From positions 1 to 64,000 of the forward strand of contig NZ_JACNMU010000011.1 of NCBI RefSeq assembly GCF_014901205.1: DNA of 64,000 nt. Reading direction: 5' to 3'. The first letter of the stretch is position 1, and every line of letters begins with the position of its first letter. Below the pieces are notes generated by a model, which made no database searches, was not told where the DNA came from, and worked only from the letters and a program-made list of their open reading frames with translations. Origin of the DNA: Meridianimarinicoccus sp. MJW13. Lineage in GTDB: Bacteria; Pseudomonadota; Alphaproteobacteria; Rhodobacterales; Rhodobacteraceae. The translations under genes were made by a program, and so were the position numbers. Shown here in pieces: positions 1 through 64,000 of this stretch.

Positions 1-117
1 GAAAGACTGGCGGCGGGTCGCAACCCGCTATGACCGCTGCCCCAGAGTCTTCCTCTCGGCAATCGCCCTCGCGGCCATCGTCATCTACTGGCTTTGAAAC
101 TCAATGAGTCCAGACCC
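1..117 (+). mobile_element. 3' end of an IS5-family insertion sequence (truncated by the window edge)
   Basis: The reading frame from base 2 to the TGA at 95-97 encodes the last 31 residues of an IS5-family transposase, beginning KDWRRVATRYDRC and ending AIVIYWL. It matches the C-terminus of the element at the right edge (KDWRPVATRYDRC to ALVIYWL) with about three differences. The likely outer terminus is at 117, just before TAG, where the strand reads GAGTCCAGACCC; the right-hand element ends in the related GAATCCTGACCC. The rest of the element lies left of the window. Confidence 0.85.
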
Positions 118-269
118 TAGATGGTGGGTTAGAATAAGGCGAGAGTCAGATGCGAGTTTTAGGCAACTATCTTAAAATGCTCGTAATTTCATAGAAATGC
201 AGTGATATTGGATGCGGGGCATAGTTCAGACCACGTTAGTAATAAAGACAGGCGTATACAGGCAAACAG
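118..269. other. AT-rich spacer between the IS element and the first gene
   Basis: This stretch is clearly more AT-rich than the rest of the window. I see no coding region, tRNA or strong hairpin in it. It presumably holds the promoter of the downstream hypothetical gene. Confidence 0.4.
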
Positions 270-764
270 ATGACATCTTCGGTGGTAGACGCGTACAATG
301 AAGGTCTGAATGACCTTTCAGGAACCTTACCTGTGAATGGTATACAGCGGTTATTTTTAAGACACAGGCTGGGTGTTTCAACATCAAAACCCTGGGTGCT
401 TTTACCTCTATCTGTCATCGCAGTTCGAGCAAGAACTCAAAACCCCATACAAGCCATCGCAGTCTCCTACGACATGCTTAACTCTGGTGAACAAATGGCA
501 ATGAAGTTTTTATACGATGTGCTTGAGAAGGGATCAGACTTTCTATTTAGCCTCGTTGACAGACACGACACAAACATTGACCTATTTGCAGATAGCACCG
601 TTTTCCTGACCTATTCGAATGCAAAGCTCCGTCGCGATAGGTTGCCGCCATTGGAAACCACAATGGCAGAAGGTCAAAGCAATGCAATTTCGGCGGGCGC
701 GGATATTGTTGCCCGGTTCGTGAGTGCTAGCCCCAATTCACCGATAAAACCAATCAAACCGTAG
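270..764 (+). CDS. Hypothetical protein, 164 aa
   Basis: This ATG-initiated frame encodes a 164-residue soluble-looking protein that I do not recognise. It has no signal peptide, membrane segment or obvious catalytic motif. The middle (roughly residues 60-125) has regular spacing of hydrophobic residues compatible with a folded alpha/beta domain, and the tail ends in a PIKPIKP repeat. The base composition is lower in GC than the virB genes, which together with its position beside an IS element suggests separate acquisition. No Shine-Dalgarno sequence is evident before the ATG. It could be a fragment of a larger gene broken by the IS. Confidence 0.45.
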   Translation: MTSSVVDAYNEGLNDLSGTLPVNGIQRLFLRHRLGVSTSKPWVLLPLSVIAVRARTQNPIQAIAVSYDMLNSGEQMAMKFLYDVLEKGSDFLFSLVDRHDTNIDLFADSTVFLTYSNAKLRRDRLPPLETTMAEGQSNAISAGADIVARFVSASPNSPIKPIKP

Positions 765-1050
765 TGACTTGATCGAAATCCGGGGTCTTTTTGAAAAAGC
801 CGCTTAGTCCCCTAATCTGACCGCGCATGAATATCCCAAATGTTTTCCTAACGGCTAGTTCCTCGACCTTTCCCGCAGGCGAAGTCGTATTTTTAGTGAA
901 GGTCCGGATAGTCGTCATTTTACCGGTTCGTCTTAACTGCAGCATTCGGTGGTTTGGGCTCAGAGTCCGCATTCGCCGCGTGCGACCCCAATGTCCGGTA
1001 TGCCGGCGGACGCTATCCATCACATATGAACTGGCGCCTAGCTGAGGAGC
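765..1050. other. Intergenic region without a supported gene
   Basis: Two overlapping open frames of 72 and 89 codons run in opposite directions here. Both have low-complexity, arginine-rich translations typical of spurious frames, and neither has a ribosome-binding site. I see no RNA gene. Confidence 0.4.
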
Positions 1051-1278
1051 CTATCCGCCTTCGCCGCTTCCGATCCGTTTCAAACCATCGAAATCGATTT
1101 CCTGCTTCTGTTCCGCAGTGAGATCCGGCCGGATTTCCGATACCGGCTGGGGCCCGCAGACGTCCCACATCACCGCAAGCTCACTCGTACTCCAGCGATA
1201 AACCCAACCAACGATGCTGCACCCATTGGTCCCAATCAGATTGGCGATCGCGACGCCTTCAGCTTTATCATCGTCCAC
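1051..1278 (-). CDS. Hypothetical protein, 75 aa
   Basis: A short GTG-initiated frame encodes an acidic protein starting MDDDKAEG. A hydrophobic stretch with GCSIVGWVYRW near residues 19-29 is followed by a conserved-looking VMWDVCGPQPV. The C-terminal third is charged. I do not know a function. It runs in the same direction as the XRE regulator and secreted protein upstream, but is separated from the former by about 170 bp. The ribosome-binding site is weak, so the start is uncertain. Confidence 0.45.
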   Translation of the reverse strand: MDDDKAEGVAIANLIGTNGCSIVGWVYRWSTSELAVMWDVCGPQPVSEIRPDLTAEQKQEIDFDGLKRIGSGEGG

Positions 1279-1445
1279 TGTTTACTGACTTTCTGCACTC
1301 TGGCGCTGCAACCGCGGCATCATGTTTCCAGGCCTAGCCTGCACAGCATGACGCAATTGGTGGATGTTTGCTGACTACTCTTCCTTGAAGGAGCTCACTT
1401 CACATGGGGACGTCCAATGCGGCACGCCCCAAAATTTCTTTGCTT

Positions 1446-1703
1446 CTAAATTCTGTGGTCGGTCTCCGTGGCGGCTTCGACGATCGCCAATATCTCGAAA
1501 GGGTCAAATCCAACGGCACGGGACAATGCGATGAGCTCAACAACGTCAATCCGACGCTCTCCGCTTTCGACACGCGCCACGAATGACTGGTGATGTCTGA
1601 GTTTGATCGCCAATTCCTTCTGGCTGAGGCCAGACTTAATCCGGGCGTCGACCAACGCCTGGCACAGAGCCTCCTGTCCTTTGCTTCTGATTGTTTTCGC
1701 CAC
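1446..1703 (-). CDS. XRE-family (Cro/CI-type) transcriptional regulator
   Basis: The 85-residue protein is essentially one helix-turn-helix domain. It reads GLSQKELAIKL then HHQSFVARVESGERRID across residues 25-53, the usual XRE signature with the conserved E of the 'VESGERR' element. It probably binds a small operator as a dimer and may repress its own promoter: a perfect inverted repeat (TATCTA-5 nt-TAGATA, 1747-1763) lies about 45 bp upstream. The start is GTG with AAAGGT eight bases before it. No peptidase or toxin partner is adjacent. Its target on the plasmid is unknown; the nearby virB operon is one possibility. Confidence 0.8.
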   Translation of the reverse strand: MAKTIRSKGQEALCQALVDARIKSGLSQKELAIKLRHHQSFVARVESGERRIDVVELIALSRAVGFDPFEILAIVEAATETDHRI

Positions 1704-1746
1704 GCGTCACATACCTTTTGTGACGTCGCTAGCGGATGAAATCTGT

Positions 1747-1763
1747 TATCTAAAAAGTAGATA
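1747..1763. promoter_or_regulatory. Inverted repeat, candidate operator of the XRE gene
   Basis: TATCTA and TAGATA form a perfect 6-bp inverted repeat around AAAAG, about 45 bp before the GTG start of the XRE gene. The position fits an autoregulatory operator; binding is inferred. Confidence 0.4.
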
Positions 1764-1827
1764 TTTGAAGGTGTTATCGGCGTCTGGTTTCCACGGGCTG
1801 CTAGTCTGATGTTCCCGAGGCTGCCCA

Positions 1828-2121
1828 TCAATCCCCTACCAATTGCAGAAATCGGCCATAGTCCTCGCTGACTTCCCGCGCTTCTTCGAACGCGCGAGCA
1901 CGTTCACTGTCGAGGCAACGGAAATAGCTCTGGATATCCTGGATGTAATTTTCGAAGTCGCTGCGAATGATAGCCGCATAGTCCCGCGCGGCCTGCGAAT
2001 CGCTTGGCAGGAAGGGACGAGGTGGAGCGAAGCAGGATTCCGCCAAAACCGGCCCGGGAACGCAGATCAGAAGGGCCAGAGCTTGCAAAGGGAGCAGGCA
2101 TATCAACCTCGGGTTTCTCAA
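1828..2121 (-). CDS. Small secreted or periplasmic protein, 97 aa
   Basis: The start is best placed at a TTG codon at 2121, because AAGGAG lies eight bases before it and the resulting N-terminus is a clean signal peptide: RNPR, a leucine-rich core, then VLA-ES as the cleavage site. An upstream GTG at 2148 would put the Shine-Dalgarno inside the gene. The mature protein of about 70 residues is acidic and helical, with two cysteines that could form a disulfide. It diverges from the virB operon and is probably transfer-associated, but I recognise no family. Confidence 0.6.
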   Translation of the reverse strand: MRNPRLICLLPLQALALLICVPGPVLAESCFAPPRPFLPSDSQAARDYAAIIRSDFENYIQDIQSYFRCLDSERARAFEEAREVSEDYGRFLQLVGD

Positions 2122-2216
2122 ACCTGTTATCTCCTTGATCGCGGGCACTGGCCGAGACTAGTGTTTGCGTGACCAAACTACAGCCAAAGCATGATATTAC
2201 ATCTTGCGGTTGATAA

Positions 2217-2229
2217 TATACTATCGTAA
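2217..2229 (-). promoter_or_regulatory. Motif shared with the candidate oriT region
   Basis: Read on the minus strand this is TTACGATAGTATA. The same 13-mer with one change (TTACGATAATATA) occurs at 33502-33514 in front of mobC. It lies about 50 bp upstream of the first gene of the virB operon, in an AT-rich stretch that probably contains the operon promoter. A shared regulator of the two transfer operons is one reading; chance similarity of AT-rich promoters is the other. Confidence 0.3.
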
Positions 2230-2277
2230 CTCTGGGCTTCAAGTGGGAATGCCTAGGGTCGCGCCATTGGAGAAAGC

Positions 2278-2658
2278 GTGAGCCGGGCCATGAACTGGGA
2301 CATCGAAGCACCAAATGTGGTTACGGAAGCACGTTTCCGCGAACTCGTGGAAAGCGGCTATAGCGCAGAAATCCTGTGTCAGGAATCGGCACACAAGAAA
2401 GGCCCCAGTTATTACGGGGTCTGGATCATGCGCGTTGTCTCTGATGATGGGGTGGAAAAGCTCCTCGTCACCGCCCGTACACGGACGACCTATAACGACA
2501 TCAAGATCCGCGAGTTCAAGACGATCTCCGGCGTGGTGTCATTCTTCATTGGTCTTGGTTTTGCGCATGTCGACCTGCCGCTTGAGGCGGGGACAAGCCG
2601 TACGCACAAACTTGCGCCGTCAGAAAAAGCCTCATCAGACAAGGGCGCTGACACCTAG
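2278..2658 (+). CDS. Hypothetical protein opening the virB operon, 126 aa
   Basis: The GTG start at 2278 has GGAG five bases upstream; an in-frame ATG follows at 2290. The protein is soluble, with an alternating pattern ([26 protein letters not shown] near residues 45-70) that suggests a small beta-sheet domain, and a disordered lysine-rich tail. I do not recognise it. Its last 47 bases overlap the proposed TTG start of virB1, so it is probably translated as part of the conjugation operon. A regulatory or accessory role in transfer is inference only. Confidence 0.6.
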
Positions 2659-3316
2659 CCTTGTCTGTCTCTGGCTGGTCGCCGCGCCAGCCTCAGCGCA
2701 AATGGTCCTGGTCATGGAGAGCGACGGCTCTCTGACCCCATCCCGGTCTCAGAACAGTTTTGCCCGGAACTACAATGACGGCATTGGTCAGGGTTCGGCC
2801 TACGATGGGATCGCTATCTTCGGCGAGTTAGAGGCCGAGCAAGAGGGCGTCCAAGTTGCGGCCCTTGCCCGCCCGATTCCCCTGCCCCACGCAGATGTCC
2901 TCTCCGGGATTCAGACCACGGCTTTGCGCTATGCCGGCCATCCCGGCCTGCGTCGCGCGGGGCTTTCCGTGACGGATTGGCTGGCTCTCTATCGGGCCAA
3001 TATCGAGGTTGAGAGCGCCTACAGGCAGGATGCGATTTCAAGTGCAGGTGCCATTGGCCTTGGCCAGTTGATGCCCGCCACTGCCCGTGATCTCGGCGTT
3101 GACCCACGCGACCCGCTGCAGAACCTCGACGGGGCCGCCCGCTACCTCGCGATGATGTTGGACACGTTCGGCGATCCACGCCTTGCCCTTGCAGCCTACA
3201 ACGCCGGACCCGATGCGGTCCGCCAGTACGGCGGCATTCCCCCCTACCGAGAAACCCAGAACCACGTGGCCCGCGTCATGGCTGTCGTGGCCCGATTGGA
3301 AGGATCAAATTCATGA
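2612..3316 (+). CDS. virB1: VirB1-like lytic transglycosylase
   Basis: This is the peptidoglycan-cleaving enzyme that opens the wall for assembly of the type IV secretion channel. The SLT domain occupies roughly the last 130 residues: [19 protein letters not shown] with the catalytic glutamate, then [10 protein letters not shown], and [11 protein letters not shown] near the end. The frame is open from 2315, but the upstream part is a shadow of the preceding gene. I place the start at TTG 2612 because it yields a signal peptide ([10 protein letters not shown], hydrophobic core, APASA-Q). The stop overlaps the ATG of virB2 in an ATGA junction. Confidence 0.85.
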
Positions 3317-3606
3317 AACAGATTTCAAACCTCTTTGTCGCCTCGCTGGCGCTATTCCTGCTGATTGCCGAACCCGCCCTCGCCCAGAGCATTGATCTCT
3401 CCCCGATCCAGAGCCTGTTACAGGGCATCGTCGATGCGCTGACCGGCCCGCTTGGAGTCGTCATCGCGACGCTTGCCGTTCTCGGGGTCTTTCTCAGCTG
3501 GTTCTTCAATATCATCGACCTGCGACAAGCACTCTGGGTGCTTGTCGGCATCGCCGGTGTTGCGGCAGCCCCCACGATCGTTGCCGCGGTCTTTGCCGGT
3601 GGCTGA
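3313..3606 (+). CDS. virB2: VirB2-type major pilin
   Basis: The 97-residue protein has a signal peptide (cleavage after ALA-Q near residue 25) followed by two membrane segments separated by a short loop ([13 protein letters not shown]), the standard TrbC/VirB2 layout. After processing it inserts in the inner membrane and is extracted to form the conjugative pilus. It sits between virB1 and virB3 with overlaps on both sides. Length and topology fit the family well; I see nothing unusual. Confidence 0.9.
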
Positions 3607-3877
3607 GCGCTCGCCCCTCTTTCTCGGCCTCGTGCGCCCGCCCAAGCTCCTGGGCCTGCCCATCATGTACGCGATGGTCTGGCTCTTCGGTTCGGTGCTC
3701 TTGTTCGTCTGGGTCCAGCATATCGCGGTGCTGGCTGTCGCGGCCCTGCTCTACCCGGTGCTTTGGAAGGCCGCAGACTGGGATCCGCGCTTCATCGACG
3801 TGATGATGACGGCGCTGCAGGAAACCCCGCCCACGCGGAACCGCAGCATTCACGGCGGGGACAGCTATGCCCCGTGA
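3599..3877 (+). CDS. virB3: VirB3 inner-membrane protein
   Basis: A GTG start inside the end of virB2 gives a 92-residue protein beginning [15 protein letters not shown], the usual VirB3 opening. Two hydrophobic segments follow (about residues 20-38 and 40-56), then a short cytoplasmic tail. VirB3 works with the VirB4 ATPase at the inner-membrane complex. Its last 11 bases overlap virB4. A longer frame from 3452 is open but lies within virB2 and is not needed. Confidence 0.88.
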   Translation: MAERSPLFLGLVRPPKLLGLPIMYAMVWLFGSVLLFVWVQHIAVLAVAALLYPVLWKAADWDPRFIDVMMTALQETPPTRNRSIHGGDSYAP

Positions 3878-6230
3878 TGCTGCGCTCGATCCCCGCACGA
3901 TGACACCGGAGTGGTATGCGCGCGAGACCCGCCTCGCGCATATGCTTCCTTACGTCAGCCTGGTCGATGACCGCACCGTGCGGACACGGGTCAACGAACT
4001 TTTCCAGTGCATCCGGCTGGACGGGGTCAACAGCTACACGACGGATGATGCCTATCTCGACAAGGTGACCGCGCTCTTTGCCCGGATCATCGCGCAACTG
4101 GGACCGGAGTTCAGCTACTACGTCCATAAGGTCTCGAAGGCGATCGTGCCGGAACTGGAACCCGTGCGCGAGGACAGTTTCGCTGGAGAAGTCGACCGAC
4201 GCTGGCGCACGAAACTCGAGACCAGCGGGCTGCGCGACAAGACGCTGACCCTCACGGTCATCCATCGCCCGCCCCCGAAAAGCATCCTGCCGTCCCTGAA
4301 CCGAAGCGCACCGGACCGGCTGAAAGAGGCCACCGAGAGGCGTCTGCGTCGTCTGGGCGAGGCCGTGAACGTGTTCCTGTCTGGCCTGACGGAGCTGAAC
4401 CCACGTGTGCTTTCGGCCAAGTCCGGCGGGTTGATCGGCTTTCTGGGGGCCCTCAACACCGGCCAGGAATTGCCGCTCTATCCTGCGGGCACCTACGGCT
4501 TCCTTTCTTTCAACGTCGCCAATACCCGCGTGACGTTCCAGGGCGATCACTTCGAGCTCTCCGAAGGCGTCGTGGGACATCGCTTTGGAAAGAGCTTCAC
4601 CATCGGGGAATACTCCGAGGCCACCTCCTGCACGATGTTCGACATGCTGAACCTGCCGGTCGACATGATAGTCACCCATTCCTTCACACCGATCAATTCG
4701 AACCTCATGGCGGGTCGGATCAAGCGGCAAAAGCGCCAGATGCAAGCCAGCCAGGATGCGGCCCTGTCGCTCATGGAAGCGCTCGACATCGCCGCCGACG
4801 ATCTCGAGGCCAAGCGCCAGAGCTTCGGCGAGCACCACATGGTCGTGACGATCTTCTGCGATACGATCGATGAGCTGCAAACGCTCAGCGCCGAGATCGT
4901 GAACGCCGCCGCGACCGAGGGCGTGAAGATGATCGGCGAGCGAGTCGCGGCAAAAGCCCATTATCTGAGCCAGCATCCCGGCAACCAACCCAAGCGCGTG
5001 CGTGCCAGTGCGATCACCAATCGCAACTTCGCGGATTTCGCGGCGTTTCATCGGACACAGCTTGGGAAACCTGCGCAGAAAACCCCGTGGGGGAAGGTCA
5101 TTACCTATCTGCCCACGCCCGAACAGAGCGCTTACCGGTTTTCCTATCACGAACAAGGTAGCCCGGACAAAGAACCCACCAGCGGGCATACGCTGATCAT
5201 GGGACGACCCGGGTCAGGCAAATCGGTCCTCTCGGCATTCCTCATGACGCAAGCCCGTCGAGCAGGGGCGCGGATCTTCGTCTTCGACTACCGTCTCGGT
5301 ATGGAGATGGCGGTCCGCGCCAATGGCGGGCGCTACGCGTCTTTGAAAGCTGGGCAACCCACCGGCCTCAATCCTCTTTGGACCGAGACCGATGCGCGCG
5401 GCACCGCCTGGCTGTCGGATTGGCTTGCCACCCTGCTCTACCGCGCCGACAAGCCCCTAACGCCGGCACAGACCAACCGCATCCAGGAAGTCGTGCGCCA
5501 GAACGCGCAGGCCACGAACCCTGCCTTGCGCAACTGGCGGGATTTCGCATCGCTGTTTGTCTCCACCGATGATGGCGGCGATCTGCATCAGCGCCTTCTC
5601 GAATGGACCGAAGAGGGCCGCTACGGCTGGATCTTCGGGCAGACGCTGGAAGACACCTTCTCTCTCGAAGGCGATGTTGTGGGTTTCGATCTCACCGGCA
5701 TTCTCGACAGTGAGGCGGAAAAGGAACGCATGGCCGTCCTCTCCTATCTCTTCCGCCGGGTCGAGCGCGAGATCGAGGACCGCCGCCCCACGATCATCGT
5801 GATCGACGAGGCCTGGAAAGCTCTCGACAACGCCTATTTCGCCGAGCGGCTGTCGAACTGGCTGGTGACCGCACGCAAGCAAAACACCGTTGCGGTGATG
5901 ATGACTCAATACGCCAGCCAATTGGAACGCACCCGAACCGGCAAGACCATTGTCGAGGCGGTACCAACGCAAATCCTGCTCCCGAACATCCGCGCCCATG
6001 CCGCCGACTACGCGATGCTCAATCTCTATGAGAAGGAACTCGACGTGCTTCTCAACACCGGCAGCGACAGCCGCCTCGCCCTCATCCGTGACGACCAGGG
6101 CTCCATCGTGGTCGATGCAGATCTGAGCGCCCTCGGGCCCAATCTCACCATTCTCGGCGGCATGGAGAAGGGCGAGGCGCTCGTCGGCGCCGATTACCGC
6201 GACCGCCCGGACTTCTGGAGACTTTCATGA
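3867..6230 (+). CDS. virB4: VirB4 type IV secretion ATPase
   Basis: This 787-residue protein is the largest ATPase of the channel, needed for pilus biogenesis and substrate passage. The CagE/TrbE/VirB4 N-terminal domain covers about residues 1-400. The motor domain has Walker A GRPGSGKS near residue 446 and Walker B TIIVIDEAWKAL near 642, followed by LVTARKQNTVAVMMTQ, which is typical of VirB4. Length is normal. The start ATG overlaps virB3 and the stop overlaps the following lipoprotein gene (ATGA), so translation is probably coupled. Confidence 0.95.
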   Translation: MPRDAALDPRTMTPEWYARETRLAHMLPYVSLVDDRTVRTRVNELFQCIRLDGVNSYTTDDAYLDKVTALFARIIAQLGPEFSYYVHKVSKAIVPELEPVREDSFAGEVDRRWRTKLETSGLRDKTLTLTVIHRPPPKSILPSLNRSAPDRLKEATERRLRRLGEAVNVFLSGLTELNPRVLSAKSGGLIGFLGALNTGQELPLYPAGTYGFLSFNVANTRVTFQGDHFELSEGVVGHRFGKSFTIGEYSEATSCTMFDMLNLPVDMIVTHSFTPINSNLMAGRIKRQKRQMQASQDAALSLMEALDIAADDLEAKRQSFGEHHMVVTIFCDTIDELQTLSAEIVNAAATEGVKMIGERVAAKAHYLSQHPGNQPKRVRASAITNRNFADFAAFHRTQLGKPAQKTPWGKVITYLPTPEQSAYRFSYHEQGSPDKEPTSGHTLIMGRPGSGKSVLSAFLMTQARRAGARIFVFDYRLGMEMAVRANGGRYASLKAGQPTGLNPLWTETDARGTAWLSDWLATLLYRADKPLTPAQTNRIQEVVRQNAQATNPALRNWRDFASLFVSTDDGGDLHQRLLEWTEEGRYGWIFGQTLEDTFSLEGDVVGFDLTGILDSEAEKERMAVLSYLFRRVEREIEDRRPTIIVIDEAWKALDNAYFAERLSNWLVTARKQNTVAVMMTQYASQLERTRTGKTIVEAVPTQILLPNIRAHAADYAMLNLYEKELDVLLNTGSDSRLALIRDDQGSIVVDADLSALGPNLTILGGMEKGEALVGADYRDRPDFWRLS

Positions 6231-6496
6231 CACGCATATGGCGTTTTGAGAATACACCCAAGAAACCTGCATCGTTTTTCGCGTTCGAGCGAAGCGAGAG
6301 GCAGCGAACAAACGATTCAAGAAAATCTCGAAACGCCAAATTGTTGTTTCTCGCCGCGCTTGGCGCTTTGGCCTCCTGCGCCCAGTATCAGGAACCGCAG
6401 GCCAATTGCTTCACCTTCCTCGCTTCGACGGCCCCCATCGCGCCTGATTGCAGCTTCACGCCGATCGGCGCACCGGAGCGCGACATTGAAGTCTAG
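6227..6496 (+). CDS. Lipoprotein of the conjugation operon (VirB7-like position)
   Basis: An 89-residue protein carries a lipobox (LGALAS-C) at about residues 45-51, followed by a short mature part with three further cysteines. Its place after virB4 and its size suggest a VirB7-like or surface-exclusion lipoprotein; I cannot tell which. The lipobox is unusually far from the start: some 30 charged residues (NTPKKPAS through SRKSRNAK) precede it. This looks like an in-frame insertion of a palindromic sequence (TTCGC-6 nt-GCGAA) into the signal peptide region. A TTG close to the hydrophobic core could serve as an alternative start. Confidence 0.6.
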   Translation: MTRIWRFENTPKKPASFFAFERSERQRTNDSRKSRNAKLLFLAALGALASCAQYQEPQANCFTFLASTAPIAPDCSFTPIGAPERDIEV

Positions 6497-7640
6497 CCTG
6501 CCCCATATCTTGGCCCTTTGCCTGCTGCCCGGTCTCGCATCTTCCCAAGGTGTGCCAACCAACGACAGCGGGCTGACCGCGCGTGACATCGTCGAGACAG
6601 GCGATCGCGAGGCTGACTTGGCCGTTCAGGCGGACAAGCTTGCCGTGCGCGAACTCATTGCCGAGATCGAACGGGAGCAGCTGGAAACCCTGCAACGCAT
6701 CCTCGATGCCCAGACCAGCTTTGGTGGTCAGGGCCTGCCGGCCATGGTCTCCCGGCTGGAAAGTGGCAGCGGCAATCCGGCGCGGTCCGGCGAGGCGGTC
6801 TATGGCAATGCCGAAATCGATCCCAACCCCGGCGGCGCACAGATGTTCGGGGACGCCTCAGAGAGTATCGAGCAGCTCATCATCCGCGTCGCACAAGAAA
6901 CCAGTGAGTTTGCGGGCGTAGGGCGCGCCGGTCTCTCCCCGGTTCAATGGCGCGCACTCCTCCAAGCGCTTATCTGGCAGGAAAGCCGCTTCACGATTGG
7001 CGCACGCTCACCGGTCGGGGCCTTTGGCCTTACCCAGATCATGCCCGGCACGGCCAGCGATCTCGGCATCAACCCGGAATACTATGACAGCCCCTACCTT
7101 CAGGTGCATGGCGGCGCGCGGTACCTGGCGGCCCAGCTCAACACCTTCGACGGCAATATCATCAACGCCCTCGCGGCCTACAACGCCGGACCGGGCCGTG
7201 TGTTCGAATATGGTGGGGTGCCGCCTTTTGCAGAAACCCAGCACTACGTTCAGGTCATCCCCGAACGCTACAATCTCTATCTCAGCCGCATCGGCGGGAT
7301 CGAAGCGTTCGGCACGATCGATCCGGCGCTTCTCGCCAATGCGAACCTCTCGATCACCGGACACGGTGCGGCATTCTATGGCAACAACTCGCCCGCCGCG
7401 ATCCGGCAGGCCGCCTTGCGTATTGCGGATATCGTCGAACGGATTTCCGAGACCGAAGACGTGCAGGAAAGCGTCGCGCTCAACACCTATGCGCGCGCCG
7501 AACTCGTGCGCCTCGTCGCCGCCCGCATCCGGCTACAGGCGGCGCGAACCCGCGTCCTTTCCGCCGAGGAGCTGGCACAGGCCAGCGCCCGCATGGCCGA
7601 GGGTGCGTTCATGGAATTCACGATCAGGGAGATTGATTGA
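6486..7640 (+). CDS. Second lytic transglycosylase of the T4SS operon
   Basis: I place the start at TTG 6486, which overlaps the lipoprotein stop and gives a signal peptide (KSSLPHILALCLLPGLASS-Q). The first 130 residues of the mature protein are acidic and helical. The SLT domain follows, with WQESRFTIGARSPVGAFGLTQIMPG and [20 protein letters not shown]. The last 110 residues are helical, without a recognised fold. It is about 384 residues long, much longer than VirB1 in the same operon. Two transglycosylases in one T4SS operon is uncommon; this one may have a structural or pilus-tip role. Confidence 0.85.
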   Translation: MKSSLPHILALCLLPGLASSQGVPTNDSGLTARDIVETGDREADLAVQADKLAVRELIAEIEREQLETLQRILDAQTSFGGQGLPAMVSRLESGSGNPARSGEAVYGNAEIDPNPGGAQMFGDASESIEQLIIRVAQETSEFAGVGRAGLSPVQWRALLQALIWQESRFTIGARSPVGAFGLTQIMPGTASDLGINPEYYDSPYLQVHGGARYLAAQLNTFDGNIINALAAYNAGPGRVFEYGGVPPFAETQHYVQVIPERYNLYLSRIGGIEAFGTIDPALLANANLSITGHGAAFYGNNSPAAIRQAALRIADIVERISETEDVQESVALNTYARAELVRLVAARIRLQAARTRVLSAEELAQASARMAEGAFMEFTIREID

Positions 7641-8449
7641 TGGGACATTTGCTCATGAGAACGGCTTTGGCCGCGACGCTCGGGATTGGCCTGCATCTCG
7701 GCACCGTCACCCCTGCTGCGGCGCAGGGCGTGCCTGTCGTCGATACCCAGAACATCGCACAAAACATCCAGCAGCTCCGGCAGATGATCGAGGACGAGAT
7801 CCTGCAAAACGAGCAGCTGACGCAGCTCCGCGAACAGCTTGCCACACTCACGGAACAACTCGCGGAGCTGCAAAGAACCTATGAAGCCCTCACCCGTCTC
7901 GCAGAACTCCCTGAAATCATCCGCACCGAGATGGAGGATGAGTTGAACGGCCTGCTCGATCAGGAGTTCGGCGACATCCTCGCCACCATCGAAGCGATCA
8001 AGACGGGTGACTTCTCTGGCCTTTCCGGCTCTGGGGCGGGCGAGATCGAAACCCAGATGGACCGGGTCCTGGCCGATCTCGGCTTTGACGATGACACGCT
8101 CTCCGAGATGGCCACGAGCGGCAATCCCGGGGCCAACCGCGTGGCAACACAAGCCACAACCGGTGCGCTCGTCTCGGCGGCGGCCCAGAACAGCTACGAG
8201 GATGCCGGCCAGTCGCTGGAACGCGTCGACCGCCTCGTCGGGTTGATCGATGACATGGACGAGCTCAAGGAAAGCATCGATCTCAACACGCGCGTGACGG
8301 CGGAACTGGCGATCGCGCTCGTCGCCATGTGGCAGCTCGAAGCCGTGCAGACCGTGGGCGACGGCACCGGCGGTGTAATCGACGCCGCCACCATCGCCGA
8401 GGAACAGCGCTTCATGGACTTCACGCTGCCGGACCTGCGCGCAGACTAA
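7640..8449 (+). CDS. virB5: VirB5-like minor pilin
   Basis: A signal peptide (cleavage after AAA-Q near residue 28) leads into a long helical protein of about 269 residues. The first 60 mature residues are rich in Q, L and E with a coiled-coil pattern (EQLTQLREQLATLTEQLAELQ), as in VirB5/TraC proteins that cap the pilus. Position between the transglycosylase and virB8 supports the call. The family is very divergent, so the name rests partly on context. The start is ATG 7640 or ATG 7655. Confidence 0.75.
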   Translation: MGHLLMRTALAATLGIGLHLGTVTPAAAQGVPVVDTQNIAQNIQQLRQMIEDEILQNEQLTQLREQLATLTEQLAELQRTYEALTRLAELPEIIRTEMEDELNGLLDQEFGDILATIEAIKTGDFSGLSGSGAGEIETQMDRVLADLGFDDDTLSEMATSGNPGANRVATQATTGALVSAAAQNSYEDAGQSLERVDRLVGLIDDMDELKESIDLNTRVTAELAIALVAMWQLEAVQTVGDGTGGVIDAATIAEEQRFMDFTLPDLRAD

Positions 8450-8465
8450 TTCAGGAGTGTGTCGC

Positions 8466-9119
8466 GTGGCGAGTGAACAGGAAATCATCGAAGAAGAGCT
8501 GGTCTATGGTGCCCTGCGCCGCGAACGGCTCTGGCAGCGCCTTGGGCTGATCGGCCTCATCTTCGGCATTCTCGGATGCCTGAGCGCGGCGGCTGTCGCG
8601 ATCCTCGATGTCGACCCACCCCCCGTCGTTGTCCCCTATGATCCCGCCACCGGCTTTGCCCTGCCCGAGGCTTCGGTGGGCGCGACGTCGGTCACAACCA
8701 ACCAGGCGATCATCGAGGCGGAGGTGTTTCGCTATGTGACCGACCGCGAGGTCTATAACCAGCTCGACAATGATTTGCGCATCCGCAGCGTCTTGCGCCG
8801 CTCGGATGGTGCTGCCGAGAGCGGGCTGCGCCAGATCTGGAACAGCGCCAATGAGAGTTACCCGCCGACAGTCTACGGCCCGAACGCCCGGCTCGACGTG
8901 GAAATCCTCAGCATCAATCGGATCGGCACAAACCGCGCCACGGTCCGCCTGCGCAAGCGCCTGACGTCCATCAACGGCGTTCAGACCGGGCTTTTCACCG
9001 CCACGCTCCTCTTCGAGTTCCGCCCCGAGACCCGCCGCTCCATCGATGAGGTCTGGACCAACCCTTTCGGCTTCACCGTCCTCGAATATTCCATCCGCTC
9101 CGACAGATTGGAGAATTGA
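8466..9119 (+). CDS. virB8: VirB8 inner-membrane scaffold protein
   Basis: The GTG at 8466 has AGGAG eight bases before it and is preferred over the GTG at 8457. The protein has a short cytoplasmic N-terminus, one membrane helix (LGLIGLIFGILGCLSAAAVAIL) and a periplasmic NTF2-like domain with the VirB8 patterns VTTNQAIIEAEVFRYVTDREVYN and FTATLLFEF. VirB8 nucleates the channel by contacting VirB9 and VirB10, encoded just downstream. Length of about 217 residues is normal. Confidence 0.9.
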   Translation: MASEQEIIEEELVYGALRRERLWQRLGLIGLIFGILGCLSAAAVAILDVDPPPVVVPYDPATGFALPEASVGATSVTTNQAIIEAEVFRYVTDREVYNQLDNDLRIRSVLRRSDGAAESGLRQIWNSANESYPPTVYGPNARLDVEILSINRIGTNRATVRLRKRLTSINGVQTGLFTATLLFEFRPETRRSIDEVWTNPFGFTVLEYSIRSDRLEN

Positions 9120-9817
9120 ATTTGTTCCCAGTTCGACTGTTCTTATTGCTGATTGCCCTATTGCCAGGCCTCGCCCTTGCCGAAGCAATCCCGCGCGGCG
9201 GTCCCAACGATAATCGCGTGCGCTTGGCCACCTACCAGGAGGGTCAGGTCTACCGTCTCAACGTCTCGCTTACCCATGTCACCACCGTCGAGTTTGGCGA
9301 GGGCGAAAGCATCCGCTCGATCATCGCGGGCGACACGGAAGGTTTTGAGATCGACGGCGTGCCGGGTGGGCAGGCCTTCGCGATCAAGCCTGTCGCGCGC
9401 GGTGTCCATACCAATGTGACCGTCTATACCAACCGCCGCAGCTACTATTTCAACGTCCAAGAGACCCGCAGCCCGACCTTCTACGTGGTGCAGTTCCGCT
9501 ATCCAGACGACGCTGCGCGCCCGACCCGGGCCATCGCCGCCCAAGCGCCGAGCTACAACTACGGCGCCAGCGCGCGGACCGAGTTCACGCCAACGCGCAT
9601 CTGGGATGACGGGACGTTCACGTATTTCGAATTCCCGCAGAACGCGCCGGTGCCCGCGATCTTCCGTTACGCCAATGGCCGAGAACGGACGGTCAACACC
9701 CAAGCGACCGAAGACGGCGTGATCCGGGTCTCCGGGGTGAACGGGCAATGGGTTCTACGGATCGGTGACGAGGTGGTTTGCATTGAGGCCACACCACCTA
9801 CGGGGGTAGGATCATGA
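9116..9817 (+). CDS. virB9: VirB9 outer-membrane complex protein
   Basis: A signal peptide (LFLLLIALLPGLALA-E) precedes a VirB9/CagX/TrbG protein of 233 residues. The N-terminal domain has the family patterns YQEGQVYRLNVSLTHVTTVEFGEGE and NVTVYTNRRSYYF; the C-terminal domain has WDDGTFTYFEFP. VirB9 forms the outer-membrane core ring with VirB10. The start is TTG at 9116 or 9122, overlapping the virB8 stop. The stop overlaps the ATG of virB10. Confidence 0.92.
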   Translation: MNLFPVRLFLLLIALLPGLALAEAIPRGGPNDNRVRLATYQEGQVYRLNVSLTHVTTVEFGEGESIRSIIAGDTEGFEIDGVPGGQAFAIKPVARGVHTNVTVYTNRRSYYFNVQETRSPTFYVVQFRYPDDAARPTRAIAAQAPSYNYGASARTEFTPTRIWDDGTFTYFEFPQNAPVPAIFRYANGRERTVNTQATEDGVIRVSGVNGQWVLRIGDEVVCIEATPPTGVGS

Positions 9818-11193
9818 GCGACACCGGAAACGCGGACCTCGAGAAACGCCTCGCTGCCCTCGAACAAGGCAAGGGCGCAGGTTCGCCCTCTGCCCCGCGA
9901 CGCTCGCCGCTGCTCGCATTGGTCGTCGTCCTCGTGATCGGCGCGGGCGGTGCATTGCTCTATCTCCTGTCCCAACCCGAAGTGGAGGAGGCCCTGCCCA
10001 CGGCCACTCCGGACGTGTTCCAGAACGAGGGCGACGGCTTTGGCGCCATCGAAACTCTCCCCCCACCGGAGCCCGAAGTCGTTCTGGTCGCACCGGAACC
10101 GGCAGAACCGAATGCCGAGCTTCTGGCGCAGCTCGCAGCCCTTCAGGCCCAGATCGAGGAATTGCGCAACGCGCCCGAACCGGTGGTCGAGGAAGACACT
10201 GCTGCTGCAGAAGCCATCGATGCGCTGACAGCCCAGATCGCGGCGCTGCAAGCGGCATCAGAAGCCGCGCAGCAGCAGTTTCGCGATGAGCTCACGGCGC
10301 GCGACCGCGAGCTGGAGCAACTCCGCATGGACCTCGAACTTGCGCAACTCGAAGCAAATCGCCCTGCCCCCGCGCCGTTAGGTCCATCTGAGGACGAGTT
10401 GCGGGCGCGGGAAGAAGAGCGCCTGCGCCGCGAGGAGGAAGCCAGGCGGCTCGCCGAACTTGAACGCCGCGCGGCTGAGGAACGCGCATTTCAGGAACGG
10501 CGCATTGCCTCCCCCACCATCGCCTTTGGCGGCACGTCCGGCGCGAATGAGACGGCGCTGACCGAGCGCACCTTTGGCGAAGTGACGGATTTCGTTCTGA
10601 ACGGCGCGCTGCCCATGTCGGTCACGCAAGCCGAGGTCATCGCCAACCCGTCCAACACAATCATCCAGGGCACAATGATCCAGGCCATCATGGAAACGGC
10701 CCTCGACAGTTCCCTGCCCGGCCAGACCCGGGCTGTTGTCTCTGAGGATGTCTACAGCTTCGATGGCTCCCGTCTCCTGATCCCGCGTGGGTCCCGTCTC
10801 ATCGGGCGCTATCGCTCTGGCGTCGATATCGCGCAGCGTCGGGTCACCATCGCCTGGGACCGGGTCATTCTGCCCAACAATCAGACGATCCAGATCAGCT
10901 CCTTCGGGGGCGATGCACTGGGCCGTTCAGGCGTGACGGGCTTTGTCGATACCCGTTTCGGTGAACGCTTCGGCTCGGCAGCGCTGATTTCGCTGATCTC
11001 CGCCGCGCCAAGCGCCGCCGCTGCAAATGTGCAGGATGAGACCACAGCGGGTGTGCTCGAAGACGTGGGTGATGATCTTGCCGATGCCACGGACAGTGTG
11101 ATTGGCGACTATCTCTCCATCGGCCCCGTTATCTATGTCGACCAGGGCGCCCGCGTCACGGTGATGGTCGATCGCGATCTAGAGATCTTCTGA
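9814..11193 (+). CDS. virB10: VirB10 channel protein
   Basis: VirB10 spans both membranes and senses ATP energy for channel opening. The 459-residue protein has a cytoplasmic start, one inner-membrane helix at about residues 34-54 (LLALVVVLVIGAGGALLYLL), a proline- and glutamate-rich periplasmic linker with long coiled coils (about 90-235), and a C-terminal TrbI/VirB10 beta-barrel domain recognisable by GTMIQAIMETALDSSLPGQTRA and LLIPRGSRLIGRYRSG. The coiled-coil region is longer than in Agrobacterium VirB10. Confidence 0.94.
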   Translation: MSDTGNADLEKRLAALEQGKGAGSPSAPRRSPLLALVVVLVIGAGGALLYLLSQPEVEEALPTATPDVFQNEGDGFGAIETLPPPEPEVVLVAPEPAEPNAELLAQLAALQAQIEELRNAPEPVVEEDTAAAEAIDALTAQIAALQAASEAAQQQFRDELTARDRELEQLRMDLELAQLEANRPAPAPLGPSEDELRAREEERLRREEEARRLAELERRAAEERAFQERRIASPTIAFGGTSGANETALTERTFGEVTDFVLNGALPMSVTQAEVIANPSNTIIQGTMIQAIMETALDSSLPGQTRAVVSEDVYSFDGSRLLIPRGSRLIGRYRSGVDIAQRRVTIAWDRVILPNNQTIQISSFGGDALGRSGVTGFVDTRFGERFGSAALISLISAAPSAAAANVQDETTAGVLEDVGDDLADATDSVIGDYLSIGPVIYVDQGARVTVMVDRDLEIF

Positions 11194-11197
11194 GCCC

Positions 11198-12184
11198 ATG
11201 TCGCTGAGCTATCTCCAGACCTCGCTCGATCGGATCGACGCCGCCGCCCGCGACGATGTCATTGAGGTCTGTATCAACCCCGATGGCAGCTGCTGGGGAG
11301 AATTCCAGGGCGATCACTTCATGCGAAAGCTGGTCCAGAAGCTAACCGCAACGGAAGTGAAGGACCTCGGCAACCAGATCGCCTCCTCCGCCAACACCAC
11401 GATGAGCAAGGACCGCCCGATCGTCTCGGTCTCGATCACCTACAAAGGGCGACCGATCCGGGCTCAAGTCATCACCCCACCTGCCGTGCTCTCGGCGATG
11501 TCGATCAGCCTGCGTTTTTTCTCGAGCCTGCCGCTCGACGGGATCGCGCTTGATTTTCTATATGGCAAGGAGCGCAGACTCGAAGAACTCCGTCTCGAGA
11601 AAACCCGGGAACTGCGCGAGGTGGTGGCTGCGGGCGTGATCGATGACGCGCTGGCCTTTTGCGCCGAGAACAAGCTCAACATGATCGTCTCCGGTGGCAC
11701 CTCCACCGGAAAGACTGTCGCTGCGCGGAAGATCCTCTCCCACGTGCCTGCCGAAGAACGGATCGTCACTATAGAGGAAGCCGCCGAGCTTCTGCCGACC
11801 CAGCCGAATGCCGTAACGCTGATTGCCAACCGCGACGCGGAGTTCCAGACCGCCGATGTGCTGCTCACCGCTACCCTGCGCATGCGCCCCGACCGGATCA
11901 TCCTGGGCGAGGTGCGCGGCAAGGAAGCGATGACTTTCCTCGAGGCGATCAATACCGGCCATGGCGGGTCTATGACCACGCTACACGCCGAGACCCCGCG
12001 ACTCGCCGTGCAGCGTCTCGCAATCGCGGCGCTCAAGACCGAGATCCCGATGACCTACGCCGACATGATCCAGTACATCGAGAACTCTATCGACGTGATC
12101 ATCCAGGCCGGTCGCCACGAAGGCAGACGCGGCATCACCGAATTCTACCTCCCCGGCGCCAATGAGATCGGAGCTTCCCAATGA
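11198..12184 (+). CDS. virB11: VirB11 traffic ATPase
   Basis: The 328-residue protein is the hexameric ATPase that sits at the cytoplasmic base of the channel. Walker A (SGGTSTGKT) is near residue 165, the Asp box (RIVTIEEAAEL) near 190, and Walker B-like LRMRPDRIILGEVRGKEA near 230, followed by the His-box GHGGSMTTLHAETPR. All catalytic elements are present and the length is normal. Four bases separate it from virB10; its stop overlaps the next ATG. Confidence 0.95.
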   Translation: MSLSYLQTSLDRIDAAARDDVIEVCINPDGSCWGEFQGDHFMRKLVQKLTATEVKDLGNQIASSANTTMSKDRPIVSVSITYKGRPIRAQVITPPAVLSAMSISLRFFSSLPLDGIALDFLYGKERRLEELRLEKTRELREVVAAGVIDDALAFCAENKLNMIVSGGTSTGKTVAARKILSHVPAEERIVTIEEAAELLPTQPNAVTLIANRDAEFQTADVLLTATLRMRPDRIILGEVRGKEAMTFLEAINTGHGGSMTTLHAETPRLAVQRLAIAALKTEIPMTYADMIQYIENSIDVIIQAGRHEGRRGITEFYLPGANEIGASQ

Positions 12185-12375
12185 AGACCTTTGAATACGA
12201 TATCCTGTCCTTTCCCATGACCCGTAAGACCAGCCTCTCCGACATGCAGGCCAGCCTGAACGAGAAGGGCGCAGACGGGTGGGAGGTGGTGTCGATCAGC
12301 ACTTCGGAATTCGCCAATATCGGGCACACCGTTTTCCTGAAGCGCGAAACCACACCCGCTGGAGCCACGACATGA
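12181..12375 (+). CDS. DUF4177-like small protein in the virB operon
   Basis: A 64-residue protein starts MKTFEYDILSFPM and contains the pattern LNEKGADGWEVVSISTSEF followed by a predicted beta strand (GHTVFLKRE), which matches the small DUF4177 fold. No signal peptide is present. It overlaps virB11 at its start and the next secreted-protein gene at its stop, so it is co-translated with transfer genes. Function unknown. Confidence 0.75.
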   Translation: MKTFEYDILSFPMTRKTSLSDMQASLNEKGADGWEVVSISTSEFANIGHTVFLKRETTPAGATT

Positions 12376-12782
12376 GGCAGGTGCAGCACCTCGCCTTGGC
12401 CGCGCTGGCCCTAAGCCTGACGCCTAGCTTCGCCGTTGCCGAGCGCAATCTCGTGCCAACCCTCGATCGCAGTTTCGACGTCTGTCCGGACCGGCCCGCC
12501 GAGCCCGTCTGGATGCAGGAGATGCCCCTGCGCCAAGCCTATCAGCGGGTTCTGGTTCAGGACATCTATCGCGCCCAGAATCTCGAGCGGGTCGTCGAGA
12601 TCGGCAACTGCGACTGCGCGACCCGGTTCCCCTCTTGGGACGCGGCCGAGGGGGTGTTTCGTGAGCGCCACGCCAGTGACGAACGCTGGGAGATGTTGGA
12701 AGCTTCCGACTCCTACAACCGGCGCGCCAACGACGTTCGCCTTGCCGCCAAAGCCATCTGCGAAGCCGCCGGCAATTGGTAA
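12372..12782 (+). CDS. Secreted protein of the virB operon, 136 aa
   Basis: The ATG at 12372 overlaps the preceding stop (ATGA) and gives a signal peptide with cleavage at about AVA-E (residue 24). The mature protein of about 112 residues has four or five cysteines, including CDCATRFPSWDAAE, suggesting disulfides in the periplasm. A C-terminal helix (DVRLAAKAICEAAGNW) ends the protein. I do not recognise the family, but its place between virB11 and virB6 implies a role in channel or pilus assembly. Confidence 0.7.
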   Translation: MRQVQHLALAALALSLTPSFAVAERNLVPTLDRSFDVCPDRPAEPVWMQEMPLRQAYQRVLVQDIYRAQNLERVVEIGNCDCATRFPSWDAAEGVFRERHASDERWEMLEASDSYNRRANDVRLAAKAICEAAGNW

Positions 12783-12794
12783 GGCAACCCCGTT

Positions 12795-13871
12795 ATGAGC
12801 GTCGTCACCTATTTCGTTGAAACCTCCCAGGGCTATCTCGACACCGCCGCAGAAACCCAGTTCGGGTCGGTCGCGGCAACGGTCGGCACGCTTCTCATCC
12901 TGGGAACAACGCTCGTGGTGATCCTCGTCTTCCTGAACATGATCTACCAATACAAGGCGATGGACGGCCGCACGGCCTTCTGGCTCGCGGTCAAGATCGG
13001 ACTGATCGGGATATTCGCGACCAACTGGGTGCAGTTCAACGCGCTTTCCACCGCTATCCTGGCGGGCATCGACAGCATCGCAGGCTCGTTGGTTGCTTCG
13101 GTTGGTGGTGGAACTCCCGGCCCCTCTGGAACTTTCGCCGAAGAGTTTGACCGGCTGATCGCGGAACTAGGGGAATATCTCAACGTCGCCGGATCAGAGC
13201 TGAACTGGATGGCAGGTGCCATGCTCGACATTGTTGGGGTGCTGTTACTTTCGATCCTCGGCGGGCTGGCCGCCTTCATACTCGTGGCATCCCGCCTGAT
13301 GATCGCACTTCTGATCGGGATCGCGCCGGTGATGATATTCTTGACCCTATTCGAAGTGACCAAGGATTACTTCGCGCGATGGCTTTCGGCACTGGTTTCC
13401 TTTGCGCTCTACCCCATCGTTGTCGCCGGCGTATTCGCAACGATCACCGGGGTATCATCAGCCCTGATCGGCGAACTCGGCGATCCGGAAGGCGCTTCCA
13501 ACATTGGCGCGCTCATCCCCTTCTTCATGATGGTGCTCATGGCCAAGGGCTTCATCATCGCAACGCCCTTCATCGTCCGCGCGATCTCCGGCAACATCAT
13601 GATGCCCGCCCTCTCCGGTGGTCTAGGTGGTGGTTACAACTTCGCCCGTGCCGCCATGGGCAGCCAGCAGGCCTACAACCGCTATCTGATCGGCGGTGCC
13701 AGTGGCGCCGAATACGCAGCCCTCAGGGCGCGGCAGTTTTTTGGTGTGCAGCAGATGCCAGTGCGGCAAGGCATGGGACAGACAGGTCAGGCAAGCGGCA
13801 CTGGGTCACCGGGGGCCGGGTCTCAAATGCTGGCGCAACTGGCTAGGCTTGGAAGGTTGGGGCGACGATGA
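12795..13871 (+). CDS. virB6: VirB6/TrbL polytopic membrane protein
   Basis: VirB6 forms part of the inner-membrane channel. This 358-residue protein has about six membrane segments: near residues 30-55, 60-85, 145-175, 178-195, 200-225 and 245-270. Between the second and third lies a periplasmic loop of about 60 residues. The C-terminal 80 residues are cytoplasmic and Gly/Gln-rich. It is the last gene of the operon; the defence island begins immediately afterward on the opposite strand. Confidence 0.9.
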   Translation: MSVVTYFVETSQGYLDTAAETQFGSVAATVGTLLILGTTLVVILVFLNMIYQYKAMDGRTAFWLAVKIGLIGIFATNWVQFNALSTAILAGIDSIAGSLVASVGGGTPGPSGTFAEEFDRLIAELGEYLNVAGSELNWMAGAMLDIVGVLLLSILGGLAAFILVASRLMIALLIGIAPVMIFLTLFEVTKDYFARWLSALVSFALYPIVVAGVFATITGVSSALIGELGDPEGASNIGALIPFFMMVLMAKGFIIATPFIVRAISGNIMMPALSGGLGGGYNFARAAMGSQQAYNRYLIGGASGAEYAALRARQFFGVQQMPVRQGMGQTGQASGTGSPGAGSQMLAQLARLGRLGRR

Positions 13872-14008
13872 CGGGCTAATGAGAACAACCCTCCAAAAAC
13901 CGCAAAGGTACTGCTGGTGATCTTCTACGGGCGGTTTTCATATCCAAAGCGTTGATTTTAGTAGACCAGGATAGCCGCCAAAAACGACTGTTTGCGACCT
14001 GAAGTTTA

Positions 14009-14701
14009 TTAGAATCTTCTACGCCCTCGATAGCCACGCTGGGTGGGTTCTGCGAACTGAACCACTGGTAGCGGCCTCCCTTCACTAATCAACCTAGCGA
14101 ACTCCACCTTTGGGAAGTCGAAGAGATAACGGCTTCTGCCTTGTGCGGCTGTCAGCAAGCATAGATTTTCGCCGCCAAAGTCAAATCCGACGATCTTGCC
14201 CAATGATCCCCATTCTTTGAGAAGCCGTGTTTCCTCGCAATAAACGGTGTAGATATCAACGCCGTTGAACCGTTCCGGATAGTTTTCTGACAGCATCCGT
14301 TCATATTGGATCAGATCAGTTGGGCGGCGGGTTCCATCGATAATCCAAATCACTTGACCGTAGAAATCTGTGCGCTTTCTTACCTCAGCCGACTTGATAG
14401 CAGAGTGCTGGAACTCGATCACAAGGCCATAGGGTGTTTTGATATCCGCAATATGAAGCTCGCCAGTTTCATCGCGAGCTAGCACCTCTTGCCAGTCGGT
14501 AAGAAACCGGTTCTTCCAGTCGCGATGCCACTCGGTTTCGTTTTCCCACCAATGATCACAATGACGGCGGCCTTTGTGCGCCCAATGCCAGGCCTTCTTG
14601 GTCCCGCATCGAGCTAGCATGGCGGCATCGCAGCCTGGGCAGTTGCCCAAGGCACCAGGCATCGCCTCAACTCGTTGACCATTCAAAAGTGCAAAACGCA
14701 T
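14009..14701 (-). CDS. CoiA-like protein with zinc-finger and restriction-type nuclease fold
   Basis: The first 60 residues hold a zinc-binding module (CPGC near 21-24, later HWAHKGRRHCDHWW), and the middle has HIADIKTPYGLVIEFQHSAI, the D...E-x-Q arrangement of PD-(D/E)XK nucleases in the CoiA family. This predicts a DNA endonuclease of 230 residues. CoiA is best known from competence, but here the gene lies 11 bp behind an AAA_13 ATPase in a defence island, so a two-gene nuclease-ATPase defence module is more likely. The substrate is unknown. Confidence 0.7.
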   Translation of the reverse strand: MRFALLNGQRVEAMPGALGNCPGCDAAMLARCGTKKAWHWAHKGRRHCDHWWENETEWHRDWKNRFLTDWQEVLARDETGELHIADIKTPYGLVIEFQHSAIKSAEVRKRTDFYGQVIWIIDGTRRPTDLIQYERMLSENYPERFNGVDIYTVYCEETRLLKEWGSLGKIVGFDFGGENLCLLTAAQGRSRYLFDFPKVEFARLISEGRPLPVVQFAEPTQRGYRGRRRF

Positions 14702-14712
14702 TCCGACGACGC

Positions 14713-16920
14713 CTAGTTCAAATCTGACTTTACGTTCTGGTACAACGTCACCAATTCTGCCATGCCCATGTCTAAGATTGGCTCATACATAAAGGAATTG
14801 AGATGTATATTCGCTGGCGTGATCAGATTAACGCGGCGTAGAAGGCCTATTTTTTCGGCTTCATTATTGAACAAATCTTTGAATTTTTGAAAAATCTTCC
14901 CCGTCTGTTTATTCGAAACATCGAATTCTTCCTGCGCAGAACGGATCTTCGCGACCATGTATCGCTCGGCTCGCATTCTGATCGCGATTGACAGAGCGAT
15001 CTTGTGCTCAAGATTGATGCCATCGGCAACTTTCTCACACTCATCGGCCGTGGCGAAAAGATGCTCAATAATTGGCTGCGTCAGATCAACATCAGGGAAA
15101 GTACACCCGCTCAAATGGCGTTCGAATACGGCCTTGTAGTCCTCGATGGTGAGGTCTTCAGTTTCATCTTTGAAGTGGAGCATCCTGGTAAGCTGAAGGT
15201 AGTCAGCATTAGGATTCCCATCGGCATCTTTTGGGCCAAGCGTGTACTCGATCAAATTACGTAAGAACGGGATATAGGCAATTAGAACGGACGGTTCCGC
15301 CAACCTGGCCTGCCACTTACGAAACGGACTCTGGATGTCCGTCCGCTCGAATGGCTCAAACTTGATCCCATCATCAGATCGAAACGCCAGCCGACACTGA
15401 TGTGCTGGACAGATATCTCTGCTTGAAACTGTTCGAAGGAAATCAAAGTTGTGAGTCAGGACGATGGCAAGGAAATTGGTGTCTTCGACCTTGGTTACAT
15501 CCTCCAAGAAGTCGATGATCGCGAACTTGTTCTTGTAGTCAAACGAGTCAGAAATGTCGTCAAAGACAAAGAGGGTCTTGGTGCGGTTCTTCCATCGCAC
15601 GAATACCTCATACATAATATCAAGTATGTACAGCGCGCGGCTTTCACCTGTGCTTAGTGCTCGGAGCAGCTCTTGCTTTTCGGATGAAGCATAACGCCTC
15701 TCTTCACCTGCATCTTTGATGATAAAAGCAATCGAAGGAGCACTTCCTTTGAGGATCGCATCGGCCTTGTTCTCAACGGAAAGTTCAAATGGCAGGTAGA
15801 GAAAGCGACGATTGAAATCTGCCACTACAGCATCCCAATCACCTCTGCTGCTGTCCGCGTCTGCGATGATTTCAGCGAGAGCACTTTGACCAGTTCGATA
15901 CTCGGATACCAGCGCTTTGTACTCATCAAGTGCAGCCCGAAGATATTGCATCCAAAGGTCACGTTTCAGGCCTTCCGGTTCGTTTAGCATAGGCAGAAGG
16001 TGTTTATTATCTGTGATATAGTCTCGGAAAGCCTGCAGCTCCTTATTTTTGAGCTTTGAATTGAATGTGTCGAATTTCTTCGCCACCGCCTCATCGTTCA
16101 AGACGCGAAGCTTCTCCTCTTCGATGCGCTCGCGAAGAGATTGGTCCGAGGAAACCTCTTCCTTCTGATCCGTGTTTTCATCCGCCAAGCTGATGCTGTG
16201 TCCAGCGTTAAAAAAGTTGTTCGCTTCGAGCTGCTGCTGAACCTGGGCGACATTATGATACCGAAAATCCCTTCGAAGGATTGGCGATTGTTCGGTTATC
16301 TCGTCATACTTTTGCGCAAAGTCCTCGACCGCAGCCGCCACATCTTCGCTGGCAAGGAATTGCTGAACTTTTGGATCGTACAGGATTCTGTAGTCGGCTT
16401 TGCCGAGGTCCGATTGATGAAGTTCGTCGAGCTCGTCCTCAATCGCAGAAAGTGCCTCATAATAGCTGCCGCCAAACACATCCTCGATAATCGGGTCTAA
16501 GTTCTCCCGTGATCTTTCTCCAAACCCCGCAGCGTTCCTGAGAGCTTTGTCCAAAGCCTTTTTTGCTTCGCCAATCGACTGATGGATTCTTTCGTACTTC
16601 GTTCTGAGTTCGGCGTTCGCAAGAAGAGTGGACACCTGACTTGAAGAGAATTTGTCATCGTAGGATTTAACGACGAAAATTTCCTCTTTCTTAATGGCTT
16701 CGCCATTCAGGGTGATCTCACAAGTAGGTTCGCGATCCGGGAAGTGCAGGTCCTTCGGCGAATTGCCTTCCGATAGGTCCATCATTGTCTTCGCAAACGA
16801 TGTTTTCATAACACCGTTCGGAGCGTAGATCGCGTAGCCTTTGTGCTTAAACTCCAGCTCTACCTCAAGTTTTCCAATTCCATAACAATATCTTAAATTT
16901 ATGTTCAGCTTATCGGCCAC
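14713..16920 (-). CDS. AAA_13-type (RloC/PrrC-like) ATPase
   Basis: A large ABC-like ATPase of about 735 residues. Walker A is near residue 35 in the variant form APNGVMKTS. A long coiled-coil middle (about 80-340) follows, then the signature LSTGESRALYILDIMYE and Walker B TLFVFDDISDSFDYKNK near 455, and LAIVLTHNFDFLR with the switch histidine. The C-terminal 250 residues are alpha-helical without a motif I can name. GTG 16920 is preferred over TTG 16932 because GGAG lies six bases before it. Such ATPases sense phage or DNA damage and gate an effector; the CoiA-like nuclease downstream is the obvious candidate. It may be a separate module or the tail of the Shango operon. Confidence 0.75.
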   Translation of the reverse strand: MADKLNINLRYCYGIGKLEVELEFKHKGYAIYAPNGVMKTSFAKTMMDLSEGNSPKDLHFPDREPTCEITLNGEAIKKEEIFVVKSYDDKFSSSQVSTLLANAELRTKYERIHQSIGEAKKALDKALRNAAGFGERSRENLDPIIEDVFGGSYYEALSAIEDELDELHQSDLGKADYRILYDPKVQQFLASEDVAAAVEDFAQKYDEITEQSPILRRDFRYHNVAQVQQQLEANNFFNAGHSISLADENTDQKEEVSSDQSLRERIEEEKLRVLNDEAVAKKFDTFNSKLKNKELQAFRDYITDNKHLLPMLNEPEGLKRDLWMQYLRAALDEYKALVSEYRTGQSALAEIIADADSSRGDWDAVVADFNRRFLYLPFELSVENKADAILKGSAPSIAFIIKDAGEERRYASSEKQELLRALSTGESRALYILDIMYEVFVRWKNRTKTLFVFDDISDSFDYKNKFAIIDFLEDVTKVEDTNFLAIVLTHNFDFLRTVSSRDICPAHQCRLAFRSDDGIKFEPFERTDIQSPFRKWQARLAEPSVLIAYIPFLRNLIEYTLGPKDADGNPNADYLQLTRMLHFKDETEDLTIEDYKAVFERHLSGCTFPDVDLTQPIIEHLFATADECEKVADGINLEHKIALSIAIRMRAERYMVAKIRSAQEEFDVSNKQTGKIFQKFKDLFNNEAEKIGLLRRVNLITPANIHLNSFMYEPILDMGMAELVTLYQNVKSDLN

Positions 16921-17015
16921 GACATTCTCCAAATGATCTCTGCGCCCCCAAAGGTCATTGCATTTGGCACTAGCGGTTCAGAGCATGCAAGGAAACAACC
17001 TCTGCTTCCCATCGC

Positions 17016-19187
17016 TCATGCCTGAATGATCCTTTCAACCAACGTTGGAAGAATTTGAGGAACAAGCTTCGAACTGGCTGCATCCAACTCCAAGAGCGGC
17101 TTCGACAGGTACGGATGAAACTTCTCCGACATGAAGTTCCCTGCTCCCGCGAACAGATCGACAGGTTCGCCAGATCGAATATGCGTTAGTACTGTTTGAA
17201 GATCGGGGGTTTCGTCCCCTGCCTCCACCAGCAGGAACCCGTCATGCTGCTCGACTGAAAACCCCTCACTTCTCAGTGCTAGCGCGAGGGTTGATGTCTT
17301 CACCGTACCGACCCGCGTCGCAATGACTGATGTATGCTCGCCGATAGTGTGTATGTTATTGGCCCTAAACCCCAGCTGTTCATAGTGAGCACGCGCTTCC
17401 TCGAGCATCATCAAAGAGACTGTATCCATGTGAGCTGGGCTAGAATCCCCCTCGAGCACGGCGAACATTCGGTCGATCACTTTGTCATGAATGTCCCCCG
17501 CATCGCCGCCGAAGACCGGAGGCACACCAGCCTTCGCGGGTTTGACGACGATGACCTTTTCACGATCATGGATTTCTTGAACCACCCAACGCCGCCCAGA
17601 AAAAATCAGCAGCATCCCGGGAGCAAGTACATTGTTGATTGGCAGGGTTCCAAGATCCCGCCCCTCTGCAACCAAACGGAATTCCTCAGGTGTCTGGAAC
17701 ACCGCGTAGAAGCTGTAATGCTCAACCAGCTTCTCGCCTGATGGACCCAAAAGCAACAGCCCGCTGCCGGCCTGTTCGATCAAGCCGGTTTCTGGGTGGC
17801 CGATTGCACGCAACGCATCTGCGAAGACTTCGGTTGTGACATTCCGAAAGGGTCCTTCGCGGCAGAGCACCTTGTAGACCACGCTTGCAGACGCGCCGCC
17901 GCGCTGCGCTATGACTGACAGTATCTGATGGACGAGCGTCGAGAGATGAAGCGCCTGAGGTTTTGGAGGTTCGCACCAGCCTTCCAGCAGCAGGTCTATC
18001 ATCGCGATGGACCTGATCAGGCCGAGGCGAAGACGATCCACGAAACTGCTCTCCGGCGTCAACTTGGCTTCGACAGCGTACTGCCTGAGAATGGCCGGCT
18101 GTCCTTCACGGCGGCCTGATCGGCCAAGCCGTTGTCGCAAGGCCGCTACGCTGAATGGCGCACCGATTTGAGCCACGCAGGTCACGTCACCGATGTCGAT
18201 TCCAAGCTCGAGCGTCGACGTGCAAACGGCGGTCGTCGGTTTCGCAGGGTCCTTCAAGCGCCGCTCAACGAAGTCACGGTGTTCTCGGGAGAGGCTCGCG
18301 TGGTGGGGATAGAATTCCTGTGGCAGGTGCTCCCGTTCGCAAAGCTCCCGTAGCCGATCTGCGTAAATCTCGACCCGTTGGCGCGCTCCGGCGAAGACCA
18401 GGTTGTCGCTACCTCGAAGGTGTTTGAAGAGATGGGCTGCAATTGCGTCCGATGCTGACGGGCTGTTTTCATTTTCATCGCCGGAAAGGTAACCGCGAAG
18501 CTGAAGCTTCAATTCAGCCTCGCCGCCATCTGCTTCGATCAGCTGGACAGCGTTTGCGGCGTCAGGGCGAAGATAGGCCTTGGCGAGGTCCATGTCGCCC
18601 AGAGTCGCTGACAGACCTACCCGACGTATTGGGCGCTTTATCGCGAGCTCGAGCCTCGTGAGCAGTGAACGAAGCTGGACACCGCGTTCGCTATCAAGAA
18701 CCGTGTGCAGCTCGTCGATCACGACCGCCCGCGTGGCCCCAAACAGGCGTGCAATTTCCAAACCGCGGCGAATGAAAAGTGCCTCAAGGGACTCCGGGGT
18801 TATCAGCAGGATCCCTTTTGGAGATTTTAACGCGCGCGTCTTGATCGATTGCGAGACATCCCCGTGCCAAGGAACAACGGGAAGCTCCGCTTCCTGGCAG
18901 ATGCCATCCAGCCGCATGGCCTGGTCCGTGATCAAGGCTTTCAGCGGACCGATGTAGAGCAGGTCGAAGCCGGTGCCGCCCGACGGCTCGTCAAGCACCT
19001 GTGAAATCAACGGCAGGAACGCCGCCTCGGTTTTTCCGCCCGCCGTGGACGCCGCAACGATCAAATCGGCGTTGGTCTCGCAGATCGTCCGGATGGATCG
19101 CGCCTGGATATCGCGAAGTTCGCGCCATCCTTGCTGGCGTATCCATTTCTGCACAGGTCTCGCCAGTTTGTCGAACGCACTGCTCAT
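17016..19187 (-). CDS. sngC: Shango-like helicase (SngC), Lhr-type SF2 family
   Basis: A 723-residue superfamily 2 helicase. Motif I is AASTAGGKTE (residues 45-54), motif II DELH (158-161), motif III SAT (193-195) and motif VI QRLGRSGRR (352-360). After the helicase core there is a winged-helix and Lhr-like C-terminal region. In Shango phage-defence loci a helicase is encoded with a TerB protein and an ATPase, which is the arrangement here: the start is 5 bp from the stop of the ATPase gene. It presumably unwinds or translocates on nucleic acid during infection; the mechanism of Shango is not resolved. Confidence 0.8.
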   Translation of the reverse strand: MSSAFDKLARPVQKWIRQQGWRELRDIQARSIRTICETNADLIVAASTAGGKTEAAFLPLISQVLDEPSGGTGFDLLYIGPLKALITDQAMRLDGICQEAELPVVPWHGDVSQSIKTRALKSPKGILLITPESLEALFIRRGLEIARLFGATRAVVIDELHTVLDSERGVQLRSLLTRLELAIKRPIRRVGLSATLGDMDLAKAYLRPDAANAVQLIEADGGEAELKLQLRGYLSGDENENSPSASDAIAAHLFKHLRGSDNLVFAGARQRVEIYADRLRELCEREHLPQEFYPHHASLSREHRDFVERRLKDPAKPTTAVCTSTLELGIDIGDVTCVAQIGAPFSVAALRQRLGRSGRREGQPAILRQYAVEAKLTPESSFVDRLRLGLIRSIAMIDLLLEGWCEPPKPQALHLSTLVHQILSVIAQRGGASASVVYKVLCREGPFRNVTTEVFADALRAIGHPETGLIEQAGSGLLLLGPSGEKLVEHYSFYAVFQTPEEFRLVAEGRDLGTLPINNVLAPGMLLIFSGRRWVVQEIHDREKVIVVKPAKAGVPPVFGGDAGDIHDKVIDRMFAVLEGDSSPAHMDTVSLMMLEEARAHYEQLGFRANNIHTIGEHTSVIATRVGTVKTSTLALALRSEGFSVEQHDGFLLVEAGDETPDLQTVLTHIRSGEPVDLFAGAGNFMSEKFHPYLSKPLLELDAASSKLVPQILPTLVERIIQA

Positions 19188-19192
19188 AGGCG

Positions 19193-20500
19193 TCAGAGCT
19201 TGAAGCTGATCAGATCATCGTCACCGGGGTCTTGGGCACCAGTCGACTCGTCTACCTCGGTCATGTCTTCGCCGAGGTCTTCGGAGACTTCGATCTTTTC
19301 GATCAGATCGCTCCACTCGACACCGGGGTTTTGCTCGAGCACGGAAAGCAGGTTCACGAAGGCCGTCACCGTATTGCGCGGGGTGCGGAAGTAAGCTTCA
19401 CCGATCCGGTCCGAGCAATGCGCCATGAATGCCTCGAGTGCGGCGTCCGGCAGAGCCCTGGCATCGTCCTGCATGATCCGCCGGACATTGGCCAGAAGTA
19501 CGAAAAGGTCTTCAGGGGTCAGGCTGGCGAGCCGGACAACCGGTCCTGAAAGGTCGACCAATCCGTCTCGCGCGAAGGTATTTTCGGCCAAACGCGACTG
19601 AAGGGCTTCGTAGCTATAGAGTCCACGACGGGTGTTCATCAGAAACTCCGGGGTCCCGCCCATGAGAAATCCGAGGTTCTCGGCACTGCCTTGCAGCACA
19701 TCGTTCAGTATCCGGAGGATCTGCTCGTAGTTTGCATTGCGCGCCTGCGACGAGGTGAGCTTGTAGAGGTTCACCATCTCGTCGAGACCGACGAGCAAGC
19801 CTTTGTAACCGGCCTCGCACACAAATGCCGACATCAGCTTCAGATGGTCATAGACACTGGCGTCGTCGATGATCGTTCGCACACCAAGCGCCTTGCGCGC
19901 GTCGGTGCGTGTCGCGAACTCGCCGCGCAGCCATCTCAGGGCTGCGGATTTTAACTCGTCGTCGCCGGTCTCATGGCCTTCCCAATATCGACGGATGACT
20001 TCGGCGAACTCAAACCCTCCGGTAAGTTCTTCAAAGTGGCCAAGGCGTTCACGAATGACGGTCCCCGTGGGCAAATCCCGTTCTTCAGCATCTCGGTGAG
20101 CCTGGCTGACAAACCGTTCCACCACGCTGGCCAATGCCCCGCCATCGGGCTTTGTCCGCGTCGAGAGGTTTCGGGCCATCTCCGCATACAGCCCCCGAGC
20201 TTGTCCGCCGGTCGCGTGAATGCGGCGATCCGGCGCCAGATCCGCGAACATCACGACTAGGCCTTTCTCCAAGGCGACGAGGCGGATCAGGTTCATGAAG
20301 AACGTCTTGCCCGATCCGTATTCCCCGATGATGAACCTGATTGCCGATCCGCCATCGGATATCCGGTCCATGTCCTTAACGAGCTCTTCAATCTCCCGGA
20401 CGCGGCCGACCTGGATATGGCGCAAACCTAGCTTGGGCACGACCCCGGCCCGAAGCGCCTGTACGATTGCATCGCGTTCACGTGGTTTCAACTTAGACAT
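19193..20500 (-). CDS. sngB: Shango-like ATPase (SngB), BrxD/DUF2791-type
   Basis: The protein of 435 residues is a P-loop ATPase of the BREX-BrxD type. Walker A is IIGEYGSGKTFFMN at about residues 57-70; LLVGLDEMVNLYKL near 235 supplies Walker B. A helical C-terminal lid ends with an acidic tail (about 400-430). The first ATG of the frame is at 20515, but ATG 20500 with GAGG and GCAGGG just before it is the better start; it overlaps the TerB gene by 8 bp. With the helicase and TerB protein it completes a Shango core. A BREX assignment is excluded because no PglX, PglZ or BrxC is present. Confidence 0.8.
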   Translation of the reverse strand: MSKLKPRERDAIVQALRAGVVPKLGLRHIQVGRVREIEELVKDMDRISDGGSAIRFIIGEYGSGKTFFMNLIRLVALEKGLVVMFADLAPDRRIHATGGQARGLYAEMARNLSTRTKPDGGALASVVERFVSQAHRDAEERDLPTGTVIRERLGHFEELTGGFEFAEVIRRYWEGHETGDDELKSAALRWLRGEFATRTDARKALGVRTIIDDASVYDHLKLMSAFVCEAGYKGLLVGLDEMVNLYKLTSSQARNANYEQILRILNDVLQGSAENLGFLMGGTPEFLMNTRRGLYSYEALQSRLAENTFARDGLVDLSGPVVRLASLTPEDLFVLLANVRRIMQDDARALPDAALEAFMAHCSDRIGEAYFRTPRNTVTAFVNLLSVLEQNPGVEWSDLIEKIEVSEDLGEDMTEVDESTGAQDPGDDDLISFKL

Positions 20501-23021
20501 CCCTGCCCTCCGCACTCATCTTTTCTTTTACCGCCTCCGCAATCTCCGGAGACACGTCATATCCATCATACTCGTCGAGAAGCGCTTCATCGTAGGTCTC
20601 AAAAGCCCATTCATTCACAACTTCCAGTGCCCCGGACGCCATCAAGCCATGCGAGGCGCAGATCGTCTCGAACTCTGTGTCAGACCAATGCTCCCGAGTA
20701 ACTAGTTCGAGGACAAGGGCGCCGTGTTTCGGGTCAAGCCCCGCCAGCTGGCTTTGGCTGGCGGGCCCAGACGCACCACTTTCTTCCTCTTCGACATCGA
20801 AAATCCGACCGAGGACGGACGACACGCGCTCAGTGTCCGAACGGATTGCTGCGATCCGCGACGCGTCGAGTTTGGGTCCGCTGGCTTTTTCAAGATCGGG
20901 TATCGCTTCGCCCGGGCGACCCGGTTGCGAGGCACGAACAGTGCGAGGACCATCCGCGACTTCGCCAGCATGCAGATCCGAGTAGGCAAGCTCAGGATCG
21001 AGGCCCAAAGCCTTGTAGATTTTCTCGATGCTTGCGACTTCGTCGGAGTGAATAATGCCATCGGCATGTGCTGCACCAACCAGTGCTGCCCGCATAGCGG
21101 CCTGGCTGTCTTGGCCCACTTCCTTCAATTTGCGCCGCAGAAGCGTCATGTCCGGCGGCACGGCCAGGAACCATTCAAGGTTTGCACGCAGCCTGCGGCG
21201 TTCCTGATCGCTAAGGGTCGCGGCAGAAACTTGATCTACCAGCGCCCTACGTTCCGGCTCCGCGATGCGACCATCCGCATGGGCGACGAACGACCCAAGT
21301 GCCAATTCGATCAAGGCGCTTCGATAGCTGTCGGAAACTTCCTCCAGTCTTTCGATCGGTTCGCCCAGGCTAAACAGCACAACAGGCTCCTCCGCATTGG
21401 GCGACCGGAGCGCAAACCGAGGATCGGGCGCCAGACCGAAACCGAGGCGCGCGAGCGCGTCGGCCGCTCCTGTCATTTGCCGTTTCCCGATCTTCTCGTT
21501 CGTTTCTCCCTCCAGCCGTCCGATCACCTCCTCAAGCGGCACCAATCCCCCCCGATCGACGATATCGATTGCCCATGATTTCAAGCGGTCCATTTCCTCT
21601 GATGGGAAAGCATCCCAAAGTTCAGAGGGCAGCAAGGCATGCGCTTCCACACTTCCGCGACCGTCAGGGTTTCGGCCCAGGAAGCGACTGAGCTTGTCGA
21701 GGTCGTTCATCACCTCGTCAGCCAACTCTTGGGCAATCTCGACCGGTTTGCGCAGGCCGGAAATATCGGGGACCGGCTTGCCGTCGACGGTTGGGTTGGC
21801 GGACCCCTGAAACTCGCTGGAGGCGGCCCGATAGGATGCAGTGAGTGATTTCCGTGGTTTTGTCACTTTGAGTCCATCAGGAAAACGCCGATCAAACCGC
21901 ATACGGAACAGCGCGACGAACTCGTCACGGCACCGCGTCGCGGGAGTTCTCAGATTTGTTTCCGGATGGCAGATGAACCAACTCAGCAACCAGTCAGCTG
22001 TCAGGTTCTCGCCTTTGTCGATACGAGCTCCGATTGCGTATTTGAGTGAGAACGGAAGTTCCCAGCCCTGCTTCTCGAAAATCGGCTCGATAGCGTCGAG
22101 GTCGGTTTCGGCGAGCATCGCGATGTCGAGGAACTCACCCAAATACCGCCTGACGGAATGGTTATCAGGGTAAAGTGACTGCAGCCGTCGAACTTCCTGG
22201 ACGATATCCTTTGCATCTTCGTTCGACTGATCGACGAAGAAGCGACGCTCCAGCCCGTAGAAGTACAAGAACATGTAGCCGGGGTTATAGGAAGCGTCGC
22301 TTCGCCCACTTGCCAACCACTCCAAATAGGTTGCCCGACACTGGGGTGAGATATCCGAGTATCCGGGCCAATACGGCATGCTATCGCCAGCCTTGTCCCT
22401 GCCCGAGCGCGCGACCGACAGGGACGGATCGATATAGGCTCGGCATTTGTCACGATACCCGTAGGAGTTCAGCAAGGGAGGCGTGCCAACATAGACCATC
22501 CCGCCGATGTTGAGACCGGAGACGCTAGCCGTTTCGCTAGAAGGGACCCACCCGCTTTTCTTTGTTCGGGACGACCAGCTCGATGCAACTCGCCCAGATT
22601 GTTTTCTTTCAGCGGCTGCCGCAAGAGCTGGCGCCGCAGACTTTCCAGCGCGAACGATCTCAGCGTAGTCCTGCTTCGGTGGGGAATAGGCTTGCGTCGC
22701 AACCGATGCCGTGGAAACAATGGCTTCGCGAGTTCGTTCGCGTTCACGCTCGACACGATTTTCATACGCATTTGGAGACGCTACCAGCGCTAAATTCGGT
22801 TTTGTTGTTTCCGAACTCTTTGCGCCGCCATTTGTAGCGGCAATTTTTCTAGATCGCCGCCTTTCTTGCCACCAAACCAAAAAGACGGGCGCTCCCAATG
22901 CAAAAAGAACTTGGCTGCCGTCCGACCAAGACTGCAATCCAAGGGTAACAATTACCAAAGCAGCAAAGAAATAAATCGCTAAAAAAAATGTAACGCGAAA
23001 AACCTTCCATACAAAACTCAT
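20493..23021 (-). CDS. sngA: TerB-domain membrane protein of the Shango core (SngA-like)
   Basis: I place the start at ATG 23021, preceded by GGAG nine bases upstream; the frame opens 57 bases earlier. Two membrane helices lie in the first 60 residues (KVFRVTFFLAIYFFAALVIV and LFALGAPVFLVWW), then a basic linker. A TerB-N domain follows, with MPYWPGYSDISPQCRATYLE and GYMFLYFYGLERR near residues 230-280. A central helical region, a TerB domain (HADGRIAEPERRALV and HADGIIHSDEVASIEKIYKAL, with metal-binding-type acidic residues) and a TerB-C domain complete about 842 residues. TerB proteins link membrane stress sensing to DNA processing. Here it is the probable sensor or scaffold of the defence complex. 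Confidence 0.82.
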   Translation of the reverse strand: MSFVWKVFRVTFFLAIYFFAALVIVTLGLQSWSDGSQVLFALGAPVFLVWWQERRRSRKIAATNGGAKSSETTKPNLALVASPNAYENRVERERERTREAIVSTASVATQAYSPPKQDYAEIVRAGKSAAPALAAAAERKQSGRVASSWSSRTKKSGWVPSSETASVSGLNIGGMVYVGTPPLLNSYGYRDKCRAYIDPSLSVARSGRDKAGDSMPYWPGYSDISPQCRATYLEWLASGRSDASYNPGYMFLYFYGLERRFFVDQSNEDAKDIVQEVRRLQSLYPDNHSVRRYLGEFLDIAMLAETDLDAIEPIFEKQGWELPFSLKYAIGARIDKGENLTADWLLSWFICHPETNLRTPATRCRDEFVALFRMRFDRRFPDGLKVTKPRKSLTASYRAASSEFQGSANPTVDGKPVPDISGLRKPVEIAQELADEVMNDLDKLSRFLGRNPDGRGSVEAHALLPSELWDAFPSEEMDRLKSWAIDIVDRGGLVPLEEVIGRLEGETNEKIGKRQMTGAADALARLGFGLAPDPRFALRSPNAEEPVVLFSLGEPIERLEEVSDSYRSALIELALGSFVAHADGRIAEPERRALVDQVSAATLSDQERRRLRANLEWFLAVPPDMTLLRRKLKEVGQDSQAAMRAALVGAAHADGIIHSDEVASIEKIYKALGLDPELAYSDLHAGEVADGPRTVRASQPGRPGEAIPDLEKASGPKLDASRIAAIRSDTERVSSVLGRIFDVEEEESGASGPASQSQLAGLDPKHGALVLELVTREHWSDTEFETICASHGLMASGALEVVNEWAFETYDEALLDEYDGYDVSPEIAEAVKEKMSAEGRDV

Positions 23022-23134
23022 CAATAAAATCTCCAAACTGGCCAGTTCGATCTCAAGAGAACGGCGCCCACATCTCAACCTCTAGGCGATTTTTCTCTGC
23101 TAGAACAATCGAATCCCCAGTGGGGGTGCACATT

Positions 23135-23437
23135 TCAGCAGTTTTCGAAGAGGTCAGGCGTGTTCGTGTCACGCACTCGGCTCAAACCTTCGCCAACATG
23201 CAAACATGGGTGCTTTATCCTATACAATCCCTTCGCGCCCTCAAAATGAGCGCTGCCACCATTGGGCATACGGACCGTGACCACGTCTGCACCGCATATG
23301 GGGCACTGATGCCGGAAACTGCGCTGGCGCTTTGCCTTCGAAGAAGACTGTAAGACCCAGCTTTCTCGAACGTCGGTAGTGCCACCATTTGGCAAGCGCC
23401 GCGAATGAGCTCGCCGTCGAAACCAACGAGGATCCAT
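23135..23437 (-). CDS. Small zinc-ribbon protein between SbcC and the TerB gene
   Basis: This 100-residue frame starts in a TGATG overlap with the stop codon of sbcC, so it is very likely translated by coupling. The N-terminus is basic (RWFRRRAHSRRLPNGG). The second half holds HQCPICGADVVTVRMPNGG and KHPCLHVGEG, a C-x2-C plus C-x-H arrangement that should bind zinc, and the tail ends in TPDLFENC. The GC content and coupling match its neighbours. I know no named family. It is a candidate extra subunit of the Shango-SbcCD operon, perhaps a nucleic-acid or protein adaptor. Confidence 0.6.
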   Translation of the reverse strand: MDPRWFRRRAHSRRLPNGGTTDVRESWVLQSSSKAKRQRSFRHQCPICGADVVTVRMPNGGSAHFEGAKGLYRIKHPCLHVGEGLSRVRDTNTPDLFENC

Positions 23438-26400
23438 CAGACCACCCCCCTTTCCTCTATACTACTCCCAGACATCCCTTTTCTGACATAGAAGCCGTTT
23501 GGGATCGCCTCCTGGACGAGCGGTACATGCGAAATCAGACCCACCGCACGGTTCTGTCGGACGATGGAGTTGAGGACCTGTAGGACCTGGTCGAGCGTGC
23601 CGGACCCGTTTTCGGTGTCGAGGCTTCCAAACCCTTCGTCGATAAAAATCGTGTCGAGCCGGACTTTGCCGCTCGCCGCTTCGACCACGTCGGCAAGACC
23701 CAGTGCGAGAGCGAGTGCCGCAATGAACGTCTCGCCGCCTGAGAGTGTGCTTGTAGCGCGTGATTTCCCAGTGTGCGCGTCAAACACCTGTGTTCCAAGG
23801 CCTCGCTTGCCTCGCCCTCCGTTCTCCATCTCACGCTCGAGACTATACTGATAGTTTGTCATCGGACCGAAGCGTAGGTTTGCAGCTTCCAGAATCTGAT
23901 CGAACATCGCGCCTATTGCGAATGTCTCCAGGGTCAGTCTTTGCGAGTTCTGCCCGTTCACCAGCGCTGCTAGACCGCGCAGCGGGCCGGATGCCGCTTC
24001 GGCTTCGTCAAGCTTGCGCAGCGTCTCGTCCATCACCTTTTTAAGCCGATCCAAATGATCGACACGGGTCTGGGCGGCGATGCGTTCTTCGGTCGCCCTG
24101 CTGAGCGCCTCGGCATGGGTCTGGTGCGTTTCTCGTAGCGCTTCGAGATCAGGCCGGGACATCCCTTCGATCGCAGAGGCGGCATCTGTGGCTGCGTCAG
24201 ACGCACTCTTGTGCTCGCGCCGGTATGTCTCGACGGCTTCCCTATCCTCATCGAGAGTTTCGATGGCTGGTTTGAGAGACTGAAACGCCTCTGCTGTGAG
24301 GCCAGCTCCAGCCAGTCTCGTCCGGAAGACCTCAACCGCCTTTTGATGGCGCGCCTTACAGTCCACGAGCGCCTTACTTGCGCTTTCAAGATCCTTAACC
24401 GCGCCGAGTGCCATTTCGCGCGCGGAGTTCAGCGCTTTGTCTGCCCCGATCCGCGCCGCCTGAAGCGACTCCAGCGACCCGGTCACCTTCTTCAAATTGG
24501 CCGCGAGCGCCGTGACATCGCGCAGGTCCTGCGGCACCTCGGCAAGCTTTCCATCGCGAGTCGCCTTGGCCTCAGTAGCCTTGTTCCGCCGCTCATCGAA
24601 GCTGTCCCGCAACTCATCGCGTTTCCGCTCCAATTCCTCGATCTGAAGTGCCAGTTCCTCGATCCCGGTCTCCGCGGCAAGAATGTCTACCCGGGGCCCA
24701 AGCGCTGCGAGTGCGTCGTCTGCATGACCGATTCGCGCCGCGATGACGGCTGCGCGCTCCTCTGGCGGTTCAAGGGTGGACAAGCGTTTCTGTCGCTCCT
24801 CGAGCGTCGCTTGCACCCCGACCAGTGCTTCGCCAGCTTTCCGGGCATCGCGATCGGCGGCCAGCCATGCTTCTCGTGACTCACGGAATGCCTTGTCCAG
24901 GCCGGCACTACCGATCTCGCCAGTCGCCGGCGCAGGATGTTCGGTTGCGCCACAGACCGGACATGGCGACCCTGCTTCCAATCTCATCGCAAGGTGAAGC
25001 GCCTGTGCGGCCGCTAGATCCCGTTCGGCCGTCTCATAATCATCTCGCGCCTTCTCGGCCTTTCCGGCCGCAGCTTCCGACGTCCGCAGTTGTTCTTCGA
25101 CAGCGGCCTGAGCCGTTGCAACATCCTGCAAAGCGACCTCGTAGGACTTGGCGGCCAGATGCCGTTTGTCGAGCTCTGCGCGCCGACCCGCGATCTCGGC
25201 GCGCTTCGCCTCCGTTTCGCGCGCAGCTTTTAGCTCTGCGCTTTTCGAGGTGCGCTTCTCCTGCAGTTCGGTCAGTTGTGCCTTTGCTGCCTTAAAAGCG
25301 TTGTCGGCGTCCCGCTGCTCTTTTAGCGCGGTTTCGACTGCCTGATTGCTATCGGCCGCTTCCTCGAGGATTCGACCATACCTCTCCAGTTCATCACTTC
25401 TCCGGCGCAGGGTTTCGACCTCATCGGCACGATCGTCCTCGCGCCGGAGCGCCTCTGCCGCCTTTTCTGCTTCTCTGGAAGCAAGCTCGCTGGCCTCGTC
25501 AGCCTTGTTGCGCGCGCCCTCGGCTTCACCAACCTCACGTTCGGCATCCCTCACTCGTTCCTCGACATCGATCAGACCGCGCGCGCGCTCGGCTTGTCGG
25601 ATCTGCTCAGAAAGCGTCTCGACATCGCCCTTCTGCGCCTCAAGTGCGCGAAGCCGTTCGTTCATCTTTTCGGCCGTCGCGAATTTTTCTTCGATCGCCT
25701 CCGCCTGACGCACTGCTTTCTCGGCAGCTTCCGCCGTCGCCTTCCCGGTTTCTTCGTTCGCGCGTAGCTCTGCGCATTTCCCAGCTGCGGCTTCGATGCC
25801 CGAAATCAGTGCATCAGTGCTTTCGAACCCTTCTGCCGCGAGTTGCCTGATGCAGAGCGCACGTTCCTCTCGCACCTGCCGTTCAGCCTCATCGGCTGCT
25901 GACTTGAGATCGGCCATGAGCTTCTCGTATAGCGAGACATCGAAGAGTTCTCGCAGGATTTCGAGGCGCTCTTTCGTCTTGGCCGAAAGGAACTTCTCGA
26001 AGCGCCCTTGCGGCAAGAGGACGATCTGGCGAAATTGCTCGGAGCCATATCCAAGCATCTCGACGAGGGCCGCGTCGACCTCGCGCACCTTCTTCTCTGC
26101 CACGATCTTGCCCCGCGCTGCGTCTGTAATGTCATCCAACGACATTCCAGTCGCATCGAACAGAAAGGCCTCATGTGCGCTCCGCGTCTCGCCTTCACCG
26201 CGTGCCTTAGGTCGCATCTGGTCGGGTCGGCGAAGCACAACATATCGCCGCTCACCAATGTCGAACACGAACTCCGCCTCGGTCATTATATCCGGATCGG
26301 CGTGATCCGAGCGCAACGAAGGAGCGTCTTGCTCTGCCTTCGCCGCTTCTCCAAAGAGCGCAAAGGTCATCGCGCTGAAGACGGTCGATTTACCTGATCC

Positions 26401-26511
26401 TGTTTGTCCGTAGATGCCGAAAAGACCCGCCTCAACGGCATCCCGAAAGTCGATAACCACCCGACCTGGATAGGGACCGAACGCCTGAAGTGTTAGCCGA
26501 ACCGGTCTCAT
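23437..26511 (-). CDS. sbcC: SbcC-like SMC/Rad50-type ATPase subunit
   Basis: At 1024 residues this is a full-length SbcC. Walker A is GIYGQTGSGKST (residues 33-44). Long coiled coils flank a zinc hook with CPVCGATEHPAP near residue 516. The ABC signature TLSGGETFIAALALALGLADV lies near 920 and Walker B TIFIDEGFGSLD near 950. With SbcD it forms an ATP-controlled nuclease that opens hairpins and trims protein-blocked or double-strand ends. The start overlaps the sbcD stop (ATGA) and the stop overlaps the zinc-ribbon gene. A plasmid copy beside defence genes suggests use against phage DNA rather than housekeeping repair. Confidence 0.9.
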   Translation of the reverse strand: MRPVRLTLQAFGPYPGRVVIDFRDAVEAGLFGIYGQTGSGKSTVFSAMTFALFGEAAKAEQDAPSLRSDHADPDIMTEAEFVFDIGERRYVVLRRPDQMRPKARGEGETRSAHEAFLFDATGMSLDDITDAARGKIVAEKKVREVDAALVEMLGYGSEQFRQIVLLPQGRFEKFLSAKTKERLEILRELFDVSLYEKLMADLKSAADEAERQVREERALCIRQLAAEGFESTDALISGIEAAAGKCAELRANEETGKATAEAAEKAVRQAEAIEEKFATAEKMNERLRALEAQKGDVETLSEQIRQAERARGLIDVEERVRDAEREVGEAEGARNKADEASELASREAEKAAEALRREDDRADEVETLRRRSDELERYGRILEEAADSNQAVETALKEQRDADNAFKAAKAQLTELQEKRTSKSAELKAARETEAKRAEIAGRRAELDKRHLAAKSYEVALQDVATAQAAVEEQLRTSEAAAGKAEKARDDYETAERDLAAAQALHLAMRLEAGSPCPVCGATEHPAPATGEIGSAGLDKAFRESREAWLAADRDARKAGEALVGVQATLEERQKRLSTLEPPEERAAVIAARIGHADDALAALGPRVDILAAETGIEELALQIEELERKRDELRDSFDERRNKATEAKATRDGKLAEVPQDLRDVTALAANLKKVTGSLESLQAARIGADKALNSAREMALGAVKDLESASKALVDCKARHQKAVEVFRTRLAGAGLTAEAFQSLKPAIETLDEDREAVETYRREHKSASDAATDAASAIEGMSRPDLEALRETHQTHAEALSRATEERIAAQTRVDHLDRLKKVMDETLRKLDEAEAASGPLRGLAALVNGQNSQRLTLETFAIGAMFDQILEAANLRFGPMTNYQYSLEREMENGGRGKRGLGTQVFDAHTGKSRATSTLSGGETFIAALALALGLADVVEAASGKVRLDTIFIDEGFGSLDTENGSGTLDQVLQVLNSIVRQNRAVGLISHVPLVQEAIPNGFYVRKGMSGSSIEERGVV

Positions 26512-27650
26512 TGGACATCCTCCGTCTCGCGCAGGCGACCGAGTGCCGACGCTACGACCTCCAGTTCGTTCTCTGAGAACCCTTCTTCCCGCACGTGTTC
26601 GAGGAAGTCGCCAATGACCTCGACAGGGTTCGCGACCGCTAGGGCACGTCCCGTTAAGGACTTCACTTCTGGCGCCTGTTCATCCCGCTCGTAGAAAAGT
26701 TCACAGGCGTTCGGGAACACGTCGCGGATGCGCTTCATTCCATCGATCACAGGCGCATCATCGGTAAGCACGGCTTTGATAAAATCGTCAGATCGGTCTG
26801 CGAGGAGAAGTTCTGCGTGACGTCCCTTCAAGACGCGCACTTGGCGAATGGGTGTGAAAGGAATGCTCTCTATCGTGGTTTGCCCGACTGCATCGATCTC
26901 GACGAGGCTCATCGACTTCTGGCAGTCAGATTCATCAAACCCGAAAGCCAGTGGCGATCCCGAATACCGGATATGAGGGGCACCAACCGATTGCGGCCGG
27001 TGCAGATGGCCAAGAGCCACATAATGGGCACCCTCAAACACGGCCGAACTGACGGTCTCGATGCCGCCGACCCTAGTGAGAGGTCGTTCACTTTCGCTGC
27101 TTGAAGCCCCGGCTACGAAAGCATGCGAAACGACGACCCAACGCGTACCATCGGGAATGTTACGCCGACCGCAAGCCACCTGAGCCGCGAGAACGTCCTC
27201 GGGAGTGTGGAGAGCTTCGTCGGAAAAACATTCACGGGCAGCATACTCGTAGGCGAAGGGCAACCCTGTGAACGCCACAGGTCCGTGGGCGTCCGTAAGT
27301 AACAGCGGCTTCTCGTCCGCACTGATAGCCCCACGTATCAAAGCGCGTCGTGTGTCTGTCATGATCGCCATGGACGCGATTCGATCACCCGAGTCGTGAT
27401 TGCCGGCGATCATTACCACGGCCGCCTCGGTCTCCGAGGCAACGCGCGCCAAGAACCCATTGAACTGACGCACGGCAGACGTCGGCGGGGCAGCCCGGTC
27501 AAAAATATCTCCTGCAATCACAAGAACGTCAACGTCGCGGGAGGTGATCGCCGAAACGATCTGATCGAGAATTGCTGCGTGATCGGCATCGAGAGGAATC
27601 CCGTTGAACTGACGTCCGAGATGGAGGTCGGCAGTGTGAAGAATCCTCAT
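26508..27650 (-). CDS. sbcD: SbcD-like Mre11-type nuclease subunit
   Basis: A calcineurin-like metallophosphoesterase of 380 residues. Metal ligands are visible in DLH (residues 8-10), GDIFD (47-51), GNHDS (83-87), SHAFV near 175 and GHLHRPQ near 215. The C-terminal capping region is of usual length. It provides the nuclease active sites of SbcCD. It is the first gene of the minus-strand defence operon. The start lies 77 bp from the divergent WYL regulator, whose probable operators occupy the gap. Confidence 0.9.
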   Translation of the reverse strand: MRILHTADLHLGRQFNGIPLDADHAAILDQIVSAITSRDVDVLVIAGDIFDRAAPPTSAVRQFNGFLARVASETEAAVVMIAGNHDSGDRIASMAIMTDTRRALIRGAISADEKPLLLTDAHGPVAFTGLPFAYEYAARECFSDEALHTPEDVLAAQVACGRRNIPDGTRWVVVSHAFVAGASSSESERPLTRVGGIETVSSAVFEGAHYVALGHLHRPQSVGAPHIRYSGSPLAFGFDESDCQKSMSLVEIDAVGQTTIESIPFTPIRQVRVLKGRHAELLLADRSDDFIKAVLTDDAPVIDGMKRIRDVFPNACELFYERDEQAPEVKSLTGRALAVANPVEVIGDFLEHVREEGFSENELEVVASALGRLRETEDVQ

Positions 27651-27657
27651 GACAATG

Positions 27658-27695
27658 GTCCATATAATTTTTATTCGTATAATTTCTAGATGGAC
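27658..27695. promoter_or_regulatory. Divergent promoter region between sbcD and the WYL gene
   Basis: The short AT-rich gap contains an inverted repeat GTCCAT (27658-27663) and ATGGAC (27690-27695), with two direct repeats TATAATTT between them at 27663-27670 and 27678-27685. The direct repeats could also supply -10 boxes. Symmetry and location suit binding by the WYL regulator encoded to the right, which would control both directions. Binding is inferred. Confidence 0.45.
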
Positions 27696-27727
27696 ATACA
27701 GGCGAGAGTCAAGGTAGGGATGCGCAC

Positions 27728-28522
27728 ATGAAGCTCGACGACCTCAAACATGCGCAGAGAGAGCGCCTGATCTTTCTGGACCGTTGCCTGACTTGGCGGG
27801 GTATGGCAAACCGCAAGGATCTGATCGACCACTTCGGTATTTCGACCGCGCAGGCAGCGCTGGACTTCCGTGTCTATCTTGGTCTCGCGCACAGTTCACC
27901 GCCGACCTATGATCCGGTGCGAAAGACATACATAGCTGCGAGCGAGCACGAGGCATTAGCACCATCCGGCCTGACCGAAGCCTTCGATATCTTGGCATGC
28001 GTCGATGAAGACACGCCTTCGTCCGCGTTGCCTCGACCGGAACGGAAGGCAGATCAAAGGACCATCGCGTTTCTTCATCAAGCAATCAGGTCGGGGAAAG
28101 CCGTCCACGTCCGATACACATCAATGTCGTCCGGTGCCGACGAAGGGCAGTGGATCGCACCGACCCGCTTCACGTCCGATGGTGAAAGCGTGCACTTGCG
28201 TGCCCACAGTTTCAAACGCGGTGAATATCGGAACTACCTCCCGATCCGCATTGATCCTGACAGCTCCTTCGAGGAGAAACCCATAGACAAGCCTCTGCCG
28301 GAGGACGTGGATTGGAATACTCGAGCAATCATTTGGCTGCGACCAAAAACAGGACTTTCAGATGAGCAAGCAAAGGTCGTCAGACGTGAATTCGGCTTTG
28401 AAGGCGAATGGCTCCGTGTCGAAACCAGAAAAGCGCTGGAATTCTTTTTTGATCGTCGATGGGGGTTGGATACCGTAGGTGCACGGCTTGAGCGCGCGAA
28501 AACGGACTACGAACCAATATGA
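27728..28522 (+). CDS. WYL-domain transcriptional regulator of the defence island
   Basis: The 264-residue protein has an N-terminal winged helix (WRGMANRKDLIDHFGISTAQAALD, residues 22-45), a central WYL-type domain (IAFLHQAIRSGKAVHVRYTSMS then RWIAPTRF-like and LRAHSFKRGEYRNYLPIRI, about 115-185) and a C-terminal WCX region. This is the BrxR/CapW architecture: a dimeric repressor found beside BREX, CBASS and other defence loci and thought to sense a ligand through WYL. It diverges from sbcD and so probably represses the whole minus-strand operon. It ends 3 bp from the convergent virD4. Confidence 0.85.
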   Translation: MKLDDLKHAQRERLIFLDRCLTWRGMANRKDLIDHFGISTAQAALDFRVYLGLAHSSPPTYDPVRKTYIAASEHEALAPSGLTEAFDILACVDEDTPSSALPRPERKADQRTIAFLHQAIRSGKAVHVRYTSMSSGADEGQWIAPTRFTSDGESVHLRAHSFKRGEYRNYLPIRIDPDSSFEEKPIDKPLPEDVDWNTRAIIWLRPKTGLSDEQAKVVRREFGFEGEWLRVETRKALEFFFDRRWGLDTVGARLERAKTDYEPI

Positions 28523-28525
28523 TAA

Positions 28526-30538
28526 CTAGATCCCTTCTCGTACGCCGTTCTTGCTCCGCTCCATAGTTGCCTCTAACATATCGAGACCATCGACGGCGGA
28601 ACGCATCTGCGCCTCACCCACGGCGCTCGCTGCCTCGGCATCCGTGACTTGGCCCCCAAAATCCATCTCCATCTGTCGTTGTTCCTGAGCGACGACGGCT
28701 TGAACGACAGGCGCGGTCTTCTTTGGGGCGACATGGGTTTGCTCTGGCGATTGGCCATCAGCAGCCTCGCGGGCGGCCACCACATCGGCTTCAGATCCGC
28801 GGGACTCGTCCGGCGGCGGCGTCATCGGCATGGCGCGCATACTTAGTGGCAGCGTGCCCTGCAACCCACCTCCCCCGGGTTCCGGGAACGGCAACTCGCC
28901 CGTCTGCGCCGCGTGGATCGCCTTAAACAGCCGATCGTCAAAATACTGGATCCGCTTCGCACGGACCGGCATCTGGGCATCGATGACCATGACGATTTCA
29001 TCGAGCGGCAGGCGGCGCGCCTCATCTTCCGGCAACAGCGAGCTTTCCTCGGTCCGCGTGGATTGGCTGCGTCCTTCGAAGGGGTTCTTGCCGATGGATT
29101 GAGATCGCGTGACGACCGTCTTCGTGGTCTTGCCGACCGCCTTGCTCAACTCCTCGACGGTCTTCTCGTCCGAGGGCGTCAGGTAGAGCTTCACGCCGGC
29201 ATTGCCCTGCAGGGCGCGGCGGGTGTTCTCGCCGTAGATTTCATCGAGGGCCGGGATGGTCTGGGTGACGACGGCCAAATGTCCACGATAGGTGCGCAGG
29301 GTCTCGATGCTCTCGACTACGATGGGCATTTTGCCCAATCGATTGAACTCATCGAGCATGATCATGACGGGCCACGGCTCATCCGGTCCGGGGTCCTTTT
29401 CCTGCATGGCCGAGAGCAGGTCGGAGAAAAACAGCCGGATCAGCGGCGCGAGCGGCTTCACCATCAGCGGCTGGACCACGAGATAGACCGAAAAGGGCTT
29501 TTTCCGGATCGTGCGGAAATCAAAATCCGACACCGCCGTCGCTTCATCGATGGCCGGGTTCTGCCATTGGTCGAGCCCCGAGGTCATCAGGAGCGAGACA
29601 TAGGAGGTCAGCGTGTCGTTATTGGTCGAAGCGAGCCGCGTGAAGATCAGCTTGGCCGCCCTGTTGTCGACCTCATGGCCCCGCGCGAAATACTCCTTCT
29701 GCTTATTCCCGCCCGAGGCCGCGATGCGGTAGATCTCGCCCAAGGTGGGACGCTTGCGCTGGAAGGCCAAGAGCCCTGCCGCCACGAAGAGATCGATCCC
29801 GCCTTTGAGGAGCCCCTGCACCCGATCGTTGTCGCTTTGAAGGAAGAGCGTCGCGAGGAGCTGCAATTCCATCTGCTGGCGTGCTGGATCTTTCAGTTGA
29901 TAGATGCGCAGGAGCGGGTTGTAGCGATGCGTGCGCTTGCCCTCCCAATCGGTGGGGGCAAAGCGATAGACCTTGTCGCCTTGGGCTGCACGGTGGCGGG
30001 CCGTGGCCTCGAAACACTCGCCCTTCACATCGAGCGTCACGGCGGAGCCTTGCCAGGTCAGCAGGTTCGGGATGACGAAGCCTGTGGTCTTGCCGCGGCC
30101 CGTGGGCGCCACGATCAGCGCATGCGGAAAAACCTTCGAGCAAATGTAATTGGCGCGGGAGCCCGGCGTCCCCAGTTTGCCGAGGATGAACCCGGTCCCT
30201 GGCGCCCCGAAGAACCCATTGGCGCTCATCTCGCGCGCGCTCTGCCAATGGGTCTGGCCAAAGCGTGTCAGAGCGGACCCCGAGAGGGCGAGGCTCAACA
30301 TTAGGCCGGCGGCGGCGAAGCTGCCGATGATCAGGTGAATAAGTTGCGCGTCCTCCGGGCGGCGATCGAGGATCGCCAGATAGTTCTGTGCGATATAGGC
30401 AAAGTCGATCTCGGCCCCGAAGCCGAGATCCTGGTAGGTCAGCACCGCCGAGGCGATGGTATAGCCCATGGCGGCGGTCACCATCGTTACAAGCAGGACG
30501 CCCGTGGCGATCCGGACTTTGCCCATGGACGCGCTCAA
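28526..30538 (-). CDS. virD4: VirD4/TraG type IV coupling protein
   Basis: The coupling protein recruits the relaxase-DNA complex to the T4SS. Two membrane helices at about residues 8-34 and 66-90 precede the motor domain, with Walker A APTGRGKTT (144-152) and Walker B PVMIMLDEFNRLG near 400. The C-terminal 130 residues are low-complexity and Gln/Ala-rich. At 670 residues it is normal in length. Its ATG overlaps the relaxase stop. It is 14.7 kb from virB6, because the defence island lies between the two. Confidence 0.94.
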   Translation of the reverse strand: MSASMGKVRIATGVLLVTMVTAAMGYTIASAVLTYQDLGFGAEIDFAYIAQNYLAILDRRPEDAQLIHLIIGSFAAAGLMLSLALSGSALTRFGQTHWQSAREMSANGFFGAPGTGFILGKLGTPGSRANYICSKVFPHALIVAPTGRGKTTGFVIPNLLTWQGSAVTLDVKGECFEATARHRAAQGDKVYRFAPTDWEGKRTHRYNPLLRIYQLKDPARQQMELQLLATLFLQSDNDRVQGLLKGGIDLFVAAGLLAFQRKRPTLGEIYRIAASGGNKQKEYFARGHEVDNRAAKLIFTRLASTNNDTLTSYVSLLMTSGLDQWQNPAIDEATAVSDFDFRTIRKKPFSVYLVVQPLMVKPLAPLIRLFFSDLLSAMQEKDPGPDEPWPVMIMLDEFNRLGKMPIVVESIETLRTYRGHLAVVTQTIPALDEIYGENTRRALQGNAGVKLYLTPSDEKTVEELSKAVGKTTKTVVTRSQSIGKNPFEGRSQSTRTEESSLLPEDEARRLPLDEIVMVIDAQMPVRAKRIQYFDDRLFKAIHAAQTGELPFPEPGGGGLQGTLPLSMRAMPMTPPPDESRGSEADVVAAREAADGQSPEQTHVAPKKTAPVVQAVVAQEQRQMEMDFGGQVTDAEAASAVGEAQMRSAVDGLDMLEATMERSKNGVREGI

Positions 30539-32874
30539 TGGACCTGACCCCGCTCCGTCTCGCCATCCACGTCTGTCGCGCGGTGTTTTTCGTACTCGGC
30601 GTCGGCGAGTTCATCCACCACCTGGCGCAACGCCTCCGTGTTGGCCGTCGCTGCATCGGATTGCAGGTAGACCTTGGCGACATAGAGCCGGTCGAGACGG
30701 TCCTCGAGAACCTTGTCCAGCGCATCGGCATCGCCGGATGTGAGGCGGCCCAATTGGCGGTCATCCAGCACACGCGCGATCTCCTCGCGGAAAGCGTCCC
30801 GCTCCGCCTCGGTCTCGAAGGGCGCGGACAACTCCCCCGCCCGCTCATGGTCCAGAACACGCGCAATCTCGTCTGCAAGGCGGTCGGCACGGTCAGACTG
30901 CGGCGCCGTTTCACCGCGGGCGGCGAGGAGTGCGTCGCGCGTTCCAGACCCGAGCCCGTCGCGCATCTCATTCTCGCGGCGGACCTGATTGATGGCCTCC
31001 GTGTCGCGTATCTCGACGACAGCCGCATAGGTCGCGCCGAGCCCGCGGGCGAGGTGGGACGGCATGTCCGGATAGCGCGCGCGCAAGTCATCCGCGACTG
31101 CGTCTGCAACCGGCGTACGAACATCTCGCCCCTCCATGATCCCGTCAACTTCATGGGTGATCTCGCTGGCGCGGAAAGCATCGGTGATGGTCTCCCTGTA
31201 GGGCTCAGACCGGTCGATCACATCGCCAGGGCGTGCGAGCAGCTCCGGATGTGCCTCAAGATACGCGCGTTGCTCCGCCGCGATCCGGCGTTCTGCCCGT
31301 GAGACAACCTCCCACTCCCGATCCTCGATCTGCTGCGCTGTCAGACCCTCGGCGCGCATCTCCTGACGGATTGTTCCTTCCATCGCCCGGACCGCGTCCT
31401 CGTGATAGTGGAACCGCTCGCTGACCGGGTCCGCTTCCACAACGCCATCCCGGCGCAGCACGTTCTCCCGTTCCAAAAGCGTGCCAAGTTCGACATGCAC
31501 ATCGTTGAGAATGTCGCGCGCCTGTTCCAGATCGGCGCGGCGTTCGAGGTTCAAATCGCGCGCCTCGGCCACCTTGGCGAAATCATGGGCGATCCATTGA
31601 TGCTCGAGCGCTGCATTGGAGGCGCCCGTCTCGATGCGGGCCACCACTTCCGATGTGCTGATCGCGGTGCCGCGCAGAGCAGCGTCAATGCGCGATCTCA
31701 GGTCGGGCTCGGCCAGTCGCTCGCGGTGGCTAGCGTCGATATTGGCCTCGGAATAGATGCCGCCCTCCGAGGGAGCGTCTGACAACGTACTCGAACGCAA
31801 TCCGAGCGGCTGCATGTGCTGGACTTGCGCCTGGATCTCGATGAGGCGTTTTTCCAGCACGGGACGTTCCGCATCGGACTTCTCAGCGATCATGCCCTGC
31901 ACCCGCGCGAGCTTCTCCGCATAGAGGCTTCTGAGATCCTCGAAACTCTGATCCTCGGCCATATAGACATCTCCTGTTCGGTCCACCTGCCCGCCGCGCG
32001 CCAGCACCTCACCCGCGCGGAAGAGCGCCGCCGCGATATCCTCGCGGGCTTCACGTGAAGCCTCTGCGGCCAGCGAGTGGTAGACGGTTCTGGTGTTGGC
32101 GATCTCCGCGAGCGTCCGCGTCAGGTCGGTGCCCACGCGTTCGCGCTCGCGGGGCGCGCGACCCTCTTCCTTCGCGGCATAAACTTCGCGGGTTGGGGCG
32201 GGGTAATGTACAACCCCGCGATCCACCCGCCGTGTGGCCTCGAGGCGCACGCCGTACTTCTCCGCCTCTTCGACCATGGCGAGGCGGAAATCGTCATAGT
32301 TGAAGCGATGATTGCGCCCCAGAAAAAAGAACTCGCCTTCTTGCGAGCGGCGGTTCAGCACCAGATGCGCATGGGGATGATCACGGTCCTCATGCACCGC
32401 GATGATGTAGTCGAAATGCCCCGCGTCGGTCTGGAAGAACCGCTCGGCCACATCCGTCGCGATATCGCGCACATCCTCGCCCCGCGCGCCGACAGGGAAG
32501 GACATGAGCATATGGGTGGTCTGCCCAAGCTTGGGTTTGAAACCGGCACTCCAGCGCTTGGCAAAGCGCTCGGTGAGATCCTTGATGTCCTTCGCTTCGA
32601 GCTTCGCCTTGCCATCCAGGAAGCCGCTCGAATCCACGATATGGGTGGACTTGGTGGTGAGGTACTCGAGCTGGTTTGTGAGCTGTGATTTGGTATGCGT
32701 ACCGCCGCCCCGGATCGCCTTGAAGACCGCCGGGCGGTGCCCTGCTGCCGCGCGCACAAGCTGGCTCTGCTTGGCCACGTGCAGCCCCTGCATCGAGCCC
32801 CGGATCCGGCTCCAGCCGTCCCGAAAGACCTCGCCGGTGACAGCGTCAACAGCATCATTCAGCCGCATGGGCAA
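30535..32874 (-). CDS. Relaxase (VirD2/MobA-type conjugal nickase)
   Basis: The relaxase nicks oriT and pilots the transferred strand. The N-terminal 200 residues hold the catalytic domain: a candidate nucleophile tyrosine at 71 (NQLEYLTTKS) and the metal-binding motif HEDRDHPHAHLVLNRR at 161-176. A long helical region of about 550 residues follows, rich in charged coiled coils, with no helicase motif, so this is not a TraA/TraI-type fusion. The start overlaps the end of mobC. MOBP-type is my best class, from the histidine motif; an alignment is needed. Confidence 0.88.
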   Translation of the reverse strand: MPMRLNDAVDAVTGEVFRDGWSRIRGSMQGLHVAKQSQLVRAAAGHRPAVFKAIRGGGTHTKSQLTNQLEYLTTKSTHIVDSSGFLDGKAKLEAKDIKDLTERFAKRWSAGFKPKLGQTTHMLMSFPVGARGEDVRDIATDVAERFFQTDAGHFDYIIAVHEDRDHPHAHLVLNRRSQEGEFFFLGRNHRFNYDDFRLAMVEEAEKYGVRLEATRRVDRGVVHYPAPTREVYAAKEEGRAPRERERVGTDLTRTLAEIANTRTVYHSLAAEASREAREDIAAALFRAGEVLARGGQVDRTGDVYMAEDQSFEDLRSLYAEKLARVQGMIAEKSDAERPVLEKRLIEIQAQVQHMQPLGLRSSTLSDAPSEGGIYSEANIDASHRERLAEPDLRSRIDAALRGTAISTSEVVARIETGASNAALEHQWIAHDFAKVAEARDLNLERRADLEQARDILNDVHVELGTLLERENVLRRDGVVEADPVSERFHYHEDAVRAMEGTIRQEMRAEGLTAQQIEDREWEVVSRAERRIAAEQRAYLEAHPELLARPGDVIDRSEPYRETITDAFRASEITHEVDGIMEGRDVRTPVADAVADDLRARYPDMPSHLARGLGATYAAVVEIRDTEAINQVRRENEMRDGLGSGTRDALLAARGETAPQSDRADRLADEIARVLDHERAGELSAPFETEAERDAFREEIARVLDDRQLGRLTSGDADALDKVLEDRLDRLYVAKVYLQSDAATANTEALRQVVDELADAEYEKHRATDVDGETERGQVH

Positions 32875-33448
32875 ACTCCCTCAGCGCGGCCGTGGCTTCC
32901 AGCTGCATCGCGTCCCGACGGCGCCGCAAGAGCAGGTCGATCTCGTCAGCGGAATCCAAGATGAACCGCGCCAGCCCGCGCATCTGCGCGAGGCGCAATT
33001 CGGTGAACTCGGCACTCGTGCCCCCCACGGCCCCCTGCCCCCGCCGGTTGGCCTGCGTCATCTGCTTGGCGATCTGCGCGACCCCATTGCCGACCTCGTG
33101 CAACGAGGCGCGGTAGCGCGCCATCTCTGCCGCCATCTGCGCGTCCGGAACAAACACCCCACCCGCCGCCTGGATCAGCCGCCGCAGCCCCTCGGCCCGG
33201 CTCTCGATCCCCGCCTTGGCCAACACCTCGTCGAGCGCCTCAAGCTCCGCAGCCGTGACCTTCACACTGACCGCTGAGACCGGAATTGCGGCATCCGTCT
33301 TGCGCTCGGCATCAGCTTTGAGGACGTAGCGCACGGCCCGCGATGTGACCTCGAAACGCTCAGCCAGCTCAGACGTCGACACACCCTCCACCGCCTCGCG
33401 GACGATCTGCATCTTCTCGATCTCTGTCAGGCGTTTTGTTCGGGACAT
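32855..33448 (-). CDS. mobC: MobC-like relaxosome protein with N-terminal HTH
   Basis: The frame opens at 33526, but ATG 33448 gives the sensible N-terminus MSRTKRLTEIEKMQIV. Residues 5-45 look like a helix-turn-helix (EGVSTSELAERFEVTSRAVRYVLK). The middle has a ribbon-helix-helix-like segment (SVKVTAAELEALDEVLAKAGI) followed by SRAEGLRRLIQAAGG, as in MobC/NikA accessory proteins that bend oriT for the relaxase. The C-terminus is helical. The gene is first in the mobC-relaxase-virD4 operon and faces the candidate oriT. Confidence 0.75.
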   Translation of the reverse strand: MSRTKRLTEIEKMQIVREAVEGVSTSELAERFEVTSRAVRYVLKADAERKTDAAIPVSAVSVKVTAAELEALDEVLAKAGIESRAEGLRRLIQAAGGVFVPDAQMAAEMARYRASLHEVGNGVAQIAKQMTQANRRGQGAVGGTSAEFTELRLAQMRGLARFILDSADEIDLLLRRRRDAMQLEATAALREFAHAAE

Positions 33449-33482
33449 GCGGAAGAAAGACCCCCTATTTCCTGCCACCTTC

Positions 33483-33567
33483 CACCAAGGCTGACCCCAC
33501 CTTACGATAATATACCAAGCTGTCAATTATATACTTACGTTGCGCTCAGGCTCAGGCAGCCTTGGTG
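33483..33567. other. oriT: Candidate oriT: 11-bp perfect inverted repeat around an AT-rich core
   Basis: CACCAAGGCTG (33483-33493) and CAGCCTTGGTG (33557-33567) are perfect inverted repeats. Between them lies a 63-bp AT-rich core that contains TTACGATAATATA and TTATATACTTACG. The site is about 35 bp upstream of mobC in the relaxosome operon, where origins of transfer usually lie. The nick site cannot be placed from sequence alone. The same region also has to contain the mobC promoter; TTGACA is visible on the minus strand. Confidence 0.5.
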
Positions 33568-33962
33568 TCCGCTTCCCCCGCAGCCCGCAGGGACGCGGCT
33601 CTGCCGCCCTCACCACCAGCACAGCCTCCAGCTTCAAAGGCCCCTTCTCCAGCACCGCCCGAGGGTCTGGACGAACACGCATGTGTTCGGACGGAACCGC
33701 GGGCGGGCGCAAACCCCACCGACAGGGCGGACAGGCAGGGTCAAGGAGGGCCAGATTTGGGCACCAAATCTCTGCCGCAAAAACCGGGAGGCCTCGGCCG
33801 ATAGGTTTTTGTGGATGGCCCCCTTGAGGCTGACTGGCCGGTCTGTCGCGGCCAGATCATTCCGGGGGAAGTGCGTCCGTTGAATGCGCAGCGACCGGCA
33901 GCTTCGTGAGGTCGCCTCGGGCTATCACCCGCGCCGGTGACGGCATCCCTGGAACAGGGATC
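33568..33962. other. GC-rich intergenic stretch without a supported gene
   Basis: Several short frames on both strands are open only because of the high GC content, and none has a ribosome-binding site or a convincing translation. It adjoins the candidate oriT and may carry part of it. Confidence 0.4.
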
Positions 33963-33993
33963 GGGCCGCCCCCGGATCGTCCTGGGGCGGCCC
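33963..33993. terminator. Strong hairpin downstream of the small minus-strand gene
   Basis: GGGCCGCCCC and GGGGCGGCCC make a perfect 10-bp stem with an 11-nt loop, 17 bp past the stop of the 68-aa gene. No run of T follows on either strand, so it is either a factor-dependent stop, a transcript-stabilising hairpin or a protein site. Confidence 0.45.
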
Positions 33994-34009
33994 ATCCTCG
34001 TCAGAGGAT

Positions 34010-34216
34010 TCAGTCCTGAGGATCTTTCGCGCTCGGTGGGAACATCACCAGCTCCGAGACCGCGACGGGAAAGTCGAGCTTGAGGCTGAAGAACTCCGAG
34101 CCATCCCCGTTGCGGGTGTTGCGGAACATCGCACCCACGCGCTGAAAACGGGTGCGCTCCTGGCCATCGGTATCGGTGAACTTGACGGGGACGGTGGCGA
34201 CGTAGTGGTTGGTCAT
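34010..34216 (-). CDS. Small plasmid protein, 68 aa
   Basis: The ATG at 34216 has AAGGAG eight bases before it, so the longer open frame up to 34387 is not used. The protein begins MTNHYVATVPVKFTDTDGQ and alternates polar and hydrophobic residues through VGAMFRN and FFSLKLDFPVAVSELVMFPP, suggesting a small beta-rich fold. It resembles the DUF736-type single-domain plasmid proteins in length and style, but I cannot assign a family. Function unknown. Confidence 0.6.
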   Translation of the reverse strand: MTNHYVATVPVKFTDTDGQERTRFQRVGAMFRNTRNGDGSEFFSLKLDFPVAVSELVMFPPSAKDPQD

Positions 34217-34754
34217 TTGGTTACTCCTTGTTGCGATGGGGATCACCCGGCACGGGGGCAAGAGGCCCGGTCGCAACCGCAAATGCGGAGGGTCCGCGGC
34301 CCGCCGTGGAAGCCGTATTTGTGCTTGCCGGAGCGTCAGCGGAGGGCACGATTGGGCCGACCCCGTGCGATCCACATCTATGAGCAAAAAGGAGAGACCC
34401 GGATGACCCTTGCCATCACGCAGCCGTCACCATCCGCGTTCGCGTCCCGCCGATCCTGGCCGGGGTGCTGACGGAGACCGCCCGCGTGGATGCTATGTTC
34501 CGAAACACCCTCCGAGGGACATGCAGGTCTTCAGCCTCATGTGTGACGTCTCGACCCCTCGGTCTTGCGCTGCGGACGATGTGCGAGGCGCGCACCATCC
34601 CCAGCCCCTACCGATGCGGATGGGCCGAACTCTGACGGGCTGGGTAGAGCGGTGACGGTGCTGGACGCCGTGAGCTGCCGATCAAGTGTGACCGATCGCA
34701 CGCGCCGTGAGACATGACGAAAGGGCCGCGCCAAGCACGACCCCGTTACGGCCA
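34217..34754. other. Intergenic region of about 540 bp with no supported gene
   Basis: I see the ribosome-binding site of the leftward gene at its left edge and nothing else that is convincing. Open frames here have Arg/Ser/Pro-rich translations and no start signals. Confidence 0.4.
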
Positions 34755-35771
34755 TCACGCGCCCAAGCTGTCGAGCAACCCGCTGGTATCAGGCATTCGC
34801 TTCAGCGAGTTGCCGATGTGCTCCCGCCAGCGCGGCCCAACCTCCATTGCGGTGGCATAGGCCCGAGCCAGATCATCGGGCCGGTCCTCGGCCATCGCTT
34901 CGATAAGGAAAGCCGCCTGCTCGCGGTCCTTCGCGGATTTCAGGCTCCCTGCCCCATCGCGGCGCCGGTCGGCAATGATCAGTTTGTGGACTGCATAACG
35001 CTCCGGGCGGGGCACCTGCACCAGAACGCCGGATCTATAGATCGCCGCCGCGTGGATCGGCTCAGCGATCAGGAAGTTGAGATAGTTCAATCCTTGGGCG
35101 TTCACGCCCAATGCTGGCAGATCACGGATGGTCTCATCTCCGAACGCCGGTGTGAGAAACTCGACCAACTGGCCGCTGCCACCCTGGGCCCATCGCCATG
35201 TCCGACCTTGGTCAAGAGCTGGCAGAGGATCGAATTTGAGCGCTGAGAACGTCTCGGCAAGACCCGGGTCGACCTGATCCTGCAACGCAACGCTGAGCTT
35301 CTCGAACTGCGCGATGTCGATGTCGCCAGTATTGGCCATACCGCCAATTGGCAGACGGATACCAAGCTCGCCTTCATAGAGGCGAAATGCATTGGTTCCG
35401 ACGATGGTGCCACCCAAACGGAAGGTTCCGGCTGCGGCCATGGCCGACAGGATGGAACCGGTCGCCCGGTCGATGGGCGTCATGCCTTCCGCACGCAAGA
35501 GCCGAACAAGCCGCGACCGTTCCGCCTGCCGATCCTTGGCCGTTGCGCGCAGCTCTTCGATCCGGTCGATGCGCGCGCGCGTCTCGTCGCTGTCTTCGCC
35601 GATATAGATGAACCGCATCTCCGTCCCGACACGGCGCGCGGCATACCAATAGGCCTTATCCCCACGCTCCTTGAGCGTGGGCTTGCCTTCGACACCGGAC
35701 AAGGCGTCGTCCTTCAGAAGACGCACCAGGTCGGTATAGGCGCTCATCGCGATGCTGCTGAGTGGGGTCAT
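34755..35771 (-). CDS. GSU2403-type nucleotidyltransferase-fold protein
   Basis: The protein of about 338 residues matches the GSU2403 family (nucleotidyltransferase fold). YWYAARRVGTEMRFIYIGED near residues 40-60 and GTFRLGGTIVGTNAFRLYEGELGI near 130-155 are the characteristic segments, with NTGDIDIAQFE supplying a D-x-D acidic pair. The C-terminal part has HKLIIADRRR. Such proteins resemble AbiEii/MNT-type toxins, but no antitoxin partner is next to it. The start is ATG 35771 or 35780. A substrate has not been established for the family. Confidence 0.75.
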   Translation of the reverse strand: MTPLSSIAMSAYTDLVRLLKDDALSGVEGKPTLKERGDKAYWYAARRVGTEMRFIYIGEDSDETRARIDRIEELRATAKDRQAERSRLVRLLRAEGMTPIDRATGSILSAMAAAGTFRLGGTIVGTNAFRLYEGELGIRLPIGGMANTGDIDIAQFEKLSVALQDQVDPGLAETFSALKFDPLPALDQGRTWRWAQGGSGQLVEFLTPAFGDETIRDLPALGVNAQGLNYLNFLIAEPIHAAAIYRSGVLVQVPRPERYAVHKLIIADRRRDGAGSLKSAKDREQAAFLIEAMAEDRPDDLARAYATAMEVGPRWREHIGNSLKRMPDTSGLLDSLGA

Positions 35772-35903
35772 GCCTATCATTTCCAAGTTTTGCTTGGCAC
35801 ACATATACCTATCAAAACAGGAAATTGCTAGGCAAAGTGATTTGGAGAACGTCCACACCCATAAGAAACGACGAAAGGGCCGCCCGAAGGCGACCCCCTC
35901 TCT

Positions 35904-36833
35904 TCAATCCTGCGCAGTCTTCTTCGCCGGGTCCGCAACCCGCATGACCGTCAGGCCTTTCGCTTCCGCCTTCTGCCCGAGGTTCAGCGCGACCCCGTTG
36001 CCGCCGAAGAGCACAACCCCCGTCGCCGCGAACTTGTCGTCCAGCATCTCGTCGTTACACTTGAACGGTGCCGCCCGCCCATGCGCGGACCAGCGCGGAT
36101 CGAAGCGCGCTTGTGCGACCCCGCGTGCCCGGGCCCACCGAGCCGCAATCATCTCCGCCCCGTGCTTGCCACCCTTGTGGCAGAGGAAGATATCCTGATT
36201 GCGGTTCTGCTTGATCCGTTCGCGGACCTTGTCGAGCGTGTTGAAGATCACATCGACATCGGTCCAGTCGGTGGCGCCCGAGACGATCAGGGGCACGCCC
36301 TCGACTTTAGACTTCTCGGCGGTTTCCCGGTCGTGCTGCTCCAGCAGTTGCCGCGCCTCGAAAACCGCCCCGGTCTCTTGCGCCCGGACGCTTGCGCGCG
36401 ACCCGGCTGCCGGGATGAAGGCGTGGCCCGTTTCGATCTCGTAGCATTCCGCCGCCGCCTCGCTCATCACCTCGATGGCGCTGACGATCTCGCGCAGCTG
36501 CAGAAAGCGCGCCTGCGCCTCCTCAATCGCGGTCTCGGCGATCTCCGATCCGTCGTGGGATTTTGCCAGTGCACCGATCTTGTCGGCGGTGCGGTCGACC
36601 TCCTTGCCAAGCGCCACCTTGCGGCGCTGCAGGATCGTGGCGAGCCCATGGGCCAGCGGTTCGATTTCGGCTTCAAGCCCGGTCCCGCGCAGCTGCCCGA
36701 GCAATGCCTCGAAGCTTTCGCGGATAATGTGGTCGGTCAGGATGTGATCCTCGGGGATCGGCCGCTGTGCGTCCTTCTCGGTCAGTCCGAAAAGTTCGAT
36801 CGTCTCGTAGGTGTTTGCGGTGTCGTAAGCCAT
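35904..36833 (-). CDS. DUF2493 (SLOG-fold) plasmid protein
   Basis: The frame is open to 37343, but only the part from ATG 36833 (MAYDTANTYETIELFGLT) looks like protein; the upstream extension is Arg/Pro-rich. The 309-residue product has a helical N-terminal half and a C-terminal DUF2493 domain: VPLIVSGATDWTDVDVIFNTLD, then LCHKGGKHGAEMIAARWARARG and RAAPFKCNDEML. The DUF2493 fold is a SLOG-type nucleotide-binding Rossmann domain. Genes of this kind are common on alphaproteobacterial plasmids; the ligand is not known. Confidence 0.8.
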   Translation of the reverse strand: MAYDTANTYETIELFGLTEKDAQRPIPEDHILTDHIIRESFEALLGQLRGTGLEAEIEPLAHGLATILQRRKVALGKEVDRTADKIGALAKSHDGSEIAETAIEEAQARFLQLREIVSAIEVMSEAAAECYEIETGHAFIPAAGSRASVRAQETGAVFEARQLLEQHDRETAEKSKVEGVPLIVSGATDWTDVDVIFNTLDKVRERIKQNRNQDIFLCHKGGKHGAEMIAARWARARGVAQARFDPRWSAHGRAAPFKCNDEMLDDKFAATGVVLFGGNGVALNLGQKAEAKGLTVMRVADPAKKTAQD

Positions 36834-37426
36834 GTCTGGTCTCCAGTATTCGGTTCCTAGGCCACCACGTGAGTGTGGGGGCATGGCCGAATGCCTGGTT
36901 TCCGAATCTGCCCGGGTCAGGGACGGCGCAGCCGCCGGCTTGCCGGGCGCAAAAGTTTTCTGCGCACAACACCCGACACATACGCGACCTCGCGCGCGGC
37001 GCTGCCCCTCGCCACAGGCCCCGCCCTCGCCGAAAAGTTTTGCGATCCTTGACGCGGGCTGATTTGGGGGCCATCCGGAGGATATGCTTCCGCACTCATG
37101 TGTGTGTGTTTTGACGGTAGGTTTGCCCGACCCGAGCAGGCAAACGGCCCGACCGGACGCGAGAGGCGGATGAAGCGGCGGGATAGTTTTGCCCGGCAAA
37201 ACAGACCAGAGCGTAATCCGGCGGAGCGGCCAGGGAGGGACGTGCTCGCGAGGCGGGCAAACCGGGATGCCAGGCGCAACGCCGCGGTGAGGCCGCATGG
37301 CCGAATGCGCGACGGACCGTAGGGCCGTTCTCCCGTGCGACACGCGCAGCCGAGCAGGGGAGGCCAGTCGGCTAGATCAAAGAAAAACTTGGCAACATTT
37401 GTCTTTCACCGGAGAGCGCGAACATA
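36834..37426. other. GC-rich intergenic region with a perfect palindrome
   Basis: About 590 bp lack a believable gene. A 17-bp palindrome, GTTTTGCC-C-GGCAAAAC, lies at 37186-37202, and related AAAAGTTTT cores occur near 36948 and 37028. This could be a regulatory or replication-associated region, but nothing further can be said. Confidence 0.4.
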
Positions 37427-37912
37427 TCAGTACCGCGCGAGGCGCCGATTGACTTCTCTTATGGGAAGTCTGCATCTCGGATGATCACGAACCGCTTCGA
37501 GACCAGATTTCAGGAGGTCGGTCGAACAAACCTCGTGACGTTCCATCTCGTCGAAGACCCACAGGACGCCGTGCATCGCGATTTCTTGGCGCTCTGCCTC
37601 AACCCTGAGCGCACCGTCTCCGGTAAGGAGAACCCAGCCCCTCTCAGCCGCGAGGCAAAATGCAAAGACATCTGGCGTCGATAGCATAGCTTTCGCCCGC
37701 TTCAGCTCAGTCGCGCGTATAGTTTCTTCTGGCGTAAGTTCCTCCACTCTCAGTCCCAGATCGATCAGATCAGGGCCCATCCACTCAAGGAGTTCCGCTT
37801 CATAAAGAATATCTGGAACAACGAAATCATAGGGGAGGTCAAAGAGCCTCGCGGTCAGCGAGGCTCTCTCGATGTCGATCAGGACAGAAGTATCAGAAAC
37901 AAGAACTTGCAC
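37427..37912 (-). CDS. PIN-domain protein paired with the XRE-ImmA/IrrE gene
   Basis: The 161-residue protein opens with VLVSDTSVLIDIERA (first acidic residue of the PIN active site at about D7), has a conserved glutamate in ILYEAELLEWM near 40, and STPDVFAFCLAAERGWVLLTGDGALR near 84-108 with the remaining acidic residues. It is predicted to be an RNase. It starts 7 bp after the stop of the XRE-ImmA/IrrE gene, so the two form an operon. It may be the toxin of a TA pair or an RNA-cleaving arm of the CBASS regulator. Confidence 0.8.
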   Translation of the reverse strand: MQVLVSDTSVLIDIERASLTARLFDLPYDFVVPDILYEAELLEWMGPDLIDLGLRVEELTPEETIRATELKRAKAMLSTPDVFAFCLAAERGWVLLTGDGALRVEAERQEIAMHGVLWVFDEMERHEVCSTDLLKSGLEAVRDHPRCRLPIREVNRRLARY

Positions 37913-37919
37913 ACAGCGA

Positions 37920-38981
37920 CTATGCCATGTGGTCCAAACGTTCTTCCAGTTCTTTTACTCGTATTTCGAGAAGCTCAGCTGCTCGAGACAACCCAATCAA
38001 CCCCTCGGAGAGGGCACGAAAACACAACCTTTGAAAACGGTCCGGTTCTTCTCGTTCCCAAGGAATGGAATTCGGCTCCTCGAACGGCTCATCCCGCCAA
38101 CCTCGTTGCTTATAGACCTTAAAGAGGCGCGCAAATGTTGCCTGGTTGATGATCTCCAAATCCTTGCATCGATACGTCAGCGCCTGAATGCTAACGCCAA
38201 AACGATCCTTCAGACTAATGAGCTCACCAATGCTTATGTCAGTTCTGCGGGCACCAATCTCCTGCCGAAGCACTTCTGCCGGAACGAGGAATGCGCCAGC
38301 AAATCGATTTGCGGCGCGTTCTGAATCGCACCCTTCGGCGACCCTAAGAACCATATGGCCCAGTTCGTGAGCCAAACTGAAGCGCTTCCGCTCAGACCAG
38401 GTCTTCTTCTTGATCATGATAACACGTGCGGAGTGATGCTCTTTTCGACGGACTTTGGCCGCAAGGCCATCAATCCGATCAACGTCCAGAGACAACACCT
38501 TTATCCCGTGCTCCTCGAGGAGTTCGGCAAGCATTGGAATCGGGTCATGACCAAGCTGCCAAGATGCACGCATGTTGCGAGCCGCGTCCTCGGCATCACG
38601 AACATCGGTCACCCAGTAGGGCGCTTCATGCGGGGCATCCCATTCCTGACTCGAAAGATTCAGCAAGCTTTCGACAGCCAGGTACTTTTCAACCATATTG
38701 AGCGTCTTGGCTTCGATCGTCGCGATCTCCTTGGCTGACGAACTGGCTGACTTGCGAAACTCAACGCCCTCCAACTCAAGCTCGTCATCGCTCAGCAGGA
38801 AATCAACAGAGACCTCGAGTGCTCGGGCAAGACTCAGCAGCACGCCCGATCCGGGCATGTCTTCATTGCGCTCGTACTTGCCTATGGCTTGAGCGGACAC
38901 CTTGTTCTCCATGGCATCGGAAAGCGCACGGAGCGAAAGGCCAGATGCCGCCCGGGCTCCTTTAAGTCTCTTGCCAATCAT
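37920..38981 (-). CDS. XRE HTH-ImmA/IrrE metallopeptidase fusion, divergent from CBASS
   Basis: Residues 1-65 are an XRE helix-turn-helix (GLSLRALSDAMENKVSAQAIGKYE). The middle contains the zinc peptidase motif RFSLAHELGHMVLR near residue 200, with a downstream glutamate in SERAANRFAGAFLVP. The protein is 353 residues. Regulators of this kind cleave themselves or a partner to lift repression. In some CBASS loci, separate proteins CapH (HTH) and CapP (ImmA-like peptidase) do this in response to DNA damage; here both activities are in one chain. The gene faces the CBASS operon across a 180-bp gap with matching sites (TGTAAACCRCCC) beside each gene. It is followed by a PIN-domain gene. Confidence 0.85.
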   Translation of the reverse strand: MIGKRLKGARAASGLSLRALSDAMENKVSAQAIGKYERNEDMPGSGVLLSLARALEVSVDFLLSDDELELEGVEFRKSASSSAKEIATIEAKTLNMVEKYLAVESLLNLSSQEWDAPHEAPYWVTDVRDAEDAARNMRASWQLGHDPIPMLAELLEEHGIKVLSLDVDRIDGLAAKVRRKEHHSARVIMIKKKTWSERKRFSLAHELGHMVLRVAEGCDSERAANRFAGAFLVPAEVLRQEIGARRTDISIGELISLKDRFGVSIQALTYRCKDLEIINQATFARLFKVYKQRGWRDEPFEEPNSIPWEREEPDRFQRLCFRALSEGLIGLSRAAELLEIRVKELEERLDHMA

Positions 38982-38995
38982 AACGTCCTCCCAGT

Positions 38996-39115
38996 GGGTG
39001 GTTTACACTTCACCCATATGATTGATATTTTGTAAACTACAACGCTTGAAAGCGCGGCTTTTTGTCCCTACTTTGTAACACGAGGCCAAAAGGAAGGCAA
39101 ATTTGTAAACCGCCC
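38996..39115. promoter_or_regulatory. Divergent control region between the XRE-ImmA/IrrE gene and CBASS
   Basis: GGGTGGTTTACA (38996-39007) is the inverse of TGTAAACCGCCC (39104-39115) with one mismatch. Further TGTAAAC (39031-39037) and TTTGTAAC (39072-39079) half-sites lie between. A rightward promoter fits: TTGAAA (39046-39051), 17 nt, TACTTT (39069-39074), giving a start near 39081. One site overlaps the -10 box and one lies just downstream, as expected for repression. The regulator is inferred to be the adjacent XRE fusion. Confidence 0.5.
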
Positions 39116-39162
39116 AATCGCCCCAAGAGGCGCTAGACAGGCAACGAAGCGAGGAAGCAGCC

Positions 39163-39270
39163 ATGAACATACCGTTTACGGGCGAGCTGACACCAAGGTT
39201 TCAGAGCATCGTAGGACTGCCTGATAATGGGCTGGTTGATCCAGTCTTAGAAAAGCTAGGTGCATCATGA
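39163..39270 (+). CDS. 35-aa ORF coupled to the CBASS patatin gene
   Basis: An ATG with GAGGAAG about five bases upstream opens a 35-codon frame whose TGA overlaps the patatin ATG in an ATGA junction. The peptide begins MNIPFTGELTPRF, has PDNGLVDPVLEKLG near the end, and carries no signal or membrane segment. The good ribosome-binding site and the stop-start overlap suggest it is translated and couples translation of the effector. It may be only a leader, or a small immunity or control peptide. I know no such component in CBASS. Confidence 0.5.
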   Translation: MNIPFTGELTPRFQSIVGLPDNGLVDPVLEKLGAS

Positions 39271-40253
39271 GACGCATCCTAAGCATCGATGGTGGCGGCA
39301 TCAAAGGCACCCAACCCGCGGCTTTCCTGGCGGGTTTGGAAGAAGATCTTGATGAGCCGATTGGCCGCTACTTCGACCTGATTGCGGGAACGTCAACCGG
39401 GGGTATTCTCGCGATCGGCCTTGCCCTCGGCATCCCGGCCAAAACCCTCCTCGAACTCTACGAAAATCGCGGGCCGACGATTTTCGGGCAAGCGGGGGAC
39501 AACAGCTGGTTCGGGCGAAAGGCTCGGGACGCGCGTGCCGCCTTGCGTCACCTGGTCAAGCCGAAGCACGATGCATCGACGCTTCGGGACGAACTCCATG
39601 CCGTCCTTGGCGACAAGCTCATCGGCGAAGCTGAGACCCGGTTGCTGATCCCGGCCTGGGATGCCGACCAGCGCAGCGTCTACATCTACAAGACGTCGCA
39701 TCATCCGCGGCTCACTAAGGATTACCGGAAGCCGGCCCTCGACGCCGCGATGGCGACGTCGGCCGCTCCGACCTATTTCGCGCGCCACAAGACGGTGGAT
39801 GATGTCGGGCTTCTCGATGGCGGCACCTGGTGCAACAATCCGGTGGGCGTCGCGACCGTCGAGGCGATCTCGATGCTTGGCTGGTCTCCGCAGGACCTGC
39901 ACATCCTGAGCCTCGGCTGTGTCGACGAGGTCTACATGCTGCCTGAATCCCCCGGCAAGGCCGGTCTCGGGTTGAAGGCCCTCAGTCTTTTCATGGACGG
40001 GCAATCCCGTGGAGCGCTCGGCATTGCCCGTCATCTGACAGGCGATCCGCACGACCGGACGGCTGTTCACCGGTATTCGCCGAGCGTGCCGGAGGGTTTC
40101 TTTTCCCTCGACGACACCACCAAGATCCAGAGGCTCAAGGGGCTTGGCGCCTCGAGTGCCCGGCACGCGAGCCCCACACTGACCCCCATCTTCTTCCAGC
40201 AACCTGCCGAGCCGTTCGTGCCCGTGCATCAACTCGAACGGAACGCGGCATGA
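39267..40253 (+). CDS. capV: Patatin-like phospholipase, CBASS effector (CapV-type)
   Basis: The effector of a cyclic-oligonucleotide defence system: when activated by the nucleotide signal it degrades membrane phospholipids and kills or arrests the infected cell. The oxyanion hole DGGGIKG is at residues 8-14, the nucleophile elbow GTSTGG at 41-46 with Ser43, and the catalytic aspartate in LLDGGTWCNNP at Asp184. All catalytic residues are intact and the length (328) is normal. It overlaps the CD-NTase gene by 4 bp. Confidence 0.93.
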   Translation: MRRILSIDGGGIKGTQPAAFLAGLEEDLDEPIGRYFDLIAGTSTGGILAIGLALGIPAKTLLELYENRGPTIFGQAGDNSWFGRKARDARAALRHLVKPKHDASTLRDELHAVLGDKLIGEAETRLLIPAWDADQRSVYIYKTSHHPRLTKDYRKPALDAAMATSAAPTYFARHKTVDDVGLLDGGTWCNNPVGVATVEAISMLGWSPQDLHILSLGCVDEVYMLPESPGKAGLGLKALSLFMDGQSRGALGIARHLTGDPHDRTAVHRYSPSVPEGFFSLDDTTKIQRLKGLGASSARHASPTLTPIFFQQPAEPFVPVHQLERNAA

Positions 40254-41449
40254 ACCAAATCTTCTCGCACCCACTCACCGATACCGCCATTCAGCGGCGG
40301 GCGCAGGTCTTCACGATCCTCGAAGAAATCTGCCAGGAGCTGGAATGGACCCAGACCCAGTTCGAGAAGGCCCGTACCAGTTACGAAGCCGTCGCAGACT
40401 GGTTGGCCGGATCGAGCGACCCGATGCTTGCTTCCCTCCATGTCTACCTGCACGGCTCTGGCGCACTCGGCACCTCGATCAAACCAATCGGACGCGACGA
40501 GTTCGATGTCGACCTGATTAGCTTCATCCTCGGCCTTGGCCCGGAAATCGCACCGGCACGCCTGAAGGCTGCGATCGGCAAGCGCCTGCGCGAACACGCC
40601 TACTATGCTTCTATCCTGGAAGAAAAGAAGCGCTGCTGGCGCCTGAACTACGCCGGCGATTTTCACCTCGACATCTCGCCGACCATTGCCAATCCGAACT
40701 GCGTGAACGGCGGTGAGCTGGTGCCAGATCGCAAGCTGCGGGATTGGCACGCGACGAATCCTCGGGCCTATCGGGCCCTCTTCGACGAGCGGGCGGCCCT
40801 GGTTCCGAGGATGACGCAGTCGGTCATGGCGGCGCAGCGCGATGCGGCCACGACCGAGCCCTTCCCGGTGCGCCAGTCGGTCAAAGGCATTCTGCGGCGG
40901 ACCGTGCAGCTCCTGAAGCGTCACCGGGATCTGGAATTCCTGCATGTGCAGGAAGAAATTGCGCCGATCTCGATCATCATCACGACCCTGGCAATGCGAT
41001 CCTATGAGATGTGCGTCAGGCGTCACGTTTTCGCGGACGAACTTCAGGTTCTGATCGACACGATCCGCCTGATGCCGGTTTTCATCGAGCGGCCCCTGGT
41101 CAATGGTCGCCAGATTTACGCGGTCTGGAACGAGACCACCGTAGGCGAAAATTTTGCCGAGCGATGGAATGAAGAACCGGCGCGGGTGGAGGCCTTCTAC
41201 AAGTGGCACAGCAAGGCGCTTGCGGATTTCGAGTCCCTGCGTGATCTCGTTGGCCTCGATGCGATTGTAGGCTCCATGAAGGACAGCCTGGGCGAAAAAC
41301 TTGTTGCCCGGACCATGAACCGGCGGATGGATACACTGAACGAGGGGCGGAAGACGGGGGCACTCCTGCTTGGTGCGGGTGTTGGCTTGACCACCCAAAA
41401 ATCGGCCGCTTCGACGCCCGTTCTCAAGAACGAGTTTTTCGGGGACTAG
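40250..41449 (+). CDS. CD-NTase (cGAS/DncV-like cyclic oligonucleotide synthase)
   Basis: This is the signal-producing enzyme of CBASS. The nucleotidyltransferase core has the HGSGALGTSIKPIGRDEFDVDL motif near residues 68-89, with Asp86 and Asp88 as metal ligands and Asp141 (FHLDISPT) as the third. The remaining 250 residues form the helical C-terminal domain. The chain ends in VLKNEFFGD: a flexible C-terminal tail is the part that an E2-like partner conjugates in type II systems, although here a residue follows the glycine. Overlapping start and stop couple it to the patatin gene. The nucleotide product cannot be read from sequence. Confidence 0.93.
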   Translation: MNQIFSHPLTDTAIQRRAQVFTILEEICQELEWTQTQFEKARTSYEAVADWLAGSSDPMLASLHVYLHGSGALGTSIKPIGRDEFDVDLISFILGLGPEIAPARLKAAIGKRLREHAYYASILEEKKRCWRLNYAGDFHLDISPTIANPNCVNGGELVPDRKLRDWHATNPRAYRALFDERAALVPRMTQSVMAAQRDAATTEPFPVRQSVKGILRRTVQLLKRHRDLEFLHVQEEIAPISIIITTLAMRSYEMCVRRHVFADELQVLIDTIRLMPVFIERPLVNGRQIYAVWNETTVGENFAERWNEEPARVEAFYKWHSKALADFESLRDLVGLDAIVGSMKDSLGEKLVARTMNRRMDTLNEGRKTGALLLGAGVGLTTQKSAASTPVLKNEFFGD

Positions 41450-41454
41450 GCGCG

Positions 41455-41931
41455 ATGGCGGGATCGACCACAAGAAACCGGCTGACACTGCCCCAGCAGT
41501 ACCTGTTCCTGCAGAAGTCCAAGACAGTAGCCGGCGAGGGGGTGCTCGGTCCGCGCCGGTTGGAGTGGCATTTTCACGCACAACCTACGCCGCTTTCTCG
41601 GACGTATCAGATCACCCTTGTCCTGGAGAGGGACGGAACGCCGGACGTTCGGGTTGTAGATCCTGACTTGAGGTTGCTCGCCGGTGAACGCGACCTGCCA
41701 CATATCTACCATGACCCTGATCGGCTCTGTCTCTATCTGCCCGGAACCGGACAATGGGACGCCGGCAAGCGTCTGGACCTCACCATTATCCCCTGGACCC
41801 ACCTCTGGCTGATCTATTTCGAGGAATGGCTTGCATCGGACGAATGGAAGGGCGGAGGGAAGCACCCTGGAGAGGATGACCCAAACGAGGGCAACCGTGC
41901 GTTGAGGCGCAGCCTTCAACGACAACGCTAA
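41455..41931 (+). CDS. E2-like protein of a short type II CBASS
   Basis: The 158-residue protein lacks E1 and JAB domains, so the locus is of the short type II form in which an E2-like enzyme acts alone on the CD-NTase. An N-terminal region (LTLPQQYLFLQKS) precedes a UBC-like beta-sheet and the segment LPHIYHDPDRLCLYLPG at 81-97. Cys92 is the only cysteine in the protein, which supports it as the catalytic thioester residue. The C-terminus has TIIPWTHLWLIYFEEWLAS and is basic at its end. It starts 5 bp after the CD-NTase stop. The attachment target is not known from sequence. Confidence 0.8.
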   Translation: MAGSTTRNRLTLPQQYLFLQKSKTVAGEGVLGPRRLEWHFHAQPTPLSRTYQITLVLERDGTPDVRVVDPDLRLLAGERDLPHIYHDPDRLCLYLPGTGQWDAGKRLDLTIIPWTHLWLIYFEEWLASDEWKGGGKHPGEDDPNEGNRALRRSLQRQR

Positions 41932-42104
41932 AATCCGCTGTTAATCTCATTGTATGATGTGAACCGAGTTGGAACCGAGTGACTGTGGCGGATGGTCGTT
42001 TTAGACGTGAGGCAACGGCGGCGCATAATCCTGAGAACCACAGTAGGGCGGTTCGGCACTCAACAAACTCAAGTGCGTATCTACACCCTGTCAGCACAGA
42101 AAAA

Positions 42105-42130
42105 GGGGAACCGTGATCCCACGGCTCCCC
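42105..42130 (-). terminator. Rho-independent terminator of the DUF736 gene
   Basis: On the minus strand GGGGAGCCGTG and CACGGTTCCCC form an 11-bp stem with one mismatch, followed by TTTTT. It lies 34 bp past the DUF736 stop. The same hairpin, read on the plus strand, lies downstream of the CBASS operon but lacks a strong T run there. Confidence 0.65.
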
Positions 42131-42163
42131 GTTCGGTTCAGATCGTCTCCCCCCGCGCGCCGA

Positions 42164-42892
42164 TTAGGCGACCAAGGAGAGCCCCGCGCCCGCGTCCTGC
42201 GGTTGCTCACCGCTGTCGATGAACGGGATGATCGAGAAAGTCTGCCCGCCGCGCTGTTCTTCGTTCTGCACGGCGTTCACGCGCAGGTCACCGTCGGGCG
42301 TGTTGATCAGCAGCGACAGGTAGTCATTGCCAGTGCGGCTGCTTCTCGCCATCCAGGCTGAGCCGACGCGGATTGGCGTGCCCCGGGGCGAGCTGACCTC
42401 GATCCGGTAGTCGGGGTGGGTCTCCTCGGTCTTGTAGCTGTTCTCGATCAGCATGAACTCCAGATCGAACATCATGTTGGCGATGTAGCCGGTGAAGGCG
42501 TTGTCGGCGTCCATGGCGGTAAGCTCGCCTGAGATCGAGCCGGATTTTATCAGGCCGTTCGAGACCAGAGGGATGATCTCGAACGCGCCACTCTGGGCCG
42601 TGCGCGCCTCTTTCGTCTGCACCGCGTTGACCCGGAAGGGGCCGAGGCCGACATCGATCTGCATCGAGATGTAGGGGTTGCCGCTGGTATTGCCGGTTTC
42701 GTTCCAGGCCGTGCCGATGCGCACCTTGCGACCGGACTTGTTGATCGCCGTCACGTCATAATCCGGGCTGCGCGCGGACATCTTGGCCCGTGCCTCAAGC
42801 TGGATGGCGATGTCAAATCGCGTCGAGTGAATCATGCCGGTGTATTCGGCGGCGGCGGTCTCGACATTGCGGGTGAGGGTTCCTGCGAACAT
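42164..42892 (-). CDS. Tandem DUF736 protein, 242 aa
   Basis: ATG 42892 has AAGGAA eight bases before it. The product has two related copies of the DUF736 fold: residues about 42-105 (DYDVTAINKSGRKVRIGTAWN, then YISMQIDVGLGPFRVNAV) and about 165-235 (DYRIEVSSPRGTPIRVGSAW, then YLSLLINTPDGDLRVNAV). Single-domain DUF736 proteins of about 100 residues are more usual. The family is frequent on alphaproteobacterial plasmids and genomic islands; no activity is established. It heads the minus-strand accessory cluster's 3' end. Confidence 0.8.
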   Translation of the reverse strand: MFAGTLTRNVETAAAEYTGMIHSTRFDIAIQLEARAKMSARSPDYDVTAINKSGRKVRIGTAWNETGNTSGNPYISMQIDVGLGPFRVNAVQTKEARTAQSGAFEIIPLVSNGLIKSGSISGELTAMDADNAFTGYIANMMFDLEFMLIENSYKTEETHPDYRIEVSSPRGTPIRVGSAWMARSSRTGNDYLSLLINTPDGDLRVNAVQNEEQRGGQTFSIIPFIDSGEQPQDAGAGLSLVA

Positions 42893-43017
42893 GGGATAGT
42901 TCCTTCTTGGATTGGCCGGTGCCTGACGTTCTTGCCAGCGCATCCGGGATTGCTTTCTCGACCCCTCCTGGGATCACAAACCAGAAAGCTTGCTTTCCTT
43001 TCAGCCCCGCCCACGGG

Positions 43018-43320
43018 TCAGAGCTGCCGTCCGACTGGGAATACCCCCGCGCCTTCGGGTGCTGCGCCCCTCCCCTGCCCATCTGGTCTTGATTGGCGGC
43101 CCAGATTTTCTGCGGCGACCTTCGGTTGCGCGATGAAGAACTCCGCCTCTTTTCCGTTCAACCGGTGCCCGCCCCGGTCGGTCAGGCCGATGCAGCTGCC
43201 GTTCGGCAGATAGGTGATGAGGTACTGACCGAGCCGGTCTTTGTGTACAACGTAGCCGGTATTGGCCCAATGCACGGTCTGGCCGGCATCGACGGCCGCC
43301 TTGATGTCTTCGAGTGTCAT
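43018..43320 (-). CDS. Hypothetical plasmid protein, 100 aa
   Basis: ATG 43320 is preceded by GAGGAGG, a near-ideal ribosome-binding site, so the frame upstream to 43428 is not used. The first 64 residues (MTLEDIKAAVDAGQTVHWAN, then YVVHKDRLGQYLITYL, GSCIGLTDRGGHRLNG) form a compact beta-rich domain. The C-terminus is low-complexity and Gly/Arg-rich. I do not recognise a named family. It is co-directional with the DUF6915 gene upstream. Confidence 0.65.
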   Translation of the reverse strand: MTLEDIKAAVDAGQTVHWANTGYVVHKDRLGQYLITYLPNGSCIGLTDRGGHRLNGKEAEFFIAQPKVAAENLGRQSRPDGQGRGAAPEGAGVFPVGRQL

Positions 43321-43420
43321 GCGAACCTCCTCAAGAAGAATGGTGGGTAAACGCCGCAAGAAGCTCGATCTTCCGACCGGGCTTCTATGCAGCATTCGTT
43401 TGGCAAACGACCGAGAGCTG

Positions 43421-43882
43421 TCAGGCACCTTGCATGGCTTGCGTCGCGCGCGCCGCCATCCAATCCTTCAGGCCAAGAACCGTTCGTCCGGCGGCGACCT
43501 CGGAGGCCCAGGCAATCCTTGGATCGCCGCAGGGCTCCCCGCTGACGTGCTGCTCGATATGGCCATTGGCCATCCATGGCTCAGGCTGTATGCGTCGCAG
43601 CCAGTCCGCCATACTCGGGATACAGCCTTGGCAGTCTTCACGGATATGCTGCTCGCCGATCCAGCGCACGGGGATGTCCCGACCTGCGCTATTGGTCAGG
43701 GTCAGACCGAAGACACGTTCAGCATCGAACAGGCCTTGGGTATGGTGGCGCAAGGCCCGGTGCGTGAAAAGCGCGAGGTGCTCTTTCGAGGCGTCAAACC
43801 AATCGTGGACGGCCTGATAGTCAGACGGCACCCCGCCGAACTTCCGGGCAGAGCTTTCGGCATGATGAAGCGGATGGGCCAT
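43421..43882 (-). CDS. DUF6915-like protein, 153 aa
   Basis: ATG 43882 lies within 2 bp of the upstream stop, so the two genes are coupled. The protein starts MAHPLHHAESSARKFGG and has the pattern DWFDASKEHLALFTHRALRHHTQGLFDAERVFG, rich in histidines that could bind a metal, followed by VRWIGEQHIREDCQGCIPSMADWLRRI. It matches DUF6915, a small plasmid family. Function unknown. Confidence 0.7.
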   Translation of the reverse strand: MAHPLHHAESSARKFGGVPSDYQAVHDWFDASKEHLALFTHRALRHHTQGLFDAERVFGLTLTNSAGRDIPVRWIGEQHIREDCQGCIPSMADWLRRIQPEPWMANGHIEQHVSGEPCGDPRIAWASEVAAGRTVLGLKDWMAARATQAMQGA

Positions 43883-43883
43883 C

Positions 43884-44270
43884 TCAAAGCCCCTCGTCAT
43901 AGCTGTGCGAGCATTCGACATAGCGGTCGGCGTGATCGAGGGTGATGCTGTCTGCTGCAATGTCCCAGGTCAGCGTGCCGTAGCCACCCTCGTTGTTCTC
44001 GAACCCCGGATGATGGTGATAGGCGAGTGACCAGGCGAAATCGCCCACGGCGGTGACAAGCGCTTCCGGCAGTTTGACCTCCGCAGGCTGCACATTCACG
44101 TCCTCGACATTGCCAGAGTCGCCATAGCCTTCGTATTCGGCGGTGACCTCGTTGATGCCAAGCGCGCGCAATTGCGCGATCAGTTCCGCTCGGGTTGCTT
44201 TCAGGGTGGTTTCGCGCTCGGCGCGCCACTGAGCCGCCATTGCGGCATAGTCGATCTGGGGATTGGTCAT
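43884..44270 (-). CDS. DUF6878-like protein, 128 aa
   Basis: The ATG at 44270 follows AGAGGACAG. The protein begins MTNPQIDYAAMAAQWRAERE and has LGINEVTAEYEGYGDSGNVED near 45-65, then GGYGTLTWDIAADSITLDHADRY near the end: the DUF6878 pattern. It is acidic and soluble. It is coupled to the DUF6915 gene downstream. Both families tend to travel together on Rhodobacterales plasmids, which suggests a shared role not yet defined. Confidence 0.7.
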   Translation of the reverse strand: MTNPQIDYAAMAAQWRAERETTLKATRAELIAQLRALGINEVTAEYEGYGDSGNVEDVNVQPAEVKLPEALVTAVGDFAWSLAYHHHPGFENNEGGYGTLTWDIAADSITLDHADRYVECSHSYDEGL

Positions 44271-44389
44271 GGGTCTGTCCTCTTGTCTGCAATTGGGGGG
44301 CCGGGCGTGGCATTCGCTCACGCGCCCGGAACGCGCAGACCGGTCAAATCCCGATCCGCGACGCCCCACCCAAAGCCTGCTTTGGCTTT

Positions 44390-47300
44390 TCAGGCGGCTT
44401 GGTCTGCCGTGATGGCAGGCCTCTGCCCCACGATCCGGGCCAGAATGCTTCCCGTCTCGATCCCGTCCCCATGCGGCAGGAACACCCGTAGCTGGAAAGC
44501 GATGATCTCGGTGAAGCAGCCGAGGGCCTTGAGACCCTCAATCATGCCCCGATCCGCACCAGAGAGCTCGAGGCGCATCTCGCCTGCGACCCGGCGACGG
44601 GTCAGCGTCAGACCTCGGCCCAGATCGACCGGCGCGGTGGTGCCGAGGGCGGCAGTCAGCATCTCCTGCGGCGTTTGCGGGTCGGAGACGAGGAAGCGGG
44701 CGCGGAGCGCGGCCGCCCCTTCTTCGCTCAACGTGCGCCCGATCATCGCGGTCGCCCCGTCGGGCGTGCCCCGGTAGATGCGCTCATTGGTGGTCGGAAT
44801 GTCCTTCCAGATCGGCAACAGCAGCCCGGTCAGCAGGTAGAGCTTGGTCGTGGTGGTTTTTGGCAGGGACGCAGCCTCGGCATCCCAAAGCCCTGCAAAC
44901 TCGGGCCTGCCGATCTCTTCCCAGGCCGAGGACGCGAACCGCGTTTCCTCCAGATAGCTCGACCCGTTGGGCCGCACTGTCTTGCGCATGAGCGTGACGA
45001 TGTCCTCGTCATACATCTGCATGGGGCGCGCCGAGATGAGCGCCGCGCGGCCGGAGGCGCGATTGACCATGGGGAGCTTGTCGGGATTGCGCGACAGGGC
45101 GTCATCCGCTGACAGCACATGGACCGGGTCGGTGACCTCCAGTCCGATGATGCGCGTCACGGCGCCGGATTTCGGGCAGGTCCAGAGATCCTCGGTCGAG
45201 ACCTGCTCGATCCTTTCGCCGCGTAGGGTTTCCACGCCGAGATCGAGCGTGCCCGCCGCGCGCGCCCGTTCAGTCTGATCGGCAATCCGGCGCATGAACT
45301 CGGCAAAGAGCGCGTTCTGCATGTGGATGGGCAGGGCCAGCACCCGGTTCAGAAACCGCTGGATCGGGGGAAGCTCCTCGAGAAGCACCCCGTCCTTGTC
45401 GATCAGTCGCAGGGCTGTCCAGTCGGTGAAGCTCTCGTAGCTCATCGCCTCAGCGCGCCCGGCGGCAAGATCGGCGAAATACCCACGCAGCGCCGCCCGC
45501 GCGATCGGGCTTTCGAGATTGTCCTCCTCCCGGAACATGCCCTGCGAGCCGGTCTCGCGCTGACCCTTCGTCAGGGCCCCCAGCTGGTCGAGGCGCTTGG
45601 CGATCGTCGAGGTGAAGCGCTTCTCGCCATGCACATCGGAGGTGCAGACCCGGAAGAAGGGCGCGCTGACCTGGGCCGAACGGTGTGTACGGCCGAGCCC
45701 CTGAATGGCCGCATCGGCACGCCAGCCGGGCTCCAGAAGGTAGTGTCGGCGTCGTTTCTGGTTCTTCGCCGTTTGGGCCGCATGGTAAGATCGGCCCGTC
45801 CCGCCCGCGTCAGAAAAGATCAGGATATTCTTGTCACCGTCCATGAAGGCTTGGGTCTCGGAAGAATTGCTGCTGGCGGCGCGTTTCTCGATGAAGAGAT
45901 GGCCGTCTTCGGCCTTGAGGGGCCGGATGGACCGCCCCGTGACTTCTGCGACGGCCTCGTCGCCAAAGGCCCAGAGGATCTGATCGAGCGCCGAGGGAAT
46001 CGGCGCCAGCGTCATCAACTCCATCATGGCGGCATCGCGCAGGGAGAGCGCCTCGCGCGAGACAACCAGCGCGCCAGTCTCATCGCGGAGCGGCTCGGTA
46101 ACCATGTTTCCGTCGATCTCGACCAGCTTTTGCGCATGAATCGGGAAGGCCTGTTCGAGGTATCCCAGCACGTAGTCGCGCGGCGTTAGCGCGCCCTCGA
46201 CGAGTTCATCCTCCGGGTCCATTGTCTCAAGTCGGCGTTTCAGCAGGCTCTCACCCGTCGAGACCACCTGGATGACGCAAGCCTTGCCCGCCGCCAGATC
46301 CTCCTCGATGGCGCGGATGATGGTCGGGGCCTTCATGCCCATCAGGAGATGGTTGAAGAAGCGCTGCTTCGTGCTTTCGAAGCGGGACTTGGCCGAGGCG
46401 CGTGCGGCCGAGGCATTAGTCTCTCCCGAGGCGTCGTTGACGCCGGTCGCTGTCAGCGCGGCCTCGAGATTGTGGTGGATCGTGCGAAAGGCTCCCGCAT
46501 AGGCGTCGTAGATCTCGATCTGGGCCGGGGTGAGCGCGTGTTCGAGCACGTCATATTCCACGCCATCGAAGCTGAGGGCGCGGGCCGTGTAGAGGCCGAG
46601 CGTCTTGAGATCACGCGCGACCACCTCCATGGCAGCCACGCCGCCGGCTTCCATCGCTGAAACGAAACTCTCGCGGCTCGGGAAGGGGTATTCGGGGCCT
46701 TGTCCCCAGAGACCGAGACGCGCGGCATAGGCCAGGTTGTGCACGCTCGTGGCGCCCGTGGCCGAGATATAGAAGACGCGAGCGCGGGGTGCTGCCAGTT
46801 GCAGCCGGAGGCCTGCAAGGCCCTGCTGGGAGGGTTTGACCCCCCTGCCCTGCTCGGACCCTGCCGCGTTCTGCATGGCATGGGCTTCATCAAAAGCCAG
46901 CACGCCTTCAAAGTCTCCGCCCATCCAATCGAGGATCTGGCTCAGTCGCGTGGTGCCGCATTTGCCCGCGGACCGCAGCGTGGCGTAGGTCACAAAGAGG
47001 ATGCCGTCGCCCATCGGGATGGGCTGGTCCGGTTTCCATTTGGAGAGCGGCTGGATGTCGGCGGGCGAGCCGCCAAGATCGGTCCAGTCGCGGGTGGCGT
47101 CCTCGATGAGCGTGGCGGATTTGGAGACCCAGATCGCCTTTCTGCGCCCGGCAAGCCAGTTCACAAGGATGAGACCCGCGCATTCGCGCCCCTTGCCGCA
47201 GCCAGTGCCGTCGCCGAGGAAGTAACCGAGGCGATAGGCCCGGGCTTTAGGGTCATCATCAGCGCGCGTCAGCTTGGTCTGGTCGTCATCTAGGCGCATC

Positions 47301-47749
47301 CGCCCCGGCAGGTCGCGCCCATGGGCATCGTGTGCCATGACGATGGTCTCGAGCTGCGCCTCGGAGAGATCTCCCTCCTCGATCAACCGTGCGGGCAGGC
47401 GCAAGTCATCACTGCCCGTGTTTGAGGGCACCGGCGGCGCGACCGATGCCATGGCGATGCTTTCGACCAGCGGCGTGGGATGTTCCAGCGCACCCGCGAT
47501 CTCGATCCGCTGCGGACGGTAGCGCGCATAGATTTCCGAGATGGGCGTGTTGTCGCGCGGGGTCTCAAAGCTTGTGAAGCTGAGCGGACGGACGGCATTG
47601 GCCCGGGGTTTGAAGGCGGCGACAGGCGCAGCGGCGGTCTTGCGCGGGGCAGATGATGGAACGGTCGGCCGAGCATGAGGGATCGCTTCAGTACGTTGGG
47701 CGGGGCGCATCTCGGGCCGGGTTGCGGCCACGGCGTCGACATATGCCAA
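44390..47749 (-). CDS. Strawberry-notch-type helicase, C-terminal part of a split gene
   Basis: The frame encodes 1119 residues of the strawberry-notch family of SF2 helicase-like NTPases. GYFLGDGTGCGKGRECAGLI near residue 178 is the P-loop, VLAFDEAHAMQN near 287 the DEAH box, and IQGLGRTHRSAQ near 685 motif VI. The first in-frame start is only a TTG at 47749, without a ribosome-binding site. Six codons upstream, in the same frame, is the TAG stop of the methyltransferase gene. The two were almost certainly one protein of about 1420 residues. Whether readthrough still joins them is unknown. Confidence 0.85.
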   Translation of the reverse strand: MAYVDAVAATRPEMRPAQRTEAIPHARPTVPSSAPRKTAAAPVAAFKPRANAVRPLSFTSFETPRDNTPISEIYARYRPQRIEIAGALEHPTPLVESIAMASVAPPVPSNTGSDDLRLPARLIEEGDLSEAQLETIVMAHDAHGRDLPGRMRLDDDQTKLTRADDDPKARAYRLGYFLGDGTGCGKGRECAGLILVNWLAGRRKAIWVSKSATLIEDATRDWTDLGGSPADIQPLSKWKPDQPIPMGDGILFVTYATLRSAGKCGTTRLSQILDWMGGDFEGVLAFDEAHAMQNAAGSEQGRGVKPSQQGLAGLRLQLAAPRARVFYISATGATSVHNLAYAARLGLWGQGPEYPFPSRESFVSAMEAGGVAAMEVVARDLKTLGLYTARALSFDGVEYDVLEHALTPAQIEIYDAYAGAFRTIHHNLEAALTATGVNDASGETNASAARASAKSRFESTKQRFFNHLLMGMKAPTIIRAIEEDLAAGKACVIQVVSTGESLLKRRLETMDPEDELVEGALTPRDYVLGYLEQAFPIHAQKLVEIDGNMVTEPLRDETGALVVSREALSLRDAAMMELMTLAPIPSALDQILWAFGDEAVAEVTGRSIRPLKAEDGHLFIEKRAASSNSSETQAFMDGDKNILIFSDAGGTGRSYHAAQTAKNQKRRRHYLLEPGWRADAAIQGLGRTHRSAQVSAPFFRVCTSDVHGEKRFTSTIAKRLDQLGALTKGQRETGSQGMFREEDNLESPIARAALRGYFADLAAGRAEAMSYESFTDWTALRLIDKDGVLLEELPPIQRFLNRVLALPIHMQNALFAEFMRRIADQTERARAAGTLDLGVETLRGERIEQVSTEDLWTCPKSGAVTRIIGLEVTDPVHVLSADDALSRNPDKLPMVNRASGRAALISARPMQMYDEDIVTLMRKTVRPNGSSYLEETRFASSAWEEIGRPEFAGLWDAEAASLPKTTTTKLYLLTGLLLPIWKDIPTTNERIYRGTPDGATAMIGRTLSEEGAAALRARFLVSDPQTPQEMLTAALGTTAPVDLGRGLTLTRRRVAGEMRLELSGADRGMIEGLKALGCFTEIIAFQLRVFLPHGDGIETGSILARIVGQRPAITADQAA

Positions 47750-47764
47750 GGCCTCATCCAGATC

Positions 47765-48652
47765 CTACACACTGGCCCGGATGAACGTACCATCCTCCTG
47801 CACCTTGTCGAAGACCATGAGCTGGGTTTCGACCGAGGTGCCGAGCTTGCGGTAGACCTGCCCCGGCATCGTCAACGCCAATCGCGGCGTCAGGAGACCG
47901 CAGGCGCGTGACCAATGCGCAGCATCGCGTTCTGGCGTGAACCCCTGCGGCATGATCGCCACCATCCGCCCACCGGGTGCCAGGCGCTTCGCAGCCGCAA
48001 TGAGATGCTTGGCGGCGATGTGCTTGTCTCGCGAGCGATCAACCGAGGAAGCGAAGGGCGGATTCATCACCACGACGTCGGGCAGAACCGGCGTCTGCAG
48101 CAGATCGTCGATATGCTCACCGTCATGGCCCGTCACATCGCCGCCAAAGACCGCGCGCAAAAGGCGCTGGCGAAAGGGGTCGATCTCGTTGAGCAAAAGC
48201 GTGGCACCGTCCCGGGCGGCGAAAGTAACGAGAGCGCCGGTGCCAGCCGACGGCTCCAGCACGGTCTCGCCCTTGCGGATCGCCGCCGCCCGCACGACCA
48301 GCGCCGCGAATGGCAGCGGCGTGGAAAACTGCTGCAGCCGGATCTGCTGCTCGGAGCGGCGGGTTTCCGTCAGGAGCCGCGAGGCAAGCAGCCTTGCAGC
48401 GGCGATGTCACCTGCCGCGCCGTCCCCACGCAGCAGCACCTGAACAGCCGCGGCCTGCATCAGGTCATATGCCATGCGCCAGTCCCAGGCACCGCCGGCA
48501 TCGCTGCCATGAAACGTCTCGCGCATGATGCGCGCAAGCGCTGAGCTACGAAGGGGCTGGTAGTCGACCTCCGTGCCGATCTGCGCGAGGGCAGAGGCGA
48601 GGTTAGCGTCGGATTCAACAGGATTAGGGAGCGTTGAGCGGGGCTTGGACAT
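47765..48652 (-). CDS. N-terminal methyltransferase domain of the split strawberry-notch gene
   Basis: A class I SAM-dependent methyltransferase domain of 295 residues. EPSAGTGALVTFAARDG near 142-157 is the SAM-binding motif and VVMNPPFASS near 198 the catalytic NPPF of N6-adenine-type enzymes. The chain ends VQEDGTFIRASV at an amber codon (47765-47767), and the reading frame continues immediately into the helicase as DLDEALAYVD. A single C-to-T change (CAG to TAG) would explain the stop. No target-recognition domain is visible. Its leader holds two hairpins, the second covering the ribosome-binding site. Confidence 0.82.
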   Translation of the reverse strand: MSKPRSTLPNPVESDANLASALAQIGTEVDYQPLRSSALARIMRETFHGSDAGGAWDWRMAYDLMQAAAVQVLLRGDGAAGDIAAARLLASRLLTETRRSEQQIRLQQFSTPLPFAALVVRAAAIRKGETVLEPSAGTGALVTFAARDGATLLLNEIDPFRQRLLRAVFGGDVTGHDGEHIDDLLQTPVLPDVVVMNPPFASSVDRSRDKHIAAKHLIAAAKRLAPGGRMVAIMPQGFTPERDAAHWSRACGLLTPRLALTMPGQVYRKLGTSVETQLMVFDKVQEDGTFIRASV

Positions 48653-48660
48653 GGGGGTTT

Positions 48661-48729
48661 CCTTTGGATCAGGGTCTGAGTTCCAAAGGACAAAAAGCCC
48701 GCTCTACACTTTGAAGGCGTAGAGCGGGC
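48661..48729 (-). promoter_or_regulatory. Terminator plus RBS hairpin ahead of the methyltransferase gene
   Basis: On the minus strand GCCCGCTCTAC and GTAGAGCGGGC (48697-48729) form a perfect 11-bp stem followed by TTTTT, a Rho-independent terminator for the RelBE-type operon upstream. A second stem, CCTTTGGA with TCCAAAGG (48661-48689), directly precedes the start and contains the Shine-Dalgarno sequence in its 3' arm. Together they could act as an attenuator. Confidence 0.55.
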
Positions 48730-48758
48730 AATTTCTTAGCGGGGGGCCTGCACCCCGA

Positions 48759-49049
48759 TCATGGCCACTGCTGCGCAGCATGAAGAACGCGTAAAATGGT
48801 CACCATCTCGGGGCTTTCAGCATAAACCACGATGTAGTTCGGCCGAACAACCATCTCCCTAGTCCCGTCCACACGGCCCGCGCGGTACATCAGAGGGCGT
48901 TCAGGAAGGAGGGACGTCTTGTGTTCAATCTCGTCTTTGAGAACTTGGGCGGCATCCGGGTTGTCGTCAGAGATGTAGTCAATGATTGCCAGCAAGTCGG
49001 CGATGGCCGTCGCTTTCCATTCAAGATTTGGCAAGGCGCTTCCCGTCAA
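48759..49049 (-). CDS. RelE/ParE-type toxin
   Basis: The protein of up to 96 residues has the RelE/ParE pattern: LEWKATAIADLLAIIDYISDDNPDAA at the N-terminus, ERPLMYRAGRVDGTREMVV in the middle and YIVVYAESPEMVTILRVLHAAQQWP at the end. These proteins act on ribosome-bound mRNA (RelE) or gyrase (ParE). The start as drawn overlaps the antitoxin by 29 bp; an in-frame TTG near 49034 is an alternative and gives the more typical N-terminus. A terminator follows about 30 bp after the stop. Confidence 0.85.
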   Translation of the reverse strand: MTGSALPNLEWKATAIADLLAIIDYISDDNPDAAQVLKDEIEHKTSLLPERPLMYRAGRVDGTREMVVRPNYIVVYAESPEMVTILRVLHAAQQWP

Positions 49050-49320
49050 TCAATGCCTGGGCGTCTTGCATCGCCTTGGCATGGGACGTTGTGGGCCTTG
49101 GATCGTCCAGCGCTTCCTGTACCTTCGCCCGGAACCAGGCGTCATAGGCATCCGGATCAGCAGTCAATCCGGCAGGCAATCCGCCTTCTGCGGCCACGCG
49201 GGTCAGAAGAATACGCACCGCGTCGGAGAGCGTCAGACCGACGCCCGCAAGTGCGTCCGAAGCCTGTGCTTTCAGCTGATCGTCAACACGGACATGAAGC
49301 ATGGATGTTTGGGCAGGCAT
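49021..49320 (-). CDS. RelB/DinJ-type antitoxin
   Basis: The 99-residue protein starts with a ribbon-helix-helix segment (MLHVRVDDQLKAQASDALAGVGLTLSDAVRILLTRVA), the DNA-binding part of RelB/DinJ antitoxins. The C-terminal half (FRAKVQEALDDPRPTTSHAKAMQDAQALIDG) is the flexible toxin-neutralising tail. It precedes and overlaps the toxin gene, the usual order, and would repress its own promoter. Confidence 0.85.
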   Translation of the reverse strand: MPAQTSMLHVRVDDQLKAQASDALAGVGLTLSDAVRILLTRVAAEGGLPAGLTADPDAYDAWFRAKVQEALDDPRPTTSHAKAMQDAQALIDGKRLAKS

Positions 49321-49424
49321 GGATGGTCCTCCAGTTGATGGGAGTGGTGTATCTCATTTGAGATACGGTTTCAAGTCGGCAGTATGTGAGCGCGTGGTCC
49401 CGTGGTGTTGTCTCAGCGGGAAAC

Positions 49425-50081
49425 TCAGCCTCGCTGCCCCGCGAGATACTCCGCCAGCACAGGACTGGCCTCGCCTTTTGCGGAGCTGAGCAGCTCCGAG
49501 CCCGCAAGCGAGGCCTTCGACAGGCGTACGAGCCCACCGGTTTCCTCGATGCGGTAGCAGCGGCGTTTTTGCCGCCCGCGTCTGTAGTGCGTCGCGGTGA
49601 CGATCTGGCAGGTGCTGCCATCGGTGAGCGTCACAGGTGCTGCAAGCTTGATCTTGTCGCCTTCGGCATAGTCCGGGATCGCAGCCCAGTCCCGGCAACG
49701 CTGGCGCCAGTCCTGGGCGTAGCTGTCCGGGTCTTTCAGGTCGGAGAGGAGCGCGATCAGCCCAAGGGGAGCACGAGACTCGTTCGGGCCAGCGCTTTCC
49801 TCCATGTCCTTGTAGCCCCAGCAGCCGTCATCGTATCGGGTGAGGAAGACAGCCCCGAAAGTGATGGAGCCATCCGCATCGGTCACATAGGTCGTGTCCT
49901 CGACCGGCGAGCCATCGATACTTGTGACCCTTGCCGCCGCATACCAGGTGGAGCCCACCTTGCAGGCCTTGATCAGTTCGGTTTTACGCGTGTCGCCATG
50001 AGAGGTGCAGAGCCGGGCAATCTCCGCTTTCTCATCCGCGTAGGTCTGGACGCGGCGATCGGTGTAGAAGAGCCATCCCAT
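49425..50081 (-). CDS. DUF6927-like protein, 218 aa
   Basis: The protein starts MGWLFYTDRRVQTYADEKAEI and shows the DUF6927 pattern: STWYAAARV near 47, ITFGAVFLTRYDDGCWGYKDMEES near 75-98 and ESRAPLGLIALLSDL. The C-terminal region has YRRGRQKRRCYRIEET, which is basic. Its start overlaps the stop of the DUF3085 gene by one base. The family occurs on conjugative plasmids and islands of alphaproteobacteria, but no activity is known. Confidence 0.72.
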   Translation of the reverse strand: MGWLFYTDRRVQTYADEKAEIARLCTSHGDTRKTELIKACKVGSTWYAAARVTSIDGSPVEDTTYVTDADGSITFGAVFLTRYDDGCWGYKDMEESAGPNESRAPLGLIALLSDLKDPDSYAQDWRQRCRDWAAIPDYAEGDKIKLAAPVTLTDGSTCQIVTATHYRRGRQKRRCYRIEETGGLVRLSKASLAGSELLSSAKGEASPVLAEYLAGQRG

Positions 50082-50674
50082 CAGGCAGCCCTCCGGTCAT
50101 CGAGTTCCATCAGGGCATCAAGCGGCACGCGGTAGGGCTGCATGGCGTCGAAATCCTCGCAATTGCCGCAGTTCTGCACGATCGCGAAGGTATCGCAGGC
50201 ATCCTTGAGGATGACCCGGAACGTGCCGCCAAGACCGGAGGGAACGTCGTATGTCCCGCCGATGAGATAATCCGAGGCCCGGCGCACGAAGACGCGGATG
50301 CTGTTGCCATCGGTGGCGAGCCGGATGGCCCCTCGCCCCCGGTCGATGAGCACCTGCACATCGTCGAGGATGTCGGTGTAGAACTGGCCGGTCAGATCAC
50401 GAAACGCCACGCGGCGCTGCGCCATCCAGTCGATGTCCCGAAACGGGTTCATGCCGTCGGCGAAAGCAAAGGACGGATCGGCTTGCTCGGTCGTGACGAT
50501 GCGGGTGGTCGTGCCATCGATGCCGTTCGAGCGCAAATGCACGCCATTGCCGACGATGAGGATCAGGGCGGGCCTGTCCACAGGTCCGTTCCAGTTGGGC
50601 AGGAAGGTCTTGCAGGCGCGCGCATGGGCGATCTGCGCCGCGACAGCAGACGCGGAGAACTTGAGAATAGCCAT
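50081..50674 (-). CDS. DUF3085-like protein, 197 aa
   Basis: A soluble protein starting MAILKFSASAVAAQIAHARA. RPALILIVGNGVHLRSNGID near residue 34-53 and FRDLTGQFYTDILDDVQVLIDRG near 95 match DUF3085 of plasmid-borne genes. The C-terminus has VILKDACDTFAIVQNCGNCEDFDAM with a C-x2-C that could bind metal. It is coupled to the DUF6927 gene. Function unknown. Confidence 0.7.
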   Translation of the reverse strand: MAILKFSASAVAAQIAHARACKTFLPNWNGPVDRPALILIVGNGVHLRSNGIDGTTTRIVTTEQADPSFAFADGMNPFRDIDWMAQRRVAFRDLTGQFYTDILDDVQVLIDRGRGAIRLATDGNSIRVFVRRASDYLIGGTYDVPSGLGGTFRVILKDACDTFAIVQNCGNCEDFDAMQPYRVPLDALMELDDRRAA

Positions 50675-50748
50675 GGAGATGTCTTTCGGTTGAGTGTGGG
50701 AAGGACGACCCGCGCGGGCGAAATGCTTCGCGCGGGTCGCGTAAGGCC

Positions 50749-52725
50749 TCAGGCCGCTTGCCCGACCTCGCTGTCAGGCTCCCAGGAGTCCGCAGCGGGC
50801 TCCGCCTCATCACAGGCGACACCGGCGGTCTGCATCATCGGCGGGCACCAGGCCGCCACGGCAGCGCGCTGCGCATCGGTGAGCGTGGCGAAGGGCTCGG
50901 CAAAGAGCTTGTCGCAGAAGGCGACGATCTCCTTCTTGCTCGACGAGGCCAGCGTCACCGCCTCCTGGGCGAGACCCAGATCCTCGCCGAGGATCTTGAG
51001 AAGCCAAGCCTTCTTGAAACGGTTGAATAGCGCCGCGTTCGGCGTCCAGTGGACGCGAATGTCGGGCATGATCTCGATCTCGAAGTCATGCATCAGGCTG
51101 TCGCGCTGCCGATCCCGGGCAAAGCAGGACTGCGTGGTGCTGGCCGTCGCATAGGCGACGAGTTTGGCCTTCTCGCCTTCCTCGAGTGCGCGAAACGCCG
51201 CGAACTGATCGGCGGGAGACCGGCTTTCATCAAGCCACGAGAGGTCGAGCGCATTATGCGCCGCCGCCACCTGCTCGAGCGAGGTGTCGTCAATCTCGTC
51301 CATCTTCGCATGGCTGCGGTATTCCTTGCGGGCATCGATCTTGATCGCCTGCGTGACGCTCATGCCGCTGCCAAGGACGTCGCTGACCAGCTTGAAGAGG
51401 GTCAGATCGAGCGTGGCCTCGGGGTGCAAAGCCATCGCGGCGCCAAGGGCCATCGCACGTTCGGTCTTGAGATCCTCGGCCAGCGAGGCCGGATAGGCGA
51501 TCTCGCCTGGGTCGGGCTCATCCTTACTGGTCTGGTTACCGGAAGGGCTCTGAGACGCCTCTTGCTTGTCCTCCGGGCGCACGAGGCCCACATGGAGCGT
51601 GACCTGACCGCCCGACCACGACGCAATCACACCGGCGCGGGCAAGGTCCTCGGCACCGTAGGCCTCCTGCAAATCGCGCGCTTCGTCTTCCAAAGCGTCC
51701 ACACGTTCGTAGAGCGCCGTGTAGGCGTCGTCCTCGAGCCCCTCATCCTCCATCTCAAGCTGGAGTTGCTCGAGCGCGGCGGTGATCTCGTCGATGCGCT
51801 TCCGGGCAGCCTCATCCGGCTCGATTGGGCCGGGATAGACGCGGCCATAGTCGGCCATGGTCGCGTAATCATACCGCACCATCGCATCTGCCCAGGCAAA
51901 GCCCAGTTTTGCGCGGGCCTCCTCAGCGGCAGCCCCGAGTTTCTCGCGCAGGATGGTCTCGACCAGCGCCGCATCCTCGAGCACGGAATGCTCTTCCAGA
52001 AGATCAGCCGCGATGGCCCCGCCGCGGGCCTCATAGTCCTCGCGCACGAAGGCCCCGATATCATCGCTGACCTGCACCCCGCGGGATTTGAGAGCCTGAC
52101 GGACGGTATAGGCCTGCAGATAGCTGTCTTCCTTGGTCAGAGCCTCATAAACCTCGCGCTGAACCTCCTGGCTCGGATGCTCGGCAAAGGCCTTCATCGT
52201 GTCGAGCGTGATCGTCTTGGCCCGGGCCGCCGCGCGAATGTCGGGGTGGATCAGGCCATAGCGCAACCGGCCTTTCACGGCGGCGATCGTGGTGCCGAAG
52301 GTCCTGGCGATGGTCTCGGGCGTCTGGCCGTCGACCTCCATCATCCGGGCGAACGCCTCGAACTCGTCGATGGCATTCATCGGCGCCTGGGTGACGTTCT
52401 CGGCCAGCGACAATGCCGTGGTGACATCGCAATCCTCGGGCAGGAGGCGGCAATCTACCTTGGTCTTAGCGGTGAACGCCTTGGCGGCCTTATCTGCCGC
52501 CAGCTCCTTCAGGGCGGCATGGCGGCGACCGCCTGCGAGTACGGCATATTTGCCGTCGATCTTCTGAACCAGGAGCGGCTGGAGGAGACCCAGCACCGCG
52601 ATGCTGGCTTTCAGATGTGCGATGTTCTCGGGGTCATAGGTTTCCGGGGAGTTGCTGCGCACATTTGCGGGATGGGCGGCAAGGTCGCCGATGGCGACAG
52701 AAGCGGGTTTGAAACTTGTGGTCAT
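50749..52725 (-). CDS. ParB-like nuclease-domain protein of the accessory cluster
   Basis: ATG 52725 has GGAAGGA upstream and opens MTTSFKPASVAIGDLAAHPANVR, the ParB/Srx N-terminal pattern, followed by GLLQPLLVQKI and VLAGGRRHAALKEL and then LAENVTQAPMNAIDEFEAFARM. A KorB-type HTH (TPETIARTFGTTIAAVKGRLRY) follows. The remaining 450 residues are acidic helical regions with no centromere-binding C-terminus I know. At 658 residues it is twice the size of RepB, and it has no ParA gene beside it, so it is unlikely to partition the plasmid. It may be an accessory DNA-binding protein of the transfer cluster. Confidence 0.8.
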   Translation of the reverse strand: MTTSFKPASVAIGDLAAHPANVRSNSPETYDPENIAHLKASIAVLGLLQPLLVQKIDGKYAVLAGGRRHAALKELAADKAAKAFTAKTKVDCRLLPEDCDVTTALSLAENVTQAPMNAIDEFEAFARMMEVDGQTPETIARTFGTTIAAVKGRLRYGLIHPDIRAAARAKTITLDTMKAFAEHPSQEVQREVYEALTKEDSYLQAYTVRQALKSRGVQVSDDIGAFVREDYEARGGAIAADLLEEHSVLEDAALVETILREKLGAAAEEARAKLGFAWADAMVRYDYATMADYGRVYPGPIEPDEAARKRIDEITAALEQLQLEMEDEGLEDDAYTALYERVDALEDEARDLQEAYGAEDLARAGVIASWSGGQVTLHVGLVRPEDKQEASQSPSGNQTSKDEPDPGEIAYPASLAEDLKTERAMALGAAMALHPEATLDLTLFKLVSDVLGSGMSVTQAIKIDARKEYRSHAKMDEIDDTSLEQVAAAHNALDLSWLDESRSPADQFAAFRALEEGEKAKLVAYATASTTQSCFARDRQRDSLMHDFEIEIMPDIRVHWTPNAALFNRFKKAWLLKILGEDLGLAQEAVTLASSSKKEIVAFCDKLFAEPFATLTDAQRAAVAAWCPPMMQTAGVACDEAEPAADSWEPDSEVGQAA

Positions 52726-52774
52726 GGGATATCCTTCCAGGTGGGTGAGGTGTGGCCCGCGCGCGCGCGTAACC

Positions 52775-52833
52775 AATCCCCGGCTTCGGGGATCACCACG
52801 ACAAAAGGCCCACTCTCCCTTTAAAGGGCCAGC
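52775..52833 (-). terminator. Paired hairpins upstream of the ParB-like gene
   Basis: On the minus strand AAGGCCCGCT pairs with AGTGGGCCTT over 10 bp (one G-T pair), followed by TTTTGTC; this looks like a terminator after the DUF3768 gene. A second stem, ATCCCCG-4 nt-CGGGGAT, follows closer to the ribosome-binding site. The terminator's 3' arm shares the AGTGGGC-TTT motif with leaders near 48700, 53305 and 54885. Confidence 0.55.
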
Positions 52834-52879
52834 GGGCCTTCATTTGTTGGGGTGTTAGGGGGAGGAGTCCCCTGCCCTT

Positions 52880-53269
52880 CTACCAGTCGCGCGCCAGCAT
52901 GATGGTCAGCACGCGCATGGTGGTGGCGGGATTGTCCGGGGTCTCAGCCCCGTAGCGGAAATCCGATTCTGCTTCATAGAGATCGATTTTCCAGAACACG
53001 GTTTGGCCACGGATCTCGACTGCCCCGAAATCGTGCCATCCCTCGGGATCATTCTCAGGCTCGAATGTATCGAACGCACCGGTGGCCTTCACCGCCTCGG
53101 CCATGAAGCCGTCACCAGCCTCCATAAGCGAGCGGGTGACATGCATGCGGCCCTGGATGGGCTGCGCGGGCGGCACCCCAAGGCATGCGAGCTTGCGAAA
53201 CGCGTCGTTCTGCGCCGCGACCACACTCTGATCCGGACGGTCTGGCTGGGGTTGAACGGTCATGGACAT
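52880..53269 (-). CDS. DUF3768 protein, 129 aa
   Basis: The protein has the DUF3768 layout: AAQNDAFRKLACLGVP near residue 18, GRMHVTRSLMEAGDGFMAEAVKAT in the middle, and DFGAVEIRGQTVFWKIDLYEAES followed by ATTMRVLTIMLARDW at the end. It is a compact plasmid-associated domain of unknown activity. The ribosome-binding site AAAGGAAA lies in the 3' arm of a TTTGAGAA/TTCTCAAA hairpin (53280-53307), so translation may depend on opening it. Confidence 0.78.
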   Translation of the reverse strand: MSMTVQPQPDRPDQSVVAAQNDAFRKLACLGVPPAQPIQGRMHVTRSLMEAGDGFMAEAVKATGAFDTFEPENDPEGWHDFGAVEIRGQTVFWKIDLYEAESDFRYGAETPDNPATTMRVLTIMLARDW

Positions 53270-53279
53270 GGGGATTTCC

Positions 53280-53307
53280 TTTGAGAAGTTGAAACACCCT
53301 TCTCAAA
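53280..53307 (-). promoter_or_regulatory. RBS-covering hairpin ahead of the DUF3768 gene
   Basis: TTTGAGAA and TTCTCAAA are perfect 8-bp inverted repeats with a 12-nt loop on the minus strand. The 3' arm overlaps AAAGGAAA, the Shine-Dalgarno of the gene starting at 53269. The AAGTGGGCTTT just upstream resembles other leaders in the cluster. Confidence 0.5.
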
Positions 53308-53338
53308 GCCCACTTTTCCTTTTCCGACACACATCCCC

Positions 53339-54277
53339 TCAAGCGGCCTGGTCGACCTCCCCTGCCCCACCCGCCTCCGACCGTGCGATCAGGTAGTCAC
53401 AAGCGCGCTGCGCATCGGCGGCGTGCTTGAAGATCGCGCCCTTGTCCGAGCGCAGAACGCGCAGCCAATTGTAGAGATACGCCGCGTTCATCTCGAGCGT
53501 ATGCGCTGTGAAGCCGAGCGTCTGGCCAAGGAACACCGAGGTCAGCTCGGCGACAATCTCTTCGCGGGCATATGCCGTGTTGCCGAAGCGCGAGAGGCCG
53601 TAGTCGCGGTTCAGCCGGTGCCGTGCCTTTGTGGCATGGGCCAGTTCATGGGCCCAGACCCCGTAGAAATTCCGCGGGTTCTCGAACCGCGCAATCGACG
53701 GCATGAAGACCTTATCCACGGGCGGCAGGTAATAGGCTTCCGTCCCCGTGAAGACGGTCGTGATGTCGATGGCGTCGAAAAACACCTGCATATGCGGGAT
53801 GGGCTCGGACGGCGGATGCTCGGGTGCTGGCTCCGGATCGGGGAAGAAGCTCTGGGGCAAGCCCTCGATTTGGCAGGCATTGAAGACGCGGTAGGATTTC
53901 TGGAAGCGGAAGATCCGGGCCTCCTCGGAACGATCATCGTTCTCCCTGTGCTGATCCTCATCGCCGGCGTCTTTCCGGCTTTGGCCGTAATAGACGACGA
54001 CAGAGGACTTCTCACCCTTGCGCACCTTCGCGTCCAAGGCATTGGCCTGTGGAAGCGTCATCCAGAAGGGCGAGCTGTGGCCCGCCATCACGGTGCGCAT
54101 GGTCAGCAGGAAGTTGTTCACGCCTTGGTAGGGTTCACCGCACACGCGCAGGGGGCGCGCGCTCCCGCCTGCGGCCCAGGGCTTGCGCCACGGCAGGACG
54201 CCGCGCTCAATAATACGGATGATTTCGTTGGTGATGACCTCGGAGGCATCGAATTTGGGCGTGCGGGATCGGGCCAT
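53339..54277 (-). CDS. ardC: ArdC-like zincin-type antirestriction protein
   Basis: ATG 54277 with AAAGGAGG upstream is the start. The ArdC-type N-terminal domain has ITNEIIRIIERGVLPWRKPWAAGG near 15-38, a single-stranded DNA-binding fold. The C-terminal zincin metallopeptidase domain has YGVWAHELAHATKARHRLNR with HELAH, then YAREEIVAELTSVFLG. ArdC proteins protect incoming plasmid DNA from restriction or cleave chromosomal proteins during conjugation. At 312 residues the length is normal. It fits a conjugative plasmid. Confidence 0.85.
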   Translation of the reverse strand: MARSRTPKFDASEVITNEIIRIIERGVLPWRKPWAAGGSARPLRVCGEPYQGVNNFLLTMRTVMAGHSSPFWMTLPQANALDAKVRKGEKSSVVVYYGQSRKDAGDEDQHRENDDRSEEARIFRFQKSYRVFNACQIEGLPQSFFPDPEPAPEHPPSEPIPHMQVFFDAIDITTVFTGTEAYYLPPVDKVFMPSIARFENPRNFYGVWAHELAHATKARHRLNRDYGLSRFGNTAYAREEIVAELTSVFLGQTLGFTAHTLEMNAAYLYNWLRVLRSDKGAIFKHAADAQRACDYLIARSEAGGAGEVDQAA

Positions 54278-54317
54278 GGCTGGCCTCCTTTCGAGTGTTG
54301 GTGAGAGGGAATGGTGA

Positions 54318-54803
54318 TCAGGTTGACTGGCGGGGGCGCGGATCGTTGGCGATCCTGGCACCGAGCTCTTCGACCATGTCGATGTAGCTGGTCAGCGAGA
54401 CAGACCCGCCGGGACCCGAATGGTCAGGGTCGACCGATCCGTCCCGCGTCACCCGCGGCAGGTTCGCGAAGGCGATGACGTCACTGATGGGTCGGATATC
54501 GATGAACGGGGTTCCTCGTGCGACCGCGAGGGCGGCCAAGGGAAAGCGCTCGATCGGCGCGAAGGTTGAAACGGTGGTCCAACCAAGATGGATGAATGTC
54601 CCGCCCTCTCCGCAGATCACATGCGCGTTTGGCAATAAGGCCGCCTGCTTCAGATAGCCGAGATCACGCAGGACAGTCTCGCGCTCGAGCCGTTGTGCTT
54701 GCCCCGTCTGGCCGGTTCGGCGTAGTTCCTTGTGCCGCCACCACGAGGCAGCGACCGCGCGCAACACGCGCAAGACACCTGTTTGCATGGGAATGCCCTT
54801 CAT
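54318..54803 (-). CDS. Hypothetical protein next to ardC, 161 aa
   Basis: The frame starts MKGIPMQTGVLRVLRAVAASWWRHKEL, with an amphipathic basic N-terminus that may be a weak membrane or nucleic-acid binding segment. HVICGEGGTFIHLGWTTVSTFA and IDIRPISDVIAFANLPR follow. I do not recognise it. ATG 54788 is an alternative start. It is upstream of ardC on the same strand, about 40 bp apart. Confidence 0.6.
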   Translation of the reverse strand: MKGIPMQTGVLRVLRAVAASWWRHKELRRTGQTGQAQRLERETVLRDLGYLKQAALLPNAHVICGEGGTFIHLGWTTVSTFAPIERFPLAALAVARGTPFIDIRPISDVIAFANLPRVTRDGSVDPDHSGPGGSVSLTSYIDMVEELGARIANDPRPRQST

Positions 54804-55080
54804 CCGGAACGGCAGACCGGAACCCGGCCCGGACCCATCTGAGGGACCCCAAAGGCCCTCATCCGTCAGTCACAAAACCCGAAGTCCACTTTCTCTTTTT
54901 CCGGCCCCTTTGGGCACACAACAAAACCGAAAAGCCCGGCACATCTGCTGAAGCCATTGATTTCATGCAGCAATTCTAGATCGGCAACCAAGATCGGCAA
55001 CGCATATCGGCAAAACCTTGCTTGAAAGTACGAAATGTGTTTATTTTTCAACTGCTTTGCAAACATGAAAGATCGGCAAA
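54804..55080. other. Divergent intergenic region between the hypothetical and Fic genes
   Basis: This contains the leader of the leftward gene, with GAAAGTGGACTTCGGGTTTTGTG resembling the AGTGGGC-TTTTGT motif of other leaders, and the promoter of the Fic gene to the right. A tandem ATCGGCAA repeat occurs near 54978-55018 and again near 55072. No gene is supported. Confidence 0.4.
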
Positions 55081-56283
55081 ATGCTGGAAACACCCGCCAG
55101 GATCGAACCCTGCTTCTTCGAGGAGCATATTCCTACAGAACTGGCAGACCTTTCGGTCGACATCCAGAGGGAAGCCACCGGGCTGGGACAAGGGTTGCAT
55201 CCCGATAGCGCAGCCGAACTTGCCGATCTCGTCCGTGTGATGAACTGCTACTACTCCAACCTGATCGAAGGACACAACACGCGCCCCCGCGACATCGAAA
55301 GGGCGCTGGCTGGTGCCGAGCTTGAGGAAGAAACCCGCCCTCTCGCCCTTGAGGCCCGGGCGCACGTCATCGTTCAACGGGCCATCGATGAGATGCATCG
55401 TATAGGCACCCTGCCCCGCCCCACATCCGTCAAATTCCTGACTTGGGTCCATAAGAGCTTCTACGACGAGATGCCGGATGAGTTTCGGGTCATCGAACAT
55501 CCCGACGGCACACAAGAGCCCATCGTTCCGGGACGCATGCGCCAGGATGACGATCGGGAAGTTGCGGTCGGGCGCCACCTACCTCCTTCATCGTCGCGCG
55601 TTGCGGCATTCATGGACCATTTCGACAAACGATTTCAGATTGCGGCGCGTTCTTCGAGCGGACGGATCATCGCGATCGCCTCTGCACATCACCGGCTCAA
55701 CTACATCCACCCTTTCCCGGATGGTAACGGCCGTGTCAGCAGACTGATGTCTCACGCCATGGCCCTCACAGCGGGGATTGGTGGCCAAGGGCTCTGGTCC
55801 GTATCACGTGGGCTTGCCCGCGGGCTAACCGATCGGGGCGAGTACAAACGGATGATGGATCTGGCCGACAGTCCACGTCGCGGAGACCGCGACGGACGGG
55901 GGAACCTGTCAGAAGCGGCACTGAAGACGTTTAGTGAATGGTTCCTAAAGGTGACGCTCGACCAGATCAGCTTCTCAGCAAGATTGTTCGATCTTGGCGG
56001 ATTGGACCAACGGTATCGTCGTCTCGTTGCAGATACCATCGATGACAAGCGAGCGCCGGAACTGATTTCGGCGGTTCTTCGGCATGGCGCACTGGAACGA
56101 GGCGACGCAAAGATTGTGCTCAAGACGTCCGAGCGTACGGCTCGCAACACGCTGAGTAAACTGACCGCCGCCGGATACCTGACTTCCGTCTCGCCGAAGA
56201 CGCCTGTTCGTTTGGCGTTTCCATTGGATTATCGAGAGCGGCTCTTTCCGAACCTCTTTGGAGATGGTGACCTGACTGTTTGA
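55081..56283 (+). CDS. Fic-family AMP-transferase
   Basis: Fic enzymes transfer a nucleotide part of ATP, usually AMP, to target proteins. The catalytic loop HPFPDGNGRVSR is intact near residues 210-221, with His210 as base. An inhibitory helix motif (S/T)xxxE(G/N) appears as SNLIEG near residues 59-64, so this is an N-terminally self-inhibited (class II) Fic. A C-terminal winged helix (ISAVLRHGALERGDAKIVLKTSERTARNTLSKLTAAGYL) may bind DNA or regulate. No separate antitoxin is encoded beside it. It lies next to parS and repC, and may be a plasmid maintenance or host-control function. Confidence 0.88.
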   Translation: MLETPARIEPCFFEEHIPTELADLSVDIQREATGLGQGLHPDSAAELADLVRVMNCYYSNLIEGHNTRPRDIERALAGAELEEETRPLALEARAHVIVQRAIDEMHRIGTLPRPTSVKFLTWVHKSFYDEMPDEFRVIEHPDGTQEPIVPGRMRQDDDREVAVGRHLPPSSSRVAAFMDHFDKRFQIAARSSSGRIIAIASAHHRLNYIHPFPDGNGRVSRLMSHAMALTAGIGGQGLWSVSRGLARGLTDRGEYKRMMDLADSPRRGDRDGRGNLSEAALKTFSEWFLKVTLDQISFSARLFDLGGLDQRYRRLVADTIDDKRAPELISAVLRHGALERGDAKIVLKTSERTARNTLSKLTAAGYLTSVSPKTPVRLAFPLDYRERLFPNLFGDGDLTV

Positions 56284-56354
56284 TTTTCGTTAGTTCTCGC
56301 TCTCCACAGATAAGCATGGCCAGGGAGAAATTGGACGGATCCCATAAACAATGA

Positions 56355-56370
56355 GTTCACAGCTGTGAAC
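56355..56370. other. parS: parS palindrome of repABC type (copy 1)
   Basis: GTTCACAGCTGTGAAC is a perfect 16-bp palindrome that fits the repABC centromere form GTTNNNNGCNNNNAAC. It is just downstream of repC. RepB should bind it for partition. Confidence 0.75.
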
Positions 56371-56399
56371 TTGTCTTCTGCGCGACGAAACAAGACGTA

Positions 56400-56415
56400 G
56401 TTCACAACTGTGAAC
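56400..56415. other. parS: parS palindrome of repABC type (copy 2)
   Basis: GTTCACAACTGTGAAC differs from the first copy by one central base and starts 45 bp away. It ends 4 bp before the repC stop. Two spaced sites suggest a small partition cluster. Confidence 0.65.
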
Positions 56416-56418
56416 TTT

Positions 56419-57639
56419 TCATGCAGCGTCCTTTCTCATAAGGGCCATGATCATGGGGCCACAAGAGAATTCACCGAGCGCAGCCTTCGCAGACAGCGAC
56501 CGCAAATACCCACCAGGTGAACGGATGTCGCCAAAGCGTTCCAGCATTGCCAAGATGACAACCGATGCCTCTTCCGGGCCCATATGCTGTTTGGCCTCAT
56601 CCCACGCTGAAGGAGAGACGCCCATCATTGGTCTTATTACATCCGCAACCCTTACCAGATCATGCCAATGGCGCACGGGTCGTTCAGCATATGTCTGGTA
56701 CTCAGAGCATGCGGCCAAGACGAGACTGAGGGGGATCCTAGGGAGATTGTTGTCGATCGGGACAGGCTCATCAGTCCCATCCACTGCAACCAGTGATGTT
56801 GTGGGATCGGAGACGCTGCCGTCGCCCTGCGCTTTTCTTAAGCGTGGTTCAAAATCATAAGAGTCTTTATTTGAATTCTGATAGTGCTGCCCATTTGTGG
56901 CTTCATTGGTGCTCATATCTTCTGCTTGCACTGGCTCCAGCAGGTCCCTTGTAGCGTTCAGAGCTTCGGACAACGCAGTTTCGATCTGCTGCAACTCGGC
57001 AAGGTCGAGTTTGCGGCGAAGGTCGCGCGCCGTCAGGACGCAGAGGTCGGACGCCTGGTCCCAGATCGCGAGGTCAGGGCGCAGAGAACGGCCGTAGTCG
57101 ACGAGACCCGCTAGATCACGGCGCATGAGGCTTACAGTGGATCTAAGCCGCTTGTAGCGCTCCTCCGCAGCACGGACAGCCTCTGCGGCTTCGCACACTT
57201 CGACGAAGCGTTGGGCGAGGGGGGCCAGATCGAAGCCGAAAGCGATCTTTTCATCGCCATACCGGCGCGCGTAACGCTTGCCATTGGGACTGTCGCGACG
57301 CACAACGAAACCGGTTTGCACCAGGTTCGCCAGATGCCGCCGCATGGTCGAGCAGGGCATGCCGTTCAGGCGCTCACAAATAGCCTTGTTGGACGGATGC
57401 ACGACAGTTTCACTATGGTTCCCGCCAACAATCGTGGCCTGATGGAAACTGACCAATGCCTGAAGCACGCTCAAATCACGGTCGGACAAGCCGAAGGCGA
57501 TACGGGCAGCGGCGAGTTCGCGAAGTGCTTCCCATTTGTTGACGCCGGAAGGCGGGAGGTCCTGTTGCGCCGCTGCCTGATAGTGCAGAATGGCAGCATT
57601 TATGGGTCGCCTGAAAGGCGTTACGGGGGTGTAGTCCAT
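56419..57639 (-). CDS. repC: RepC replication initiator
   Basis: RepC initiates replication of repABC plasmids and usually contains the origin within its own gene. The 406-residue protein has the family N-terminus (TPFRRPINAAILHYQ), a winged-helix region with PSNKAICERLNGMPCSTMRRHLANLVQTGFVVRRDSPNGKRYARR at 105-150, AFGFDLAPLAQRF, and a C-terminal domain near 310-400. Length and motifs are normal. It is the last gene of the repABC operon, with parS right behind it and an antisense RNA predicted in front. Confidence 0.92.
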   Translation of the reverse strand: MDYTPVTPFRRPINAAILHYQAAAQQDLPPSGVNKWEALRELAAARIAFGLSDRDLSVLQALVSFHQATIVGGNHSETVVHPSNKAICERLNGMPCSTMRRHLANLVQTGFVVRRDSPNGKRYARRYGDEKIAFGFDLAPLAQRFVEVCEAAEAVRAAEERYKRLRSTVSLMRRDLAGLVDYGRSLRPDLAIWDQASDLCVLTARDLRRKLDLAELQQIETALSEALNATRDLLEPVQAEDMSTNEATNGQHYQNSNKDSYDFEPRLRKAQGDGSVSDPTTSLVAVDGTDEPVPIDNNLPRIPLSLVLAACSEYQTYAERPVRHWHDLVRVADVIRPMMGVSPSAWDEAKQHMGPEEASVVILAMLERFGDIRSPGGYLRSLSAKAALGEFSCGPMIMALMRKDAA

Positions 57640-57688
57640 TTTACATTCACGAAGACAAAGAAATCAGTGTCCGCGAATCACTTAAGAC

Positions 57689-57775
57689 TTGCGAAAAACG
57701 GCGTCCGAGACTAACTTGAGAGTGCTAAGAACAAGTCAGGGTCTCGTAGGGCGGTCGCTTTGCGGGACCTTTTCT
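57689..57775 (+). ncRNA. Predicted antisense RNA (incompatibility RNA) between repB and repC
   Basis: repABC operons carry a short counter-transcript in the repB-repC gap that limits repC expression. Here, on the strand opposite repC, TTGCGA (57689-57694), 17 nt and TAACTT (57712-57717) form a promoter. A terminator follows: GGTCTCG (57740-57746) pairs with CGGGACC (57763-57769), then TTTTC. The predicted RNA runs from about 57724 to 57775, some 50 nt, a usual length. The elements are seen; the transcript is inferred. Confidence 0.6.
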
Positions 57776-57816
57776 TTGGCTTTTTCGTGCCTCCTGTTTT
57801 TGGTTTCTGCTCTTCC

Positions 57817-58845
57817 TCAGTCTTCTGAACGCTGCTTCCAGCGTTCGTGAAGTTCTTCAATCAAATCATCGGCTTCAGACTCTACCCAGTCGGCAAACTT
57901 ACTATTCTGCAACTCGATCGAGATCCCTTTGGCGGTGCGTTTGAGCGTGCCGCCACGTTTGCCCCCAATCCTGAGAGGCTGACTGGATGCAGCAGAAGGG
58001 GAGGGGGCCTTGGCCGGTTTGACTAACCTTGTGACAACCTTCGACACGGCCTCGAACGCCTGCACAGAGGGGTCGTCGGTCGCAGGTGCGGCATCAATCA
58101 CCATGGCCACATCGGCCTTGCCATGGGTTTCCTCAGCAAGGCGGATCAGGCTGCCCCGATCCAGGCCCTTGTCCGCGATGGCACGGCCCATGGCCTCCCA
58201 CCGGGGTCGGCCGATGCCGTATGCAGCACCGATGGCGCGGATGAGGTCTGTACCGACCATGTCGGCGATCGCGATGGCCATGGACACCGAAGATTTGGTC
58301 ACAGTCAGAATTTCTGCAACCTGTGATTGATTTCCAAAGCCCGACGATACGAGTTCTTGCGCAAAAATCGCCTTTTCAATGAAGGATAAATCGCGGCGCG
58401 CCATGTTTTCGGAAATCTGCGCACGCAGGGCGCTGTCATCATCCAGATTGGCGACCAGTGCGCGCACCTTGGCGACCTTGTCGGACTGGCGGATCGCCTC
58501 GAGCCGGCGGCGACCATAGACGAGCAGATAGCGGTCCGTCTCTGACGGGTGCCGGCGCACAAGAATTGGTACGGTCTGACCATTCGCCTCGATTGCGGCG
58601 CGCAGATCATGCACATCCGCCGGATCAAGCCGGTCGGCCATTCGGTCGTCGACGATACTGGCCGGGTCGAGTTCCCAGACGTGATGTGAATCGACCGCAT
58701 CGCGGGCCGAGCGCAGGGCGCGGTTGGACGTCATCATAGGGGTTACGGCGCCAGCCTGAGGGGTAGGGGCCGGGCCACCGGCTGCCGCGAGATTATCGAG
58801 CATCGACATCCGTTTTTTCTTGCCACTCGTCATGACCGCCCCCAC
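57817..58845 (-). CDS. repB: RepB, ParB-family partition protein
   Basis: The 342-residue protein binds parS and works with RepA in segregation. The ParB N-terminal domain has NGQTVPILVRRHPSETDRYLLVYGRRRLEAIRQSDK at 87-125, then ISENMARRDLSFIEKAIFAQEL; an HTH (QSVSMA-like, FGNQSQVAEILTVTKSSVSMA) follows near 175. The C-terminal part is the dimerisation region. Its start overlaps the end of repA by 16 bp, the standard repABC coupling. Confidence 0.93.
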   Translation of the reverse strand: MGAVMTSGKKKRMSMLDNLAAAGGPAPTPQAGAVTPMMTSNRALRSARDAVDSHHVWELDPASIVDDRMADRLDPADVHDLRAAIEANGQTVPILVRRHPSETDRYLLVYGRRRLEAIRQSDKVAKVRALVANLDDDSALRAQISENMARRDLSFIEKAIFAQELVSSGFGNQSQVAEILTVTKSSVSMAIAIADMVGTDLIRAIGAAYGIGRPRWEAMGRAIADKGLDRGSLIRLAEETHGKADVAMVIDAAPATDDPSVQAFEAVSKVVTRLVKPAKAPSPSAASSQPLRIGGKRGGTLKRTAKGISIELQNSKFADWVESEADDLIEELHERWKQRSED

Positions 58846-60017
58846 GTTTTCTGAATAAGATCAGCGACTTCGTCGTTCAGCGCGTTCAGGCTTTCAAGCG
58901 CGCGATCATAGGTCGTGCGGGTAAAGGCGCTCCGCTCGACTTCGTATAGGGTTTGCTTTGTCAGACCTGCATCGGAGATAGCCGTGGATTTGAGCATTGG
59001 TGAGTTGAGCACCGCATCGCCATACATGGTGCGCAGAAAGGCGACGATCCGGTTTTGTGGTGCATCCTGAGGTTCATAGCGTGTCAGCGCATAGCGCATC
59101 CAGTCGTGGGACATGTCCGCACCGCTTTCGGCGATCACGTCCATCAGATCAGCCGTCATGCGCAGAAATTGCGACATCGACATCACGTCGAGCATTTCCG
59201 GATGAATTGTGACCAGCACGCCGGTGGCGGCAGAGAGTGCGGACATGGTGAGAAAGCCCAGTTGCGGCGGGCAGTCGATGACCACAACGTCGTAATCGCC
59301 GTCAACCTGCGCCAACGCCTCTTTCACGCGGAAAAAGAACAGGCCTGCGTTGCCTTGTGAAAGAGCACGCGGCGTTTCGTGTTCGAACTCCATCAGTTCC
59401 AGATTGCCCGGGATCAGGTCGAGGTTCGGGATATAGGTCTTGCGGATGACAGCGCGGATCGGCTCTGGGTCGTCATAGCGGATCGCGTCATACAGCGTGC
59501 CGCCATCTGTCAGATCGAATTCGGGCTGTACGCCATGTAACGCCGTGAATGAGGCCTGCGGATCAAGATCAATGCCCAGGACGCGATAACCGCGCAAGGC
59601 CAGCCGTTGTGCAAGGTGTGCCGAAGTCGTCGTTTTGCCCGAGCCACCCTTGAAGTTCATCACACCGATGACTTGCAGGTGATCGCCGTCACGCCGTCCG
59701 GGGATATAGTCTCCAGGCTTGCGCGCGGTCTTTTCCAGCAGGAAACGCAGGGCCTGAATGTCCTGCGCGGAATACAGGCGACGATTACCGGCCGTCAGTT
59801 CAGGCGAAGGGCCCTTGCCATCAAGGTTGATTTTGCGCAGGTATGAGTCGTTCACACCAAGAAGCGCTGCCGCCTCGCCGGAGGTGAATTTGCGCATTTC
59901 CTTTGTGGCGTCAGGGGGAAACAGGCTCTCGCGTTGCGAATGCAACTGGTTGGCCAGCCACTCGGAGTGCTGGCGGATGACCGCATTCAGGTCCTGATGC
60001 ACGAAAGTCTTGTTCAT
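58830..60017 (-). CDS. repA: RepA, ParA-family partition ATPase
   Basis: The 395-residue ATPase has an N-terminal MerR-like HTH (SGEAAALLGVNDSYLRKINLDGKG, about 48-71) used for autorepression of the operon, then the deviant Walker A MNFKGGSGKTTTSAHLA near 118-134, Walker A' and GIDLDPQAS near 146-154, and VVVIDCPPQLGF as Walker B near 245. It positions plasmid copies by ATP-dependent patterning on the nucleoid. The ATG has GAGGGCAG upstream. Length matches plasmid RepA rather than chromosomal Soj, which lacks the HTH. Confidence 0.94.
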   Translation of the reverse strand: MNKTFVHQDLNAVIRQHSEWLANQLHSQRESLFPPDATKEMRKFTSGEAAALLGVNDSYLRKINLDGKGPSPELTAGNRRLYSAQDIQALRFLLEKTARKPGDYIPGRRDGDHLQVIGVMNFKGGSGKTTTSAHLAQRLALRGYRVLGIDLDPQASFTALHGVQPEFDLTDGGTLYDAIRYDDPEPIRAVIRKTYIPNLDLIPGNLELMEFEHETPRALSQGNAGLFFFRVKEALAQVDGDYDVVVIDCPPQLGFLTMSALSAATGVLVTIHPEMLDVMSMSQFLRMTADLMDVIAESGADMSHDWMRYALTRYEPQDAPQNRIVAFLRTMYGDAVLNSPMLKSTAISDAGLTKQTLYEVERSAFTRTTYDRALESLNALNDEVADLIQKTWGRS

Positions 60018-60210
60018 CTGCCCTCTCGATCCGCGCTACGCATCTTCGGCGTGTTCACGGTTATTGACGTTTTTTGCCTCGTTTCCGTGACTATTGCCGT
60101 AAGAGTCGGATTCGCGCAAGTTTTTTCCACATCTTGTGTGAGCTCACTGTCGAAACACAAGCCCGTTCGCCGTCGTCGTCGCATGCTGATCTTGGCAATT
60201 GCGGCAGGAT
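60018..60210 (-). promoter_or_regulatory. repABC promoter region
   Basis: Upstream of repA on the minus strand TTGCGC (near 60110) is followed at 17 nt by CAATAG, a possible promoter. Similar short sequences, CAATAGTCACGG and CAATAACCGTGA, lie between it and the start and could be RepA operators. Assignments are tentative. Confidence 0.35.
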
Positions 60211-60234
60211 GATATACATATAGGATCGTATATC
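60211..60234. promoter_or_regulatory. Operator-like inverted repeat ahead of the VapBC-type pair
   Basis: GATATAC (60211-60217) and GTATATC (60228-60234) form a perfect 7-bp inverted repeat. It lies 20 bp before the antitoxin start and just upstream of GGAGGAA, where an AbrB-type antitoxin would bind for autoregulation. Confidence 0.55.
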
Positions 60235-60253
60235 CACCTGGAGGAACAACAAC

Positions 60254-60481
60254 ATGCAAGTTGCAAAATGGGGGAATTCGCTCGCGGTCCGGCTGCCTGC
60301 CGATCTTGTGCGCGAACTTGGCCTCAAGGAGGGTGACCAAATCGATCTGATAAAGGACGACGGTACTTTGCTCGTCCAGCGCCAACCTCGCGCCGATGAA
60401 GTCCTGCAAGGGCTAAGACGGTTTCGCGGAAAGCTATCCAAGGACGCACGCCTGAGCCGCGACGCTGCGCATGAGCGCTGA
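60254..60481 (+). CDS. AbrB/MazE-fold antitoxin (VapB-type)
   Basis: The 75-residue protein has an AbrB swapped-hairpin domain: VAKWGNSLAVRLPADLVRELGLKEGDQIDL near residues 3-31, with the usual WGNSLAVR start. The tail is the toxin-neutralising part. GGAGGAA is seven or more bases upstream of ATG 60254. It overlaps the PIN toxin by 11 bp. Confidence 0.88.
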   Translation: MQVAKWGNSLAVRLPADLVRELGLKEGDQIDLIKDDGTLLVQRQPRADEVLQGLRRFRGKLSKDARLSRDAAHER

Positions 60482-60866
60482 ATTCGCGGATACAAATGTC
60501 GTCCTTTACCTTCTTGACGACGGCCCAAAAGCGGATCGGGCGGAAGACATCCTGGGGCAGGGGCCGCGGATCAGTGTGCAGGTCCTGAACGAAGCGATGG
60601 TCAATTGCCGGAGGAAAGCCGGTCTCAGTTGGGAGGAGACCGGCGCTTTTCTCGCAGGGGTCCAATCCTTGTGTCCAGTCGACGACCTGTCTGTGCAAAC
60701 CCATCTTGTGGGCCGATCTTTGGCAGAGAAATACCAGCTTTCGGTCTATGACGCGATGATTGTATCGGCCGCTCTTATTGCTGGATGCACGACTTTGTGG
60801 AGCGAAGATATGCACGACGGATTGCTGGTCGAAGATCAGTTACGCGTCGTGAATCCATTCAACTGA
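60471..60866 (+). CDS. PIN-domain toxin (VapC-type)
   Basis: The 131-residue protein has PIN acidic residues in EFADTNVVLYLLDD (Asp7), VLNEAMVNC near residue 38-46, and YDAMIVSAALIAGCTTLWSEDMHDG near 93-117. VapC toxins cleave tRNA or rRNA. It overlaps the AbrB-type antitoxin, the standard order, and stabilises the plasmid. Confidence 0.88.
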   Translation: MSAEFADTNVVLYLLDDGPKADRAEDILGQGPRISVQVLNEAMVNCRRKAGLSWEETGAFLAGVQSLCPVDDLSVQTHLVGRSLAEKYQLSVYDAMIVSAALIAGCTTLWSEDMHDGLLVEDQLRVVNPFN

Positions 60867-60927
60867 CCAGAAAATGGGCTGCAACCTTGCAATCGTTCCA
60901 TGAGTTGGAAGATTTGCAAGGTTGTGT

Positions 60928-61821
60928 TTATTGCGCGGACTTCAGCAAGCCCAACTTCTCTGCGCGTTCCAGCAGCATCCTTACTGACGAGGGCTGCCAG
61001 CTTGTACGCCCACGTGGTGTGCGTTCGCGCATGGATTCCAGCCTGTCACAGATCGTCTGGAGCGTGATGTTGGGGTCCGCGCCCTTGATCGCTGCAACAA
61101 TCGCCGGCAGGCGATCGTCGGTTTCGCGGCGTCCGGCGCGGCCAAGCACTTCATTAGGCAGGAAGCCGTCCCGCACATATGCTTTCACCGCGCGGAGCAG
61201 GCGGCTTTGGGTCCAGCGCCGATCTGGGGGCAGGGGGCCATTGATGATCCGCAGCAGGTCTTCCCAGGCCATATCCGGCCGCAAGCGGCGCACATGGGGC
61301 ACCCAATCCTGCGCGGTCTCGTTGAGGCGCTCCATGTAGCCGTCGTGTCGCGCCAGCCGCACCTTGCGCATCGCAGCGGGATCCTTGGCGCGTAGCCCAG
61401 GATTGCCACCAACGCGCCCTTTGGCGCGCGCAGAGGCAAGCCCGGCCTTTGTGCGTTCGCGGATCAGAGCGCGCTCGAACTCGGCCGCAGCGCCTAGAAC
61501 CTGCAGCGTGAACTTGCCTTGTGGCGATGCCGTGTCGATCGGGTCCTGCAGCGAGCGGAAGAAAGCTCCCTTGGCCTCCAGCCATTCGATCACCTCCAGC
61601 AAGTGCGACAGAGACCGCGCAAGCCGGTCGATCCGCACGACGACAAGCGTGTCGCCGCTCTGAACGCGTTCGAGCACCCGCGCGAGCACAGGACGCGCGC
61701 GACTGCCGCCTGAGGCGTGCTCTTCAAAGATCTCGGCACAGCCCGCCGATTGCAGCGCCTCGGACTGGGGCAGGGGGGTCTGATCCTCTGTGGAAACGCG
61801 GGCATAGCCTATCAGGGACAT
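60928..61821 (-). CDS. Serine recombinase (resolvase/invertase family)
   Basis: The 297-residue protein begins MSLIGYARVSTEDQTP, with Ser10 the catalytic nucleophile and Arg8 beside it; VRIDRLARSLSHLLEVIEWL near 62-81 gives the remaining active-site arginines. LASARAKGRVGG near 145 links to a C-terminal DNA-binding region longer than in Tn3 resolvase (about 140 residues). It may resolve plasmid multimers or act on a transposon. Two palindromic repeats upstream (61824-61836, 61858-61869) are candidate crossover or operator sites. Confidence 0.88.
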   Translation of the reverse strand: MSLIGYARVSTEDQTPLPQSEALQSAGCAEIFEEHASGGSRARPVLARVLERVQSGDTLVVVRIDRLARSLSHLLEVIEWLEAKGAFFRSLQDPIDTASPQGKFTLQVLGAAAEFERALIRERTKAGLASARAKGRVGGNPGLRAKDPAAMRKVRLARHDGYMERLNETAQDWVPHVRRLRPDMAWEDLLRIINGPLPPDRRWTQSRLLRAVKAYVRDGFLPNEVLGRAGRRETDDRLPAIVAAIKGADPNITLQTICDRLESMRERTPRGRTSWQPSSVRMLLERAEKLGLLKSAQ

Positions 61822-61823
61822 GA

Positions 61824-61869
61824 AAACGGGCCGTTTGCAATTTAATGTAACGCTACTAAACGACCGTTT
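61824..61869. repeat. Two palindromic repeats upstream of the serine recombinase
   Basis: AAACGGGCCGTTT (61824-61836) and AAACGACCGTTT (61858-61869) are related palindromes 34 bp apart, directly ahead of the recombinase start. They could be subsites of a res site or operators of the recombinase. Confidence 0.45.
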
Positions 61870-62020
61870 GTAAACGAATGCAAGTAGGTGCTCTCTCGTC
61901 GCGCTCGTCCAAAAAACCTTGGTTTCCTTGCGCTGAGCGCGATCGGAGAGGTTTCACCGGCAGTCGCGCGCGCATACTATATAAAGAGCGAAGGCAACCG
62001 CCACAAAATCACTTGGGTAA

Positions 62021-62046
62021 TGTGCAAAAGAACAGTATTTTGCACA
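62021..62046. promoter_or_regulatory. Operator-like inverted repeat at the start of the DUF1403 gene
   Basis: TGTGCAAAA and TTTTGCACA are perfect 9-bp inverted repeats around 8 nt, ending one base before the ATG. TATTTT at 62036-62041 with TTGGGT 16 nt upstream could form a promoter that starts at the ATG. No Shine-Dalgarno is seen. The site would let a repressor block a leaderless transcript. Confidence 0.5.
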
Positions 62047-62047
62047 T

Positions 62048-63115
62048 ATGAAGACCCAAGCATCCGCTTTGACTGATGATTTCGATGATCCCCTCCTCAC
62101 CATCGAGGAGGATGAAGAGGCTCACGAAGAGGATCTCTGGTTTCTGCCGGGACCATTCGAAGAAGAACCAGATGATTTGCCTGCCGGGCCGCGTGCAGAA
62201 CCGCCGGACTCTGCCGTCATCGAAGACTGGGCAAAGGCAGAAGGCGTTCACGCTGCGCGACTGGCAAGAGTGGCTGGACGCCTGGGTGCTCTGGATGACA
62301 GGCTGCTGCGTGGCCCGGAAGGCTGGCGGCATCGCCTCGCTCTTATCGAGGCAGCGGACCTTAGCTGGTTCGCAGGGGATCGGGTGAGTTCTGATCGTCT
62401 GGCGCTTTGGATGTCGATGCGACTATCGGGGTCACAGGATGACCCAAATGCCTTGACACGGATTGGATGGGCTGTCCGGCGCCTGACAGGCGGTCCCGGG
62501 CCAGAGATAGACCTAGCAGCCTTTCTGGATCGCCGTGATCCCAAGAACATCGAAGGCAGTGCCGAGCGTTTCGAAGATCGCGCGGGCGGATGGCTGGACG
62601 TAATGGCAGCCGCGGCCGAGCTCCACCCGATCACGCGTGCTTGCATGGGCTTTCATCTTTGGGGCCTGGCGGGTCTCGGACAACACGGTGACCGAGTGGA
62701 AGCAGCTGTCACTGCTGCGCGGATCGCGGCCAGTGAGTGCAGGGGAGCGGCATTCGCGCCTGTGGCCATGGGCGGAGCAGGGGGGCTGCGTGCCGGCGGC
62801 CCACCCACTGACCGTCTGATACGGTGGCTAGACGGGATGGAGGCGGGATTCCTGACAGCGATGCGGCACCTCGACGATATCGAAACGTGGGCGACGCGGG
62901 CGGAAGACGAGATTAGCGCGCTCTCGGGCCGCACGCCCCCGTCCTTGTGCACGGCACTGACCGAATGGCCACTTGTCTCCGCACCGATGGCCGAGACCCT
63001 GACCGGCGCAAGCCGTGCCGCCGTTCAGCGCAACCTCAACTGGATGGAAAAGCGAGGCTTAATCCGAGAAGTTACGGGGGAAGGGCGGTACCGGATGTGG
63101 CGTGCAGCGAGCTGA
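62048..63115 (+). CDS. DUF1403 protein with C-terminal winged helix
   Basis: The 355-residue protein starts with an acidic 60-residue segment, then helical DUF1403 sequence with RHRLALIEAADLSWFAGDR near 98-116, DPNALTRIGWAVRRLTGGPGPE, and LHPITRACMGFHLWGLAG near 195. The C-terminus (LVSAPMAETLTGASRAAVQRNLNWMEKRGLIREVTG) is a winged helix that resembles MarR/ROK-type DNA-binding elements. DUF1403 proteins are frequent beside plasmid genes in alphaproteobacteria. The upstream inverted repeat and absent leader suggest self-repression. Activity unknown. Confidence 0.82.
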   Translation: MKTQASALTDDFDDPLLTIEEDEEAHEEDLWFLPGPFEEEPDDLPAGPRAEPPDSAVIEDWAKAEGVHAARLARVAGRLGALDDRLLRGPEGWRHRLALIEAADLSWFAGDRVSSDRLALWMSMRLSGSQDDPNALTRIGWAVRRLTGGPGPEIDLAAFLDRRDPKNIEGSAERFEDRAGGWLDVMAAAAELHPITRACMGFHLWGLAGLGQHGDRVEAAVTAARIAASECRGAAFAPVAMGGAGGLRAGGPPTDRLIRWLDGMEAGFLTAMRHLDDIETWATRAEDEISALSGRTPPSLCTALTEWPLVSAPMAETLTGASRAAVQRNLNWMEKRGLIREVTGEGRYRMWRAAS

Positions 63116-63224
63116 ACGCTCTGTGTGAAGCGCCTGCATGAGGGAACAGGTTTGCCTTCCTATCCTCCCGGTGTGCAAACGCACTTTTCGGCGTGCCGCG
63201 TCAGCCTGGCTTTAGGGTCAGGAT

Positions 63225-63614
63225 TCATAACCAGTAGATTACGAGAGCAGCGAGAGCGATGGCAGAGAGAAAGACTTTTGGGCAGCGGTCATAGCGTGTC
63301 GCCACCGGCCGCCAGTCCTTGAGCCTGCCGAACATGATCTCGATGCGGTTGCGCCGCTTGTATCGGCGCTTGTCGTACTTGACCGGTGTCTTGCGTTTCT
63401 TCCGGCCAGGGATACAGGCGCGTATCCCCTTGTCCTGCAACGCTTCTCTGAACCAGTCAACATCATAGCCGCGATCCCCGAGCAGCCATTTGACGTTTGG
63501 CAGGCCGCTCATCAGGGCCCGTGCGCCGATGTAATCGCTTACCTGTCCGGCGGTAACGAACAGGTAGATCGGTCGCCCCTGACTGTCACAGATCGCGTGC
63601 AGCTTGGTGTTCAT
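63225..63614 (-). CDS. IS5-family transposase, second reading frame
   Basis: Encodes the C-terminal half: GRPIYLFVTAGQVSDYIGA, LLGDRGYDVDWFREAL with the second Asp of the DDE triad, and YKRRNRIEIMFGRLKDWRPVATRYDR with the Glu. It is joined to the first frame by a probable -1 frameshift at a A5G6 run (63648-63658, minus strand), so that a single transposase is made. Confidence 0.85.
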   Translation of the reverse strand: MNTKLHAICDSQGRPIYLFVTAGQVSDYIGARALMSGLPNVKWLLGDRGYDVDWFREALQDKGIRACIPGRKKRKTPVKYDKRRYKRRNRIEIMFGRLKDWRPVATRYDRCPKVFLSAIALAALVIYWL

Positions 63615-63634
63615 GCCGCCTTTGGTCCGACCAA

Positions 63635-63982
63635 TCAGGCGACCACGCCCCCCTTTTTGGCGGCCATGCTGGTCGCCGTTCGGTGAGCCTTGAGATATGT
63701 CGCGTCGATCATCACGGTCATCTGCTCGCCGTGTCCCGCCGCCAGCCCAGCCATCATCTTGGCGAAGATGCCCTTTTCACTCCAACGCTTCCAGCGGCTG
63801 TATAGCGTCTTGTGGGGTCCGTAGACTTCGGGCGCGTCGCGCCAGCGCAAGCCATTGCGGTTGATGAAGATAATCCCGCTCAAGACCCGTCTGTCATCGA
63901 CCCTTGGCTTGCCGTGAGACTTCGGGAAGAAAGGTGCCAGCTTGGCCATCTGCTCGTCGGTCAGCCAGAAAATATCACTCAT
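63635..63982 (-). CDS. IS5-family transposase, first reading frame
   Basis: Encodes the N-terminal half: MSDIFWLTDEQMAKLAPFFP, then LSGIIFINRNGLRWRDAPEVYGP and MTVMIDATYLKAHRTATSM with the first catalytic Asp. The ATG has AAGGAGCGGCGAC before it. The frame ends just after the run of G near 63648, where the frameshift to the second part should take place. Confidence 0.87.
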   Translation of the reverse strand: MSDIFWLTDEQMAKLAPFFPKSHGKPRVDDRRVLSGIIFINRNGLRWRDAPEVYGPHKTLYSRWKRWSEKGIFAKMMAGLAAGHGEQMTVMIDATYLKAHRTATSMAAKKGGVVA

Positions 63983-64000
63983 GTCGCCGCTCCTTTTCGG

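What the first reader, a model, noticed from the sequence alone, without database searches (positions are those of the whole stretch)
14009..28522. Enlarged Shango-type defence island with SbcCD, a zinc-ribbon protein and a WYL regulator
The minus strand reads SbcD, SbcC, a 100-aa zinc-ribbon protein, a membrane TerB protein, a BrxD-like ATPase, an Lhr-type helicase, an AAA_13 ATPase and a CoiA-like nuclease, with a divergent WYL gene at the start. Shango as described has three genes (TerB, ATPase, helicase). Here sbcD-sbcC-zinc protein and TerB-ATPase-helicase are joined by overlaps or short gaps. SbcCD would add an end-processing nuclease and the WYL gene a control switch. Whether the extra genes are required is inference.
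Basis: partly seen in the sequence, partly recalled or inferred. Interest (0 to 1): 0.85.

Follow-up and report, generated by a model that had tools for sequence, protein, structure and literature searches.

The report
WYL-SbcCD-zinc cassette beside Shango defence genes
A stretch of a conjugative plasmid carries the known three-gene Shango anti-phage system next to a separate, independently travelling four-gene set (a switch protein, a DNA-end-cutting nuclease pair and a small zinc-type protein) that also turns up beside several other defence systems, so the neighbours look like stacked shields rather than one bigger Shango.

Summary
The genes are as described: complete SngA-SngB-SngC (Shango), SbcD-SbcC, a real 100-aa zinc-type protein, a divergent WYL gene, PDC-S46 and a CoiA-like gene, in a cargo slot between trbL and traG of a Roseobacter-type conjugative element. 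One 'enlarged Shango' is not supported: WYL-SbcD-SbcC-Zn is a separate cassette. Of 80 close SngB loci, 7 carry it upstream (one plasmid lineage) and 2 convergent; some loci are short. In 345 family genomes it adjoins Shango at 3 of 17 SngB places. Elsewhere it sits beside Gabija, BREX, SIR2-HerA, CBASS, PDC-S37 or phage-like replication genes. 13 of 17 Shango genomes have no SbcD over the cut-off. Against this: 11 of 22 close Shango plasmids also carry the cassette, in four arrangements (control genes 0 of 12 and 0 of 3), so the two may be co-selected. The WYL gene has its own operator before sbcD (24 of 25 cassettes; one copy in the genome), not before Shango; but here Shango lacks the upstream element of 22 of 25 close unlinked copies, so read-through could put it under WYL control. 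The novel part is a mobile, WYL-linked SbcCD cassette, probably acting on invading DNA ends; function is untested.

The parts
27728..28522 (+). WYL-domain regulator, divergent from sbcD
   Evidence: PF13280 E 1.9e-5; 42-58% identical to eight WYL proteins divergent from sbcD elsewhere
27658..27712 (-). Putative promoter/operator between WYL and sbcD: TTGACT (27707-27712) and imperfect dyad GTCCAT...TATACGAATA...ATGGAC (27658-27695)
   Evidence: dyad core found once in the window and once in the whole genome; pattern in 25 of 26 cassette loci, 24 of 25 distinct
26508..27650 (-). SbcD (Mre11-type nuclease subunit)
   Evidence: TIGR00619 153 bits, over cut-off
23437..26511 (-). SbcC-type ATPase (Rad50-like), overlaps the end of sbcD by four bases
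   Evidence: PF13476, PF13558; Walker A, CPVC, LSGG
23135..23437 (-). Zn: 100-aa CxxC/HFE/HxC protein of no known family; overlaps sbcC by one base
   Evidence: invariant residues; purifying selection; diverges in step with SbcC, r 0.87
20493..23078 (-). SngA (TerB protein; likelier start ATG at 23021; two hydrophobic N-terminal stretches seen by eye)
   Evidence: PADLOC SngA E 7e-103; TerB_N, TerB, TerB_C
19193..20515 (-). SngB (BrxC/D-type ATPase), overlaps sngA
   Evidence: PADLOC SngB E 3e-176
17016..19187 (-). SngC (DEAD/DEAH-type helicase)
   Evidence: PADLOC SngC E 1e-270
14713..16932 (-). PDC-S46 candidate defence ATPase (separate cargo)
   Evidence: PADLOC PDC-S46 E 1e-240; other genes stand in its place in L018 (same contig as L156)
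14009..14701 (-). CoiA-like gene next to PDC-S46
   Evidence: PF25164, PF06054
12795..13871 (+). trbL: left edge of the cargo slot
   Evidence: PF04610; backbone identity ends at 13787-13880 in the 22 listed records below the top three
28526..30538 (-). traG/T4CP: right edge of the cargo slot
   Evidence: PF02534

Best explanation
The island is a stack of at least three separable defence-type modules in the trbL-traG cargo slot of a Roseobacter-type conjugative element: (1) WYL/sbcD-sbcC-zn, (2) Shango sngABC, (3) PDC-S46 with a CoiA-like gene. Module 1 is a mobile cassette of its own. I propose that the WYL protein represses the sbcD promoter through the dyad between WYL and sbcD; an infection-linked ligand or nucleic acid relieves repression; SbcCD is then made in hosts that mostly lack it and cuts free, hairpin or protein-capped DNA ends of invading phages or plasmids; the zinc-type protein helps, perhaps as a DNA-binding or nuclease partner. 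Shown: gene content, separability of the modules, the conserved element, intact motifs, and no other SbcD over the cut-off in the host genome. Inferred: repression, induction, target and protection. Modules 1 and 2 may be co-selected, and in this lineage Shango may also receive read-through transcription from module 1.
For: Of the 80 best SngB loci, 9 carry the cassette (7 same direction, all with the same traG; 2 convergent) and 71 show none; of 44 with at least 8 kb up and 6 kb down, 7 carry it. Of 345 family genomes, SbcC type in 17, Zn in 13, SngB in 17; cassette adjacent at 3 SngB places. Other neighbours: GajA/GajB, PglZ, PDC-S37, PDC-S24, SIR2 and HerA by PADLOC; BREX-1, CBASS-type and TIR genes by record annotation. 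The closest copy seen without Shango (SbcC 89%, WYL 89%) lies among phage-like primase, Dda-type helicase and endonuclease VII genes in an IMG/VR record. Shango homology to an unlinked copy (L023) runs 17018-23006, stopping at the SngA start. Pairwise identities: SbcD-SbcC r 0.99, SbcC-Zn 0.87 (pairs not independent). All 46 pattern hits in 5.07 Mb of both-strand sequence precede sbcD. Other plasmids hold CBASS-type, type I RM, DUF4433/macro/TrlF and ATPase/helicase genes at the slot. SbcD over cut-off in 14 of 198 family genomes.
Against: No experiment. 11 of 22 plasmid records with close SngB also carry the SbcC type, controls 0 of 12 and 0 of 3, so the modules are not fully independent in occurrence; the 22 fall into fewer lineages. 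Other Mre11-Rad50-like genes lie near Shango in L038, L041, L048, and weak SbcD-like matches lie 10-18 kb from SngB in G229, G239, G272. SbcCD could serve repair or plasmid upkeep. WYL identities follow SbcD/SbcC less well (r 0.56-0.58). 3 of 16 full-length SbcC places lack WYL and Zn, 2 more lack Zn.
Confidence: 0.58

Rival explanations
1. Enlarged Shango: SbcCD, Zn and WYL are functional parts of one Shango variant, SbcCD processing DNA ends exposed by SngB and SngC.
For: Kept order with short gaps in one plasmid lineage; convergent arrangement; genome co-occurrence; 11 of 22 close Shango plasmids carry the cassette, in four arrangements (adjacent same direction; convergent; about 10 kb apart; about 24 kb apart), controls 0 of 12 and 0 of 3; other SbcCD-like genes near Shango in three loci.
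Against: 71 of 80 close Shango loci show no cassette; 13 of 17 Shango genomes lack an SbcD over the cut-off, though 9 of the 13 have a weaker partial match; three genes gave protection in PAO1 (PMC10250203, passages), though PAO1 has its own SbcCD (recalled); transposase genes interrupt sbcC in Sagittula P11 while sngABC is still annotated; Salipiger profundus keeps sbcDC with no Shango in the slot.
Confidence: 0.17
2. Regulatory capture: separate proteins, but in this lineage Shango lost its own upstream region and is transcribed from the WYL-linked sbcD promoter, giving a co-induced two-layer defence. (Not exclusive of the best explanation.)
For: Element AAAATAGT upstream of sngA in 22 of 25 unlinked loci with SngA at least 77% identical, in 0 of 7 linked loci; no promoter-like site and no same-strand terminator-like site found at 22700-23500; junction nearly constant in the 5 linked loci read.
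Against: The element was picked after seeing five of the sequences and is not shown to be a promoter; 0 promoter-like sites against 0.5 expected says little; the 113-bp junction could hold a new promoter; the linked loci are one lineage, so one event.
Confidence: 0.35
3. Plasmid housekeeping: SbcCD-Zn aids replication, transfer or repair of its element and is not immune.
For: Many copies are on plasmids, some next to replication or transfer genes (for Zn alone); SbcCD is a known repair nuclease.
Against: A copy lies in a virus-classed record and several beside defence genes; none of six slot stretches read in related plasmids has it annotated, so the backbone does not need it there.
Confidence: 0.25

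Closest known systems
Shango (SngABC)
   Same: All three proteins, their order and direction; near full-length PADLOC matches.
   Different: Long SngA (861 or 842 aa against a 528-position model); upstream element of close unlinked relatives missing; cassette placed in front.
SbcCD / Mre11-Rad50
   Same: Nuclease and hooked ATPase with the checked motifs intact.
   Different: Mobile; divergent WYL gene with its own conserved element; third, zinc-type gene; SbcD over cut-off in only 14 of 198 family genomes.
WYL regulators of defence islands (PMC9122601)
   Same: WYL protein beside a defence-type operon.
   Different: That paper has none of exonuclease, Mre11, Rad50, Shango or SMC (term search of its main text); I saw its listing and that result only.
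Lamassu (LmuB, Rad50-like)
   Same: Rad50-like ATPase in defence islands (PMC10586767, passages); LmuB match E 1.6e-17.
   Different: Here a 1024-aa SbcC type with an SbcD partner; no LmuA match among the nine proteins.

Membership tests
Shango | SngA, SngB and SngC all present and near full length | tested here: met
   residues 136-853, 7-427 and 2-709 matched
Shango | Order TerB-ATPase-helicase, one direction | tested here: met
Shango | Three genes give phage protection | not testable with these tools
   shown for the PA14 genes in PMC10250203 (passages)
SbcCD | SbcD over curated cut-off | tested here: met
   TIGR00619 153.2 vs 77.65 bits
SbcCD | SbcC over curated cut-off | tested here: not met
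   TIGR00618 273 vs 478.5; NF041751 346 vs 920; so I say 'SbcC-type'
SbcCD | Walker A, CxxC hook, LSGG signature in SbcC | tested here: met
Lamassu | LmuB plus LmuA effector | tested here: not met
   no LmuA match among nine proteins at E 0.001; LmuB weak
BREX | PglZ and PglX present | tested here: not met
   no match among nine proteins, SngC's list being cut at 25 of 48; SngB 155 vs 350 for BrxD
WYL transcription switch | Divergent WYL gene with a conserved element at its promoter | tested here: met
WYL transcription switch | WYL protein binds that element | not testable with these tools
   only indirect: dyads differ in step with WYL type

The most novel reading that the evidence does not exclude
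A mobile, WYL-repressed Mre11-Rad50 cassette with a new zinc-protein family is a stand-alone immune system that arms SbcCD-less bacteria against invading DNA ends, carried by conjugative plasmids and by a virus-classed element; it is co-selected with Shango, and in this plasmid lineage it has captured Shango into its regulon by replacing Shango's upstream region, so one infection signal switches on two unrelated defences.
Probability: 0.25. Interest if true: 0.78.

Novelty: new variant of a known kind. Interest (0 to 1): 0.55.

Why it matters
SbcCD/Mre11-Rad50 is usually seen as a repair nuclease that phages must block. A version packaged with its own switch and accessory protein, moving between mobile elements and stacking with known defences, would make its immune role directly testable in hosts that have no other copy. 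The conserved element gives a handle on what WYL regulators of defence genes sense. It also shows why adjacency with short gaps does not make one system, while the plasmid co-residence with Shango asks whether the two work better together.

Tried and rejected
Lamassu and BREX membership were rejected. Solved-structure search with the Zn alignment gave two hits at E 0.7-0.8; SngA and SngB gave none. The AlphaFold model of Zn was too weak, so no fold search was run. Zn in annotated phages: no match at E 1e-3; SbcC there in 19 records, one covering 80%, 27.9% identical. The IMG/VR record: portal family PF04860 not found, so 'virus-classed', not proven phage. TerB_N was not found in it (the same model rings in the window's genome), nor window Sng proteins by tblastn in L157. 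My ORF caller mis-called L140; redone by tblastn. Searches that showed no paper on a WYL-SbcCD-zinc cassette: (open-access library; capped listings). PMC10221251 lists Shango and PD-T7-2 on S. faviae plasmid 4 and has no 'SbcC' in its text (passages), although sbcD-sbcC lie there at 27.1-31.2 kb. The two locus sets overlap: L156 = L018, L145 and L046 share a contig, L141 and L029 too. Rows dropped: two partial SbcC places (G280, G165) from the 16 full-length; repeated operator sequences (25 distinct of 46 hits).
Full report
What is there. SngA, SngB and SngC match the PADLOC Shango families nearly end to end (SngA from residue 136). SbcD passes its curated cut-off; SbcC is matched by SbcC models but not over their cut-offs, and keeps Walker A, a CPVC hook and the LSGG signature. 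The 100-aa gene has no named family but looks real: 16 invariant columns in 14 aligned sequences, CxxC, HFE and HxC among them, and strong purifying selection (pS 0.58, pN 0.08 for L046 against L129). The WYL gene is divergent. The left part is PDC-S46 and a CoiA-like gene.

Where it lies. The island sits between trbL and the coupling-protein gene of a conjugative element. In the 22 listed plasmid records below the top three, identity to the window stops at 13787-13880 (198 records match some part of the first 25 kb, 25 listed). I read that place in six of them. L163 holds nucleotidyltransferase, ThiF, Mov34 and SAVED genes (CBASS-type, my reading), L162 a type I restriction set, L164 DUF4433, macro-domain and TrlF genes, L159 DUF4365, ATPase and helicase genes, L161 a restriction endonuclease and an AAA ATPase with transporter genes between; in L160 other genes follow trbL and no traG was in the fetched stretch. 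None of the six has SbcCD annotated there. So it is a slot with changing cargo. In L018 (the same contig as L156) a ThsA and other genes stand in place of PDC-S46 and CoiA.

Is SbcCD part of Shango? I mapped the window's proteins on the 80 best SngB loci (of 545 found). Seven have WYL-SbcD-SbcC-Zn upstream, all with the same traG beside it (one lineage); two have it downstream and convergent, with SbcC 43% identical while SngB is 94% identical; 71 show none. Some loci are short; of the 44 with at least 8 kb upstream and 6 kb downstream, 7 have it. In 345 family genomes the SbcC type is in 17 (18 places, 16 full length), Zn in 13, SngB in 17. They adjoin in G000 (the window), G001 and G261; G153 has both on different contigs. 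G001, G261 and G153 are also among the 80 loci, so the samples are not independent. Co-occurrence is 4 against 0.84 expected (P 0.0065); 3 against 0.74 without the window's genome (P 0.032); 2 if G001, of the same plasmid lineage, is left out too (P 0.17). Of the 17 Shango genomes, 4 have an SbcD over the cut-off; 9 of the other 13 have a weaker partial match, 4 have none at E 1e-10. So Shango persists without SbcCD of this kind.

Against a clean separation. Of the 22 listed plasmid records with SngB at least 93.8% identical, 11 also stand among the 36 listed records with SbcC at least 37% identical over most of its length (lists, compared by eye): three of the window's lineage (adjacent), three Phaeobacter inhibens (convergent, 2.6 kb), two Roseobacter denitrificans (about 10 kb apart with CBASS-type genes between) and three Sulfitobacter (about 24 kb apart). 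As controls I took two defence genes from slot plasmids without the cassette: a CD-NTase (12 records at 89% or more, none with the cassette; two R. denitrificans records at 49% do have it) and a TrlF gene (3 records at 99% or more, none). The 22 records are four or so cassette lineages against up to eleven without, so the excess is real in counts but small in events. Also, SbcCD-like genes of other kinds lie near Shango in L038, L041 and L048, and weak SbcD-like matches 10-18 kb from SngB in G229, G239 and G272. Co-selection of two separable modules fits all this best; a fixed complex does not.

The cassette travels alone. Of the 16 full-length SbcC places, 13 have a divergent WYL and 11 have Zn next to sbcC, one of them (G250) split over two frames. 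Zn lies beside an SbcC match at 12 of 14 Zn places; G053 and G228 have none. I scanned 20 proteins near cassettes, near Zn or in the slot: 12 had a PADLOC match at E 1e-10: GajA and GajB in L142, GajA and PDC-S24 in L145, PglZ in L146, PDC-S37 in L148 and L149, SIR2 and HerA in L151, a UvrD-type helicase in L144, a weak LmuB-like ATPase in L128 and the slot's ThsA in L018; eight had none. Record annotation adds BREX-1, SIR2, TIR and CBASS-type genes. The closest copy seen without Shango (SbcC 89%, SbcD 90%, WYL 89%, Zn 72%) is in an IMG/VR record next to primase-helicase, Dda-like helicase, endonuclease VII and ParB/methylase-like genes; a portal gene was not found. In Sagittula P11 transposase genes interrupt sbcC and Shango follows; in Salipiger profundus sbcD-sbcC remain, Zn matches over 32 residues only, and no Shango gene is annotated in the slot.

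A specific switch. The WYL-sbcD gap holds CTTGACTC, about nine bases, GTCCAT, then a TATACGTATA-like dyad. TTGACT-N8-13-GTCCAT occurs 46 times in 5.07 Mb of both-strand sequence (overlapping loci included), and every hit precedes an SbcD start: 42 by ADLH within 200 bases, four by the printed frames (TADWH or TSDWH). The pattern was drawn from these gaps, so its two hexamers are conserved by construction; the dyad core was not required. It is in 25 of 26 cassette loci, 24 of 25 distinct ones, L134 having a variant. L126, L143, L150 and L151 have a WYL unlike that of L125 although SbcC is 70-86% identical to it, and their dyads differ in step, as expected if WYL reads the dyad. The window's dyad core occurs once in its genome at up to 3 mismatches, and not in front of Shango.

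The twist. AAAATAGT lies upstream of sngA in 22 of 25 unlinked loci with SngA at least 77% identical and in none of 7 linked loci; the other 33 of 65 assessable loci are more distant and lack the exact string. I chose the string after seeing five unlinked loci. Shango homology to L023 runs 17018-23006, stopping at the SngA start. Between zn and sngA no promoter-like site and no same-strand terminator-like site was found. So in this lineage Shango may be read through from the WYL-linked promoter; this is inference from one lineage.

How it may work. SbcCD cleaves blocked ends and hairpins (PMC6265447, abstract start in the listing). In E. coli it attacks hairpin-ended N15-type DNA unless TelN protects, and the authors write that it acts as a phage defence there (PMC12624138, passages). 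SbcD is over the cut-off in 14 of 198 family genomes, and this cassette's is the only one over it in the window's genome (a partial match on C19 is below it). A mobile copy thus adds an activity that the host otherwise seems to lack. In R. denitrificans pTB1 an HNH gene stands where Zn would be, and Zn-like genes precede a CD-NTase and SLATT pair in two Rhizobiaceae plasmids (Pfam for L132, annotation for L133), which suggests a small DNA-acting accessory. None of this is tested.

Verdict. Genes confirmed; one enlarged Shango not supported, co-selection possible; a mobile WYL-SbcCD-zinc cassette, with no strong PADLOC match for SbcC, SbcD or Zn and not found described in my searches, is the interesting part.

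Noticed in passing
L038:13003-17588, L041:16812-21314, L048:12230-17267: Other Mre11-Rad50-like genes (27-28% SbcD identity) a few kb downstream of Shango, not of the cassette type; island sharing or a second link.
   Followed up: partly
L132:7001-7276, L133:7001-7282: A Zn-family gene, not annotated in the record, directly before a CD-NTase and a SLATT gene (CBASS-like), with an HTH-M78 type regulator divergent.
   Followed up: partly
L131:11076-11366: In Roseobacter denitrificans pTB1 a 96-aa HNH protein takes the place of Zn behind sbcC.
   Followed up: partly
L157:2892-8315, L158:1-288: Two IMG/VR records hold Zn; in one the whole cassette (SbcC 89%) lies amid phage-like replication genes, and in both a long convergent ORF follows.
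   Followed up: partly
L125:7734-7988, L129:5734-5988, L144:7878, L148:84: A small WGR-domain gene follows WYL in several cassettes.
   Followed up: no
L134:6092-8381: In R. leguminosarum Zn lies between the dyad and sbcD, and transposases follow sbcD.
   Followed up: no
L137:9389-9688, L138:8604-8888, L174:9513-9818: Zn relatives with no SbcC found nearby; role unknown.
   Followed up: no
L018:13511-16503: ThsA and three more ORFs stand in place of PDC-S46 and CoiA in the same slot.
   Followed up: partly
plasmids NZ_CP115760/NZ_CP115762 and NZ_CP022422/NZ_CP022419: Cassette and Shango on different plasmids of what the names suggest is one strain (Paracoccus sp. SCSIO 75233; a Skeletonema isolate); seen only in the lists.
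   Followed up: no
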